A stretch of 64,000 nt of DNA, from the NCBI GenBank assembly GCA_963565915.1, contig OY751494.1, positions 2,728,001-2,792,000 of the forward strand, in the 5' to 3' direction. A program made the translations under genes and the position numbers. Position 1 is the stretch's first letter, and every line of letters begins with the position of its first letter. The notes under the pieces were generated by a model, which saw nothing but the letters and a program-made list of their open reading frames with translations, was not told where the DNA came from and made no database searches. The DNA comes from Entoloma clypeatum. Taxonomy: Eukaryota > Basidiomycota > Agaricomycetes > Agaricales > Entolomataceae. This document shows, in pieces, positions 1-64,000 of the stretch.

Positions 1-1
1 G

Positions 2-2722
2 GATGGCTCCAAACGATTGGTACAAGATTACCGCATGGTCAATAAATTCACGGTCAAAGACAAGTTCCCACTCCCACGAATATCCGATCTCTTGGACGTA
101 CTGAAAGATGCGGTCTACTTCAATAAAATGGACATCATGTGGGGCTATAACAATGTCCGGATTAAGGAGGGCAATGAATGGAAAGCTGCCTTCCTCACCA
201 GTCGAGGATTGTTCGAACCATTGGTCATGTTTTTCGGTCTTTGCAACTCCCCGGGAACGTTCTCTCGAATGATGGCTAGTCTATTCTGGGACCAGATCCG
301 CCGACGTATCTGCGTGATCTACATGGATGACATCGTGGTTATTGGTAAAACCAAGGAAGAACTCGCGCGAAACACTGAAGAAATCCTACAGATCCTATCA
401 GACAATGATTTGTTCCTAAAGGAGAAGAAGTGTTTATGGGAAGTAACGAAATGTCCTATATTGGGATATGTGGTTGGTGAGGGACGTGTTGAGATGGAAA
501 CTGAGAAGGTGGATACAATTCGAAACTGGCGAGCACCCACATCAAAAAAGGAAGTTCAGAAGTTCCTTGAATTTGCTAACTTCTATCGACGATTTATTGA
601 AGGGTACTCAAACATCGCAAAGCCTCTCACCGCGCTCACAGGCAGTATGGCATTTACTTGGGGACCAACAGAGCAGCAAGCCTTTGAAGGTCTCATACGG
701 GCAATTACATCGGCACCGGTCTTGGCATTACCAAAACCAGAGGGACAGTTCAGGGTTGAAACCGATGCATCGGGCTATGCAATTGGAGCAGTACTCTCTC
801 AGAAGCAAGACGACAAATGGCACCCCATCGCGTTCTTGTCGCGGACCATGTCCGCGGCCGAACAGAATTACAAGATATACGACAAGGAACTTCTGGCAGT
901 CGTGGAAGCATTGAAAGATTGGAGACACTATCTGCTCGAAGCCAAGGAACATTTTGAAATCTTGACCGATCACAAGAACCTGGAATACTTCCGTCGTCCT
1001 CAGGACCTGAATCAACGACAGCGACGCTGGAAAATGAAGTTACAGGACTATGACTTCGAATTACAGCATGTGCCTGGCAAGACCAATGCGAAAGCGGACA
1101 TCCTGTCACGCTTACCCTGGTATGAAGCGGAACTCAAACCACAGGACAGTGACCAAATGCTCAAGGAGGGACTATTCTTGAAACGATTGGAATCAGAAGA
1201 TGTGGTACAAATGGAGATGTTCACGGAGGAACAATTCTTTGAAGGGGGTGAAACATCTGATTCCATCAAAATTGGAAACATCACGACCATTGAAAATCTG
1301 TGGATTGCACGCATCAAGGGTTCAAACCGCATGGAGACAGAAGTAGCCCAGGGTCTAAAGAAGAATCCTCATTGGTATCAACAGGAGAATGGGATCACCT
1401 ATGCAGGAGAACGAGTCTATGTCCCGCCAGATCCACAATTACGACAAGAATTGATGTTTGAGTCACATGATGCACCAGTGGCTGGACATCCAGGACAGTA
1501 CCGGACACATGAACTCCTCACTCGCACCTACTGGTGGCCTACCATACTGCATGATGTGAAGAAGTACGTGAAGGGTTGCAACACTTGTCAACGCAACAAG
1601 ATTAACCGACAAAAGCGACATGCTCCGCTACATCCCCATGCAGCACCAAGTCACCCATGGGAAGACATAGGAATCGACGTCGTGGGACCGATACCAGAAT
1701 CTGATGGAAAAAACGCAATTCTGGTCATCATGGATAGACATTCAAAGATGCTTCACCTCATTCCAACAACCGTGGAACTATCGGCTGAAGGATTAGCCAA
1801 GATCTATCGGGATCAGATATGGAAGCTTCATGAGATCCCCAAGAAGATCATCAGCGATAGGGGACCACAGTTTGCTGCGAAGTTCATGGAGATACTCTGC
1901 CGCATGTTAGGAATCAAGAGGAACCTGTCCACCGCATACCACCCACAGACTGATGGACAGGCCGAGCGATCGCATCAGGAAACAGAAGCATTCTTACGAA
2001 ACTTTGTCAACCATCTACAGGATGATTGGGCAGAATGGATCGCAATCGCAGAGTTCCAGTACAATGACAAAGAACACCAGGCAACGAAGCACACCCCATT
2101 CTACCTCAACTACAGTTTACATCCGTGGAAGGGAGAACTCGTGTTAGAAGATACCAATCCGGCTGCCAACGACTTCTTGAAAAAACTCAAACAGGCACGA
2201 GAAGAAGCCAATGCTGCGCTGAAACAAGCACAGGATCAGATGAAGAAGACAGTTGACACACGGCGAAGTCCATCTCGGGACTACCACATCGGAGACAAGG
2301 TGTGGCTGGAAGGGACTAACATCAGGACCGATCGACCCTCAAAGAAACTTGATGCACTCCGACATGGACCATTCAAAGTCCTAGAGAAGAAAGGAGCTAG
2401 CACGTACCTTCTTGATCTTCCGAAGACTTGGAAGATGATTCACCCTGTGTTCAACGAGACCCTGTTGTCACCATATGAAACTCCGAAGTACGCCATCCAG
2501 AAAAAGAAACCAGCCCCTGATCCGATCATCGTCGAAGGACGAGAAGAGTATCATGTGTCTACGATCCTGGACTCTCAAAAGTTCCGCGGAAAGATCCAGT
2601 ACCTCGTCCAGTGGGAAGGATATGGCCCAGAAGAGAACACATGGGAACCGCAAGCTAATGTTCAGAACGCTCAAGATTTGATCTGTGATTTCCATCGGCA
2701 GAACCCGTCACGTCCACAATAA
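2..2722 (+). CDS. Gyp-A Pol (RT-RNase H-integrase-chromodomain), 5' partial
   Basis: Polyprotein that copies element RNA into DNA and integrates it. The frame is open from base 2, so the true N-terminus (protease and first part of RT) lies upstream. The RT active site reads YMDD at 320-331. RNase H begins near ETDASGYA (about 757) and includes TDHKNLEYF (about 964). The integrase has an H2C2 zinc site (HPGQYRT, then CNTCQRNK at about 1577) and a DDE triad: D in GIDVVGP (about 1672), D in SDRGPQF (about 1855), E in GQAER (about 1957). The C-terminal chromodomain (about 2545-2700, EYHVSTIL...[13 protein letters not shown]) is expected to guide insertion to methylated histone H3. The reading frame shows no internal stop, unlike copy 2, so this may be the younger copy. 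Confidence 0.93.
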   Translation, partial: DGSKRLVQDYRMVNKFTVKDKFPLPRISDLLDVLKDAVYFNKMDIMWGYNNVRIKEGNEWKAAFLTSRGLFEPLVMFFGLCNSPGTFSRMMASLFWDQIRRRICVIYMDDIVVIGKTKEELARNTEEILQILSDNDLFLKEKKCLWEVTKCPILGYVVGEGRVEMETEKVDTIRNWRAPTSKKEVQKFLEFANFYRRFIEGYSNIAKPLTALTGSMAFTWGPTEQQAFEGLIRAITSAPVLALPKPEGQFRVETDASGYAIGAVLSQKQDDKWHPIAFLSRTMSAAEQNYKIYDKELLAVVEALKDWRHYLLEAKEHFEILTDHKNLEYFRRPQDLNQRQRRWKMKLQDYDFELQHVPGKTNAKADILSRLPWYEAELKPQDSDQMLKEGLFLKRLESEDVVQMEMFTEEQFFEGGETSDSIKIGNITTIENLWIARIKGSNRMETEVAQGLKKNPHWYQQENGITYAGERVYVPPDPQLRQELMFESHDAPVAGHPGQYRTHELLTRTYWWPTILHDVKKYVKGCNTCQRNKINRQKRHAPLHPHAAPSHPWEDIGIDVVGPIPESDGKNAILVIMDRHSKMLHLIPTTVELSAEGLAKIYRDQIWKLHEIPKKIISDRGPQFAAKFMEILCRMLGIKRNLSTAYHPQTDGQAERSHQETEAFLRNFVNHLQDDWAEWIAIAEFQYNDKEHQATKHTPFYLNYSLHPWKGELVLEDTNPAANDFLKKLKQAREEANAALKQAQDQMKKTVDTRRSPSRDYHIGDKVWLEGTNIRTDRPSKKLDALRHGPFKVLEKKGASTYLLDLPKTWKMIHPVFNETLLSPYETPKYAIQKKKPAPDPIIVEGREEYHVSTILDSQKFRGKIQYLVQWEGYGPEENTWEPQANVQNAQDLICDFHRQNPSRPQ

Positions 2723-2844
2723 AAGACACCCGTTGAAATCAGCAACAGCATCGACCTCATCAGTCAAAAACCCACCGAGTTCTCCGCTCCATCTTCAATA
2801 TAGCTACTCCATTCTTCCTCTATCTCTCCAACATCCTCCGCACC

Positions 2845-3207
2845 ATGTCCACCGCCACCACCACATCCACTGAAACCAACCCCGCCATCACTGCCCTCAT
2901 GGGTGAAGCCCTCTCCATGAGAGACCAGATCCACGCGCTAGAAGCCTCGCTCGCCGACATCCTGCATTGACAGATGCACATCCGCCTCCATTCTTTATCC
3001 GACCTCCCCGTCGCACCAACCCCCGAAGAAAAACAAATCCTCGGGAACTACACCCGTACGCTGGTCATTGAAAACCGGCGCATCCGACTAGCCATCCGGA
3101 GTCTCGAGCTCGCCGTCGCCATCAACGAAGAGCTAATAGACGATTGGAGCCTCAAGGAGAATGGCTCCTGGACAAACAACGACAATGCCAGAGGATGGGG
3201 ACAATGA
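2845..3207 (+). pseudogene. Gyp-A small extra ORF downstream of pol, one nonsense codon
   Basis: An ATG at 2845 opens a 120-codon frame broken once by TGA at 2968-2970. Copy 2 has the same protein intact at 122 residues (58978-59346) with arginine at the broken site, so this is a CGA-to-TGA change. The product starts with a Thr-rich stretch, followed by likely helices (residues about 17-45 and 70-100) and an acidic, Trp-containing tail. It has no Cys motif, signal peptide or membrane span. I do not recognise the family. Its place between the chromodomain and the LTR suggests an accessory or structural protein, possibly from a spliced or re-initiated message. Confidence 0.75.
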
Positions 3208-3241
3208 CTCTGTGAGGACACAGAGCTTGAGGAGGGGAACA

Positions 3242-3634
3242 TGTTACGGACTTACCGGTTTGTATGTTACACACTTTTCCCTTGCATTGTACCTTCGTTA
3301 TTTCTTTGACTCATCGGACCGCTTATTCATTTACCTTTACTCTACCGTTCTCCTTTAGTACACTTCGCTCCCGCGCTGACTCGCACTCCGCAGTAGAGAT
3401 TACTCAGTCCGCAGTCATCTGACTCACTTCGCACTGCCTTTCCGCAGTTACTGACTCATCCGCACTGCCTTCCGCAGCTACTGACTCACTCGCTACCGCT
3501 CGTAGCCAGTACTATATATATAAACCCCATGTACCATAGCTACATTCCTTAGATTTAGCAATCACTTTGCTCTTCGCCTTTCCACTTTCCTGCATACTCT
3601 GCCCGAACCTTGGAACGGTTTGTTAAGCATAACA
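3242..3634 (+). repeat. Gyp-A 3' LTR (393 bp)
   Basis: It begins TGTTACGG and ends GCATAACA, with the short terminal inverted repeat TGTTA/TAACA, directly after a purine tract. The matching LTR is at 58556-58943 (388 bp). U3 contains a degenerate tandem array at about 3375-3505 with a unit of roughly 28 bp (CTGACTCA, CGCACTGCC, TTCCGCAG repeated about four times), probably an enhancer-like block. A TATATATATAAA run lies near 3512-3525. Confidence 0.9.
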
Positions 3635-4664
3635 GTCTTGGTTCTAGGTTCTTAATTTTTTGGGCAAAAAACCGGACTGGACTGGACTTTCGAACACTAC
3701 ACGTAACTAATTCCAGGGTTTTCCATTGACCTGGATGTCCAGCAATTGGATTGTCGTGATGTAATTTAATAATTTCCACCCTGAGTTCCTGATCCTTTGG
3801 AACATAAACCTTTCCTCTGTGCAACCATAAACCCTGCTCCTCATGTCATTCCTCCGCTCGTAATGTTTTTGTGTTTGTTTTCTTTAATTCTTCCACCGCT
3901 TTGAGCACTTGCTCATCAAACTCTTTTGCATCCCTGATGCGTTTCAATAGTTTAGTTTCTTCTCCATCAATAAGTAGATGTCCATTGCACACAAGTGGAA
4001 ATATTCAGGTTTCAATAGTGTTACATTCTCATTGTCATTTTCCACCCCCTTTCTATGGTCGACTCTTCTTGAAAGAGCGTCCGTCTTCCCCATTGAAGTT
4101 CCTGCCTTGTGTATTAATTTAAAGTTGAAACATGTTAGATACAATGCCCAACGTGCTTGTCTGCGATTAAGCTTTCGACCCTGCATGAAGTACTCGAGGT
4201 TTTTATGATCGGTCCAGATCTCGACCTCATGTTTGGCTCCTTCAAGGTGGTGTCTCCATGCTTCCAGCACTTGAATTATGCCCAGCATTTCTTTATTGTG
4301 TACGTCATAATTTTGTTCCATGTCATTTAATCCTTTAGATAGAAAGGCACATGGCCTCCATTTCTCATCCTCACATTCCATAGATAGAATCACTCCCATA
4401 GTGAAGTCCAATGTGTCTGATTCTACTCTTAACTTCTGATCCGGATTGGGAGATACCAATATGGGTGCTTCCGTAAATAATTTCTTTAGCATGTCAAATG
4501 CTTCCTCCTGTTCTGTACTCTATTTCCATACTATGTCCTTCCTTGTTAACTTATGTAATGGTCCGGCCACTTTAGAGAAATCCTTGACAAATCTCTGATA
4601 GAAATTGGCGAGTCCAAGGAATGATTATACTTCCTTGACCTTAGTTGGTGTCGGCCATTGTTGG
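3635..4664 (-). pseudogene. gypsy pol fragment (end of RT, RNase H, start of integrase)
   Basis: Read on the minus strand from 4664, it gives the end of an RT thumb, then RNase H (residues such as TDHKNLEYF near 4190 and ALSRR near 4060), a linker, and the integrase zinc-binding start ending in GHPGQWKTLELV (near 3715). It is cut on one side by the Gyp-A LTR (3634/3635) and on the other by the Cop LTR (4664/4665). Frameshifts and stops are present. It is plausibly the missing pol part of a Gyp-B element, but no overlap in this window proves it. Confidence 0.85.
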
Positions 4665-4974
4665 TGTTGAAGTTCCACCTGGGCGCTAGCCACAGGTGTA
4701 CTGAGCAACATAGCTACAATGGAAGTACTCTACGATACCGCTATGGTCACTTACATGGTTTGGAGGGGGTAAGGCTAGTGAGAGCGGTTGAGGCTGGTGA
4801 GAGCGATGGAGCTGGTTAAGAGTCAAGAGACAACTTGTTGATATTGACAGTTTCCTGGTCTTATATACCGTACTACTGTTTGTACCAATCAAACAAGTAT
4901 GTAATGAAGATATGTAAAGGTCACGTGATGTAATGTAATCTAATCTAATCTACGTGATGGGAAAAGTTTCAACA
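4665..4974 (-). repeat. Cop 3' LTR (310 bp)
   Basis: On the minus strand it starts TGTTGAAAC and ends GAACTTCAACA. Copies are at 35189-35496 and 53100-53411, with a stub at about 10438-10486. The U3 start holds repeats of TCTAATC/GATTAGA. A TATA-like TATATACCG lies near 4862. The left flank is the gypsy fragment, so Cop inserted into it. Confidence 0.93.
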
Positions 4975-4985
4975 CCCCCCCATAT
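4975..4985 (-). promoter_or_regulatory. Cop polypurine tract
   Basis: On the minus strand, ATATGGGGGGG lies immediately before the 3' LTR, the expected place for the plus-strand primer of an LTR element. Confidence 0.75.
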
Positions 4986-5049
4986 TTAGTACATACTTCT
5001 AAATACATCTTACTTTTTCCCACATATATATATAGGTACTCTGTTTCAC

Positions 5050-7536
5050 CTAGTTTTTTATCAATCCGAAGTACGGGATAAACTTGGAAAAGAGGATTTT
5101 TCCCAGATTCTTAGTTAAAAGGTCTGCAGGGTTGTTCACTCCTTCAATGAATTCGACCGTAATTATCCCTTTGGAGACTTTTTCTCTGACGAAGTGGAAT
5201 CGCACGTCAATGTGCTTGGATCGCTTCTCAGTTACAGGGTTGGATGCGATAAAGACGGAGCCGTTGTTATCTCCGTAGATCGGTACTGATCCGATCTGCA
5301 TTCCAAGTTCGGCAAGCATGCTTCTCAGCCATGTTGCTGCACGACTGCAGTCTGATAACGCCATATACTCTGCTTCTGTGGAAGAGAGGGCGATGGTCTT
5401 TTGCGCCGATGATACCCATGTCACTGCTCCAGACGCCAGTGATATGAAGAAGCCAGTGGTAGACCTCCTCGTGTTTTCATCTGACGCCCAGTCGGAGTCT
5501 GTGAATGCATAGATTCCTTTCCCTGAGTCGCCATCATACATGATTGCGTAATTTTTTGTCGCCTTCAGATACCTGCAAATATCCCTAGCCACTTCTAAAT
5601 GGCATTTGGTGGGATTTGCAGAAAACTGTGACATTTTAATCACGGCAAAACAGATGTCTGGCCTTGTTCCAATCATCAGATATAGAAGTGATCCGATGAC
5701 GGATTGGTACTTTGATCGAAGTTCTGCATTGGGTTCATCCTCGGACATCATGGGTTTGTAGCCCGTAGGAAGTGGGGTATGGGTGGCGTTAGATTCGCTC
5801 ATCCCCATTCGTTCGAGTATTTTCTCAAGGTAAGGTACTTGATCGATGAAGATACGTTTCCCACGTTGCCTTATTTGGATAGAGAGAAATTCTTTCGGTT
5901 CCCCATCAGGCACAAGGTGCCCTAGGTCCCTACATTCCCATGTGGTCATGAAGGCCTTCTTTTTCTCTAGCGTATATTCCTGGTTTGTGCCGAGAAAAGC
6001 AGAGTCGTCGACATAGATGACGGCGATTACAATTTCCCCGTTGGTACTTTTGTGAATGAACACTCCCGCATCGGAGTGAAGCCGGACAAAGCCGAGCTTT
6101 TTCATGGAGGAATCGAGTTCCCTCCACCAGGCTAATGCGGCCTGCTTGAGTCCATATAGGGCTTTGTATAGTCGGTACACAAGGTGTTCTTTCCCTTTTA
6201 CTATGTAACCCTCAGGCTGTCGCATGTAAATGACTTCACGGAGCGTTCCATAGAGGAAGGCTGATGAGACGTCCAAAAGTGTCATGAACCACCCTTCAAG
6301 GGCTGTCAATGCCAGTATTAGTCGGACGGTTTCATATCTTACGACTGGTGAGAAGATCTGATCAAAGTCGATCCCTTCTACCTGTGAAAAGCCTTTTGCA
6401 ACAAGGCGTGCTTTCAGACGCCCGTCGGACTTTTCGTTATAAACCCATTTGTTCCTTAGAGCTTTCCTCCCTGCAGGCAGGGGTACTAGCTTCGTGATCA
6501 CCCCGTGGCATTTGAGCATGTCTAGCTCTTTACGTTCAGCTGCATACCAGTCTTCTTTATTTGGAAGAGGGTATATGTCTTTATGGGACATTTCAACAAT
6601 GCCAACTTGGACTGATATCGCCTCCATCAGGAGGTCATTCATCCATGCCGTTTGAGCGCCCAATCTCCGTCTTCGATCTAATTTTTCAAGATCAGACGCT
6701 GGAGTGTCTTTCCCATAGATGCTTCCTGGCATCTTCCGAACTCGTCGTTCCCTGATCGGTCGATCTGGTACTTGTTCGGGTTCTGGAGTGGGTACGCGCG
6801 GTTCGTCATCAGGCTCACTTGCAGGCAATTCGTTGTCTGATTCAGGTTGATCCTGTTCAATGGGAATTGGGTCATGAGGTGTTTTGTTGTGACTATCGTC
6901 ATCATTGCTGCCGGGAATGAGATCCTCAAACTCCTCAGCCGGCTCTGGGTCTTCCATTTCTGGGTGGCTTTCTGGCAACGGGTCGATATGGCATCTAGGG
7001 TACTTGCTTTCATCAAAGATAGCTTTCCCGCCCATGAAAATCGTGTTGGTCTCAGGATCCATGAAGCGGTATCCTTTGACCCCTGGTTTTGATCCGAGAT
7101 AAATCATCAATCGGGATCTTGATTCCAGGGAGTTCCTATGTTTCTCTTTTGGGATATATACATATGCTTGACATCCAAATACTCTGATGCTGGACATGTC
7201 GGGGATCTCATTGGTCACCCTGAAGTAAGGGGTTTTCCATTCAAGACGCTGCATGGGGGTTCTGTTGTAGAGAAATGCTGCGTGTTCCAAACAGAATTCC
7301 CACCACATGGGCGGTAAGCATGCATCGAAGCGCAATGCCTGAGATTTTTCCCATAATGTTTGATTGATCCTTTCTGCTCTACCATTCTGCTGGTGCTGAT
7401 ATGGGAGCGTGACGTCAATCAGAATTCCATGATCGGCAAGTACATCTTTGTATTCGTCAAATTCTCCACCTCCATCAACTCGCCATTTCTTAGGGGTGGC
7501 AGCGAACTGATTCTGGATCATCGCAAGAAATTGTTG
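5050..7536 (-). CDS. Cop Pol (integrase core end, RT, RNase H), 5' truncated
   Basis: Continuous minus-strand frame from the 7537 junction to the stop at 5050. It starts inside the integrase core, keeping the second catalytic Asp (VDGGGEF) and Glu (GRAER), but the first Asp is lost. A Pro/Glu-rich linker follows. The RT has FSPVVRYET, the substrate-binding LLDVSSAFLYG, and the catalytic YVDD (about 6008-6022). RNase H contains TDSDWASD, SSTEAEYMAL and the KHIDVRFHF/ADLLTK end typical of copia. With no stop or frameshift the RT and RNase H halves look preserved, but with no gag, protease or 5' LTR the unit cannot move by itself. Confidence 0.92.
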   Translation of the reverse strand, partial: QQFLAMIQNQFAATPKKWRVDGGGEFDEYKDVLADHGILIDVTLPYQHQQNGRAERINQTLWEKSQALRFDACLPPMWWEFCLEHAAFLYNRTPMQRLEWKTPYFRVTNEIPDMSSIRVFGCQAYVYIPKEKHRNSLESRSRLMIYLGSKPGVKGYRFMDPETNTIFMGGKAIFDESKYPRCHIDPLPESHPEMEDPEPAEEFEDLIPGSNDDDSHNKTPHDPIPIEQDQPESDNELPASEPDDEPRVPTPEPEQVPDRPIRERRVRKMPGSIYGKDTPASDLEKLDRRRRLGAQTAWMNDLLMEAISVQVGIVEMSHKDIYPLPNKEDWYAAERKELDMLKCHGVITKLVPLPAGRKALRNKWVYNEKSDGRLKARLVAKGFSQVEGIDFDQIFSPVVRYETVRLILALTALEGWFMTLLDVSSAFLYGTLREVIYMRQPEGYIVKGKEHLVYRLYKALYGLKQAALAWWRELDSSMKKLGFVRLHSDAGVFIHKSTNGEIVIAVIYVDDSAFLGTNQEYTLEKKKAFMTTWECRDLGHLVPDGEPKEFLSIQIRQRGKRIFIDQVPYLEKILERMGMSESNATHTPLPTGYKPMMSEDEPNAELRSKYQSVIGSLLYLMIGTRPDICFAVIKMSQFSANPTKCHLEVARDICRYLKATKNYAIMYDGDSGKGIYAFTDSDWASDENTRRSTTGFFISLASGAVTWVSSAQKTIALSSTEAEYMALSDCSRAATWLRSMLAELGMQIGSVPIYGDNNGSVFIASNPVTEKRSKHIDVRFHFVREKVSKGIITVEFIEGVNNPADLLTKNLGKILFSKFIPYFGLIKN

Positions 7537-7537
7537 T

Positions 7538-7589
7538 AGTCGAGGTTGGCGCTGGAGCCCGCGGGTTGTGTGTTTGAGTCTTGGGGCAT
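7538..7589 (-). pseudogene. stub of the antisense zinc-cluster gene of Gyp-C
   Basis: Minus-strand ATG at 7589 followed by the first 17 codons of the antisense gene described at 14608 (MPQDSNTQPAG...), then cut by the junction with Cop copy 1. It shows that the antisense gene belongs to the family and was not picked up by one copy only. Confidence 0.7.
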
Positions 7590-7708
7590 GTTGGTGGTAA
7601 CTGGAAGAAAACCCTTGGGCCGCTCATCTCCGTTAAATAAGCGAGACCACATGACCTTGTTTATTTTCTCACGGTCTTCCATGGGTGTCAGACCTAAGAG
7701 GGGAATAC

Positions 7709-8420
7709 TGTTATATTCGTCTCCGAACCTCCGATCCACTCCGATCGTCCTCCGACATTCCGGACATCTGTTACCTCCGCGTCTCCGCACGTTGCCATCG
7801 TGCATTTCATATTCATAACTCCATGCCCTTATCCATTTCATATTCATATTCCCGTTTACTTATGCATCGCCTTTTCCGCATGGTCCGTTGACCGACATCT
7901 CCGATGTTTGTTACAGTCGCTGGCAACTTACGCCACAACTCCGGACCTACTCCGACCATCTCCGTAAAGTAATATCATTTAGGTATTTAAGCTCGTACCA
8001 TACCTGTAGTTCCTCAGTTCGAATATCAACAAAGTTCACTCCTCTACTCCCCGTTCATGCCAGAGATCCTTGCTGTGGTACAATACGCCGACGACATCCT
8101 CATCTACTGCTCTTCCTCCATCATTACCCTTCGATGAGCTCAGTACTGTGTCCGAGTCACAACTCCGACGTCGTCCGACCATTTCCACGTCAACGTGTCT
8201 CTCACCGAGATCTTTCCGAGAACCTCCGCATCTCCGACCTCTCCTCCGACCTCCTGAAATTGGGACACCTTATCCAACAAATGGCAGCGCAACACATATG
8301 TTGAAGCCACGTCCCTCCCCTTTGTCGTTCCTCCGCATCTCCGGAGTTCTGCTCCGGTCCCAGTCCTACGTCTGACCTCCGACGGACTCCGACGAAGCTC
8401 CAATGTTCACCTACTTAACA
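7709..8420 (+). repeat. Gyp-C 3' LTR (712 bp)
   Basis: TGTTATATTC to CTACTTAACA. Near-identical to 13776-14488 and 20409-21120. It contains TATTTAAG (about 7983), a predicted start at AGTTCGAATAT about 32 nt later (about 8017), and by eye 14 copies of TCCGA on this strand. Confidence 0.93.
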
Positions 8421-9657
8421 CAAGTATGCGATAGGGTCTACTTGGGCGTCCAACAAGCAGGCCCGGAAAATCTCCAGGACTAAGCGAAAGGGGCAAGACC
8501 CCAAATGGGAAAAGCAAACAACACCGAGTACCTCGCGGAACAATGCTGATGAGCAGCCTAACTCGACTGAGCCGAGTACCGCTTCTGAAAAGAAGAAGGG
8601 AAAGGGACGCTGGCGCAACCAGAAGAAACGCGCCAACAATGCCGACAACGACTCTGACCATGCCGAGGAGATGGTCGAATTCATCGCACCAGCCATTGAG
8701 CACACCCCTCGTCGTCCTGCTCCTTGTCCCCTTCCTCCTCGTCAACGTGCCCCTTGCCCCCTCCCTCCTTGTCATGCACCTGCCTTCACCACTGTAACAG
8801 GCCGCGGGAAAACTACGAGTACCGCGCAGCCTGAGTCGGAGAAAATGCAGTCACTCCTGCAATGCATGAACCCGCCTCCTTCTCAGTACACCGGGCTTCC
8901 CTCTGGAAAGCCATCTGTGTGGAAAAAGAACAAGAAGGTGCGAAGACTCGCCCGAGAAATTGGTGCCCAACCCTCTGGGTCAAATCTTTGCATCTTAGAT
9001 ACCATCATTCCTGACATTGACGAAAGGCCGGCTAAACAGCGTCGCGTAGCCCCATCGATAGAAGAATCGCTGAAAATGATGGACATCGACCAGGAACGGA
9101 TGGGGCCGGATGTGTTTGAGGACAAGATAGAACTTGACGGTTCGTCAAAACCCTTTCTTAAACCTTACCAATTGCGGAAAGCTAACAATACCTCTCAACA
9201 GAAGTATGACATAATAGCCAGTACCAGTACAGAATGCGTAGATCACTCCAGCAGTGATTTACATAAAAAATATATTAAACATTTTGCTTCTTGTACGCAT
9301 TGTAAGGAAAAAGAACGCGCGCAATGGATATTAGATTCCGGCGCCTCTTTACACTTCACCTATGAGGTTAAGGACTTCGCATATTATAGACCTCTTACGG
9401 TCAAGCGATTCGTCCAAACTGCAGCTAAAGGGAAGAAACTGGAAATTCTCGGAGTTGGGGCCGTTCCAGTACGGCACACCCTAAATGGGGAAGTTAAAAC
9501 CCATCTTCTCAGACCAGTGTTCTACATCCCGGACATGGACAGATGCCTATTGTCCCTAGGCGTCTTCCTTAACCATGGTTACAAAGTAGACGGGACTTGT
9601 GGAGAAATCAACATCTCCAAAGGGCTGAGCAAAATCCAGTTTTCGCCCCACATCCTT
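8421..9657 (+). pseudogene. Cop copy 2, end of gag, protease and pre-integrase part
   Basis: Starts mid-gag (RKYAIGST) directly after the Gyp-C LTR. It continues through a Lys/Arg-rich linker (GKGRWRNQKKR), a Pro-rich stretch, and the aspartic protease motif WILDSGAS (about 9325). No CCHC zinc knuckle is visible. After ISKGL (about 9626) there is about 30 bp of unrelated filler, then integrase resumes. Compared with copy 3, about 350 bp (equivalent to 55627-55979, the H2C2 domain and first catalytic Asp) is deleted. The frame changes across the junction. Confidence 0.85.
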
Positions 9658-10440
9658 GGTCTGGGTCGTCTTGCTTAGAAAGAAGTCAGATGCCATTACG
9701 GCACTACAACAATTTCTTGCGATGATCCAGAATCAGTTCGCTGCCACCCCTAAGAAATGGCGAGTTGATGGAGGTGGAGAATTTGACGAATACAAAGATG
9801 TACTTGCCGATCATGGAATTCTGGTCGACGTCACGCTCCCGTATCAGCACCAGCAGAACGGTAGAGCAGAACGGACAAATCGAACCCTGTGGGAGAAATC
9901 TCAGGCTTTGCGCTTCGACGCGTGCTTACCCCCTATGTGGTGGGAATTCTGTTTGGAACATGCAGCTTTTCTCTACAACAGAACCCCCATGCAGCGTCTC
10001 GAATGGAATACCCCTTACTTCAGGGTGACTAATGAGATCCCTGATATGTCAAGCATCAGAGTCTTCGGATGTCAGGCATATGTATATATCCCAAAGGAAA
10101 AACGTAGAAATTCCCTGGAGTCTAGATCTCGATTGATGATTTATCTCAGATCAAAGCCAGGGGTCAAAGGATACCGTTTCATGGATCCTGAGACTAATAC
10201 AATTTTCATGGGTGGGAAAGCTATCTTTGATGAAAGCAAGTACCCAAGATGCCACATCGACCCTTTGCCAGAAAACCATCCAGAAATGGAAAACCCAGAA
10301 CCGGCTGATGAGTTTGAGGACCTCATCCCCGGAAACGATGACAATGACAGTCATTATGAAAAACCTCACGACGCTGTTCCCACTGGACAGGATCACCCTG
10401 AATCAGACGATGATTTGCCGCGTAGCGAGCCCGATGACTA
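9658..10440 (+). pseudogene. Cop copy 2, integrase core remnant
   Basis: Integrase core from WVVLL through VDGGGEF and GRAER to the acidic Pro-rich linker, ending at RSEPDD, where it is fused to the last 50 bp of a Cop LTR. RT and RNase H are deleted. It is nearly identical to copy 3 over this stretch. Confidence 0.88.
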
Positions 10441-10486
10441 TGTTGCTCAGTACACCTGTGGCTAGCGCCCAGGTGGAACTTCAACA
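10438..10486 (+). repeat. Cop LTR remnant (last ~49 bp)
   Basis: Matches the 3' end of the Cop LTR, ending AACTTCAACA, in the same orientation as the coding remnant before it. It is followed at once by an internal part of a Gyp-C LTR, so the copia end had landed in a Gyp-C LTR. Confidence 0.85.
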
Positions 10487-10762
10487 CTGTGTCCGAGTCA
10501 CAACTCCGACATCGTCCGACCATTTCCACGTCAACGTGTCTCTCACTGAGATCTTTCCGAGGGCCTCCGCACCTCCGACCTCTCCTCCGACCTCCTGAAA
10601 TTGGGACACCTTATCCAACAAACGGTGGCACAACACATACATTGAAGCCACGTCCCTCCCCTTCATCGTTCCTCCGCATTTCCGGAGTTCCGCTCTGGTC
10701 TCAGTTCTACATCTGACCTCCGATGGACTCTGACGAAGCTCCGACTTTTCACCTACTTAACA
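10487..10762 (+). repeat. Gyp-C LTR, 3' fragment (276 bp)
   Basis: Corresponds to the last 276 bp of the Gyp-C LTR, from CTGTGTCCGAG to CACCTACTTAACA. It joins a Cop LTR end on the left and a Gyp-B LTR interior on the right. Confidence 0.88.
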
Positions 10763-10997
10763 CAACACAGCAGGATGCGAAGGATCCAGAGTCGCATAGC
10801 ATGAGGCTGCCTCAACGCAGCCTCATGATATTTACATATACAAGTAGGATACTTTCACTTGTATTTGATAGCTTGTTCTCTTGAGATTCCCGCTGGGTCT
10901 CTTGGCAATACAGCCCCTTCCTCATCTTTCCATGTTCCATCTTCTAAGTTCCTAAGTTTGGGCTCGCGACGTCGTTTGACTTAGCGTTGCCTCAACA
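10763..10997 (+). repeat. Gyp-B LTR, 3' part
   Basis: Aligns with the minus-strand LTR at 45998-46315. The left part was lost where the Gyp-C LTR joins. TATACAAG at 10837-10844 is the likely TATA box. AGCTTGTTCT at 10870-10879, 33 nt further on, is the predicted transcript start and self-primer. The LTR ends CTCAACA. Confidence 0.8.
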
Positions 10998-11567
10998 GAA
11001 GAACAAGCTCTAAACTCGCCCGCCCAAACTCACTTCCCTTTCCTCCATTTCAACCTGGCCGTTTTGTGCTTTTTCATCAAAAGTACACATCTATACGCGG
11101 ACCCTTGTGTTAAGGGGGACCTCCCGGACTTCAGGGATAAGAAGAGAAAGGCTCGGTGCACCCACTATAACTAGTGTTGCCGTTCGAGACACATAGGGAA
11201 ATGTTGAGCCCGTCCCGTGTCGAGGTGACCAAAGGCCAACACATCCAACCTTTGGGGAAGTTGCTGGCGCATGTGATGGTTTGGAAGAGAAGACCATACA
11301 CATCTAGTTCGCAACAGGTGTTCCAATCCCCGACTCCTCGACATCTCAATTCGACCAGTCCAGTGTGCATAGGGGTATTGACCGCGTGGGCTTCATCTTT
11401 CCTAGATCTTCCTCTAATCAGGCATCCCGACTGCCTGGATAGACAGATCGTTCTTTGGGTTTTCTTTTCCAGATTTTTTTTTTGCCTAAGCATCAGAACA
11501 GGGTTGCGCACCTGACATAAGGTACTATTGTTCAAACCAAAACACCTCCCCCCGCCAAAACACCATC
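10998..11567 (+). promoter_or_regulatory. Gyp-B leader with self-priming site at 11000-11009
   Basis: Two bases after the LTR end, AGAACAAGCT is the exact reverse complement of AGCTTGTTCT in the LTR (10870-10879), so the RNA 5' end could fold back and prime reverse transcription. The same pairing exists in copy 2 (45986-45995). The remaining 550 nt up to the gag ATG has no conserved ORF and is presumed leader/packaging RNA. Confidence 0.7.
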
Positions 11568-12655
11568 ATGGACAACCAAGACTTTCAGGATGAAGCCCCC
11601 GAGCTCCCCGAACATCACGCTCCCCCCATCGCACCACCTCCTCCTCCTCCTCACCAACCAGGCCAAACAATTGAAATAGCCACAGCTCCCGGCAAATATA
11701 ATGGATCCCGACCCCTGTTTTTGGGATGGTGGGCAAAAATGCTCATGTGGATCTGAGTAAATCGAGATTTGCTACATGGGGATGACAAAATCTGTATTGC
11801 AGTCTGGTCCCGATTAGATGGACCAATTGCAGAAACATATGGGGAAACACGACTCACCCAATGCATGGAATCAAACGATTGGCCAACATACCGAAACTTG
11901 GTCTATGAGGTCACCACGAGGTTTTGCCCTACCACTGAAGTAGAATGGGCCAGAGCAAAGATTGAGGGGTTTAAACAGAAACAGATGAAGACAGACGATT
12001 GGACATGCAGTTTGGAACACTGGCGATCAAAGGGAAAATTGAGGATCATCATGGGATTTCCTTACTGGAGAGAAATGCCCGGGACTCAATCATACAACAA
12101 TTATTTCAGCAAGAAAGACGGCAGGACACCATGCAGGAAACTGTTGAAGAAATCTCAGCCATCGGAAGGGCTGAAGAGAATTACGCCATGAGGCAAGGAA
12201 TGAGACAGGGACCTCAAAGACAAGGGAACCAATGGGGAAATCGCACTCAAAATCAGCAAGCACCGCGGCCGCAAGGCCAGAATAATTTTGGAAGGCCCTT
12301 TGGACAACAACAAAATGGGGGGTACCGTCCCCAGCAAAACAGTCAGCAGCAACAACAACACGATCCAAATGTGATGAACATCGACAGAAACCAGTGACGA
12401 GCTCCTGGTAATTGCTATAACTGTGGTGGACAGGGGCATTTCGCCCGAGATTGCAGACAGCCGCAGCGCAGGGTACAAGCGGCAATGATCAAACAAATTG
12501 ATGAGCACGAGGAAGAAGAAATTCTAAGGCAGATAACGGCAAGACGTTGAGCATGCCAAGCCACGAATGGACAAATGGGTGTGAATAGTGCTCTTGCGCT
12601 GAATCCCAATGGACAAGCTGCAGGGCAGCAGGGTTTTGTGAACGTCAACCAGTAA
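11568..12655 (+). pseudogene. Gyp-B copy 1 gag
   Basis: Starts at ATG 11568 (MDNQDFQDE, then a Pro-rich stretch). Capsid-like sequence follows (LHGDDKICIAVWSRLDGPI...), then a Gln/Asn/Arg-rich tail and a CCHC knuckle CYNCGGQGHFARDC (about 12415-12456). It is broken by TGA at 11754-11756, a frameshift near 12005, TGA at 12395-12397 and TGA at about 12548. The TGA at 12395 is CGA in copy 2. Near its end the heptamer GGGTTTT (12631-12637, read G-GGT-TTT) precedes the gag stop TAA (12653-12655). The -1 frame is open from there into protease, in both copies. Confidence 0.85.
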
Positions 12656-13775
12656 CTCCCCCGCTGGCTCTGACAAATCGGTATGAACAATTGCCTATAG
12701 ACTCTTACATACATAAGGACACTGTAAAATCATGGTTTCAGAAACTTTCAGATGCAGCAGTTACATACAATAAAATACTATTAGATAAACCTAGGAGAGA
12801 AAAACCAAAAAAAGATGAATCAGACTTAGATACGCTTGTAAACTATATCATTGGGGAGTCCTTGGAAACAAGGCTTGGTTCGGCCCTTATGGACGAATGC
12901 TTAATTCCCTGTTCAGACAAATCAGATAACTTAAATAGGCAAACGGACTCTATGGGGGAACCATCTTTTATTCGATCCGCTTCTTTGGAAAAGGAGCTTA
13001 TGATGAAAATCATGCTGGAAACATTGCAGGACAAACACACCTTTGATGTTGATGCATTATTGGACTCAGGGGCGACAGGGATGTTCATTGATCTGGACTT
13101 CACCAAGAGAAACAATATTAAATTAAGGGAACTACCTTTCCCCATTCGGGTCTACAATGTTGATGGCACGCTTAACCAAGGAGGTTCGATCACGCATGAG
13201 GCAGTCATGGCCGTGCAGTATAAGGGACACGTGGAAATAGCAGTGTTTGAAGCATGCAACCTAGGAAAAGCTAAAATTATTGTTGGGCACACTTGGCTGA
13301 AACGCCATAATCAAGAGATCGATTGGGAAAAAGCGGAAATTAAACTATCAAGATGTCCAGAAGAATGCGGCATGCGTCGAACACGTTATTTAAAGAAAAC
13401 TGCAAGAACCAGATGGGGTGGAAGAATTGAAGAGGTAGTAGAAGGAAATGAAGAAGAAGTGGAGGAAGAGGTGATCCACATGCTCAGAGCAGCTAAGGGA
13501 GAACCCTCAGATGAAGTGCCGGCGGAACAGGTTGTCCCCCAGAAATATCACAACTAGCTATCAGTCTTTGAAAAGAAAGCGTCGGAAAGGTTACCAGTCC
13601 GGAAACCATGGGATCATGCCATAGACCTAAAGCCAGATTTCGTACCAAAGAAGGCCAAAGTCTACCCCCTGTCACTGGATGAAAGGAAAGAAGTATCTGA
13701 ATTTGTGGATGATCAATTACGCAAAGGATATATTTGACCTACCAAGTCACCACAAACTTTGCCAGTATTCTTTAT
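12656..13775 (+). pseudogene. Gyp-B copy 1 protease and start of RT
   Basis: The -1 frame relative to gag runs through a long linker to the aspartic protease motif ALLDSGATGMFID (about 13055), then to the RT N-terminal part ([24 protein letters not shown]), stopping at the Gyp-C LTR. TAG at about 13555 and TGA at 13735-13737 interrupt it. Copy 2 has Tyr at the first site and CGA at the second. The break at 13775 falls within the first RT strand (PVFFI). Confidence 0.85.
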
Positions 13776-14488
13776 TGTTAAGTAGGTGAAAAGTCGGAGC
13801 TTCGTCGGAGTCCGTCGGAGGTCGGACGTAGGACTGAGACCGGAGCGGAACTCCGGAAATGCGGAGGAACGACGAAGGGGAGGGACGTGGCTTCAACGTA
13901 TGTGTTGCGCCGCCGTTTGTTGGATAAGGTGTCCCAATTTCAGGAGGTCGGAGGAGAGGTCGGAGGTGCGGAGGCCCTCAGAAAGATCTCGGTGAGAGAC
14001 ACGTTGACGTGGAAATGGTCGGACGACGTCGGAGTTGTGACTCGGACACAGTACTGAGCTCATCGAAGGGTAATGATGGAGGAAGAGCAGTAGATGAGGA
14101 TGTCGTCGGCGTATTGTACCACAGCAAGGATCTCTGGCATGAACGGGGAGTAGAGGAGTGAACTTTGTTGATATTCGAACTGAGGAACTACAGGTATGGT
14201 ACGAGCTTAAATACCTAAATGATATTACTTTACGGAGATGGTCGGAGTAGGTCCGGAGTTGTGGCGTAAGTTGCCAGCGACTGTAACAAACATCGGAGAT
14301 GTCGGTCAACGGACCATGCGGAAAAGGCGATGCATAAGTAAATGGGAATATGAATATGAAATGGATAAGGGCATGGAGTTATGAATATGAAATGCACGAT
14401 GGCAACGTGCGGAGACGCGGAGGTAACAGATGTCCGGAATGTCGGAGGACGATCGGAGTGGATCGGAGGTTCGGAGAGGAATATAACA
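13776..14488 (-). repeat. Gyp-C 3' LTR (713 bp)
   Basis: On the minus strand TGTTATATTC to TTAACA. It differs from the 5' LTR at only scattered positions, so the element is fairly young. Confidence 0.92.
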
Positions 14489-14607
14489 GTATTCCCCTCT
14501 TAGGTCTGACACCCATGGAAGACCATGAGAAAATAAACAAGGTCATGTGGTCTCGCTTATTTAACGGAGATGAGCGGCCCAAGGGTTTTCTTCCAGTTAC
14601 CACCAAC

Positions 14608-15478
14608 ATGCCCCAAGACTCAAACACACAACCCGCGGGCTCCAGCGCCAACCTCGACGACTCCGAAGAGGAGCTCCTGCACCATCTGGTGCAGATACGC
14701 AAGGAGAAGGAGGAGGCGGAGGCAAGGAAGAAGGCCGAGGCCGAGAGGAGGGCGAGGGAGGCAGAGGCGAAGAAGAAGGCAGAGGCGGAGGTGAAGGCGG
14801 AGGCGGAGGTGGAGAGGAAGAGGGCGAAGAAGGCGGGGAAACAGAGGGCGGAGAGCGGAGCGGAGGACTCGGAGGTCCAGGGGGAGGCGTGTCAGGCCTG
14901 TGCGCAGGCGAAGGTGGAGTGCAAGTGGCCATTGTGAGTACCCGCTTTTTCATCTTCTTTTTCTTACTGACAGTCTCCTTAGGCAGGGGAAGGGCACCGC
15001 ATGCCAGCGGTGCAAGGACGGCAAACGGGTATGCCTGAAGGCCAGCGAGACGCAGGCGAAGCAGAAACGGGGAAGGACGGAGGAAGCCATCACGGAGGTT
15101 GCGGGCCCGAGCGGGGCGAAAGGCTGCTGCGGCGCAGGGGTCGCGGAGGAGCTCCGGGGGCTCCGGGAGGCTCTGGAGGAGAGAGAGGAGCAGTCAGCGA
15201 GGGTCGGTTGGGCGCTGCTCCGGCAGCTTCAAATTATGAACAACCACCTCGCCTACCGGAACTTCCTTCTGGAGGCGGTGGCTCCGGAGTCGGAGACGGA
15301 GGATGGAGAAGAGGAAGAAGGAGAGGAAGAGGATGAGGAAAAAGACGAGGGGGAGGACGAGGGGTTGGCGGACGGGGAGCTTGCGGAGCTGCAAGCAGAG
15401 AAACAGGAGGCGGAGGGAGAAACGGAGGATGAGTCGGAGGACGACGGTCCGCCGGCCAAGAAGGCCAAAACCCAGTAG
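14608..15478 (+). CDS. antisense two-exon Zn2Cys6-like protein gene of Gyp-C
   Basis: Runs opposite to gag-pol, between pol and the 3' LTR; the stop codons of the two genes are 67 bp apart, tail to tail. Exons 14608-14933 and 14983-15478; the 49-nt intron 14934-14982 has GTGAGT, a TACTGAC branch site and TTAG. Spliced length is 273 residues. A Glu/Lys/Ala-rich coiled coil comes first. Next is a Cys6 module with spacing C-x2-C-x6-C-x10-C-x2-C-x6-C (CQAC...VEC, CQRC...RVC), the intron falling between Cys 3 and 4. A second helical region, a Glu/Asp-rich block and a basic tail (AKKAKTQ) follow. The spacing fits the fungal Zn2Cys6 DNA-binding family. I prefer ATG 14608 because TATTTAA lies at about 14558; ATG 14515 in the same frame is possible. 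A nuclear DNA-binding role is inferred. Confidence 0.82.
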
Positions 15479-15545
15479 CCCCTCCCCCCTCTAATTTTTT
15501 TGTTATTATTTTTTTTATTTTGCAATATCAATGTCTTGCGCGGTT

Positions 15546-18500
15546 CTATAGGCGTGATAAGGGGCCCGGTTTCTCCGGATACGCGGAGTGGAAGTCCGCG
15601 ACTAAGTCCGTCGCGTGTTCGAGTTCCATGGCGGGTAGCCAGGACTGTTCCTCATTGGTTCCTTCATAGCCTAGCCAACGGACTAGGTAGAGCAGTTTGC
15701 AAGAACGCCGACAATCCAGTTTGGTGTCAAGGATTTCGGCGATTTCATATTCCACTTCTCCTTCAACGTCGATCGGAGGAGGCGGAGTTACTGTCCGGTT
15801 TGGAATGTTGTTCGGAACAGATGGCTCCAGCATGGAGATGTGGAAAACGGGGTGAACACCGCGTATGGTGTCCAGAAGTCGGAGGGTGTAAGAGTGTGTA
15901 CCATTCCTGGCAAGGATGTCAAAGGGGCCAAGGTACTTTTCAGACAGCTTTTTGGAGGGTCGTGTAGTGCGGAAAAACTTAGCCTTCACAAAAGCTTGCT
16001 GTCCTACTTTGAGCGGAGGGGGCGGAGCACGCCGGAGATCGGCGGGGCCTTGATAACGTCGTTGGGCTTCTAGGATTGTAGATTTGAGTTCTTGGTGAAG
16101 CTCGTCCAGGTCTACAACGAATTGTCAGGCACGGGCGGATGCGAGGACGTGCTCCGGATGGACGGAGAGGTTCGGATGATGACCTTTATTGGCGAAGAAG
16201 GGCAAGATCCCGGTCGTAGCACTCGGAGCATTGTTGTACGCGAACTCCGCAAGTGGAAGTAGCTTGGACCAGTTGTCCTGCTGATAGTTGCAGAAGATGC
16301 GGAGGTACTGTTCCAAGGTTTGGTTGGTACGTTCGGTTTGACTGTCGCCTTCAGGATGGTAGCCAGAGGTGAAGTGCAGAGTCATGTTGAGGGCTTTTCC
16401 GAGGGAGCGGAAAAAGCGGGAGACGAACTCCGGGCCTCGGTCGGAGGTGACATGCTCTGGTACTCCGTGCTTGGAGAACACATGCAGGATGAACAAGGTG
16501 GCTAGATCTTCGGAGGTGCAGTGGATCGTAGTCGGAACAAAAATGCTTTGTTTTGTCATTCGGTCAACAATAACAAGGATTGCGTCAAAACCGCCGGAGG
16601 TCGGAAGTGTCTCGATGAAGTCCATGGATATGGAGTTCCACGGAAGGTTCAGAACTGGGAGTTGCTTCAGCATACCATAGGGCTTGTGGCATTGGGGTTT
16701 AGAGCGCACGCAAGTGGTGCAGGATTTGCAGTACTTTTTGACAAAGTCTCGAACACCAGGCCAAGTATAATCTCGTTGAATGAGACTAACTGTCTTGTTC
16801 TGTCCGGGGTGTCCGGAGAGAATATGATCATGCTTGTTGCGGAGGGTGCGGAGCCGGAGGTTATCGGAGTCGGGGACGTAAATGCGACCACTATGACGGA
16901 GGAAACCGTCGGAGTCTACGGACCAGTGCGGTTTGGGCTCCTTGAGATGGTCGGCATAGATTGGGTCAGATGGGAGTGAGCGGAGGATGTCAGAGTGCAA
17001 CTGTTCAATGTCCATTATGACTGTGGCGCGGAGAACAGGGGTGAACAACTCCGTAGCTCGGAGAGATGCGGACAGCTGTTCTTGGGAAAAGACTGGTCGG
17101 AAGTTGCTTGGATTTACCGACGCATAGTCGCTATTCCCCTCTTTGGGATAGACGTCCCATCGTCTAGTCAAAGAGTCCGGTTTGGTACCGAGACGTCGGG
17201 GGCGGAAGCGAATCAAGAGATTGAACTGAGAGAGGAACTTGGACCACCGGGCTTGTCGGCGGGTGAGAACCTTTGTAGTGGCGAAGTACTCCAGGTTCTT
17301 GTGGTCCGTGACAATATCGATCGGAGCAGCAGAGCCTTCAAGGTAATGTTGCCATACCTTGAATGCTTCATGGATAGCAAGTAACTCCTTGTCGTGTGTG
17401 TCGTAGTTGAGTTCCGGGGCGGTGAAGGTGCGGGAGTGGAACACTACTGGGTGTATCTCCTCGTTGGAGGTCCGGATGGACAAAATAGCACCAAGTGCGT
17501 AGTCGGAGGCGTCCATCTCGATGATAATAGGTCGATCAGGAATCCAATGAGTGAGGACCGGTGCTTTGGTAAAAGCGAGCTTCAACTCGTTGAACGCACT
17601 CCGTGCGGAGTCGGAGAAACGGAACAGAGTACCCTTCCGGGTGAGTCAGGTGAGCGGAACAACGATGTCCGAATAACCGTGAATGAAATGTCGATAGAAA
17701 TTCGCGAATCCAAGGAAAGACTGTACGTCCTTCACTTTTCGAGGTTCAGGCCACTCTTGAATAGTCTTCACCTTGGTTTCGGACATGCGGAGACCGGAGG
17801 GAGAAAGGATGAAACCAAGACATTCGACTGTGTTGACAGAAAATTCGCACTTGTCGGAGCAGACGTAAAGTCCGTTCTTGCGGAGACATCAGAAAACTTC
17901 CTTGACATCGTCGGGGTGCTTGGCGGGGTCGTCGGAGTAAATGAGAATGTCATCGAGGTAGACCACCACTGTAACATTGAGGAGGTCACTGAAGATATCA
18001 TTCACAAATCGCTGAAAAGCGGCAGGGGCGTTGGATAGTCCGTAACGAGTGCGGAAAGCGGTTTTCCATTCATCTCCGTCGGAAATGCGGACAAGATGAT
18101 ATGCATGCCGGAGATCGAGAGTGGTATAAACACACGCTTTTCCGGCAGTGGAAAGGAGGTCGGAGATGAGCGGAAGAGGGTATCGATCCTTCTTGGTAAC
18201 TTTGTTCAGGCCCCGATAGTCGACGCACAGGCGGAGGGAACCGTCCTTCTTTCGAACAAAGAGGACCAGAGCACCGTGCGGAGAGCGAGAGGGGCGAATG
18301 AAACCAATGGCCAAATGTTCGTCTATGAAGCTTTGCAGGGCAGATAGTTCGGATTGTGAAATGGAGTACATAGGGCCAATAGGGGGAGTCGATCCGTCTT
18401 CTAACTCGATGCGGAGGTCATACGGACGATGCGGAGCGAGGGTGTCTGCTTTTGTCTTGCTAAAAACATCGGCAAAATGGTGATATTCCTCTGGGATATG

Positions 18501-19210
18501 GGAGAGGTCCGGAGGTTCCTCGGACATAGAAACGGATTGGGCGGAGATCGTGTGGTCGGAAAGGTGAATTCGGAAAGATTGGGCACCCGGAAGTTTGCAA
18601 GCGTGCACAAATGCGGCTGCATTTATCAATGCAATATTCGGGACAACATCCGGAGTAGCAGCGGGTGTGCCGGAGTCGGAGGTCGGAGTATCGGGAGAGG
18701 TCTGCGGAGGTAGCGGAGCTAACCTGGCAGAAGATGTCAAGGTCGGAGACTCCTTCAAGAGCTGTGGACGGAAAGTAATACTGCCCAATACCCAGTCAAT
18801 CATAGGATTGTAGCGGGTGAGCCAGTTGTATCCAAGAACCATAGAACAGGAGGAATCGAGCGGAGTCACGTAGGCTGTAATGGCCATATATTCACCGGAG
18901 GAAAAGTATACAGGGAGATCAACCGCCTGAGTAATGACGGAGTTGGACGTTCCGTCAAATAATTTAAGTTCGATCGGAGGTATGGAGGTGAAAGGGAGTT
19001 TATAGGATGAAGCATAACGGGAGTCAATAAAACAATGAGTAGAGCCGGAGTCCACAAGGGCGGCTATCGGAGAAGAATCGGAGATAAGCGGAGATGTAAG
19101 TCGGACACGGAGGGAATTGGGATCGGAAAGAGCGGAAGCGTTGAGTAGAGCAGTAGTACAGATGGGTTCAACGCAGTCCTCAGGCCATACAGAGTCCTGT
19201 GGACTGCCCG
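15546..19210 (-). pseudogene. Gyp-C Pol, one frame with three TGA codons
   Basis: Read in the -1 frame after gag. Protease VDSGSTHCF is near 19045, RT catalytic YLDDILIYS near 17960. RNase H holds DASDYA and DHKNLEYF, and the integrase has H2C2 (HPGQNKT, CKSCTTC) and DDE (SMDFIET, SDRGPEF, TERTNQ). The chromodomain-like end (EYEIAEILDTK...WLPAMELEHA) stops at 15546. Stops are TGA at 17891-17889, 17648-17646 and 16127-16125. They all lie in the same frame and at least two occupy Arg positions, so each fits CGA to TGA. No frameshift is needed, so the copy died by point mutation at CpG. Confidence 0.92.
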
Positions 19211-20368
19211 CTAATTTTTTGTTTCGTCCGTGGTCTTGGCTTGGGCAGCGCGCGCCTTAGCCTTAGAGGCGGAGGACGAAGACTTCAGGCAATCTTTCGC
19301 GACGTGTCCAGCTTTGCCACAAAACATACAGAGGTTGTTGTCAAATCGGCGTTTGCGTTCCTCCGGAGTTAGCTTTCCATCTTTTCCGAGTTTGTCGGAG
19401 ATGTCAGACTTGGGAGCGGAGGAAGGCTTCGTCTGTTTGCCCTGGTTCTGTGTCTGCGGTTTGGCTTTGGAGTTTTTATCGGAGTTTGCGGAGGGGGTTT
19501 TAGCTTCGGATTTGTCAGATTTGGATGCGGACTTGTCGGAGCGGGACTTCTTGCGATGACGTTCCCAGTGGCGAGCATCAATAGTCTGTGCTAGCTCCCT
19601 AAGTGCTGGTAACGTGCTTGGCTTTGCTTGAGTCCCAAGGACATCTTTAATCCGCTCCGCCAACCTGGAGTAGTACCGGTGATGCAGGGCAGAGCTGTCC
19701 CAGTGTGTTTTGGCAGCAAGGCGTGTGAACTCGATATTATACTTGAGAATGTGTTGATTTTCGCGCATTTTGAGGTTGTCCAGAGAGTCGGCAGCATCCG
19801 CAACGGGGTCAATGACCCCGAATTCCATGCAGAGTGTGCGGAGGAATGCGGACCAATCTTCGTACCAGTCCGGGGGGTTATCCGGGTCCGGTTCGATGAT
19901 GAAATGCTCGAAATAATCAAGAGCTGTGCCTCGGAGGAAAGAGATGGCGAGAGTGATTTTGGCAGAGTCATCGTCATACTCGGAGTTGTCGCAGAAGAAC
20001 AATGTGCATTGGAGGATGAACTGGTTCAGTTTCCGGGGATCGGAACCGTCGAAGGTGTCCAGATCCTTAGCCTTTTTATGATGCTTGTGACCTTTGCTGT
20101 GTTTGAGTTCATTGGTCATTAAGAGGAAAGCATCCGCAAGGGCTTGTGGGCCGAAAATATTCTGAGGAGACGGGGGTGCGGATTCTATGGGGGAAGTGGG
20201 GATCGGAATATTATGCGGAGGTGTGATGGGCTGAAAACCCGGAGGTGTTGGAGTAGTGGGAGTTACGGGGGATAGTTCTGTTAAACGTTGTTCGACATTT
20301 TGTAGGACCTGTTGCCTAGAAGTGCCAGCTTCTGCGGCTTTTGCTGTCTTGGTGTTTCGGAGTGCCAT
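19211..20368 (-). CDS. Gyp-C Gag (385 aa)
   Basis: Structural protein of the virus-like particle. A Pro-rich N-terminal part precedes a capsid domain (DTFDGSDPRKLNQF, FLRGTALDYFE), then a Lys/Ser-rich stretch and one CCHC knuckle, CMFCGKAGHVAKDC, near the C-terminus. It starts at ATG 20368, about 40 nt inside the 5' LTR, and ends at TAG 19213-19211. It is intact. About 40-45% similar by eye to Gyp-E Gag (24357-25583). Confidence 0.93.
   Translation of the reverse strand: MALRNTKTAKAAEAGTSRQQVLQNVEQRLTELSPVTPTTPTPPGFQPITPPHNIPIPTSPIESAPPSPQNIFGPQALADAFLLMTNELKHSKGHKHHKKAKDLDTFDGSDPRKLNQFILQCTLFFCDNSEYDDDSAKITLAISFLRGTALDYFEHFIIEPDPDNPPDWYEDWSAFLRTLCMEFGVIDPVADAADSLDNLKMRENQHILKYNIEFTRLAAKTHWDSSALHHRYYSRLAERIKDVLGTQAKPSTLPALRELAQTIDARHWERHRKKSRSDKSASKSDKSEAKTPSANSDKNSKAKPQTQNQGKQTKPSSAPKSDISDKLGKDGKLTPEERKRRFDNNLCMFCGKAGHVAKDCLKSSSSASKAKARAAQAKTTDETKN
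19214..19220 (-). promoter_or_regulatory. predicted -1 frameshift site, heptamer AAAAAAT
   Basis: In gag frame it reads A-AAA-AAT followed directly by the stop TAG. The -1 frame is open from here without interruption into protease. The pattern X-XXY-YYZ is the classical slippery site. Gyp-E has AAAAAAA at the same place. Confidence 0.72.
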
Positions 20369-20395
20369 GACTAGCAGGAATCCAAAAACGGTTTG

Positions 20396-20406
20396 AGTTC
20401 GAATAT
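20396..20406 (-). promoter_or_regulatory. Gyp-C self-priming site (PBS)
   Basis: On the minus strand ATATTCGAACT, 2 nt after the 5' LTR. It is the exact reverse complement of AGTTCGAATAT in the LTR (20803-20813), as in Tf1-type self-primed elements. No tRNA 3'-end match (TGG...) is seen. Confidence 0.75.
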
Positions 20407-20408
20407 AC

Positions 20409-21120
20409 TGTTAAGTAGGTGAACGTCGGAGCTTCGTCGGAGTCCGTCGGAGGTCGGACGTAGGACTAGGACCAGAGCGGAACTCCGGAGATGCAGAGGA
20501 ACGACGAAGGGGAGGGACATGGCTTCAACGTATGTGTTGCGCTGCCGTTTGTTGGATAAGGTGTCCCAATTTCAGGAGGTCGGAGGAGAGGTCGGAGATG
20601 CGGAGGTTCTCGGAAAGATCTCGGTGAGAGACACGTTGACGTGGAAATGGTCGGACGACGTCGGAGTTGTGACTCGGACACAGTACTGAGCTCATCGAAG
20701 GGTAATGATGGAGGAAGAGCAGTAGATGAGGATGTCGTCGGCGTATTGTACCACAGCAAGGATCTCTGGCATGAACGGGGAGTAGAGGAGTGAACTTTGT
20801 CGATATTCGAACTGAGGAACTACAGGTATGGTACGAGCTTAAATACCTAAATGATATTACTTTACGGAGATGGTCGGAGTAGGTCCGGAGTTGTGGCGTA
20901 AGTTGCCAGCGACTGTAACGAACATCGGAGATGTCGGTCAACGGACCATGCGGAAAAGGCGATGCATAAGTAAACGGGAATATGAATATGAAATGGATAA
21001 GGGCATGGAGTTATGAATATGAAATGCACGATGGCAACGTGCGGAGACGCGGAGGTAACGGATGTCCAGAATGTCGGAGGACGATTGGAGTGGATCGGAG
21101 GTTCGGAGACGGATATAACA
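20409..21120 (-). repeat. Gyp-C 5' LTR (712 bp) with promoter
   Basis: Carries TATTTAA (20845-20839, minus strand), 32 nt before AGTTCGAATAT (20813-20803), the predicted transcript start. The TCCGA pentamer is repeated along the sense strand. The boundary with copia gag is exact. Confidence 0.93.
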
Positions 21121-21597
21121 ACTTGCGCCGGTACTCAGAGACGATGCTGTCGGTGACGGCCTGCCATGTGAAGTCGTCGGCATCGTAGACCTGGAAGAGG
21201 GCGGTGGAGAGGGACGACAAGCGTCAGGAATGGCACTTGCCAGGATCATGGCCTGCATCAGATCAGGCACGACGAATTTCGCGTTGCTGAGGCGAGTGAA
21301 GAGTGACCCAAGGCGCTCGATTTCCGGTACGGGGTCGCGACCCGACAGCTTGAAGGAGGCAGCGGCTTTGAAGTCGCCGAATATGGTGGCGGGGAAGACC
21401 TTCGAATATGTGTCCTTTAACGTTGTCCAAGCTTCTTTCGAGGTTTTGGCGTCCTTAATGTGCCTCCTGATAGCGTCGGAGACTTTGAGGTGAGGTGGTG
21501 GAGGCAGGGGTGGAGACCGTGACAGTGAAGTCCGCAATGTCGGGGCGCTCAATGTCGCCGGATACGAGGCGCCAGACTCCTTGATGGAGAAGGTACG
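21121..21597 (-). pseudogene. Cop copy 2 gag, middle part
   Basis: Retrotran_gag_2-type sequence (DAIRRHIKDAK, KEAWTTLKDTY, FKAAASFKLSGRDPVPEIE, PDLMQAMILASAIPDA) between two insertions. Its left end (GAGTACCGGCGCAAGT on the minus strand) continues in frame at 8421 if the 8421-13775 segment is flipped. A deletion of about 130 bp near 21500 and a small frameshift separate it from copy 3. Confidence 0.87.
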
Positions 21598-22031
21598 TGT
21601 AAGGGCGACCTTACAATCCAAGACTCAAACTCAGATACTTGCAAGGGAGATCCGAAGTTTAGATTGAGCAGTCTAATAAGTAATACAACACATACCTTGC
21701 AAGGGAGATCCGAAGAGAAAGTTCTAAGGATTCCCCTGCAAGCTAGCTGCGATAAATAGTAAAATGAGATATGAAATAAGAGATAAAACGAGACGCATGA
21801 ATGATGAGCAATGATCGGGAGTAGCGATGAAGGATGAATGGAAACAAGATGAATGATAGTACCTGCGATCCGATGTGCGGAGTAGCGGATGGGGGCGGAG
21901 TTGTCGGATGCGGAGAGGCGGATAAGATGTCGGAGACAGCGGATACGATCGGAGGACATCGGAGATGGTGGAATAGAAAGGAAAGGAAGAAAGTGAAGGA
22001 AAAGTGAAAAGTGAAAGTGGTTGCCCTTACA
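21598..22031 (-). repeat. Gyp-D 3' LTR (434 bp)
   Basis: TGTAAGGGC to GCCCTTACA in either direction, as the ends are long inverted repeats. Nearly identical to 34300-34733. On the minus strand it is preceded by the purine tract GAAGGGGGGGTGA. Confidence 0.94.
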
Positions 22032-22042
22032 TCACCCCCCCT

Positions 22043-23843
22043 TCAAGGCACAGCATCTTGATGTGTCAGGCAAAATGAGTCAAATATCGCGGCGGCGATC
22101 CGCCGCGGAGCTCCCAGATGACGTCGGTAGAAGTTGCGGACTAGGCGCGGAGCGTGGACATTGTCTTCTGCTTCCCAGGAATTCTCTTCATAGCCATATC
22201 CCTTCCATTTGACCAAGAATTGAAGCTTGCCTTGATGCAGTCGGCTGTCCAAGAGGTTTTCAACATCGTACTCCAATTCTTCTCCGACTACCGTCAGAGG
22301 CGGAGGAGAGCGGACTTGACGTTGGAAAGGGTCGTCGGGAACTAGTGAAAGTTTGATGACATGTAATACTGGGTGAACGCGGGACATGGAAGGGGGAAGG
22401 CGAAGTTCATAGGCATGTGTTCCGACAGGTCGGACCACTGGGAAAGGGCCTACGTACCGATGTGCAAGCTTTTTTGTGGGTCGGGTGGTTTTGAGGTCTG
22501 ATGAGTCTAAAAAGACCTTGTCCCCCGGGTGGAATGTCGAAGTGGTGCTCCGATGCTGGTTGTAGTATCGCGCCATGTCATCTTTTGCCTTTGTCAGTGC
22601 TGCGCGAGCCTCCTCTAGAGCGGACTTCATCCGCTGGCTGAAATCTGCTACCGCCTCGATCTCCGTCCGCTTCTCATGAGGTTCGAATCCCATGCGCGGA
22701 TGGCGGCCGGTGTCAATGTAGAATGGAGTTTGATGTGTCGATGCGTGAACATGGTTGTTGTATGCAAATTCAGCCATCGGAAGCCATTCGTCCCAATTGT
22801 CTTGACGTTCATTGACGAATAGGCGAAGGGATTGTTCTAATCCTTGATTGACCCGCTCCGTCTGTCCGTCCGACTGTGGATGGTAGGCTGTCGAGGCAGC
22901 AACCTTAATGTTAAGCAGCCTGTATAGTTCACGCGTGAACTTGGCGACAAACTGTGGTCCTCGGTCGGAGACAATGGCCTCCGGGAGTCCGTGGAGTTTC
23001 CAGACATTTTGAACATAGGAGCATGCAGTCCCGAGTGCGGAGATGTCGGAGTGCATCGGGATGAAGTGTCCCTGCTTCCCTACTGAGTCCACTACGACCA
23101 TGATAGCGTCGTAGCCATGGGCTTCTGGTAGTTCAGTAATGAAGTCAACACTGGTTACTTGCCATCGCTCCGTGGGGACCGGTAGCGGATTGAGCTCTCC
23201 GGAGGGCGGAGTGCGTCGGACCTTGGTGCGGAGGCAAGGGTCGCATGTCTTGCAATATTGACCTATTAAACGGGACATGTGCAGCCACCAGTAATTGCGC
23301 GACACCAGTTCCAAGGTTTTCCACCGTCCAGGATGTCTGGCCACCGGAGTGTCATGGTGTTGTGTGAGGATCCGATGACGCAGTTGGGGATTGTTAGGAA
23401 CATAGATACGATCCCTGAAGTAGAGCAAACCTTCCGCTTGCCTCCACTCCACACTACAGATGGACCCCACTCCGACGGTCGGAAGGGATTTGACAACCTC
23501 CGCCACACTATCTTCCAGTAACCCCTCTCGGATTCCCTGTCGGACCTGGCGGAGGACGTCGCGTTCTTCCCCTTGAATGGTTACCCCCCGCATTGCTCGC
23601 ACTGCAAACAATTCTGGTCGCAGAAGGATGATGTTTTCGTTGTCCCACGATCCGTCTCCGTGGTCTGCTCGTCGGGACAAAGCGTCGGACTTGCCCATTG
23701 ACTTGCCAGGTCGATGGTGCATTTTGAAATCGAAACGAGCGAGGTATAAGGACCATCTAGCCTGTCGTCAATTTAGTTTTTGAGCTGTCATGAAGTACTC
23801 AAGATTTTTGTGGTCCGTCCAAATCTCCACTGTCTTCTCTGCT
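22043..23843 (-). pseudogene. Gyp-D copy 1 Pol, C-terminal half (RNase H end, integrase, chromodomain)
   Basis: Continues the RNase H interrupted at 30908. From about 23720 to 22043 the frame is open without stops: HHRPGKSMGKSDALSRR, integrase zinc site (HPGRWKTLELV, CKTCDPCLRTK), the DDE core (TSVDFITEL, SDRGPQFVAKF, GQTERVNQ), and chromodomain (EYDVENLLDSR...WKGYGYEENSWEAE) to the stop at 22043. One stop lies near 23770, in the RNase H linker. The domain order and chromodomain match Gyp-D copies at 41925 and 62847. Confidence 0.92.
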
Positions 23844-24310
23844 TGTTACATTCCGATCCATTCCGACGATTTCCGACCAATCCCGACACCTCCGACATTT
23901 TGACTAATACTTATTATGCATACTTACTGTTATGAATCTCGTTACTACGTACATTACTTACATCCGATCATTTTACTTATGTTAAGAATCTCCGACAGCC
24001 ACTCGTTATCCGACTCCGACGAAGCCACACGTCCTCCGACATAGTATTTAAACTTATGTAGAATCGTGTATTAGCTTCAGTTTGAATATCAACTTAGATT
24101 CGACATCATACCTCCCGTCCTCTTTCCGACTCTTAACTTGAGTCCGACCTCCGACCTCCGATCCTCCGAAATAAGGACACCAACGTATTAGCGAGGGCGC
24201 AACACACAAGTTGAAGCCAAGTCCTTGCCCCTACGTTGCACGCGCTCCGACCTTCCGACCTTCCGACGCGTCCGACGTAGCTCCGACGTTTTGTCGATCA
24301 GTTCTTAACA
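23844..24310 (+). repeat. Gyp-E 5' LTR (467 bp)
   Basis: TGTTACATTCCG to GTTCTTAACA. By eye it holds 19 TCCGA on this strand and no TCGGA. Copies: 30441-30907, and a solo LTR at 47652-48140. Confidence 0.95.
24045..24089 (+). promoter_or_regulatory. Gyp-E promoter: TATTTAAA and predicted transcript start
   Basis: TATTTAAA (24045-24052) lies 34 nt before AGTTTGAATAT (24079-24089). The latter is complementary to the PBS, which fixes the expected RNA 5' end in a self-primed element. Confidence 0.7.
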
Positions 24311-24312
24311 GT

Positions 24313-24323
24313 ATATTCAAACT
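24313..24323 (+). promoter_or_regulatory. Gyp-E self-priming site (PBS)
   Basis: ATATTCAAACT, 2 nt after the LTR, is the exact reverse complement of AGTTTGAATAT at 24079-24089. Gyp-C has C:G where Gyp-E has T:A in the same pairing, a compensatory change. Confidence 0.76.
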
Positions 24324-24356
24324 GCCACTCGCTTATCCGTATTTCAAATTCCAGTT

Positions 24357-25583
24357 ATGGCAGCCCGCAACACACAGAACTCCCGCGCAGCAGCAGCAGC
24401 AGCGGAAGCTTCAAACCTGCAGGACACCAGGGCGACATTTCTACATACGTTCCAAGATATTCCCGCAGAAGAATCTGCACCCAAACCTGACCCCATATCT
24501 CCGACACCTCGTCTCCGAACACCTCAGACACAAGGACCTCCGATTCCTGAAGAATTCCGTCCTTTCAAATCGCCGACCTCTCCTTTTGACGATAACAATC
24601 CTTTCCGTCGCGAGCAAACTCCAAACCTCGCCGAAGCAATTATGCTTATGACGCAGGAGCTCCGACGTAGAGAGACTCCGAAAACTCCGAAAAAGAAATC
24701 GAAGGAACCCGACACTTTTGACGGTTCCGACTCTCGGAAACTCACCAGTTTCCTTGCACAATGCACACTATATTTCCGAAACAACCCCGCCTTTGACGAT
24801 GATGATAACAAAGTCAGTTTCGCTCTGTCGTACCTCCGAGGAACCGCGCTCGAATGGTTTGAGCCCACCCTCTTGGGAGAGTCCGACGACGACTCTGTCT
24901 GGTTGGACGACTGGTCCGCCTTTGTGCACATCCTCCGATCCGAATTCGGACCTATCGATCCGACCGGAGAAGCAGAGGATAGCCTGGATCACCTTCGGAT
25001 GCGCGACAATCAGAAGATCCTACGTTACAACATGGACTTCAAACGTCTTTCCGCTCGCACGCAGTGGGATGATGGCGCGCTCCGATATCGGTACTATACC
25101 GGTTTAGCGGAACGCATCAAGGACGTTTTGGGGACTTTTCCCAAACCAAAGACTCTCGCCGAGTTGAAAGTAATGGCCCATAACATTGATGCTCGCTACT
25201 GGGAACGTCAACGCGAGAAATCGCGCTCCTCCGACAAATCTACTCCGAAATCCGACAAATCTGACAAATCCGACAAAAAACAGACCCCCGCTTCATCATC
25301 CTCCAACAACAACTCCTCATCGTCTAAACCCAACTCGCAACAACAACAAAAATCGTCATCCACCTCTCCGAAATCCGCCCTCTCCGACAAACTTGGCAAA
25401 GATGGGAAATTAACTCCCCAAGAACGCCAACGACGATTTGACAATAATTTATGCATGTTTTGCGGCAACGTTGGTCATCGGGCTTCCGACTGCTCGAAGA
25501 AATCGTCTTCTAACGCCAAAGCAAAAGCCCGCGCGGCCCAAGCTGAGGACAAATCGGAGAAGACGACCGAGTCAAAAAAATAG
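24357..25583 (+). CDS. Gyp-E Gag (408 aa)
   Basis: Particle structural protein. An Ala-rich start precedes a capsid core (DTFDGSDSRKLTSF, LSYLRGTALEWFE, residues about 120-300), then a Ser/Lys/Asp-rich linker with Asn and Gln runs, and the CCHC knuckle CMFCGNVGHRASDC (about residues 364-377), which binds element RNA. ATG 24357 is 47 nt inside the LTR. The stop TAG at 25581 follows directly on the run of seven A used as a slip site. Confidence 0.95.
   Translation: MAARNTQNSRAAAAAAEASNLQDTRATFLHTFQDIPAEESAPKPDPISPTPRLRTPQTQGPPIPEEFRPFKSPTSPFDDNNPFRREQTPNLAEAIMLMTQELRRRETPKTPKKKSKEPDTFDGSDSRKLTSFLAQCTLYFRNNPAFDDDDNKVSFALSYLRGTALEWFEPTLLGESDDDSVWLDDWSAFVHILRSEFGPIDPTGEAEDSLDHLRMRDNQKILRYNMDFKRLSARTQWDDGALRYRYYTGLAERIKDVLGTFPKPKTLAELKVMAHNIDARYWERQREKSRSSDKSTPKSDKSDKSDKKQTPASSSSNNNSSSSKPNSQQQQKSSSTSPKSALSDKLGKDGKLTPQERQRRFDNNLCMFCGNVGHRASDCSKKSSSNAKAKARAAQAEDKSEKTTESKK
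25574..25580 (+). promoter_or_regulatory. predicted -1 frameshift site, heptamer AAAAAAA
   Basis: Gag frame reads A-AAA-AAA then TAG. The -1 frame (ATA GTA AGC...) is open and leads through GDCVDS into protease, matching EDCVEP at the same place in Gyp-C. I did not fold the RNA downstream. Confidence 0.73.
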
Positions 25584-28500
25584 TAAGCAGTCCTCAGATT
25601 CCAGCACGTACTGGGGATTGCGTTGACTCCTTTCGTGCACCTTTGGAAACCCTCCGACTCAATGTGTCCGCTCTCTCAAATCCGAACTCTCTATGTATTG
25701 ATTTGATATCTCCGACCTTTTCCGATTCTCTTCCGATAAAGACTCTTATTGATTCTGGTTCTACACATTGCTTCGCAGATACCAGATTTATTTCTTCTTT
25801 AAACTTATCTCCGACTCCGATTCCTTCACCTATGGTTTTGAAACTTTTTGACGGTTCTTCAAATACTTATATCACACAATCTATCGATCTTCCTCTCCGA
25901 TTTCCTTCCGGTGAATTTCTGACCGTCGCGTTTTACGTGACAACCCTCGATTCGTCTTGTAATTTGGTTCTAGGACACAACTGGCTCACCCGCTACAATC
26001 CGTTGATTGACTGGGTATTGGGCAGTATCTTATTCCGTTCTACGTTACCCGACACTCCGAGTCCGACTCCGACGTCGACTGCTGAGGCAGCTCCGCCACC
26101 TCTGCAGTGTCCGCCCTCTCCGATGGGCACCTCCGATCCGCTCACTCCGAACACCTCCGACCCGCCACAGATTACCATGGTCAATGCAGCCGCATATCTC
26201 CATGCATGTAAAGCTCCTGGGGCATACGCTTTCCGCGTTCACCTCTCCGACATCTCCGCCAATTCCGCGTCTGTCTCCGACGACGCTCCCGACCTCTCTG
26301 GCATACCCGAGGAATACCACGATTTTGCTGATGTATTCAGTAAGAAAAAAGCCGACACCCTTGCACCCCACCGACCGTACGACCTCAAAATCAATTTGGA
26401 GGAAGGTACTTCCCCTCCGATTGGTCCGATGTACTCACTCTCGCAATCCGAACTTGGATCCCTCCGAGACTTCATCGATGAGCACCTCAATATCGGTTTC
26501 ATCAAACCTTCTAGTTCACCTCACGGCGCTCCGATCCTCTTCGTCCGAAAGAAAGATGGATCACTCCGACTATGCGTCGACTACCGAGGCCTGAACAAAA
26601 TCACGAAGAAGGACCGATACCCACTTCCGCTCATCTCCGACCTCTTAGCCACTGCCGGAAAAGCACGCGTTTATACCACCATAGACCTCCGACACGCATA
26701 CCACCTAGTCCGCATCGCTGAAGGTGACGAATGGAAAACTGCATTCCGCACTCGCTATGGATCATTTGAATGGTTAGTCATGCCATTCGGATTGTCTAAC
26801 GCACCTGCAGCCTTTCAACGTTTTATGAACGACATCTTCTCTGACCTTCTGGACAACTGCGTTACCGTTTACCTCGACGACATCCTGATCTACTCCGACA
26901 ACCCCGAGGAACACAAAAAACATGTCCGAGAAGTCCTCCGACGACTCCGACAACATGGTCTTTACGCCCGCGCCGACAAGTGCGACTTCTCTGCCGAAAC
27001 TGTAGAATATCTTGGATTTATCCTTTCTCCCGACGGACTCAAAATGTCGGAAGCGAAAGTCAAGATTATTCAGGATTGGCCTGAACCGCGCAGAGTGAAG
27101 GACGTCCAGTCCTTTTTAGGTTTTGCAAACTTTTACCGATGTTTCATTCCATTCTATTCCAACATCACTATTCCACTCACTCGTTTAACCAGGAAACATG
27201 CCACTTGGCTGTTCTCCGACGACGCTCGAACCGCTTTTAATGACCTGAAAAAGGCATTTACCACCGCTCCGATCCTGACACACTGGATTCCCGACTCTCC
27301 GATAATTGTCGAAACCGACGCATCCGACTATGCCCTAGCGGCTATTCTGTCGATAGTCACCTCCGACAATGAAGTCCACCCCGTCGCATTCCATTCCCGC
27401 ACCTTCACGGCCCCCGAAGTAAACTATGACACCCACGATAAGGAACTTCTTGCCATCTACGAAGCGTTTAAAATTTGGCGCCATTACCTCGAAGGCTCCG
27501 GTACTCCGATTGACGTCGTTACCGACCACAAAAATCTCGAGTATTTTGCCACCACCAAAGTTCTTTCACGCCGACAAGTCCGATGGTCGGAATACCTTTC
27601 TCAGTTCAACCTCGTCATCCGATTCCGCCCCGGCCGATTGGGAACTAAACCTGACTCTCTAACTAGACGTTGGGATGTCTACCCTAAAGGGGGAAATAGC
27701 GACTACGTCGACATCAATCCGACCAACCTCCGACCAGTCTTTTCGCAAGAACAGCTCTCCGCTTCAGTTCGCGCGACTCAACTCCTTGAGCCCGTCCTCC
27801 GTGCAACCATTATCATGGACACAGAAAAGCTTCACCACGACATACTCACAGCACTCCCTTCCGACACTCTTTACAACACTCTTTCTAAAGATCCTAAACC
27901 CTGCTGGTCTCTCGACCCCGATGGTTTCCTCCGACATGACGATCGGATATACGTTCCCGACTCCGACGACCTCCGACTCCGAGTCCTACAGCACAAGCAC
28001 GATCATATGCTTGCTGGACACCCAGGTCAGAACAAGACACTCAGTCTCATTCAGCGTGATTATACCTGGCCCGGAATACGAGATTTCGTTCAACACTATT
28101 GCAAGTCATGTACCACTTGCATGCGATCGAAGCCACAAAGACACAAGCCTTACGGCCTACTCAAACAGCTTCCGATCCCCGAACGTCCTTGGAATTCTAT
28201 CTCAATGGATTTCATCGAGACCCTTCCGACCTCCGACAACTTTGATTCAATCCTTGTTATCGTTGACCGATTAACGAAACAAAGTATTTTCATTCCGACA
28301 ACAATTCACTGCACCTCCGAAGACCTTGCCGTACTCTTCGTATTGCATGTCTTCTCTAAACACGGCGTCCCCGAACATGTCACCTCCGACCGCGGCCCCG
28401 AATTCGTCTCCCGATTCTTCCGATCTCTCGGAAAGGCTCTAAACATGACCCTCCACTTCACCTCCGGTTACCACCCCGAAGGCGATGGCCAAACCGAACG

Positions 28501-29284
28501 CACTAACCAGACCCTCGAACAGTACTTGCGGATATTCTGCAACTACCAACAGGACAACTGGTCCGCTCTCCTTCCGATTGCGGAGTTCGCGTACAACAAC
28601 GCACCTAGTGCTACCACTGGCATATCTCCCTTCTTTGCTAACAAGGGTTACCATCCGAACATTACTGTTCACCCGGAACGAGACCTCGCCTCTTCCCGAG
28701 CCCGATCCTTCGTGACCGACTTAGACGAACTTCACCAAGAACTGAAAGCCACCATCTCCGACGCTCAACGACGTTACCAGAAGTCCTCCGACAATAATCG
28801 GATCGCACCTCCGACATTTTCTGTCGGACAACAGGTTTTCGTCAAAGCACAGTTCTTCCGCACAACACGCCCATCCAAGAAACTCTCAGAAAAGTACTTG
28901 GGACCATACGAGATCATTGCACAACCCGGCACACACTCCTTTACCCTCCGACTCCCCGACACATTCCGCGGTGTTCACCCCGTCTACCACGTCTCCATGC
29001 TTGAACCCGCAACTCCGAACACCATTCCGAATCGGACCCAACCTCCGCCTCCTCCGATTGACATTGACGGAGAACTTGAGTACGAGATCGCTGAAATAGT
29101 CGACTCAAAGATCGACCGACGACGTAGCTGCAAGCTACTATATTTCGTCCGTTGGTTAGGATATGAAAACACTGATGAAGAATTCTCTTGGCTACCAGCC
29201 AATGAATTGGAAAACGCCCCCGAGCTTGTCTCCGACTTTCACTCCGCTTATCCCGACAAACCGGGTCCGCTCACATCGCTCTGA
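25580..29284 (+). CDS. Gyp-E Pol (protease-RT-RNase H-integrase-chromodomain)
   Basis: Full-length Pol without a stop or frameshift, about 1234 residues from the slip site. Counting from codon 25643: protease IDSGSTHCF at 36-44; RT with YLDD at 410-413; RNase H from DASDYA (about 559) to DHKNLEYF (about 628). Integrase zinc site HPGQNKT...CKSCTTC is at about 790-830 and DDE at about 855, 915 and 951. The chromodomain-like C-terminus (EYEIAEIVDSK, WLGYENTDEEFSWLP) is at about 1146-1206. There is no ATG near the start of the frame, which fits translation as a Gag-Pol fusion. All catalytic motifs that I can see are kept, so activity is plausible. Confidence 0.95.
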   Translation: MVSSPQIPARTGDCVDSFRAPLETLRLNVSALSNPNSLCIDLISPTFSDSLPIKTLIDSGSTHCFADTRFISSLNLSPTPIPSPMVLKLFDGSSNTYITQSIDLPLRFPSGEFLTVAFYVTTLDSSCNLVLGHNWLTRYNPLIDWVLGSILFRSTLPDTPSPTPTSTAEAAPPPLQCPPSPMGTSDPLTPNTSDPPQITMVNAAAYLHACKAPGAYAFRVHLSDISANSASVSDDAPDLSGIPEEYHDFADVFSKKKADTLAPHRPYDLKINLEEGTSPPIGPMYSLSQSELGSLRDFIDEHLNIGFIKPSSSPHGAPILFVRKKDGSLRLCVDYRGLNKITKKDRYPLPLISDLLATAGKARVYTTIDLRHAYHLVRIAEGDEWKTAFRTRYGSFEWLVMPFGLSNAPAAFQRFMNDIFSDLLDNCVTVYLDDILIYSDNPEEHKKHVREVLRRLRQHGLYARADKCDFSAETVEYLGFILSPDGLKMSEAKVKIIQDWPEPRRVKDVQSFLGFANFYRCFIPFYSNITIPLTRLTRKHATWLFSDDARTAFNDLKKAFTTAPILTHWIPDSPIIVETDASDYALAAILSIVTSDNEVHPVAFHSRTFTAPEVNYDTHDKELLAIYEAFKIWRHYLEGSGTPIDVVTDHKNLEYFATTKVLSRRQVRWSEYLSQFNLVIRFRPGRLGTKPDSLTRRWDVYPKGGNSDYVDINPTNLRPVFSQEQLSASVRATQLLEPVLRATIIMDTEKLHHDILTALPSDTLYNTLSKDPKPCWSLDPDGFLRHDDRIYVPDSDDLRLRVLQHKHDHMLAGHPGQNKTLSLIQRDYTWPGIRDFVQHYCKSCTTCMRSKPQRHKPYGLLKQLPIPERPWNSISMDFIETLPTSDNFDSILVIVDRLTKQSIFIPTTIHCTSEDLAVLFVLHVFSKHGVPEHVTSDRGPEFVSRFFRSLGKALNMTLHFTSGYHPEGDGQTERTNQTLEQYLRIFCNYQQDNWSALLPIAEFAYNNAPSATTGISPFFANKGYHPNITVHPERDLASSRARSFVTDLDELHQELKATISDAQRRYQKSSDNNRIAPPTFSVGQQVFVKAQFFRTTRPSKKLSEKYLGPYEIIAQPGTHSFTLRLPDTFRGVHPVYHVSMLEPATPNTIPNRTQPPPPPIDIDGELEYEIAEIVDSKIDRRRSCKLLYFVRWLGYENTDEEFSWLPANELENAPELVSDFHSAYPDKPGPLTSL

Positions 29285-29311
29285 AACAAGAAAAAACAAG
29301 TACTATTCTAT

Positions 29312-30274
29312 CTACTTAGTACGTTGTTTCTTGTTCGACGGACCCTCCTCCTTGTCCGACTCCTCCTTACCCGACTCCGCCTTCTCCGACGGCTCCGAAA
29401 TCGACATGTCGGAATCGTCCGACAGCTCCGGCAACTCCAACCTTTTCCTATTCACCAGGTCCTTCCTAATCCTTCTCGCAATCCTCTTCTCCAGTCTCAA
29501 CTCGTGCGTCTCCTCCGCCGTATCCATCTCCGACTCCGACCCTTCCTCCGACACCTCCGGCGACTTGGGTTGGTACTCGGTGTTCACCGAGCCTTCAACT
29601 GCTGTTAGCAGTCGCCTCACCTGCCTCGTCTCCGCCAGTATCATCTTGAGGACACCCAAGACGGTGTCCTCCGACCCACTCTCCGACGGCATCTCCGACG
29701 CCTTTTTCTTCCCCTTAACCACCTTCACCGTTCTCTTCACCTCCTTCACCTCCGACTTCCCCTCCGACGCTCCGACCTCGCACTTCTTCTTGTCTTTGAT
29801 ACATCCTTTGCAGGACGACTTATTCCTAAAAAAAAACAAGGTTAAAACAGAAGAGACGAACCAAAGAGGGACTTACTCATCGCGTTCGCATTCGACGCCC
29901 TTCACAATGCACCTATCACAGGTGCCGACCCCGACCCCGACTCCCGACCCCTCTCCAACCATCGCCGACACTTCCTCCACCTTCCTCTTCTTCGTCGTCT
30001 TCTTCTTCTTCTCCGCCTGCGGCTCCCCCGACCCCTTGCTCGATGCGCCTTGCGCAGCGGCCACTTCATCGGCCCTTTTCTGAGCCGCCAGCTCCGACGC
30101 CCGACGCATCTCCTCCGCTAACCGCGCCGCCTCCGCAGCCCTCTCTTCCTCCGCTCTCCGCTCCTCCTCAGCCTTCCTCGCAGCCTCCTCCTCCGCTGCT
30201 CGCTTTTTCGCCTCCACCTCCGCGAGCTTAGCCTGCAGCGCCTCCATCTCCTTTTGAAAATCGGATGCCGACAT
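29312..30274 (-). CDS. antisense two-exon Zn2Cys6-like protein gene of Gyp-E
   Basis: Opposite strand to gag-pol; its stop is 27 bp from the pol stop, tail to tail, and its start is 166 bp from the 3' LTR. Exons 30274-29877 and 29825-29312; the 51-nt intron (29876-29826) has GTAAGT, a TTTTAAC branch-like site and a T-rich TTTAG end. Spliced product is 303 residues. An Ala/Glu/Arg coiled coil (about 5-75) is followed by a basic NLS-like run (KKKKTTKKRK) and a Cys6 module C-x2-C-x6-C-x8-C-x2-C-x6-C (CDRC...VEC, CKGC...KKC). A helical part, an acidic Ser-rich block and a basic tail (NKKQRTK) complete it. The intron interrupts the module at the same place and phase as in Gyp-C. The reading frame is intact and conserved in layout despite low sequence identity. 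Confidence 0.85.
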
Positions 30275-30440
30275 ATTGAGGTTTATTTTCGGAAGAGTTT
30301 AAAACGAAAAGAGAATGGGGGAACAAGAAGAAAAAACCACTCAGACGGTATTTTCAACCAACGCATCACATGACGCAGTTCACGCGCACCGACCACCTAG
30401 GTCCTTAGGCCTCATAGGTTCGGCCCTAAGGGGGAAATAC

Positions 30441-30907
30441 TGTTACATTCCGATCCATTCCGACGATTTCCGACCAATCCCGACACCTCCGACATTTTGA
30501 CTAATACTTATTATGCATACTTACTGTTATGAATCTCGTTACTACGTACATTACTTACATCCGATCATTTTACTTATGTTAAGAATCTCCGACAGCCACT
30601 CGTTATCCGACTCCGACGAAGCCACACGTCCTCCGACATAGTATTTAAACTTATGTAGAATCGTGTATTAGCTTCAGTTTGAATATCAACTTAGATTCGA
30701 CATCATACCTCCCGTCCTCTTTCCGACTCTTAACTTGAGTCCGACCTCCGACCTCCGATCCTCCGAAATAAGGACACCAACGTATTAGCGAGGGCGCAAC
30801 ACACAAGTTGAAGCCAAGTCCTTGCCCCTACGTTGCACGCGCTCCGACCTTCCGACCTTCCGACGCGTCCGACGTAGCTCCGACGTTTTGTCGATCAGTT
30901 CTTAACA
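30441..30907 (+). repeat. Gyp-E 3' LTR (467 bp)
   Basis: Preceded by CTAAGGGGGAAATAC, the likely polypurine tract. Same length as the 5' LTR and identical by eye. Confidence 0.95.
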
Positions 30908-33018
30908 CCGCTCCTTCAAGGAAGTGCCTCCATTCCTCCAATGCGCGGACCACTGCCAACATCTACTTGTCATAGATCTCGTAGTTGCCTTCCACCGGAC
31001 TAAGGCTTTTGGAATAGAATGCGACAGGGTGCCACTTACCGTCCTCTGTTGGTTGGGACAGTACTGCTCCGGTTGCAAAGTCCGAGCTATCTGCTTCTAT
31101 CCGCCACTTCTTTCCATGATCAGCTAAGACCAGGATCGGAGCGGATGTAATCCTCCGCTTCAACTCCGCAAATGCGGACACTTCTCCCTCCCTCCAAGAC
31201 CAGAGGTGCCCTTTCTTCGTGAGCTCAAAAAGAGGGCGCGCGATGTCCGAAAACCCTTCAATAAAACGGTGATAGAAGTTAGTGAATCCCAGAAAGGACT
31301 GTACTTCTCGGACGTTTGTCGGAGCAGGCCATTCCGCGACCCCCGCTACCTTCACCGGATCCATCTCTACGTGTCCTTGTTCAATAATAAGGCCTAGGTA
31401 TTCGATTGCGCGTTTGTTCAAACTCGCATTTCTCTGGTTTTAGATAGAGTTTGTGTTCGTGAAGTCGTTCCAGTACAATCCGTGTGACTCTTCGATGCTC
31501 CGCAAGGGTCTCCGTGAAGATGAGTATGTCGTCGAGGTAAACACAGACTACACCTTCAGTGATAAGGTCCTGAAAGATCTCGTTCATCATAGTCTGGAAT
31601 GTGGATGGACTATTAGTGAGGCCGAAGAACATCACCAATGGTTCATAGAGTCCGTGATTGGTCCGAAAAGCGGCCTTCCACTTGTCTCCGGGTTTTATCC
31701 GCACATTGTTGTAGCCCCAGCAGATGTCGAGCTTGGTGAAGTATTGAGCGCGTTGAAGTTTATTGATCAGTTCGGATATGAGCGGAAGCGGATACTTGTT
31801 TTTGATAGTTTTGGAATTGAGTGACTGGTAGTCTTGTACAAGACAAAGCGAGCCATCCTTCTTCTTGATGTAGAATACCGGAGATGCCACCGGAGACTTG
31901 GAAGGGCGGATCCGACCAGTTGCAAGGTTTTCCTCCAAAAACGCGTTGAGTTCCTTCTGTTTGTTCGGAGCAAGCGGATATACCTTACACCCCGCTGGAG
32001 AGGCGTCCGGAACAAGTTCAATGGTGTGGTCCCAAGTCCGCTCTTCCGGTAAGGTGTCGAAAGAGGTCTTTGAGAATATGTCTTCGAAGTCAAACAAGTG
32101 GTCTGGTACAGAGTCGCGGAAAGATTTAGGTTTTTGGTTACTGAGGAAGGCCTCCGATAGACGTTGCGAGATATTGGATGAAGCACGGATGAACTCCGCC
32201 TCCGCGGGTACTGTTCCGACAAAAAGGCGGTCTCCCTCCTCAAACTCATCCTCTTCCTCCTCGTTATCTGCTAACTCCTCCGCTTCCTCTCCTTCTGTGA
32301 CATCCTCCACCCATGGGCCACGGGGAGCCTCCTCCTCTAGACCGGACGTCGGAGTGGAACCCATCCGACAGGCTCGGATGCGGACTTGTTCAAACTTCTG
32401 CTCCTTCCGTTCTTGGGCTGCCTCCTGGTGGCATGTCCGACATCATGCAGGACACCGGCTCATCTTCACTTCCCCTGATGTCCAATCTACCTCGGGGTTG
32501 TGTTCCTTGAGCCAAGTGAAGCCTAACACGATTTCTTGTTTTCCCAAACTTGTGACTGCAAGCTGGGTCCGTTCTGAGTGATCCTGGTAGCGGAGCACTA
32601 CATCCAACACCTCCGTTATTGCTCCGGCCTCGTTTGGAGTTCTGTCGATGTTGTATACCGGAATTGCGTGTTGTAGTTTTCGAGTAGAGAGTCGATGTTT
32701 CTCAACCAGAGTGCGTTCAATAAACGACCCTGTTGCCCCGCTGTCGAGTAAGGCCTTTTGTGATAGTGTGTCTTTGGTGTCGGTAGTTTCAAGAACTATG
32801 TCTAGTTCAATAGAATTGTCGGAGTGAGCGGAGGCGAGGACATATTGTTTTGGAAGCCGACGCTCCCATTTAGAGAGGCGAAGGCGGATGGGATTTGCGG
32901 AGTTGGGTGCGACTATGGGATCGTTTGCAGGCTTAGAGATGGAGGGTATAGGATCATATTGTTCCATAAATAAGGCAGCATAACAATTTTTAGCAGACAA
33001 CGAGGGCGCACTGTTCAC
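30908..33018 (-). pseudogene. Gyp-D copy 1 Pol, N-terminal half (protease, RT, RNase H start)
   Basis: Protease ALLDSGATGSFIE near 32740; an acidic linker (EEEDEFEEGD) follows. The RT has NNVRIKPGDKWKAAF and the catalytic YLDD (about 31530). RNase H (DSSDFATGAVLS) is interrupted at 30908 by Gyp-E. Stops near 32450 and 30960, and a frameshift near 31400 (between LKPEKCEF and IEYLGLI), inactivate it. At the gag border the -1 frame is blocked by TGA overlapping the gag stop (TGAGTGA at 33021-33015); CGA at that place would open it without changing Gag. Confidence 0.88.
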
Positions 33019-34138
33019 TCACTGTGGGGAGGAAAATCCTCCTGTCCTCCCTCCGACTCCGCAGACTCCGTGGGCGGAACGGAGTTGCCTTCCGCTGCGT
33101 CCTTGACCACGAGTTGTTCCATAACAAACTCGTCCTGCTCCTCCATTGTCATGAAGCGAACATCGAAGCGAAGGGGGCATTCACGACTAAAGTGACCCAT
33201 TTTGTTACATCTGAAGCATGCATTGGCATTCTTGCCTTTGACACGTGAAGTATCAATGTCCATTGCATTGGGGTCCCTTGTCAGCAGAGCTGTGCGTGGA
33301 GTGAATGGACTGTAGGGGCGAGGGAATACTGAGGTGCCAGGTACTCTTGGTCCGACAACATTGCGGAAGGCGGAGGTAGGGGTCGGAGCAGTGGCTTTGA
33401 AGGCTTTGTTGGCAATCCTATTGTCGTCATTGACTCGTGCTGCAGAGTACTACTCATCGGGGTTGTCATCCGCAGGTCGTCCGTGGGTCAGGGTGGCAAT
33501 CTCGTTCTGAATGTCGGAACGGAGACCATGGCAGAATTTGAGTACGATGTTGGTATCCTCCTGATAGCCTGCTTTGTCAATGTAGTCTTTGAACTCGTCA
33601 ATATAGGTCTCGACATCCCGTTGACCTTGATAATAGGATTCTCCTTCGAGGATCAGTCTCACGTCCTGTTCCTCATTCTTCGGAGTGAACTCCGCTGTAA
33701 AGACTGCACAGAAGTCCACCCAACTCCGATAAGGCGGAGCACCGGTCCTCCGCTCCTGTCGGATAATGCAATCCGCAAAGCGTGCTGCACGTCCACTCTT
33801 CATGAAAGATAAAGCCCAATAAATTTTAGCATGGTCGTCTGCGAACTGTTCCGGAGCCAGCCCCATAAACAATTCACAGGAATTTAGAAAGGTCCAGCCA
33901 TTTGCGCGCGATCCATCAAAGTCCGACGGATTGGCAGGTTTTGCTCGACGCACGCCCGGATGGCCGGAGCGAGCGGAGCGGGTATAATAGCAGGTGCGGG
34001 GATAGGTGGCGGAGCTGGGGCAGGAATTGCGTTGAAGGCGAGGAGGAGTTGGTCAAGTTGAGTCGAGATATCAGCGAGAGTTTGACGTTGTTTCTGGAAC
34101 TCGTGCTCGAGCTGTTCAAGGCGATTGGGGTTGTCCAT
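33015..34138 (-). pseudogene. Gyp-D copy 1 gag
   Basis: Coiled-coil N-terminus (LEQLEHEFQKQRQTL) and Pro/Ala stretch. Capsid domain (SDFDGSRANGWTFLN, YWALSFMKSGRAARF), then a knuckle CFRCNKMGHFSREC (about 33210) and an acidic end. A single-base frameshift lies near 33950 and a TAG near 33452 where TGG is expected. It is the only full Gyp-D gag in the window. Confidence 0.87.
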
Positions 34139-34287
34139 TACTATGCGCGGAGCAGAATCACCAGTTACGGAGAGGTAGTTAGAAGAACTGGAAGGGGTGT
34201 GAGATGTATCGGAGTCGGACGCGGACGAAGCTGCTCCGAAGCGTGGAATCGTGACAACAATGCAATCGGACCCGGTCCAATTAGAAG

Positions 34288-34297
34288 AGAACTTTCT
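34288..34297 (-). promoter_or_regulatory. Gyp-D self-priming site (PBS)
   Basis: Minus strand AGAAAGTTCT, 2 nt inside the 5' LTR, is exactly complementary to AGAACTTTCT in the LTR (34427-34418). Confidence 0.72.
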
Positions 34298-34299
34298 AC

Positions 34300-34733
34300 T
34301 GTAAGGGCGACCTTACAATCCAAGACTCAAACTCAGATACTTGCAAGGGAGATCCGAAGTTTAGATTGAGCAGTCTAATAAGTAATACAACACATACCTT
34401 GCAAGGGAGATCCGAAGAGAAAGTTCTAAGGATTCCCCTGCAAGCTAGCTGCGATAAATAGTAAAATGAGATATGAAATAAGAGATAAAACGAGACGCAT
34501 GAATGATGAGCAATGATCGGGAGTAGCGATGAAGGATGAATGGAAACAAGATGAATGATAGTACCTGCGATCCGATGTGCGGAGTAGCGGATGGGGGCGG
34601 AGTTGTCGGATGCGGAGAGGCGGATAAGATGTCGGAGACAGCGGATACGATCGGAGGACGTCGGAGATGGTGGAATAGAAAGGAAAGGAAGAAAGTGAAG
34701 GAAAAGTGAAAAGTGAAAGTGGTTGCCCTTACA
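34300..34733 (-). repeat. Gyp-D 5' LTR (434 bp) with promoter
   Basis: TATTTAT (34460-34454 on the minus strand) lies 33 nt before AGAACTTTCT (34427-34418), the predicted transcript start. Followed at the outer edge by the duplication GTACG. Confidence 0.93.
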
Positions 34734-34820
34734 GTACGACTTCATTTTCTCGGCCCAACTCTGGTAGTCGATGCCGTTGAAGATGATGATGGAGTCGAGG
34801 GCGGAGCGAGAGGTAGACAT
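34734..34820 (-). pseudogene. Cop copy 2 gag, N-terminal codons
   Basis: ATG at 34820 followed by MSTSRSALDSIII...YQSWAEKMKSY, then the Gyp-D insertion. Continues in frame at 21597 when Gyp-D is removed. Copy 3 has stop codons where this copy keeps Trp. Confidence 0.9.
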
Positions 34821-35188
34821 TTTTAATGAATCTAAAAGGAGTTTTTCCCAATCAGTGATGTTCTTTTATGAATTTGATTTTTAGAGAAAACAAATAAATG
34901 ATTCCTCATAACATATTCCCTTTAGGAATAGCGGTTGTGGGAAAAACCCTTTTTGTCAGAAGTGTGTGAGGTACGATTGACGTTTCCACATGATGTGTAC
35001 TAAGTCAATCCCCTTAGGGACACTTCATGACAGGTACTTGTCGTAATGACGTTCCCAGGTTCACATGTGAAGAAGTATGACTCAGAACCTAGATCTTTCA
35101 ATCGGTTCTTTGCCAACCAGGGTAGAGTGGGCAGGTACTTGCTGTTGCCAGCGTTCCCAAGTCCCTCTGCTATCCGGGGCCCATAACC
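34821..35188 (-). promoter_or_regulatory. Cop copy 2 leader with tRNA-type PBS (35171-35188)
   Basis: Directly inside the LTR the minus strand reads GGTTATGGGCCCCGG. Its complement (CCGGGGCCCATAACC) resembles the anticodon stem-loop of initiator tRNA-Met with CAU in the loop, the half-tRNA priming known for Drosophila copia. The rest of the leader has no ORF. Confidence 0.65.
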
Positions 35189-35496
35189 TGTTGAAGTTCC
35201 ACCTGGGCGCTAGCCACAGATGTACTGAGCAACACAGCTACAGTGGAAGTACTCTACTCTACCGTTCTAGTCACTTACTTGGTTGGGAAGGGTGAGGCTG
35301 GTGAGAGCGGTTGAGGCTGGTAAGAGCAATGGAGCTGGTTAAGAGTCAAGAGACAACTTGTTGGTATTGACAGTTTCCTGGTCTTATATACCGTACTACT
35401 GTTTGTACCAACCAAATAAGTATGTAATCAAAGATGTCTAAGGTCACGTGATATAATCTAATCTAATCTAATCTACGTGATGAAAAAGTTTCAACA
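35189..35496 (-). repeat. Cop copy 2 5' LTR (308 bp)
   Basis: Minus strand TGTTGAAAC to GAACTTCAACA. The right flank TACTATATG lies inside an Elt-F LTR fragment, so this copia inserted there. The partner flank at its 3' end (10487) is different, so that end was rearranged. Confidence 0.92.
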
Positions 35497-35893
35497 TACT
35501 ATATGTCGGGGCTTGACCGGAGACATTCTCGTGAGAGGTTTGGTCAACATGCGCCGTGCTTCATGTCCAAATCATCCGTATTGGGAATATTGAAATGACA
35601 TCGGATGATACAGACCGAGATCGGGTTTGATATGTTGTGATCAACGTGACCTTATGGTGAACTTTGATAGAGATTGAATCTGATGGGTGGCTTACCGAGG
35701 CGACCCTTAATTGATGCAGTTGATACCTCATGGTATAGTCGCATCCTGAGTGATCCCACTCATCACCCCGAACTATATCGATTGAGAAGTACGCATCGCG
35801 AGACTTGTTCGGTCTTTGTTGTTGTGTTTGGTGTTTGTGTGTGTGATAGAGATATCGCTCGCGCTCATCCCCAGACTCACTTCCTTTGTTTCA
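35497..35893 (-). repeat. Elt-F LTR fragment (397 bp)
   Basis: Matches the reverse complement of 37371-38330 with a roughly 570 bp internal deletion. Ends TTTGTTTCA at the boundary with Gyp-B RT. Confidence 0.8.
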
Positions 35894-37370
35894 ACGGGAG
35901 CGGATAATTATTTTGAACAGTCCAGCTATTAATATATCAGTAATCCTGTACCATTCGTTTCTTTCCATCTTTTTGGGTATAAAGAACACCGGCGAGGTTT
36001 GTGACGACTTGGTAGGTCTGATATCTCCTTTACGTAATTGCTCGTTCACGAACTCAGATACTTTTCTTTCTTCCAGTGACAGTGGGTAAAACTTAGCCTT
36101 CTTTGGGACGAAATCGGGCTTTAAGTCTATGGCGTGATCCCATGGTTTCCGAATCAGTAATCTTTCTGATGCCTTTTTCTCAAAGACAGATAAATATGGG
36201 TGATATTTACAAGGCACTTTCTGCTCTGCAGATTCCTCTTGCATAGGTTCCATCTTTGCTCCTCTGACCATATGAATAACTTCCTCCAGTATACTTCCTT
36301 CATCCACGTCTATGGCTTCAATAATTATTTGGCTCTAGCCGTTTTCTTTAAGTAGTGCATTCTACGCATTCCACATTCTTCTGGACATCGTGATAGTTTG
36401 ACATTCCCATGTTCCCAATCAATTTCCAGATTGTGGCATTTCAACCAGGTGTGTCCCACAATGATTTTGGCTTTCCCTAAGTTACACACCTCAAACACCG
36501 CTATTTCCACATGCCCCTTGTGTCGCATAGCCAGAACTGCTTCATGAGTGATCAAGCCTCCTTGGTTAAGTGTGCCATCCATGTTGTACACCCGAATAGG
36601 AAATGGTAGTTCCCTTAATTTAATGTTGTTTTTCTTGGCGAAGCCCACATCAATGAACATTCCTGTTGCCCCTGAGTCTAATAATGCTTTGACATCAAAG
36701 GTGCGTTTGTCCTGCAACATTTCCAGCGTGATTTTCATCATAAGCTCCTTTTCCAAAGAAGCGGATTGAATAAAAGATGGTTCCCCCATAGAGTCCGTTT
36801 GCCTATTTAAGTTATCTGATTTGTCTGAACAGGGAATTAAGCATTCGTCCATAAGGGCCGAACCAAGCCTTGTTTCCAAGGACTCCCCAATGATATAGTT
36901 TACAAGCGTATCTAAGTCTGATTCATCTTTTTTTGGTTTTTCTCTCCTAGGTTTATCTAATAGTATTTTATTGTATGTAACTGCTGCGTCTGTAAGCTTT
37001 TGAAACCAAGAATTTACAGTGTCTTTATGTATATAAGAGTCTATAGGCAATTGTTCATAACAATTTGTCAGAGCCAGCGGGGGATTTACTGGTTGACATT
37101 TACAAAACCCTGCTGCCCTGCAGCTTGTCCATTGGGATTCAGCGCAGGCGCGCTATTCACACCCATTTGTCCATTTGTGGCTTGACGTGCTTGACACCTT
37201 GCCGTTATCTGCCTCAGAATTTCTTCTTCCTCGTGTTCATCAATCTGTTTGATTATTGCCACTTGCACCCTGCGCTGCGGCTGCCTGCAATCTCAGGTGA
37301 AATGCCCCTGTCCACCACAGTTATAGCAGTTACCAGGAGCTTGTCGCTGGTTCCTGTCGATGTTCATCGC
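35894..37370 (-). pseudogene. Gyp-B copy 2: knuckle, protease and start of RT
   Basis: From 37370 down: Gag end with a knuckle (CYNCGGQGHF, then TGA at 37295-37293 where copy 1 has CGA), the slippery heptamer GGGTTTT (37110-37104) and gag stop. Protease ALLDSGATGMFID (about 36680) follows in the -1 frame, then the RT start up to NNYPLP, cut at 35894 by the Elt-F fragment. A one-base deletion in the first RT motif shifts frame (about 35955). The missing gag N-terminal part is at 44628-45418, beyond Elt-F. Confidence 0.87.
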
Positions 37371-38641
37371 TGAAACAAAGAAAGTGAGTCTGGGGATGAG
37401 CGCAAGCGATATCTCTATCACACACACAAACACCAAACACAACAATGAAGACCGAACAAGTCTTGTGATGTGTACTTCTCAATTGATATAGTTCGGGGTG
37501 ATGAGTGGGATCACTCAGGATGCGACTCTTCCAAACAACAATTGAATAACTCGTTTAGCGATGGCTCAATAAGTCTCAAACAAGACTTAGAGATAGTCCT
37601 CAATAGATAATGAACCGAGGTTTGTGATTTCCTAACCAACAAGACTTCGCGAACACGATCTTGACCGAATATGAACACAACAATGACCAATATGACCGAT
37701 AGAGAACACAATTTGATGATTGACAAGTTCTCAAACACACAAAACACAATCGCGACTGACTTCCGATGCAAACCAAACGATCTCGAGGCTTCAATGATAC
37801 TCGCAAACGACGACAGATGCACAAGACAAATGCTATCAATTCTGGGGCACAATCTAATCTAACCTATCTATGATGAAACTACAAGATTTTATACATGAGC
37901 AGCAATAAATATAGAAAAAGGTTGCATGTGGTATCGATAAATGGTATGACCTTTGCTAAAGTTGTTTCAATGCGCCCATGTGGTAGACAACGCCACAGGT
38001 ATGCCCCTTTTCCATATCCGAACCTCTGCCGCACTGGAGAGGCCACTATTTCAATATCTTGGTTTTGCGATGTACCTGGGACGATGCCAACTAGTTACCG
38101 TGAGGTATCAACTGCATCAATTAAGGGTCGCCTCGGTAAGCCACCCATCAGATTCGATCTCTATCAAAATTCACCATAAGGTCACGTTGATCGCGACGTA
38201 TCAAACCTGATCTCAGTCTGTATCATCTGATGTCATTTCAATATTCCCGATATGGACAATTTGGACGTGAAGCACGGCACACGTTGACCAAACCTCTCGC
38301 GAGAATGTCTCCGGTCAAGCCCCAATGTATAGTAGACAGTGCTAGTGTCATTGATAATTCCAATATAACCCATCTCCTTGTTTCACGATTCGTCGCGAGA
38401 GGCACTCGATAGTCTTTTCTATCTCGCGAGACGATCCCATAGCTCTCGAGTATCATAGCTAAGCCCATAGTGGTGACCAGCACTATGTCCTACATTGCCA
38501 GGATCGCTGGTCTCTCTCTAACGTCGCCACTAAGTCCTCAGAATCGGAGCTCATCTAGGACTCTCTATATCCCTTAGAGATAGTGTGAAAGGGTGCAAAA
38601 TGCGCAGATTTTAGGCCTAGACACATCGCGGCCTTATCATC
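37371..38641 (+). repeat. Elt-F left long terminal repeat (~1.27 kb)
   Basis: Starts TGAAACAAAG and ends GCCTTATCA. Its last ~185 bp recur at 44448-44627. It has no convincing ORF. The right boundary is uncertain by a few bases because the duplication and repeat end share CATC. Confidence 0.65.
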
Positions 38642-38999
38642 TCCCCCACACTAAATCCTGACTGTCCCAGTCAATCCTATCTAACGACAGTGATATGACC
38701 AGTCCACTCTAGCACTGTTTTCATATATTTGAGTTCCACCCCAAAACATGTTTCTCGTGAGACGGCCCCACTTGACACGCCGCACTGTGGACACACAAAG
38801 TCCGCACTCGGCCCCCACTGGCCTCATGTTTGCCTATACCAAGTAATATCAAAGGTTTGCCGTTCTCGCGACCTAACTCCACGCTGATGGATCTTGACAG
38901 ATAAATTTTCTCCGCAGTAGCCTCGCGAGACTTCCAATTCCCATAAAGGCTGGGGCATTCTTCCTCATTCTCCAGTTCTCACTTTTCCTCCCGTTCAAC
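38642..38999 (+). promoter_or_regulatory. Elt-F internal 5' region upstream of gene 1
   Basis: Noncoding as far as I can see. CCATAAAGG at 38940 lies about 60 nt before the gene 1 ATG and may serve as a TATA-type element. Several CTCGCGAGA-like palindromes are present. Confidence 0.4.
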
Positions 39000-40644
39000 A
39001 TGACCACTTCTTCAAACAAGCTCTACACTCGTCTTTCCAAGTTCGAGGTCAAACTCAATATCCTCACCGATCTCAACCAACTCCGCAAGTCCAGAGAAGC
39101 ACGGGTTCGGGAAATCTTATCCGAACTTCACGATACACTGGTAAGTCATGCTCGCGAGACCCTGTTTCCTACTAAAACATTTCTTCTTTCAGGTCGCGGC
39201 TGCAGGTTGTGTGGACGACTACACCGAGCGGCTCTTAAATATCATCATGTACAACTTATACCGCGCCGGCTACACAATGGACCGCCGCTGGTGGAAATGG
39301 TGGCCTGACCTTCATGGGCAAACCCTCCAAGACCATCCCGAGGTGAGTCGTCTGCTTATTTGCTTTGCTAATTCCCACATTATATTTATGCAGGATCGCC
39401 TACTGGAAGAGGACGAGGCCGTCCCCGTGCCCGAACTGTCCATCTCTGGCAGGAAATGGCCCGCCAAGCTCATCGCGAAGGCCATAGGGTACATGACGGC
39501 CAGTCCAACTTCACCCCACATCGAGGACCAGGGCAAGTCGACCTCTCGCGCTGCATGATCAAAGCCTGTGACCCACGCTAGCGGTAAGCATGCGGCTCCT
39601 CATTCGCCTCCCAGTCAGGGAGCTCTCAAGGTGAATCTCCTGATTATTTCTTTTACTTCTTACTAAATTTCCTTCCAGAAATGTCGCTCCGATATCGGTC
39701 ATCAAGTTTTGCAAGCAGACAGCAAGGACGACATCGTCGGGGTGGTCGGCACGCACACCCCCACCAGACCTCAACCCGTTGCTACTAGGCCCCATGTCGT
39801 AACAGCGCCCACGGCCACTGAAAAAGTGCCCGCGAGGCCCCCTACTCAGCCTGAACCGAAACCCGCCACGGTCGCGAAAGCACCGCAGGTCGACGCGAAA
39901 GAGGGTACTGCCCTCAAGGCAGATGAGTTGCGACAACTCCGTGTTGCATTGCCCATTATGGTACGTTTTCTTTCTTCCTGACTCATTCTATAGTTAACTA
40001 TGCCTTTTATTAGCCCAGCCTTCCCTGCCTCATTTGCACCGGTGGACCAAGTGCGGCTCGCTGCTGTTTCCAAGGTTGGGGCAAGAAGTGCTCCAACTGC
40101 CAGAGCGGCAGTCAGGTAGGGTGCTCTTTTGAGGTGAGTGGTGAACATGCAGAACTCCTCGCGACCATGGCCCACGCCTTCGGTCAATCGAGCACAGCTG
40201 GTGCGTCCTACCATCTGCCCTCTTTTACTAGCTGCTAACAATTTATTTCCAGCCATCTGCGAGACCCTTGTCAACATCCATGCCTCAACTGCTCTCCACT
40301 TCCACCTCTAGGAAGCCTTGTTGGCCATCGCCACTCATCACAAGCGGTCCATTACCCTCTTCCTTCACCAGCTGGCTCAGCTGTATCGTCGCAAGGGCAA
40401 CTTTCCTCAGGGCCTGGTAGCTGACGAGGCGGCTCGCCAGGAGCTCTTCAAAGTCTTCAGCCTCGCTCGATTCGACCCTCCCGCTGGTCAACAGTCCTCC
40501 CGCAAGAATCCCGTCTTCGTCAAGAAGGTTGCGCCTGTCCAGAAATCGGACTCGGCTTCTGACGAGGACTCTCCTGTGGAGGAAGATGCCAATGAAGTCG
40601 CGAAGGATCTGTTCATTCAGGGGTCATCTCGCAATGTCGCCTAG
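39000..40644 (+). pseudogene. Elt-F gene 1, six exons, Cys-cluster protein, two nonsense codons
   Basis: Exons 39000-39140, 39193-39342, 39394-39630, 39679-39960, 40014-40200 and 40253-40644 join in one frame of 462 residues. Each intron is 48-53 nt with GTRNGT (GTGAAT in intron 3) and YAG ends, and several have CTAAC/CTAAT branch sites. TGA at 39556 and TAG at 40309 interrupt it. The N-terminal half is helical with a Trp-rich patch (RRWWKWW), a Pro/Ala/Thr linker follows, then a Cys module C-x2-C-x8-CC-x7-C-x2-C-x7-C (40026-40127). The C-terminal part has a helix (FLHQLAQLYRR) and an acidic end. The module resembles a Zn2Cys6 cluster with a longer first loop. Function unknown; possibly an element-encoded regulator like those of Gyp-C and Gyp-E. 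Confidence 0.7.
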
Positions 40645-41059
40645 GTACTGCGGGCCTTCTTTCTTTTTTATATTTGCAATTTATGGCGATTTGAGGTTCG
40701 CAATTGTACTGGAACAGGCTCGCGACCCCCCACTCCCCCACACTAAAGAATACAACTTTCCGAGTTGGACGTCGCTCTATTCTGTGAAGGCAAGACCAGC
40801 ATCGCGAAGCTCCCCCTGTCGACTATCACAAGGGCTGACTATCCCCTCGTAGAGGGAACTGCCGTGCCTAACCATGCAATCCTGGGTGCCACTACCATCC
40901 GGTATAGCACGGCCTCCAAAAAAACTTTCCTTACTAAGTCGCCAGGGAAGCTATAAAAGCCCGCGACCACTCGAAGAGTAAACACCACCCTCACCCTAGC
41001 ACAAATCAACCCCGCTAGACAAACTCACCCTCGGGTCACACACCGCCTCTAAAAAAAAG
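40645..41059 (+). promoter_or_regulatory. gene 1-gene 2 spacer with TATA box
   Basis: TATAAAA at 40952-40958 is followed about 100 nt later by the gene 2 ATG. This suggests that gene 2 has its own promoter and is not read from the LTR. Confidence 0.5.
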
Positions 41060-41800
41060 ATGTCTAATGAAGACGAAACCCAGGCCGTGAAAAAGGTCTT
41101 AGCCTCGCTCATCAGTTCATTCCCGGAAGATCCCCAGGCACCCGCCAAGAAGCTGCCAACCTGCTCCGAGGCATACCTCATCTGTCGGTACGCATATGAC
41201 GACCTCAAAGTACGTCACGACAGCGCACCGAACCTGTTTGACCATTCCAACTATTTTGTCAGCCTCTAAATCTCCGTCATGCACATATTTCCAATGAGTA
41301 CCTCAAGGACGCACAACTTGCGGACCATGTTTTCGTAGCTAGGAATGGCCTACAGGTGTTCCATGACAAGAACAAGTCTTGAGACTCCTGCCCATGTTCT
41401 TCACCCTCAAGGACATGGTCGCATACATACGATACCTGCGTCAAGGACCTATATCCACCGAGGAGACCGCGCCTCCACCTGCAAGTGAGCCTCCGGCCAA
41501 CAGCGAGAAACCCGAAGTGAGTCGACGCGAGAGCTGGAGTCCGTCCCCCACACTAATTGAATGGCCCGACCAGGTCAAGGTAACTGATCCTGATGCTGAT
41601 CTCAACCTCAATGTCTCTAATATCCCGGATGCAAACAGCCCGTCCGCCGCCGCGGAACCCAAACTAACCCAGCCGGGAACAGCGACGACAGCGACGGAAA
41701 CGCCGAGCGCCCTGTTGAACCTCGTAAGCGATCACGAGATGATGAATCTGATCATGAGGTCTGTCATTATTCTTATACTACCTTCCGACTTCCAATGGTA
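41060..41800 (+). pseudogene. Elt-F gene 2, spliced, frameshifted, 3' end lost
   Basis: Exon 1 41060-41209, intron 41210-41262 (GTACGT...CAG), exon 2 from 41263. A one-base shift near 41375 separates VFHDKNK from LRLLPMFFTLKDMVAYIRYL. The following Pro/Ser/Glu-rich tail runs to about 41760. I do not recognise the family. It is cut by or fused with Gyp-D copy 2 near 41800-41930. Confidence 0.55.
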
Positions 41801-41924
41801 TTGAAGCCGCTTCTCGCTACTGTGCAAGAAGATGGACGTCGACCCGAGACCCTCCATCCCATAACTGTGGATGATGGGTCTGGGACGATGATTTCTCCGT
41901 CAAAGGAGCTGTAATGGACTTCTT

Positions 41925-43954
41925 GGCTGACCACAGCAAGGAGTGACGAGTCGAAGTGGATAGCTCCGACTTTGCGACTGGAGCGGTACTGTCCCAACCG
42001 TCGGAGGACAGTAAGTGGCACCCTGTCACATTTTATTCCAAAAGCCTTAGCCCAGTGGAATGCAACTATGAAATTCACAACAAGGAGATGCTGGCTGTAA
42101 TCCGCGCGCTGGAGGAATGGCGACATTTCCTTGAAGGAGCAGAGAAGACGGTGGAAATTTGGACCAATCACAAAAACCTCGAATACTTCATGACCGCCCA
42201 GAAGCTCAATCGGCGACAAGTGCGGTGGTCTCTATACCTAGCGTGTTTTGATCTCAAGATGCACCATCGACCGGGCAAGTCAATGGGGAAGTCCGACACA
42301 CTGTCGCGTTGGGCGGACCATGGAGATGGCTCATGGGACAACGAGGACATAGTCCTACTCTGACCGGAGCTGTTTGCCATACAGGCCACTCAGGGAGTAG
42401 CCACTCAAGGTGAGGAGCGCAATGTCCTCCGGAAGGTCCGACAGGGCATCTGCGATGGCCTTCTAGAGGATAGCATAGTGGAGGTCATCAAATCCCTTCC
42501 AACGGTAGGAGCTGCATCCGTCCGCGGAGCGGAATGGCGACAGTCGGAGGGTTTACTGTACTTCCGAGATCGCATTTATGTGCCCAACAACCCACAGCTC
42601 TGCCAACAAATCATCATGCAACACCATGACAATCCGGTGGTCGGACACCCAGGATGCTGGAAGACTCTAGAGTTGGTATCATGCACTTATTGGTGGCCCC
42701 ACATGGCACGTTTAATTGGTCAGTATTGCAAAACTTGCGACCCCTGCCTCCGCACCAAGGTCCGACGCTCCGCACCCTCTGGTGAACTCCATCCGCTCCC
42801 AGTCCCGTCGGAGCGATGGCAGGTAACTAGTGTTGATTTTATCACTGAACTACCAGAAGCCCATGGGTATGATGCTATCATGGTAGTAGTAGACTCAGTC
42901 GGAAAACGTGGACACTTCATTCTGACGCACTCCGCTCTCTCCGCCCTCGGATCCATGAAATCTTATGTTCAACATGTTTGGAAGCTTCACGGTCTTCCGG
43001 AGGCCATTGTCTCTGATCGCGGACCACAGTTCGTTGCCAAGTTCACGCGGGAATTGTACAGGCTGTTAGGTATCAAGGTTGCTGCCTCGACGGCCTACCA
43101 TCCGCAGTTGGACGGACAGACAGAACACGTGAACCAGGGATTGGAACAATACCTCTGACTGTTTGTCATGAGCGACAGAACAATTGGGACAAATGGCTTC
43201 CGATGGCAGAGTTTTCATACAATAACCATGTCCACACATCCACGCGCCAAACCCCCTTCTACGTCGACACTGGATGTCACCCACGTATGGGCTTTGAGCC
43301 CCGACAAAGACCGTCAGAGATCGAGGCCGTAGAGGATTTCAGCAAGCGGATGAAGTCCGCATTGGAGGAAGCACGAGCAGCTTTGGGGAAGGCCAAAGAC
43401 GACATGGCGCGGTACTACAACCAGCGTCGGACATCTACTCTGACCTTCCAACCGGGCGACAAGGTCTTTCTGGATTCCTCCGACCTCAAAACCACCCGAC
43501 CGACCAAAAAGCTGGCTCATAGATATGTAGGCCCGTTTCCGGTTGTCCGACCTGTCGGAACACATGCATACAATCTCAAACTCCCTCCTTCTATGTCTCG
43601 CATTCACCCCGTATTCCAAGTTGTAAAACCGTCGCCGGCCCCGGAAGACCCCCCCCGACGAGATGCCCATATCCCTCTGCCTCTGACTGCAGTCAGAGAA
43701 GAAATGGAATATGAAGTCAAAATGATCTTGGATAGTCGGCTTCAACGAGGCAAGCTGCAGTTCCTAGTCAAGTGGAAGGGGTACGGCTATGAGGAAAACT
43801 CATGGGAGACGGAGGAGGATGTCCATGCTCCGTGCCTGGTCCGGGAATTTTACCGCTGACACCCGGGAGCTCCGCGTCGAATCGCTGCAATGGCCTTCGA
43901 GTCCTGTACATTTTGCCTTGCGCGTTGAGACGCCATGCCTTAGAAGGGGGGTAA
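41925..43954 (+). pseudogene. Gyp-D copy 2 Pol fragment (RNase H, integrase, chromodomain)
   Basis: Begins in RNase H (LADHSKE, stop, RVEVDSSDFATGAVLS) and runs through the integrase zinc site (CKTCDPCLRTK), the DDE core and a chromodomain (WKGYGYEENSWETEE) to about 43860. Stops TGA at 42361, 43156 and 43857 all stand where other Gyp-D copies have Arg; a frameshift lies near 43170. The purine tract AGAAGGGGGGTAA precedes the LTR. The 5' half is absent. Confidence 0.88.
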
Positions 43955-44447
43955 TGTAAGGGAAACCATCCGATTTCCTCAATCTGACACCTCCGACACC
44001 TCCGACCCATCCTCCGACCCTCCGACCGTTGTGGTACGTCTATTATTTATATTACTATACTTTACGTTTCCTTTCGTTTCCATCTATCCTTTGACACCTC
44101 CGACCTCCGACACTTCCAACCCGTCCTCTGCATCAGAGTGCACGTCGGAGCAATGATTTATACCACCACATGCACACTTCCGATTTACATATTCCATTCC
44201 CATCCCTACTCCCGATCTTTGTCATATTTCAACATTCCTCTCCTCATTTCCAATTCTCATCGTCTATATAGCTGTCTAGCCTGCAAGGGAATCCTCAGAA
44301 CTTTCTCTTTGGATTTCCCTTGCAAGGTATGCCTCGTATTGTACTTCGTAGAGTCTAATTTAACTTTGGATTTCCCTTGCAAGTCGTCCAACATCGGAGT
44401 CGCTTCGGAGCACGTCGGAGTTGTTGGATCGTAAGGTCGCCCTTACA
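43955..44447 (+). repeat. Gyp-D copy 2 3' LTR (493 bp)
   Basis: TGTAAGGGAAACC to CGCCCTTACA. Diverged from the 434-bp LTRs but keeps TATATAG, then AGAACTTTCT about 32 nt later, so promoter and self-primer are conserved. Confidence 0.87.
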
Positions 44448-44627
44448 GCTAAGCCCATAGTGGTGACCAGCGCTATGTCCTACATTGCCAGGGTCGCTGG
44501 TCTCTCTCTAACATCGCCACTAAGTCCTCAGAATCAGAGCTCATCTAGGACTCTCTATATCTCTTAGAGATAGTGTGAAATGCGCAGATTTTAGGCCTAG
44601 ACGCATCGCGGCCTTATCATCGCGTTC
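44448..44627 (+). repeat. Elt-F right terminal repeat, partial
   Basis: Matches 38457-38641 at high identity (GCTAAGCCCATAGTGG...GGCCTTATCA). The left part is missing where the Gyp-D LTR abuts. Confidence 0.82.
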
Positions 44628-45418
44628 GTATCACGTCGTTGTTGCTGCTGACTGTTTTGCTGGGGACGGTACCCCCCATTGTGTTGTTGTCCAAAGGGCC
44701 TTCCAAAATTATTCTGGCCTTGCGGCCGCGGTGCTTGCTGATTTTGAGTGCGATTTCCCCATTGGTTCCCTTGTCTTTGAGGTCCCTGCCTCATTCCTTG
44801 CCTCATGGCGTAATTCTCTTCAGCCCTTCCGATGGCTGAGATTTCTTCAACAGTTTCCTGCATGGTGTCCTGCCATCTTCCTTGCTGAAATAATTGTTGT
44901 ATGATTGAGTCCCGGGCATTTCTCTCCAGTAAGGAAATCCCATGATGATCCTCAATTTTCCCTTGGATTGCCAGTGTTCCAAACTGCGTGATCCAGTCGT
45001 CTGTCTTCATCTGGTTCTGTTTGAACCCCTCAATCTTTGCTCTGGCCCATTCCACTTTGGTGGTAGGGCGAAACCTTGTGGTAATTTCATAGATCAAGTT
45101 TTGATACATTGGCCAGTCATTTGATTCCATGCATTGAGTGAGTCGTGTCTCCCCATACATTCCTGCAATCGGTCCATCTAATTGGGACCAGACTGCAATA
45201 CAGATTTCGTCATCCCCATGTAGCAAATCTCAATTTACTCAGATCCACATGAGCATTTTTGCCCACCATCCCAAAAACAGGGGTCAGGATCCATTATATC
45301 TGCCGGGATCTGTGGCTATTTCAATTCTTTGGCCTGGTCGGGGAGGAGATAGTGCAATGGGGGGTTCATGATGTTCGTGATGTTCAGGAGCTTGGTCCTG
45401 AAGATCTTGATTGTCCAT
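44628..45418 (-). pseudogene. Gyp-B copy 2 gag, N-terminal and middle part
   Basis: ATG at 45418 (MDNQD), a frame break in the Pro-rich part, then capsid-like LHGDDEICIAVWSQLDGPIAGMYG from 45226 down to a Gln/Arg-rich stretch, cut at 44628 by Elt-F. The central 200 codons are open. It continues with the knuckle at 37370. Confidence 0.87.
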
Positions 45419-45997
45419 GTTGGTGTTCTGACGGGGGGGGGGGGGGGGGGTGTTTTGGTTTGAACAGTAGTACCTTAGGTCGGGTGCGCGACCCTGTTCT
45501 GATGCTTAGGTGGAAAAAAAAAACTGAAAAGAAAACCCAAAGAACGATCTGTCTACCCAGGCAGTCAGAATGCCCAAATGGAGGAAGATCTAGGAAAGAT
45601 GAAGTCCACGCGGTCAATACTCCTACACGCACTGGACTGGTCAAATCGAGATGTCGAGGAGTGGGGGATTGGAACACCTGTTGCGGACTAGACATGTACG
45701 GTCTTCTCTTCCAAACCGTCACACGTGCCAGCAACTTCCCCAAAGGTTAGATGTGTCGGCCTTTGGTCACCTCGACACGGGACAGGCTCAATGTTTCCCT
45801 ATGTGTCTCGAACAGCAACACTAGTTATAGTGGGTGCACCGAGCGTTTCTCTTCTTATCCCTGAAGTCTGGGAGGTCCCCCTTAATGCTAGGATCTGCGT
45901 ATAGATATGTACTTTTGACAAAAAAGCACAAAATGGCGAAGTTGAAATGGAGGAAAGGGAAGTGAGTTTGGGCGGGCGAGTTTAGAGCTTGTTCTTC
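45419..45997 (-). promoter_or_regulatory. Gyp-B copy 2 leader, PBS at 45986-45995
   Basis: About 570 nt between LTR and gag ATG. The site AGAACAAGCT (minus strand) is complementary to AGCTTGTTCT in the LTR. A run of 18 G at 45433-45450 (18 C on the sense strand) sits 15 nt upstream of the ATG, where copy 1 has only six; probably slippage. Confidence 0.7.
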
Positions 45998-46315
45998 TGT
46001 TGAGGCGATGCTAAGTCTAACAATGTCACGAGCCCAAACATCTGAACTTAGAGGAAAAATGTGGAAAAATGATGAAGGTGCTGTATTGCCAAGAGACCCA
46101 GCGGAAATCTCAAGAGAACAAGCTATCGAATACAAGTGAAAGTACCCTACTTATATATGTAAATACCATGAGGCTGCATTGAGGCAGTGTCATGCTGTGT
46201 GATTCCAGATCTTGCGCATCCTGCTGTATGATAATGATAAGATGTCCTCATGTACGATAAGATATAGATAAGATCAAGATAAGATAAAGTGAAAAGTGAA
46301 AATATGATCACAACA
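45998..46315 (-). repeat. Gyp-B 5' LTR (318 bp)
   Basis: Minus strand TGTTGTGATC to CGCCTCAACA. It contains TATATAAG 33 nt before AGCTTGTTCT. U3 (46226-46290) has a cluster of about six GATAAG/GATAAA motifs, the WGATAR site of fungal GATA factors. The right boundary is inferred from TG and position. Confidence 0.75.
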
Positions 46316-47262
46316 AAGGGTGAGGGTCAGAATTTCTTACCCTCCGAAAACCCGCACCGTTTGGACAGGTTTGGAGGGTCACATGATGTTTGGTTGAGCC
46401 AAACAATCAACAATCAACAAGTTGATGTTGATGTTGTTACTTTTATCCCCCCTACTCATGCCCAACGGCCCCCCTTTGTGCCCAACGGCCCCTACACACG
46501 TCGACTCATGCCCACTTGTGTTGACTCACACCCAATGGCCCCCCCTCATGCATAATGGTCCCCCTTTTTGCCCAATGGTCCCCCGTCCTGCCTAACGGCC
46601 CCTACTCACATCGACTCACGCCCACTCGTGTCAACTCATGCCCAACAGCGTCCAACAGCCCCCCCTTCATGCCCAACAGTCCCCACTCATGCCCAACGGT
46701 CTCCTGTCGTGCCTAACAGCCCCCCTTCACACCCAACAGCATCCACTCATGCCCAACAGCTCCTACTTGTGTCAACTCACACCCACTTGTGTCAACTCAC
46801 ACCCAACGGCGTTCAATGGCCCCCTTCATGCCCAACAGTCCCCTGTCGCGCCTAATGACCCCCCTTTGTGCCCAACGGCCCCTACTCACATCATGCCCAA
46901 CGGCCCCCCTTCATGCCCAATGGCCCCACTCACGCCCTCTTGCCTAACGGCCCTCACCATTCCCCACCCTCCCATACTCACCCACTGCCACCACCTACCT
47001 GTCCGCCAAATGGTGCAGGAGGCAAACACAGTGGCTAGAGAAGGGGAGGTGGGCTGCGAGGTCCATGACAGGGTGGGTGTAGTACGCAAGAGCACTGGGA
47101 CACGACGCGACGCATGCATGAGGAGCGAGGAGGGTCGCGCGTGCACCCCCACAAGGTCCGTGATGGTGTGCGGCGCGCAGACAGGCTGTGTAGCATCAAG
47201 GGTGTCTACCCTTGTGTGCTGTCCCACGGGTATTCCGTACCCCCGCATACCCTCAAAAGCCC
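46316..47262. repeat. degenerate CCCAACGG minisatellite (mainly 46440-46985) and flanks
   Basis: Between 46440 and 46985 the phrase TGCCCAACGGCCCC recurs in irregular spacing, with variants CCCAATGG and CCCAACAG and longer phrases such as CACTCGTGTCAACTC. Long open frames across it are composition artefacts. I see no gene in 46316-46439 or 46986-47262. Confidence 0.7.
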
Positions 47263-48476
47263 TCACCCGTAGGTGAGGGTTTTCTCCTTGTGTAGCTCTC
47301 CAGCTTCATCACACACTGTCATCTTGGGAGTTGCTTCTCCCGCCCCCGCCTGGCGGTGCAAGATTACAATCTTGGTCCCATCAAGGGATTTCTTGGCATC
47401 TATTTTTGTTGTGGTTGATGGGTGCACGGCCTGCCGCCTGCGTAACACCACTCTATAATATGTTTCTCTGCAAAAGACATAAAAAAGAAAGACATATTTC
47501 TGGCTGGTTCTTGTCAACTCACAGGATCTATAGCTAGAACAGTTCTTCCCTCTAATTCCCTGTACTGTCCATCCTGACAGCCTTATCAACAAAACTTCCC
47601 AAAAAAACATAAATGGAAACATATTCCCTTTTATGTGCATCAGAGCTCAGCTGTTACATTCCAATCAATTCCAACGATTTCCGACCAATTCCGACACCTC
47701 CGACACCTCCGACATTTTGACTAATACTTATTATGCATACTTACTGTTATGAATCTTGTTACTATGTACATTACTTACATCCAACCATTTTACTTATGTT
47801 AAGAATCTCCGACAGCCACTCGTTATCTGACTCCGACAAAGCCACACGTCCTCCGACATAGTATTTAAACTTATGTAGAATCGTGTATTAGCTTCAGTTT
47901 GAATATCAACTTAGATTCGACATCTTACCTCCCATCCTCTTTCCGACTCTTAACTTGAGTCCGACCTCCAATCCTCCAATCCTCCAATCCTCCGAAATAA
48001 GGACACCGACGTATTAGCGAGGGCGCAACACACAAGTTGAAGCCAAGTCCTTGCCCCTACGTTGCACGCGCTCCGACCACCCTCTGACCCTCCGACGCAT
48101 CCGACGTAGCTCCGATGTTTTTGTTGATCAGTTCTTAACATCAGCACATCATACAGATTGGGGTATATATGCAACATTTTTACACTTCAAAATACATTCA
48201 AGTAAGAATATAATGCAGCAAAAAACATCAAGATTGAATATTCTGGATAAGGATGGGAATCATAATGACAACCATAGTAGGTATGGCAAGTTTGATTATA
48301 AGTTGAGATTTGGGCTGTTTCTTGCACCTGTCGTCTGACCTTTTCATTTCTCGGATGTACAGCTTCGGGGGTGTCTTATTCAAAACAATATCATTTACTA
48401 AGTACATTCCCATTGTATCTAAGAGAACCGTTGAGCAGAGCATGTAGTGCGAGTCAAATATGTTTTTTCGCCACAC
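47263..48476 (-). pseudogene. decayed spliced gene of unknown function, split by a solo LTR
   Basis: On the minus strand, YRELEGRTVLAIDP ends at a GTGAGT donor (47521) and resumes after TTTTGCAG (47466) as RETYYRVVLRRRQAV...HKEKTLTYG, stop 47263. Upstream, YPNLYDVL at 48160 joins SSDAHKREYVSIY at 47645 in frame once the solo LTR and one TCAGC are removed. Another open block (48476-48228, KLYIREMKRSDD) may be an earlier exon. I do not recognise the protein. A host gene remnant or part of a DNA transposon are both possible. Confidence 0.45.
47652..48140 (+). repeat. solo Gyp-E LTR (489 bp)
   Basis: TGTTACATTCC to GTTCTTAACA with a perfect target duplication TCAGC (47647-47651 and 48141-48145) and no internal region: a product of LTR-LTR recombination. 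Many TCCGA motifs have become TCCAA, the expected trace of CpG decay, so it is older than the full Gyp-E. Confidence 0.93.
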
Positions 48477-48729
48477 ACTTTACTGGTGTCACATGATGGT
48501 GGTTCAACTTTCTGCGCACCAAAAATCAACAACATGCCCTTTCACCACAATACCTCTCTCTTTGTTCTTGCAAAAACCGCCACTACCAGCAGTACCCTCA
48601 CCCCTGCTAACCATATAGGGGACATCAGAAAGAGACAGGACGGATGTCGCCAGCCACATCCCTCCGTCCACCAGCTGGGGACACGAATTTAAAGCGAAGC
48701 TGAGACAGGGCGAGATGGACGGGACTACC
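48477..48729. other. no gene seen
   Basis: AT-balanced DNA without a convincing ORF, RNA gene or repeat match inside the window. Confidence 0.5.
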
Positions 48730-49260
48730 CACCAGCCTCCACTTGTCGCCTCTCATGCCCAACGGCCATCCAACGTGCCCAACAGTCACACCCAACAGTC
48801 ATCCCAATGTGTCCAACGGTGTCCCTCGCGCCCAACAGCCGTCCCTTGTCGTCCCTTGTGCCCAATGGCCATCCCTCATGCCGAACTACCGTCCCTCGCT
48901 CCCAATGTGCCCAATGGCCATCCCTCATGCCCCATGCCTGCCTCTCGTGCACAACACCTGTCCTTAATGCACAACCCTGGTACCTAACACCCAACGCCCG
49001 TCCCTGGTGCACAACGGCCGTCCCTGATGCCCAATTGCCATCCCTTGCTCCCAACATGCCCAACGGCCATCCCTTGTGCCCCATGGCTGCCTCTCATGCC
49101 CAATGCCCATTCCCGGTGCACAACGGCTGTCCCTGACGCCCAATTGCTGTCCCATGCTCCCAATGTGCCCAGCACCCGTCCTTAATGCACAACACCCGTC
49201 CCTAATGCCCAACGGTGTCCCTCATGCCCAACTACCGTCCCTCATGCCCAGCCCCCCTGT
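48730..49260. repeat. second CCCAACGG minisatellite
   Basis: Irregular tandem copies of TGCCCAACGGCCATCCC with CCTCATGCC and GTGCACAACG phrases. Same family as 46440-46985. It is flanked by related phrases (GGGGACACGAA near 48677 and 49271) and by AGACAGGACGG / GACAAGGCAAGACGG, hinting at a larger repeated unit. Confidence 0.7.
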
Positions 49261-49690
49261 CAACCACCTGGGGACACGAAAGCGAGGCCGAGACAAGGCA
49301 AGACGGATGGAACAAGATGAGCAACAGGGAATCAAGGGGCTGGACTAACGAGAGATGTGACAGGATGGGATGAGAAACACAACGGGACGGGATCAACGAG
49401 ACAGGATGAGAGACACAACGGGACACAGGATGGGAGACGCGGCAGGGCATATGGGGACCCACAGCTTTTCTGTACCCCCCCACACCCATTACTATGCAGA
49501 AATAATTATAATATATTTTATGATCTCATATGTTCAGAATAACATGAGTCCTACAAGAATGACTCAGAGGAAGGGATCAGGATTGGGAAGGAATATAAAT
49601 AACTATGCCAACAAATTAAAAAGGGAATGCTGCATGCCGACTCCTGATTGAGGGCCTAGTCCTAGCACCACATGTTGGGAGGCCAGGATT
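49261..49690. other. no gene seen; GGGACA/GAGACA-rich stretch then AT-rich DNA
   Basis: 49290-49445 has imperfect repeats of GGATGGGA / GAGACACAACGGGACA. 49490-49690 is AT-rich. I cannot assign a function. Confidence 0.4.
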
Positions 49691-50281
49691 GGTCAGGGCA
49701 CCTATATAGGGCTATTCTTTAGTGTAACTAGGTCTCCAAGTGTCAGTAGTACAAGGTGTGCAATGGCTAGATCAGGTAGGAAAGTGTAGAAGATGAGATG
49801 TACATCAAAAATACCTATTCCTCACCTAGTATTAGTATTACATGGTAGATAAATATATAGACACCTGTAGAGGGTGTCCCAAGTGTATATCTACCCACTG
49901 GAGAAGACCACAAAGGAATCCAAGCAGTGTGGACAGTGGGAAGTACAGTTTTGTCTGAAATGCACTTCAGGATGGTATGTCCATAACAAGTCTTGTTCTC
50001 CAGTTGTGTTTTCAGGACTGAATCAGGTCTCCCACCTTCCACACTGCTTAGATTCAGTTTGGGGTCTTTTCCAGTGGGTAGATATACACTTGGGACACCC
50101 TCTACAGGTGTCTATATATTTATCTACCATGTAATACTAATACTAGGTGAGGAATAGGTATTTTTGATGTACATCTCATCTTCTACACTTTCCTACCTGA
50201 TCTAGCCATTGCACACCTTGTACTACCGACGCTTTGAGACCTACTTACACTAAAGAATAGCTCTATATAGGTGCCCTGACC
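49691..50281. repeat. inner foldback module with ~245-bp inverted arms
   Basis: Left arm from GGTCAGGGCACCTATATAG (49691) pairs with the right arm ending CTATATAGGTGCCCTGACC (50281); loop about 100 bp. A diverged copy is at 52458-52907. Minus-strand frames in both copies share CYGHxILKCISDKT and GVYIFIYH, so some coding origin is possible. Confidence 0.8.
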
Positions 50282-52907
50282 AATTTGTGGGCTTAAGATG
50301 ATGATCTGTTTCCAAGGTGAGTACATACATTTTCGGTCTTTTCACCATGTTATACCCTTGCTGGGGTGCCCATATACCTTCCCCCATACCTTGATATACT
50401 CTAGAATGAACATAAAGGTAACCCTTTGGGATGGGAAGGGTAGCTTCCAAGGAGAGGTATGTGCTCCTCCTCATTCCTCAGTTCCTGACCGCTTTTTTAG
50501 CCTTTTTAATGATCTCTACCTCAGGGCATTGGTTGTAAATCAGGCTTAGTATATTATACTATACATTAGAACAAGTTTACATGATAGTACAGATGTATAT
50601 ACAAGGGGGAGGGGGTGGGTGTTGTTGGTAGATGTATGTAGAGGGCTATAGGAGACAATATATACCTCCCTGAGTGTATATATACTCATAAGAGGATGGG
50701 GGCATGAAGTCCGAGGCATGGGAGGCATGGGGAAAGGGGAGGAGTCGGGGGAGGAGGGGGGGCTTGTGGCAGGGGCGTGGGAGCGCGCCTGGACGTTGCT
50801 CGGCGTTGCGAACGACGTGGCGGATGTGGGCCGATGGGCCCTGAATGTTGCTGATCGTTGCTGATGGAAGTTTGATGGGTTCTCGGCATGTGCCGAGGAT
50901 GCACGAGGATGTCTCTAGTGTTGCCAGAAGGTTGAGGTGCCTTGAAGGCAAGGTAACCTTGCCTTGTGCTGGTTGCCTTGCCTTCCCACCTCCAATCAAT
51001 GCCCCATCAATGATATCAATCCTCATTTAGGATGCCAGATCATTACTGTATGTCACGTTCCGAGTCTGTACTTCTCGTTGTCCATCATATTCCAGTTAAT
51101 TCAATGTTTTTTTCAATGTCCCACCTTCCTGTCCCTCCAATGATGCTCTGAGACCCAAGCCCCTCAACCCCTGAAAGTCCTTCCCACGGGACCGATACAC
51201 CCCTTGCGCCAATGTGTGTGATGTTTGTTCTGCGATGTGTTTCGCTCCTCATCACGTCGTGTCCCCAATCATTTACCCGTCGCGAACATGTTTGTGATTC
51301 GGAATGTTGGGGAGGTATAAGAAGGCTGGTATCGCGGCTGGTGATGCCCTGAAGGTCATTCTCATTCATGTCCAATCATTTCTGTGTGACCATTTGATGG
51401 GACATTTTCGTTGCTGATGGGAGTGATTTGAGGTTGTGTCGAGGTCAAGGTAAGGCAAAGGTTGAGTTTGAATTTATTTTACCTTACCTTGCCTTGACCT
51501 TACCTTGCGGCAACACTAGATGTCTCAGTGGACTTGGCTGAAGATATCCGATTTCACGATGGGGATATTGCTAGTGTTGGGATTTAACAGGAAAGAGCCT
51601 AATCAGGCAGGGCCACACACATTGTCGATTAGGCTGGGTATGTGGGAACACTAGGTGTACCCACCTGATGTACCCACAATACCCCTCTAATTAGAGGTAC
51701 ATAATATACGCACATGCACCTCTAATTAGAGCCCTTTTTGTTCAGTCTCCCCAAACCTCGTTAAATGCTGGATAAATACCCTAAATACTTGACAAAGTCC
51801 CTCGTCTCGTTCGGAACCTACCGGCACCATCAATCACCATGCCATCAATGTCTCATGTCATGTTGTCATCACCATCAACGTCTCAGGGCCCATCCACATC
51901 GTCTTCCGTGTCACCGATGCTGTTCAGATCGAGTCCTGAGCAACGTTCAGGCGTGCTCCCACGCCCTTCCCATGCATCAGAACCTCCCTCCCCCTTTCCT
52001 CATCACTCCTATGCCTCAGGCTTCATCTTCCCACCATCCTATGACTATATATACATTAGAGGAGGTATAGGTAATCTCTTATGCCTCTCTAGCCTATGCA
52101 TACTACACCAACACCATCCATCCCCCTACCTGTACAGCCATACTATGGTCTATATACATGTATACCTGTTTTAATACATAGTATAATATATCAAGCCTCA
52201 TTTCCAACCAGTGCCTTGAGGAAAAGATGATTAAAAAAGCTAAAAAAGCGGTGTGGGCCTGAGGAGGAGGAGGAGCATATACCCCCCCTTGGGATACTGG
52301 CCTCCCCGGCCAGGGTGTTACATGTGGGTTGATTATAGAGTGTATAGGTGTATGGGAGAAGGTATATGGCCACCCCAGTAAGGGTAGAACATGGTGAAAA
52401 GAGCGAAAATGTGTGTACTCACCTGGGGTACAGATCATCATCTTGAGCCCTCAATATGGTCAGGGCACCTGTGTAGGCCTATTCTATGGTATGAATAGGT
52501 CTCCAAGCGTCGGTAGTACAAGGTGCGCAATGCCTGAATCAGGCAGTAAGATGCAGAGTATGAGGTGCACATCAAAAACACCTATTCCTCACCTAGCATT
52601 ATTATTTTATGGTAGATAAATATATAGACACCTGAAGAGGGTGTCTCTGATGCATATCTACCCATAGCAAAAGACCCCAAAGGAATCCAGGCATTGTGGA
52701 AGACAGGAGGTAAGGTTTTGTCTGATATGCACTTCAAGATAGCATGCCCATAACAATCATTGTGTTCCAAACATGTTTTCGGGACTGAATCATGTCTCCC
52801 ACTTTCCACACTCCACATATCTCTTTGGGGTCTTTTGCTATGGGTAGATATGCATCTGAGACACCCTCTTCAGGTGTCTATATATTTATCTACCATAAAA
52901 TAATAAT
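49691..52907. repeat. large palindrome with palindromic ends (3.2 kb)
   Basis: The sequence from about 49832 to 50900 recurs as an imperfect reverse complement from about 51839 to 52907, around a spacer of about 940 bp. Matching phrases are GATGATGATCTGT...GGTGAGTAC (50297), paired with GTACTCACC...ACAGATCATCATC (52418), and CGTGGGAGC paired with GCTCCCACG (50787 and 51954). The end modules are palindromes in their own right (49691-50281; 52458-52907). There are no clear terminal TG/CA ends and no transposase. A foldback-type DNA element or a structure born of replication template switching are candidates. Confidence 0.75.
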
Positions 52908-53099
52908 GGGGGTGGACAACTGCCGGTATGTGTAACCCCAGTCACAAGCTGTCACACATGACACAGCCATCACACCAACTGACCCAGCCGTTCTGGGTTC
53001 CACAAAGCAAGATCTCGCTGGATGTAATGCTTGGAATAGTGATAGAAATAGTTTATATGTATGCTAGTACAACCAGTTAATCAATACATACCTTGGAAG
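52908..53099. other. no gene seen
   Basis: Short unassigned stretch between the palindrome and the Cop 5' LTR; contains small imperfect repeats of TCACACATGACACA type. Confidence 0.4.
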
Positions 53100-53411
53100 T
53101 GTTGAAGCTTTTCCATCACATAGATTAGATTAGATTAGATTACATCACGTGACCATTTACACATCTTTGATTACATACTTATTTGGTTGGTACAAACAGT
53201 AGTACGGTATATAAGACCAGGAAACTGTCAATACCAACAAGTTGTCTCTTGACTCTTAACCAGCTCCATCGCTCTTATCAGCCTCAACCGCTCTCACCAG
53301 CCTCACCCTCCCAAACCATGTAAGTGGCTAGAACGGTTAAGTAGAGTACTTCCACACTGTAGCTGTGTTGCTCAGTATGCCTGTGGCTAGTGCCCAGGTG
53401 GAACTTCAACA
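53100..53411 (+). repeat. Cop copy 3 5' LTR (312 bp)
   Basis: TGTTGAAGC to GAACTTCAACA, same orientation as gag-pol. Near-identical to the LTRs at 4665 and 35189 read on the minus strand. Confidence 0.93.
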
Positions 53412-53787
53412 GGTTATGGGCCCCGGATAGCAGAGGGACTTGGGAACGCTGGCAACAGCAAGTACCTGCCCACTCTACCCTGGTTGACAGGAGAACCGAT
53501 CGCAAGATCTAGGTTCTGAGTCATACTTCTTCACACATGAACCTGGGAATGTCATTACGACAAGTACCTGTCATGAAGCGTCCCTAAGGGGATTGACTTA
53601 GTACACATCATGTGGAAACGTTGATCGTACCTCACACACTTCTGACAAAAAGGGTTTTTCCCACAACCACTATTCCTAAAGGGAATATGTTATGAGGAAT
53701 CATTTATTTGTTTTCTCTAAAAAAAATCAAATTCATAAATAAAAAAAACATCACTGATTGGGAGAACTCCTTTTAGATTCATTAAAA
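53412..53787 (+). promoter_or_regulatory. Cop copy 3 leader with tRNA-type PBS at 53412-53426
   Basis: GGTTATGGGCCCCGG directly follows the LTR. It is complementary to a sequence resembling the initiator tRNA-Met anticodon arm. The rest is a noncoding leader to the ATG at 53788. Confidence 0.65.
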
Positions 53788-56700
53788 ATGTCTACCTCTC
53801 GCTCCGCCCTCGACTCCATCGTCGTCGTCGACAGCATTGACTACCAAAGCTAAGCTGAAAAGATGAAATCCTACCTCCTCCACCAAGGAGTCTAGCGCAT
53901 CATGTCCGGCGACATTGAGCGTCCTGACATCGCGGACTTTACCGTCACGGTCTCCACTCCTGCCTCTGCCACCTCGACATCTGCGACCCAGCCTCCGGTC
54001 ATCACCACCACCGTCGACCAGCCCGCCTTCCACAAAGAAAGGAAGACATGGATCAGGGACGACAACATGGCCCTCGGTTCCATCCGCCTCAAAGTCTCCG
54101 AGGCGATCAGGAGGCACATCAAGGACGCCAAGTCCTCAAAGGAGGCCTGGACATCGCTGAAGGATTCCTATTCGAAGGTCTCCCCCACCACCATATTTGG
54201 CGACTTCAAAGCCGCTGCCTCCTTCAAACTGTCGGGTCGCGACCCCGTACCAGAAATCGAGCACCTTGGATCACTCTTCGCTCGCCTCAGCGACGCGAAA
54301 TTCATCGTGCCTGATCTGATGCAGGCTATGATCCTGGCAAGTGCCATTCCTGACGCTTGGTCGTCCCTCTCCACCGCCCTCTTCCAGGTCTACGACGCCG
54401 ACGACTTCACATGGCAGGCCGTCACCGACAGCATCGTCTCTGAGTACCGGCGAAAGTATGTGATTGGGTCTACTCGTGCGTCCAACGAGCAGGCCCGGAA
54501 AATCTCCGGGACCAAGCGAAAGGGGCAAGACCCCAAATGGGAAAAGCAGACAGTGCCGAGTACCTCGTGAAACAACACTGACGAGCAGACTAACTCGACC
54601 GACCCAAGTACCGCTTCTGAAAAGAAGAAGGGAAAGGGACGATGGCGCAACCAGAAGAAACGCGCCAACAATGCCGACAACGACTCCGACCACGCCGAGG
54701 AGATGGTCGAATTCATCGCACCAGCTATTGAGCACACCCCTCGTTGTCCTGCTCCTTGTCCCCTTCCTCCTCATCGAGCACCTGCCTTCACCACTGTAAC
54801 AGGCCGCGGGAAAACTATGAGTACCGCGCAGCCTGAATCGGAGAAAATGCAGTCACTCCTGCAACGCATGAACCCGCCTTCTTCCCAGTACACCGGGCTT
54901 CCCTCTGGAAAGCCGTCTGTGTGGAAAAAGAACGAGAGGGTGCGAAGACTCGCCCGAGAAATTGGTGCTCAACCCTCTGGGTCAAACCTCCGTATCTTAG
55001 ATACCATCATTCCTGACATCGACGAAAGGCTGGCTAAACAGTGTTGCGTAGCCCCGTCGATAGAAGAATCGCTAAAAATGATGGACATCGACCAGGAACG
55101 GATGGGGCCAGATGTATTTGAGGACGAGATAGAACTTGACGGTTCGTCAAAACCCTTTCTTAAACCTTACCAATTGCGGAAAGCTAACAATACCTCTCAA
55201 CAGACATATGATATAATAGCCAGTACCAGTACAGAATGCGTAAATCACTTTAGCAGTGATTTACATAAAAAATATATTAAACATTTTGCTTCTTGTACAC
55301 ATTGTAAGGAAAAAGAACATGCGCAATGGATATTAGATTCCGGCGCCTGTTTACACTTCACCTATGAGTTTAAAGACTTCGCATATTATAGACCTCTCAC
55401 GGTCAAGCGATTCGTCCAAACTGCAGCCAAAGGGAAGAAACTGGAAATTCTTGGAGTTGGGGCCGTTCCAGTACGGCACACCCTAAATGGGGAAGTTAAA
55501 ACCCATCTTCTCAGACCTGTGTTCTACATTCCGGACATGGACACACGCCTATTGTCCCTAGGCGTCTTCCTTAACCATGGTTACAAAGTAGACGGGACTT
55601 GTGGAGAAATCAACATCTCCAAAGGGCTGACCATTTACTGGTTAGACACTGAAATACGCTATGACCAGATCCATGTGATCTCAAGCGAAATCACTGTCGA
55701 AACATGGCACAAGCGCCTTGGTCACCCAAATGATCAAGCACTCCGAAAGATTCCTACCAGTACCAAAGGGGTACCAGAGACACTAGTACGTGAGAAATCA
55801 CAGAAAAGTTGCACAGGTTGCCTCAAAGGGAAAATGCTGAATCAGTCATATCCCAATTCGATGACAAGGGCAACAAAAACCTTTGATCTGATCCATTCCG
55901 ATCTCAAACAGATATCCACGGCATCGTACCACAAATATAAATATTTCCTTACGTTTTTGGATGACTTTTCATCCCACGTCTGGGTCGTCTTGCTTAGGCA
56001 GAAGTCAGATGCCATCACGGCACTACGACAATTCCTTGCGATGATCCAGAATCAATTCGCTGCCACCCCTAAGAAATGGCGAGTTGATGGAGGTGGAGAG
56101 TTTAATGAATACAAGGATGTACTTGCCGATCATGGAATTCTGGTCGACGTCACGCTCCCGTATCAGCACCAGCAGAACGGTAGAGCAGAACGGATAAATC
56201 GAACCCTGTGGGAGAAATCTCAGGCTTTGCGCTTCGACGCGTGCTTACCCCCTATGTGGTGGGAATTCTGTTTGGAACATGCAGCTTTTCTCTACAACAG
56301 AACCCCCATGCAGCGTCTCGAATGGAATACCCCTTACTTCAGGGTGACTAATGAGATCCCTGATATGTCAAGCATCAGAGTCTTCGGATGTCAGGCATAT
56401 GTATATATCCCAAAGGAAAAACGTAGAAATTCCCTGGAGTCTAGATCTCGATTGATGATTTATCTCAGATCAAAGCCAGGGGTCAAAGGATACCGTTTCA
56501 TGGATCCTGAGACTAATACAATTTTCATGGGTGGGAAAGCTATCTTTGATGAAAGCAAGTACCCAAGATGCCACATCGACCCTTTGCCAGAAAACCATCC
56601 AGAAATGGAAAACCCAGAACCGGCTGATGAGTTTGAGGACCTCATCCCCGGAAACGATGACAATGACAGTCATTACGAAAAACCTCACGACCCTGTTCCC

Positions 56701-57278
56701 ACTGGACAGGATCACCCTGAATCAGATGATGATTTGCCGCGTAGCGAGCCCGATGATGAGCCACGAGTACCCACTCAGAGCCCGAGCAAGTACCAGATCG
56801 ACCGATCAGGGAACGACGAGTTCGGAGAATGCCAGATAGCATCTATGGGGAAGACACCCCTGCTTCTGATCTTGAAAAAATGGATTGAAGACGAAGATTA
56901 GGCGGTCAAATGGCATGGATGAACGATCTCCTAATGGAGGCAATCTCTATCCATGTGGGCATCATCGAAATGTCACACAAAGATATATACTCTCTTCCAA
57001 ACAAAGAAGATTGGTATGCGGCAGAACGAAAAGAGCTAGACATGCTCAAAAGCCGCGGGGTGATCACAGAGTTAGTACCCCTACCTACAGGGAGGAAAGC
57101 TCTAAGGAACAAATGGGTTTACAACGAAAAATCCAACGGGCGTTTGAAAGCGCACCTTGTTGCAAAAGGTTTCTCACAGGTAGAAGGGATTGACTTCGAT
57201 CAGATCTTCTCACCAGTAGTGAGATACGAGACCGTCCGGTTAATTCTGGCATTGACAGCCCTTGAAGGGTGGTTCATG
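53788..57278 (+). pseudogene. Cop copy 3 gag-pol polyprotein, several lesions
   Basis: One frame from ATG 53788: gag (SEAIRRHIKDAK, ASFKLSGRDPVPEIE, EYRRKYVIGS) and a basic linker. Protease WILDSGA comes at about 55330. The pre-integrase zinc site (WHKRLGHPN, CTGCLKGK) and integrase D (IHSDLK), D (VDGGGEF), E (GRAER) follow, then the RT start (LVAKGFSQVEG, FSPVVRYET). Stops TAA 53851 and TAG 53893 (Trp in copy 2), and TGA 54568 (Arg CGG in copy 2). A one-base deletion near 56776 shifts frame, and the correct frame resumes at about 56910. As in Drosophila copia, Gag and Pol are one ORF. Confidence 0.92.
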
Positions 57279-57478
57279 NNNNNNNNNNNNNNNNNNNNNN
57301 NNNNNNNNNNNNNNNNNNNNNNNNNNNNNNNNNNNNNNNNNNNNNNNNNNNNNNNNNNNNNNNNNNNNNNNNNNNNNNNNNNNNNNNNNNNNNNNNNNNN
57401 NNNNNNNNNNNNNNNNNNNNNNNNNNNNNNNNNNNNNNNNNNNNNNNNNNNNNNNNNNNNNNNNNNNNNNNNNNNNNN
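57279..57478. other. assembly gap, 200 N
   Basis: Exactly 200 N, probably a placeholder of fixed size. Left is Cop RT (plus strand), right is unrelated sequence, so the real distance is unknown. The missing Cop RT, RNase H and 3' LTR should lie in it. Confidence 0.97.
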
Positions 57479-57959
57479 GGCTCTGGGACGTCTCGATGTG
57501 AGCGTCCTAATCAATCTTCTGATAACGGTTGTCTGGACACCGATAAACTCTCTGATCTCTGTGATCCGACCTGTCTGAGGTCCTTCTTGAACGCGAAAGC
57601 TTTTGAGTTCGTTCTGTCGGGCGTTGTAACACGCGATCTGGTGTTGCCAAGCAAGATGGATGCTCTCTGCTATCTCGCCGTGGGGGCAATGCTCGTCATT
57701 GTCTAGTTCTTCGTCAAGCACCTGCTGTAGGATGCGACGGATCTCCGATTCAATGTACAGTGAGTAAGCTGACTGCGGAAAGCAAGTCAGCGCGGGAGTG
57801 AAGTATACTAAAGGGGATGACGAAGTAATGTAATGAGTCAGACTGGGAATCGAAGGTTGCGAAAGTAGACATTAGACATAGTAAGTTCGTAAGAGGGCGC
57901 CGAGTCGGGCCGATAAGTAAAAGATATGACGTGGTCCTCATACCGTAGAGTCCGTAACA
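57479..57959 (-). repeat. Gyp-A-related LTR start with an open frame behind it
   Basis: On the minus strand from 57959: TGTTACGGACT, then GACTCATTACA and CACTCCCGCGCTGACTTGC, as in the Gyp-A LTR. After about 230 bp the similarity ends and a frame opens (LYIESEIRRILQQVLDEELDNDEHC...) that reaches the gap. The protein is not recognised. The element entered the gag gene at 57960. Confidence 0.55.
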
Positions 57960-58555
57960 GAGACACTATCTGCATAGCCTCCGATTAACTTTTTCTTTTC
58001 CACGGTATCGGTTATACCTGCGTGGTCAAAGCAGATTTCGACTTCATCGATAAATCTTAAAAGCTTGGAGGCCTTTTCTTTATCAAATCTCGGTGCTCCT
58101 CGTTCACTTCGACGTGGCATTCTCAAACCATTCCTTGGTGCAGTTGCTGCAACATTCTGTGTATTTGTAGCCATTGTATATGTCGACAATTGACTGTTAA
58201 GATTTTGATTTTGAGTTTCTATTGGTTGCACAATGGATACTGAATGCTCTTGCAATGCTAGTAGCCTTTCTGATTCAAGGTTTTCTAGTGTTCCCTTTCG
58301 AGTATGCTTTATGGGCTCTTCGAGAGGTCCTACTAGTTCTGCTCCTGCTTTTGATAGACTATGGGTCACGCGCTCGCGAGCCATTTCAATAGATTGTGAA
58401 TTTGTTGCTTTTGAAGATGACGCTTTTAGAGACATTGTCTTTGGGTTATGACCGCTCGCGAGACCTTTTTTATGAACTGGAGGCTTCCACGAGTTTGCTT
58501 TAATGTGTTTGCTGCTAGATGCAACAGTGGGTTTGCTTGTAGAGGACAGGGTTAT
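57960..58555 (-). pseudogene. gag-like remnant of another gypsy element
   Basis: Minus-strand frame between two LTRs. Ser/Lys-rich start, a central acidic part, then RRSERGAPRFDKEKASKLLRFIDEVEICFDHAGI, which resembles the start of a gypsy capsid domain, cut at 57960. The N-terminus is lost at the Gyp-A LTR (58556). TCGCGAG occurs here too, as in Elt-F. Confidence 0.6.
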
Positions 58556-58943
58556 TGTTATGCTTAACAAACCGTTCCAAGGTTCGGGCAGAGTATGCAG
58601 GAAGTGGAAAGGCGAAGAGCAAAGTGATTGCTAAATCTAAGGAATGTAGCTATGGTACATGGGGTTTATATAGTACTGGCTACGAGCGGTAGCGAGTGAG
58701 TCAGTAGCTGCAGAAGGCAGTGCGGATGAGTCAGTAACTGCGGAAAGGCAGTGCGAAGTGAGTCAGACAACTGCGGACTGAGTAATCCCTACTGCAGAGT
58801 GCGAGTCAGCGTGGGAGCGAAGTATACTAAAGGAGAATGGTAGAGTAAAGGTAAATGAATAAGCGGTCCGATGAGTCAAAGAAATAACGAAGGTACAATG
58901 CATGGGAAAAGTGCGTAGCATACAAACCGGTAAGTCCGTAACA
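58556..58943 (-). repeat. Gyp-A copy 2 3' LTR (388 bp)
   Basis: Minus strand TGTTACGGAC to GCATAACA, with the same tandem U3 units as copy 1. The sequence beyond it shows no PBS, which supports its being a 3' LTR. Confidence 0.9.
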
Positions 58944-58977
58944 TGTTCCCCTCCTCAAGCTCTGTGTCCTCACAGAG

Positions 58978-59346
58978 TCATTGTCCCCATCCTCCGGCAT
59001 CGTCGTTGTTTGTCCAGGAGCCATTCTCCTTGAGGCTCCAATCGTCTATTAACTCTTCGTTGATGGCGACGGCGAGTTCGAGACTCCGGACGGCCAGTCG
59101 GATGCGCCGGTTTTCAATGACCAGTGTACGGGTGTAGTTCCCGAGGATTTGTTTCTCTTCGGGGGTTGGTGTGATGGGGAGGTCGGATAAAGAATGGAGG
59201 CGGATGTGCATCTGTCGATGCAGGATGTCGGCGAGCGAGGCTTCTAGCGCGTGGATCTGGTCTCTCATGGAGAGGGCTTCACCCATGAGGGCAGTGATGG
59301 CGGGGTTGGTTTCAGTGGATGTGGTGGTGACGGTGGTGTTGGACAT
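58978..59346 (-). CDS. Gyp-A extra ORF, intact copy (122 aa)
   Basis: ATG 59346 to TGA 58978. Differs from copy 1 (2845-3207) by a few residues and two extra codons near the start; Arg 44 replaces the stop. Frame conservation across two copies argues that it encodes protein. Contains a helix-forming centre (MRDQIHALEASLADIL, then RTLVIENRRIRLAV) and no known motif. It sits 34 bp from the LTR. A virion-associated or envelope-like role has no support here, as there is no signal peptide or membrane segment. Confidence 0.8.
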   Translation of the reverse strand: MSNTTVTTTSTETNPAITALMGEALSMRDQIHALEASLADILHRQMHIRLHSLSDLPITPTPEEKQILGNYTRTLVIENRRIRLAVRSLELAVAINEELIDDWSLKENGSWTNNDDAGGWGQ

Positions 59347-59469
59347 GGTGCGGAGGATGTTGGAGAGATAGAGGAAGAATGGGGTAGCTATATTGAAGAC
59401 GGAGCGGGGAACTCGGTGTGTGGTTGACTGATGAGGTCGATACTGTCATGGGTTTTGAGAACTCGTCTT

Positions 59470-62279
59470 TTATTGTGGTCGAGACGGATTCTGCCGATGG
59501 AAATCACGGATCAAATTTTGAGCATTCTGAACATTAGCTCGAGGTTCCCATGTGTTTTCTTCTGGGCCATATCCTTCCCACTGGACGAGGTACTGGATCT
59601 TTCCGCGGAACTTTCGAGAGTCCAGGATCGTAGACACATGGTATTCTTCTCATCCTTTGACGATGATCGGATCAGGGGCTGGTTTCCTTTTCTGGATGGC
59701 GTACTTCGGAGTTTCATATGGTGACAACAGGGTCTCGTTGAACACAGGGTGAATCATCTTCCAAGTCTTCGGAAGATCAAGAATGTACGCGCTAGCTCCT
59801 TTCTTCTCTAGGACTTTGAATGGTCCATGTCGGAGTGCATCAAGTTTCTTTGAGGGTCAATCGGTCCTGATGTTAGTCCCTTCCAGCCACACCTTGTCTC
59901 CGATGCGGTAGTCCCGAGACGGACTTTGCCATGTGTCAACTGTCTTCTTCATCTGATCCTGTGCTTGTTTCAGCGCAGCATTGGCTTCTTCTCGTGCCTG
60001 TTTGAGTTTTTTCAAGAAGTCGTTGGCAGCCAGATTGGTATCTTCTAATACGAGTTCTCCCTTCCACAGATGTAAACCGTAGTTGAGGTAGAATGGGGTG
60101 TGCTTCATTGCCTGATGTTCTTTGTCATTGTACTGGAACTCTGCGATTGCGATCCATTCAGCCCAATCATCCTGTAGATGGTTGACAAAGTTTCGTAAGA
60201 ATGCTTCTGTTTCCTGATGCGATCACTCAGCCTGTCCATCAGTCTGTGGGTGGTACGCGGTGGACAGGTTCCTCTTGATCCCTAACATGCGGCAGAGTAT
60301 CTCCATGAACTTCGCGGCGAACTGCGGTCCCCTATCGCTGATGATTTTCTTGGGGATCCCATGAAGCTTCCATATCTGATCCCGATAGATCTTGGCTAAT
60401 CCTTCAGCCGATAGTTCCACGGTTGTCGGAATGAGGTGAAGCATCTTTGAATGTCTATCCGTGATGACCAGAATTGCGTTTTTTCCATCAGATTCTGGTA
60501 TCGGTCCCACGACGTCGATTCCTATGTCTTCCCATGGATGACTTGGTGCTGCATGGGGATGTAGCGGAGCATGTCGCTTATGTCGGTTAATCTTGTTGCG
60601 TTGACAAGTGTCGCAACCCTTCATGTACTTCTTCACATCATGCAGTATGGTAGGCCACCAGTAGGTGCGAGTGAGGAGTTCATGTGTCCGGTACTGTCCT
60701 GGATGTCCAGCCACTGGTGCATCGTGTGATTCAAAAATCAATTCTTGTCGTAATTGTGGATCTGGCGGGACATAGACTCGTTCGCCTGCATATGTGATGC
60801 CGTTTTCCTGTTGATACCAATGAGGATTCTTCTTTAGACCCTGGGCTACTTCTGTCTCCATGCGGTTTGAACCCTTGATGCGTGTGATCCACGGATTTTG
60901 ATGGTTGTGACGTTTCCAATTTTGATGGAATCAGATGTTTCACCCCCTTCAAAGAATTGTTCCTCCGTGAACATCTCCATTTGTATCACATCTTCTGATT
61001 CCAATCGTTTCAAGAATAGTCCTTCCTTGAGCATTTGGTCACTGTCCTGTGGTTCGAGTTCCGCTTCATACCAGGGTAAGCGTGACAGGATGTCTGCTTT
61101 CGCATTGGTCTTGCCGGGCACATGCCGTAATTCGAAGTCATAGTCTTGTAACTTCATTTTCCATCGTCGCTGTCGTTGATTCAGGTCCTGAGGATGACGG
61201 AAATATTCCAAGTTTTTGTGATCGGTCAAGATTTCAAAACGTTCCCTGGCTTCGAGCAGATAGTGTCTCCAATCTTTTAATGCTTCCACGACTGCCAAAA
61301 GTTCCTTGTCGTATATCTCGTAATTCTGTTCGGCCGCGGACATGGTCCGCGACAAGAACGTGATGGGGTGCCATTTGTCGTCTTGCTTCTGAGAGAGTAC
61401 TGCTCCAATTGCATAGCCCGATGCATCGGTTTCAACCCTGAACTGTCCCTCTGGTTTCGGTAATGCCAAGACCGGTGCTGATGTAATTGCCCGTATGAGA
61501 CCTTCAAAAGCTTGCTGCTCTGTTGGTCCCCAAGTAAATGCCGTACCGCCTGTGAGCGTGGTGAGAGGCTTTGCGATGTTTGAGTACCCTTCAATAAATC
61601 GTCGATAGAAGTTAGCAAATCCAAGGAACTTCTGAACTTCCTTTTTTGATGTGGGTGCTCGCCAGTTTCGAATTGTATCCACCTTCTCAGTTTCCATCTC
61701 AACGCATCCCTCACCAACCACATATCCCAATATAGGACATTTTGTTACTTCCCATAAACACTTCTTCTCCTTTAGGAACAAATCATTGTCCGATAGGATC
61801 TGTAGGATTTCTTCAGTGTTTCGCGCGAGTTCTTCCTTGGTTTTACCGATAACCACAATGTCATCCATGTAGATCACGCAGATACGTCGGCGGATCTGGT
61901 CCCGGAATAGACTAGCCATCATTCGAGAGAACGTTCCCGGGGAGTTGCAAAGACCAAAAAACATGACCAATGGTTCGAACAATCCTCGACTGGTGAGGAA
62001 GGCGGCTTTCCATTCATCGCCCTCCTTGATCCGGACGTTGTTATAGCCCCACATGATGTCCATTTTATTGAAGTAGACCGCATCTTTCAGTACGTCCAAG
62101 AGATCGGATATTCGTGGGAGTGGGAACTTGTCTTTGACCGTGAATTTATTGACCATGCGGTAATCTTGTACCAATCATTTGAAGCCATCCTTCTTGTTGA
62201 TGAAGAAGCAAGGGGAGGCATAAGGGGATTTGGACGGGCGGATCTTTCCTGTTGCTAGACCCTCGTCAATGAATGCATC
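59470..62279 (-). pseudogene. Gyp-A copy 2 Pol, several lesions
   Basis: RT start ([19 protein letters not shown]), TGA 62177-62175, YMDD near 61870, RNase H, a one-base deletion near 60900. The integrase then carries TGA 60225-60223 (in GQAE-stop-SHQ, Arg CGA in copy 1) and TGA 59859-59857 (Arg CGA in copy 1); the chromodomain end is at about 59490. Every nonsense codon has CGA at that position in copy 1 (14-16, 1966 and about 2332). Confidence 0.92.
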
Positions 62280-62391
62280 TGTAAGGGCGACCTTACGATC
62301 CAAGACTCAAACTCAGATACTTGCAAGGGAGATCCAAAGATTAGATTGAGCGGTCTGATAAGTAATACAACACACACCTTGCACTTTCTAC
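62280..62391 (-). repeat. partial Gyp-D LTR joined to the main LTR through 8 bp of PBS
   Basis: 62280-62383 is one LTR end (TGTAAGGGCGACC...CACACCTTGCA). 62384-62391 (CTTTCTAC) is the first 8 bp of internal sequence of a 5' LTR junction. A full LTR follows at 62392. This equals an LTR-PBS-LTR tandem in which almost everything from the PBS to the second LTR has been deleted. Confidence 0.8.
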
Positions 62392-62835
62392 TGTAAGGGC
62401 GACCTTACAATCCAAGACTCAAACTCAGATACTTGCAAGGGAGATCCGAAGATTAGATTGAGCGGTCTGATAAGTAATACAACACACACCTTGCAAGGGA
62501 GATCCGAAGAGAAAGTTCTAAGGATTCCCCTGCAAGCTAGCGAGATAAATAGTAAAATGAGATATGAAATAAAAGATAAAACGAGACATAGGAATGATGA
62601 GTAATGGTCGGGAGTAGGGATGGGGGATGAATGGAAACGAGATGAATGATAGTACCTGCGATCCGACGTGCGGAGGAGCGGAGGGGCGCGGAGTCGTCGG
62701 ATGTGGAGAGGTGCAGAGAGGTGAATAAGATATCAGAGGCAACAGATACGATCGGAGGGCGTCGGAGGGCGTCGGAGGGCGTCGGAGATGGTGGAAATGA
62801 ACGGAAAGGGAAAGTGCAAAGTGGTTGCCCTTACA
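62392..62835 (-). repeat. Gyp-D copy 3 3' LTR (444 bp)
   Basis: TGTAAGGGC to GCCCTTACA. Includes a triplicated GGCGTCGGAG unit near 62757-62785 that is single in copy 1, and the conserved AGAAAGTTCT (62509-62518). Confidence 0.92.
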
Positions 62836-62846
62836 TCACCCCCCCT

Positions 62847-64000
62847 TCAAGGCACGGCGTCTCGACGTGTCAGGCGAAACGAGTCGAATATCGCAGCGGA
62901 GATCCGACGCGGAGCTCCCGGATGACGTCGGTAGAAGTCGCGGACTAGGCGCGGAGCGTGGACATTGTCTTCTGCTTCCCAGGAATTCTCTTCGTAGCCA
63001 TATCCCTTCCATTTGACCAAGAATTGAAGCTTGCCTCGATGCAGTCGGCTGTCCAAGAGGTTTTCAACATCATACTCCAATTCTTCTCCCACTACCGTCG
63101 GAGGCGGAGGAGAGCGGACTTGGCGTCGGAAAGGGTCGTCGGGAACTAGTGAAAGTTTGACGACGTGGAATACTGGGTGAATGCGGGACATGGAAGGGGG
63201 AAGGCGAAGTTCGTAGGCATGTGTTCCGACAGGTCGGACCACTGGGAAAGGGCCTACGTACCGATGTGCAAGTTTTTTTGTGGGTCGGGTGGTTTTGAGG
63301 TCCGATGAGTCTAAAAAGACCTTGTCCCCTGGGCGGAATGTCGGAGTGGTGCTCCGATGCTGGTTGTAGTATCGCGCCATGTCGTCTTTTGCCTTTGTTA
63401 GTGCTGCGCGAGCCTCTTCCAGAGCGGACTTCATCCGCTCGCTGAAATCCGCTACCGCCTCGATTTCCGTCCGCTTCTCGCGAGGTTCGAATCCCATGCG
63501 CGGATGGCGGCCGGTGTCAATGTAGAACGGAGTTTGACGTGTCGATGCATGAACATGGTTGTTGTATGCAAATTCAGCCATCGGAAGCCATTCGTCCCAA
63601 TCGTCTTGACGTTCATTGACGAATAGGCAAAGATATTGTTCCAATCCTTGATTGACCCGCTCCGTCTGTCCGTCCGACTGCGGATGGTAGGCTGTCGAGG
63701 CAGCAATCTTAATGCCAAGTAGCCTATATAGTTCGCGCGTGAACTTGGCGACAAACTGTGGTCCGCGGTCGGAGACAATGGCCTCCAGTAGTCCGTGGAG
63801 TTTCCAGACGTTTTGAATATAGGAGCGTGCAGTCCCGAGTGCGGAGATGTCGGAGTGCGTCGGGATGAAGTGTCCCCGCTTCCCTACTGAGTCCACTACC
63901 ACCATGATAGCGTCGTAGCCGTGGGCTTCTGGTAGTTCAGTAATGAAGTCAACACTGGTTACTTGCCACCGCTCCGTGGGGACCGGTAGTGGATTGAGCT
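62847..64000 (-). CDS. Gyp-D copy 3 Pol, C-terminal half (integrase, chromodomain), partial
   Basis: The frame is open from the window end. Integrase D (TSVDFITEL, about 63945), D (SDRGPQFVAKF, about 63760) and E (GQTERVNQ, about 63660) are visible, then the basic C-terminal integrase part (GDKVFLDSSDLKTTRPTKKL) and chromodomain (EYDVENLLDSR, WKGYGYEENSWEAE) up to the stop at 62847. No stop or frameshift; very similar to copy 1 (22043-23722). It acts in integration; the chromodomain probably directs target choice. Confidence 0.92.
   Translation of the reverse strand, partial: LNPLPVPTERWQVTSVDFITELPEAHGYDAIMVVVDSVGKRGHFIPTHSDISALGTARSYIQNVWKLHGLLEAIVSDRGPQFVAKFTRELYRLLGIKIAASTAYHPQSDGQTERVNQGLEQYLCLFVNERQDDWDEWLPMAEFAYNNHVHASTRQTPFYIDTGRHPRMGFEPREKRTEIEAVADFSERMKSALEEARAALTKAKDDMARYYNQHRSTTPTFRPGDKVFLDSSDLKTTRPTKKLAHRYVGPFPVVRPVGTHAYELRLPPSMSRIHPVFHVVKLSLVPDDPFRRQVRSPPPPTVVGEELEYDVENLLDSRLHRGKLQFLVKWKGYGYEENSWEAEDNVHAPRLVRDFYRRHPGAPRRISAAIFDSFRLTRRDAVP

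Follow-up and report, generated by a model that had tools for sequence, protein, structure and literature searches.

A spliced antisense gene for a Zn2Cys6-like protein in two sister families of LTR elements

The antisense gene brtn was reportedly described by Zhao et al. in Virology in 2011. It occurs in Boty-like Ty3 elements of Botrytis cinerea (PMC8365987, PMC7264820) and, in the description cited, it is an extra gene of a fungal LTR element that runs antisense to gag-pol between pol and the 3' LTR, as does the gene reported here (PMC7264820). Its host differs in being an ascomycete, and brtn enters our comparison by its description rather than by its sequence. In plants, genes of the same placement (aORF-3R), namely Grande gene23, RIRE2, Retand TRP28 and PvRetro13 ORF2, are kept in families, and some of their products are nuclear or predicted to bind DNA (PMC7264820, PMC11963269). 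The accounts cited describe aORF-3R products with no clear similarity to other proteins (PMC7264820), report no Cys6 module in them and present Retand as a non-chromovirus (PMC7264820, PMC11963269). In the same accounts the antisense genes of LTR retrotransposons are known, their functions are not (PMC7264820, PMC11963269).

The stretch of DNA analysed here, 64 kb in its whole length (the window), holds two LTR elements, Gyp-E and Gyp-C. Each has one gene that is read antisense to gag-pol and lies past the pol stop and before the 3' LTR, at the aORF-3R position. The sequence-only reading had placed such a gene in both elements, and we recovered its coordinates exactly:

23844-30907, plus strand: Gyp-E, LTR element
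23844..24310, plus strand: Gyp-E 5' LTR, 467 nt
24309..25583, plus strand: Gyp-E gag frame, stop to stop, with a CCHC zinc knuckle
25547..29284, plus strand: Gyp-E pol frame, 1245 aa, with RT, RNase H, integrase and chromodomain
29312-30274, minus strand: Gyp-E antisense gene, two exons, product of 303 aa
29877..30274, minus strand: its exon 1, 398 nt, with the charged helix, the basic stretch KKKKTTKKRK and Cys1-Cys3
29826..29876, minus strand: its intron, 51 nt, phase 2, between Cys3 and Cys4, GTAAGT..TTTTAG
29312..29825, minus strand: its exon 2, 514 nt including the stop, with Cys4-Cys6, a helix, acidic stretches and a basic C-terminus
29780..29920, minus strand: its Cys6 module, the halves flanking the intron
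30367..30373, minus strand: TCATGTG word upstream of the antisense ATG, candidate antisense promoter element
30441..30907, plus strand: Gyp-E 3' LTR, 467 nt, 100% identical to the 5' LTR
~13773-21120, minus strand: Gyp-C, LTR element
13773..14488, minus strand: Gyp-C 3' LTR, ~97% identical to its partner at 20406-21120 (BLAST ends, approximate)
14543..14549, plus strand: TCATGTG word upstream of the Gyp-C antisense ATG, kept in copies
14608-15478, plus strand: Gyp-C antisense gene, two exons, product of 273 aa
14608..14933, plus strand: its exon 1, 326 nt
14934..14982, plus strand: its intron, 49 nt, phase 2, GTGAGT..CCTTAG
14983..15478, plus strand: its exon 2, 496 nt including the stop
14890..15034, plus strand: its Cys6 module, the halves flanking the intron
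16125..20410, minus strand: Gyp-C gag-pol in pieces (frames 16125-17645, 17889-19256 and 19211-20410)

Gyp-E is a recent insertion, because its two LTRs are identical throughout. Its pol carries the C-terminal chromodomain of a chromovirus (PF00385, E=2.6e-7); the chromodomain scan covered the Gyp-E pol, and the RNase H-integrase piece of Gyp-C is 81% identical to that of Gyp-E. Gyp-E apparently sits within an element of another family, D (window 21549-34865), whose pol pieces at 22046-23767 and from 30966 up (minus strand) flank it and were read as one pol in two parts. The 5-mers flanking Gyp-E, CTGCT and CCGCT, differ by one base.

In Gyp-E the antisense gene and pol do not overlap, their stop codons being 27 nt apart. 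The two exons and the intron of about 50 nt, in the same phase and between Cys 3 and Cys 4, had been proposed from the letters of the window and were found as such: both introns are in phase 2 and begin 11 nt past the Cys3 codon. The Cys spacing is C-x2-C-x6-C-x8-C-x2-C-x6-C in Gyp-E, with x10 replacing x8 in Gyp-C, as had also been read before. Without splicing, both window copies run into a stop at the first codon boundary within the intron. A scan of both strands of the window for spliced Cys6 modules returned the Gyp-E and Gyp-C sites only, with one alternative splice at Gyp-C.

The 60-Mb genome (20 contigs) was then searched with each antisense gene, which gave at least 40 scored places for each, plus at least four end fragments for C. 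The E set comprised the window copy and 39 other scored places (n=40). The C set comprised the window copy and 27 of 39 others (n=28) and is biased toward reference-like copies, because the 12 lowest-ranked places were left out. The antisense gene was found in all copies examined, in sets that were retrieved by the gene itself, so that copies without it would escape. The frame was intact in 33 of the 40 E copies and in 20 of the 28 C copies, and absence of the frame from other family members, a result that would have spoken against the sequence-only reading, thus did not occur. The seven broken E copies lacked the start, changed frame, stopped early or had a truncated match; in the eight broken C copies the frame changed, a stop came early or the match broke off before its end. 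TG, CA or TA stood at 8-14% of the CpG sites of E and at 20-23% of those of C (copies among L002-L068), and the stops within the integrase piece of older E copies were mostly TGA; such C-to-T type CpG decay and TGA stops would be expected of CpG methylation.

The splice sites were kept throughout both sets. The E intron measured 47-57 nt, with GT-AG ends in 39 copies and GC-AG in one, and the donor GTAAGT in 38/40; the C intron measured 46-64 nt, with GTGAGT..CCTTAG in 28/28. The acceptor AG was present in all E and C copies. Where exon lengths differed from the window copy, the difference was a multiple of three in 38 of 41 cases for E and 19 of 24 for C, against 24 of 39 and 3 of 6 for the introns. 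This contrast between exons and introns stands out in E but is slight in C, in which few introns vary in length. No intronless copy was found genome-wide within 3 mismatches of the 28-nt splice junction, so there is no retrocopy to prove splicing. An intron in this position survives retrotransposition because the gene is antisense and the intron is never spliced from the genomic RNA. Its survival requires that the RNA being copied is of the opposite strand, and the protein must therefore come from a separate antisense transcript.

Substitution patterns (Nei-Gojobori, all pairs) gave a dN/dS of 0.295 for E and 0.264 for C in the proposed frame, compared to 0.91-1.51 in four other frames and 0.39 and 0.40 in the antiparallel frame with coinciding third positions. 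Restricted to intact distinct copies, dN/dS was 0.277 for E (30 sequences, codon bootstrap 0.193-0.400) and 0.267 for C (20 sequences, 0.199-0.353), the bootstrap understating the uncertainty from shared history because pairs of related copies are not independent. The ratio fell to 0.083 (E) and 0.117 (C) in the Cys6 module, and all six module cysteines were kept in 40/40 E and 28/28 C copies. The neutral dN/dS that would have undone the sequence-only reading was thus not seen (~0.28 in E, ~0.27 in C). The antisense frame is under purifying selection, with the Cys module the most constrained part, and the antisense gene of Gyp-E and Gyp-C is a genuine protein-coding gene, under selection and with a frame that needs splicing.

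By composition, the antisense protein consists of a charged helix, a basic stretch, the Cys6 module, a second basic stretch, a hydrophobic helix, acidic stretches and a basic tail. The order proposed earlier (coiled coil, Cys6, helix, acidic block, basic tail) holds as composition only, with a charged helix as its first part. The protein has exactly 6 cysteines in 303 aa in E and 8 in 273 aa in C. Zn2Cys6 domains range over C-x2-C-x6-C-x(5-12)-C-x2-C-x(6-8)-C, and the spacing of both modules, x8 in E and x10 in C, is of the Gal4 type (PF00172). The modules scored 13.4 and 14.1 bits, below the Pfam Zn_clus gathering cut-off of 21 bits; four of the seven module variants matched Zn_clus (best E=0.031, below the cut-off), and the Pfam scan gave no Zn_clus match in the whole E and C proteins and no Fungal_trans domain. 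Two other Pfam matches of C beat Zn_clus, yet stayed below their own cut-offs: GP67 (E=0.0002), covering the acidic stretch when the whole protein was scanned, and ADD_DNMT3 (E=0.005; 0.0039 in 1/7 variants) in the module. Against the PDB, at E up to 10, the joint module profile had just three matches, Lac9 (0.18), C27B12.11c (1.3) and Pho7 (1.6), which we take to be zinc-cluster (Zn2Cys6) factors; the E module alone matched a single entry, GAL4, at a non-significant E of 1.5, the C module alone matched none, and no PDB match for the module was significant (best E=0.18).

The lysines by which Gal4 reads CGG are only partly matched, with a single Lys in the Cys2-Cys3 interval of either window copy, not at the same position. 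In Gal4 the main charged helix is not known to lie before Cys6; in the antisense protein it does, which counts against a Gal4-type reading. The Gal4-type identity proposed by the sequence-only reading is only partly supported: the spacing agrees and the weak structure matches point to zinc-cluster factors, but the score falls short of the Pfam cut-off. The product is best termed Zn2Cys6-like, and it is probably a zinc-cluster nuclear protein, with predicted zinc binding and nuclear location. Elsewhere in the genome, two intronless frames with a Zn_clus module (L099 3516-4328, plus strand, E 0.009; L100 3225-4010, minus strand, E 0.024) scored barely above the Pfam cut-off, with near-equal scores at other genomic places and, by eye, transposase-like frames nearby; they are perhaps a second mobile-associated zinc-cluster gene.

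A 5.8-billion-protein database gave no relatives of the E protein (7994 candidates sharing the most words were scored) and none of the C protein (residues 86-220). The same database includes chromovirus RTs of Trametes, Cyclocybe, Pisolithus, Lentinula and Armillaria, the genera in which RT relatives at 71-75% were found. Viral contigs scanned with the RT piece, singly and as an alignment, gave no relative.

The integrase-region piece of the E pol is 81-83% identical to C-type copies, so E and C are sister families and their gene is one shared antisense gene, not two independent cases. The presence of the gene in two families, as stated earlier, is correct; the independence that this suggested was overstated. 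BLASTP found no match between the E and C antisense proteins, and in a profile comparison of this single pair only the module aligned (probability 6%, E 0.006). In a global alignment 75 of 262 positions were identical (29%), with a score of 116.5 against a mean of 55.9 (sd 16.7, maximum 109.5) for 200 shuffles. The same place, the same intron position and phase, the same spacing bar x8/x10 and the word TCATGTG point to a common origin and rapid divergence since. Identity between E and C falls from 81% in the integrase region of pol to 49% in gag and 29% in the antisense protein (global), a gradient that would be expected for a fast-evolving self-directed regulator.

No Cys6 module was found in a D-family copy (L101; 446-nt LTRs, a 1356-aa pol frame and the second LTR abutting pol) or in the one G-family copy (L102; 1225-aa pol). 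None of the 30 loci from an SH3_Tf2-1 search (three clusters of 26, 3 and 1), each covering ~1.5 kb beyond the match, contained a spliced Cys6 module. Among the Ty3 families looked at (E, C, D and G), the antisense gene is a trait of the E/C lineage. The G-family copy has a sense-strand frame of 156 aa between pol and the 3' LTR (5429-5896, plus strand).

TCATGTG stands upstream of the antisense ATG in 39/39 E copies, one of the 40 being left out because its match ends short of the gene start, and in 28/28 C copies. The word, kept in the copies examined, makes the gap from the antisense ATG to the 3' LTR a candidate site for an internal promoter. We give about an even chance to the reading in which this antisense accessory gene is expressed as a spliced transcript and yields a zinc-cluster-like nuclear protein that binds nucleic acid of its own element and regulates it. 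Antisense transcription would probably start from a promoter in the short gap between the antisense ATG and the 3' LTR, and translation of the spliced transcript would yield a small zinc-cluster-like protein that has a Cys6 module and basic stretches. This protein would most likely go to the nucleus, bind nucleic acid of its own element and regulate one of its steps, be it transcription, chromatin state or replication. For the gene we infer that it is transcribed and spliced in vivo; for its product we infer zinc and DNA binding, a nuclear location, a target and an effect. An element-specific nucleic-acid-binding regulator fits the data because the module is constrained and the rest of the protein changes fast.

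The motif CTCCGA is dense and strand-oriented throughout the LTRs and coding regions of both elements (23844-30907 and 13773-21120). The window holds 142 CTCCGAC sites where 9.3 (sd 3.1) would be expected. On the sense strand CTCCGA was counted 76 times in E (19.4 expected under a strand-specific second-order model) and 40 times in C (13.7 expected under the same model), with the complement once in each. Synonymous shuffles that fixed the protein and the codon use gave 8.4 (sd 2.6) compared to 42 observed in E pol and 1.9 (sd 1.3) compared to 13 in E gag; the excess was weaker in the three C pieces (9, 8 and 6 vs 4.2, 2.6 and 2.3). CTCCG sites occupy all three codon phases, and adjacent motif sites showed, by eye, no single sharp spacing preference. 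From E to C, 19 of 39 aligned CTCCG sites were kept, against 22.5% of all 5-mers; other CCG-containing 5-mers were kept at 58 of 204 sites. E carries chiefly CTCCGA, C CTCCGC as well. Family D, without the gene, showed a weaker CTCCG enrichment on both strands (47 and 28), and the motif as a mark of gene-bearing families alone was ruled out by this family. The enrichment was absent from the Copia pieces and the G element (L102 1-6304, 6 sites on the sense and 4 on the other strand); a D-like neighbour in the same locus (6305-8001) had 9 and 11.

The one-sided orientation of the motif suggests an RNA signal better than a DNA target. It is possible, though unlikely, that the protein acts on RNA or particles, as a Rev-like exporter or a Gag helper for genomic RNA, perhaps via CUCCGA on the sense strand. 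Such a signal would suit the strand counts (76 vs 1 and 40 vs 1) and the excess over synonymous shuffles (42 vs 8.4 in E pol), and the basic stretches could bind RNA. However, nothing connects the motif with the antisense protein, the CCHC knuckle of Gag is a likelier reader of such a signal, and family D is CTCCG-enriched without the gene, though on both strands.

A sequence-specific anti-silencing factor, comparable to VANC, appears rather unlikely; it would bind motifs amassed in its own element and lift silencing, its targets co-evolving. The protein diverges fast relative to pol, the motif has built up element-wide in a form that differs by family (CTCCGA in E, also CTCCGC in C) and the copies show C-to-T type CpG decay, all of which would agree with such a factor. 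Nevertheless, the decay of CpGs within the motif keeps pace with that of matched CpGs elsewhere, with no protection in E (150/1772 inside vs 137/1463 outside, Fisher p 0.35) or in C (216/1071 vs 308/1415, p 0.34). One-sided sites are unnecessary for a DNA-binding factor, and family D has the motif without the gene. In the account cited (PMC5735166), VANC targets are non-coding tandem repeats, whereas CTCCGA is dispersed and also coding.

TCGGAG, the complement of the motif, was suggested as the target of the protein because it contains CGG, and CGG is the half-site of Gal4-type proteins. We consider it quite improbable that the Cys6 protein is a self-recognition factor that reads its family's own oriented CTCCGA/TCGGAG word, in LTRs and at synonymous coding positions, and co-evolves with it between the sister families. 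The presumed link of the motif to the protein is partly contradicted by family D and by the lack of CpG protection. Strand-oriented AGTACC was seen in two Copia pol pieces (54571-56901, plus strand, 7 vs 1.2; 5050-7623, minus strand, 7 vs 1.1; synonymous shuffles), which may mean that oriented words specific to a family are more widespread here. In window positions 35000-41500 the palindrome TCGCGA is in excess, with 16 sites, or 32 when both strands are counted as they are in the expectation of 3.8.

Two further readings would make the antisense frame something other than an accessory gene, and both together are very unlikely. A recently captured host passenger gene, now decaying, might be supposed from the Zn_clus genes present in other repeats of the genome, but purifying selection in two sister families speaks against it. 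Alternatively, the true gene would be the sense-strand frame at 29160-30083 (plus strand), which in the window copy runs for 307 aa without a stop. The opposite-strand frames, however, never fell below the antisense frame in dN/dS, with 0.39-0.40 where third positions coincide and 1.12-1.51 otherwise, and a sense frame through the intron would shift, because 15 of the 39 other E introns differ in length by a non-multiple of three. That the antisense RNA is what matters and its open frame is incidental, as might be imagined from the proposal that antisense transcripts of LTR elements form dsRNA feeding silencing (PMC7264820), is scarcely credible given a dN/dS of ~0.27, exon indels mostly in threes, invariant cysteines and kept splice sites.

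The accessory gene of E and C is an antisense gene of an LTR element that clearly bears the marks of coding sequence; its intron determines from which strand it is expressed, and its domain hints at an activity open to testing. If its product is a DNA-binding regulator, these fungal LTR elements would carry a transcription or chromatin factor of their own, and the sister families E and C would permit a direct test of co-evolution between factor and DNA. For annotation, such products may be catalogued as host zinc-cluster proteins. Among the matches listed from titles and abstract openings of open-licence PMC papers, subscription papers being outside this scope, there was no Cys6 or Zn2Cys6 antisense gene in an LTR element.

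HBZ of HTLV-1 is a bZIP protein, whereas the E/C antisense product has a Cys6 module. Like the E/C gene, HBZ and other retroviral antisense genes are described as protein genes antisense to the element near the 3' LTR (PMC10186651, PMC7264820); the antisense promoter of HTLV is placed within the 3' LTR (PMC7264820), whereas the candidate word of Gyp-E and Gyp-C lies in the internal region. VANC of the Arabidopsis VANDAL elements is likewise presented as element-encoded and fast-evolving, with short motifs that amass in the element, but it belongs to a DNA transposon, its targets are non-coding tandem repeats and its demethylation was shown by experiment (PMC5735166, PMC10398659). With Gal4-type Zn2Cys6 proteins (PF00172) the product shares the Cys spacing and its weak best matches, Lac9, Pho7 and GAL4; it differs from them in scoring below the Pfam cut-off, in having no Fungal_trans domain and in its main charged helix, which precedes the module. 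Antisense genes between pol and the 3' LTR are already known from Boty (brtn), Grande and Retand, and the spliced Cys6 gene of Gyp-E and Gyp-C joins them.
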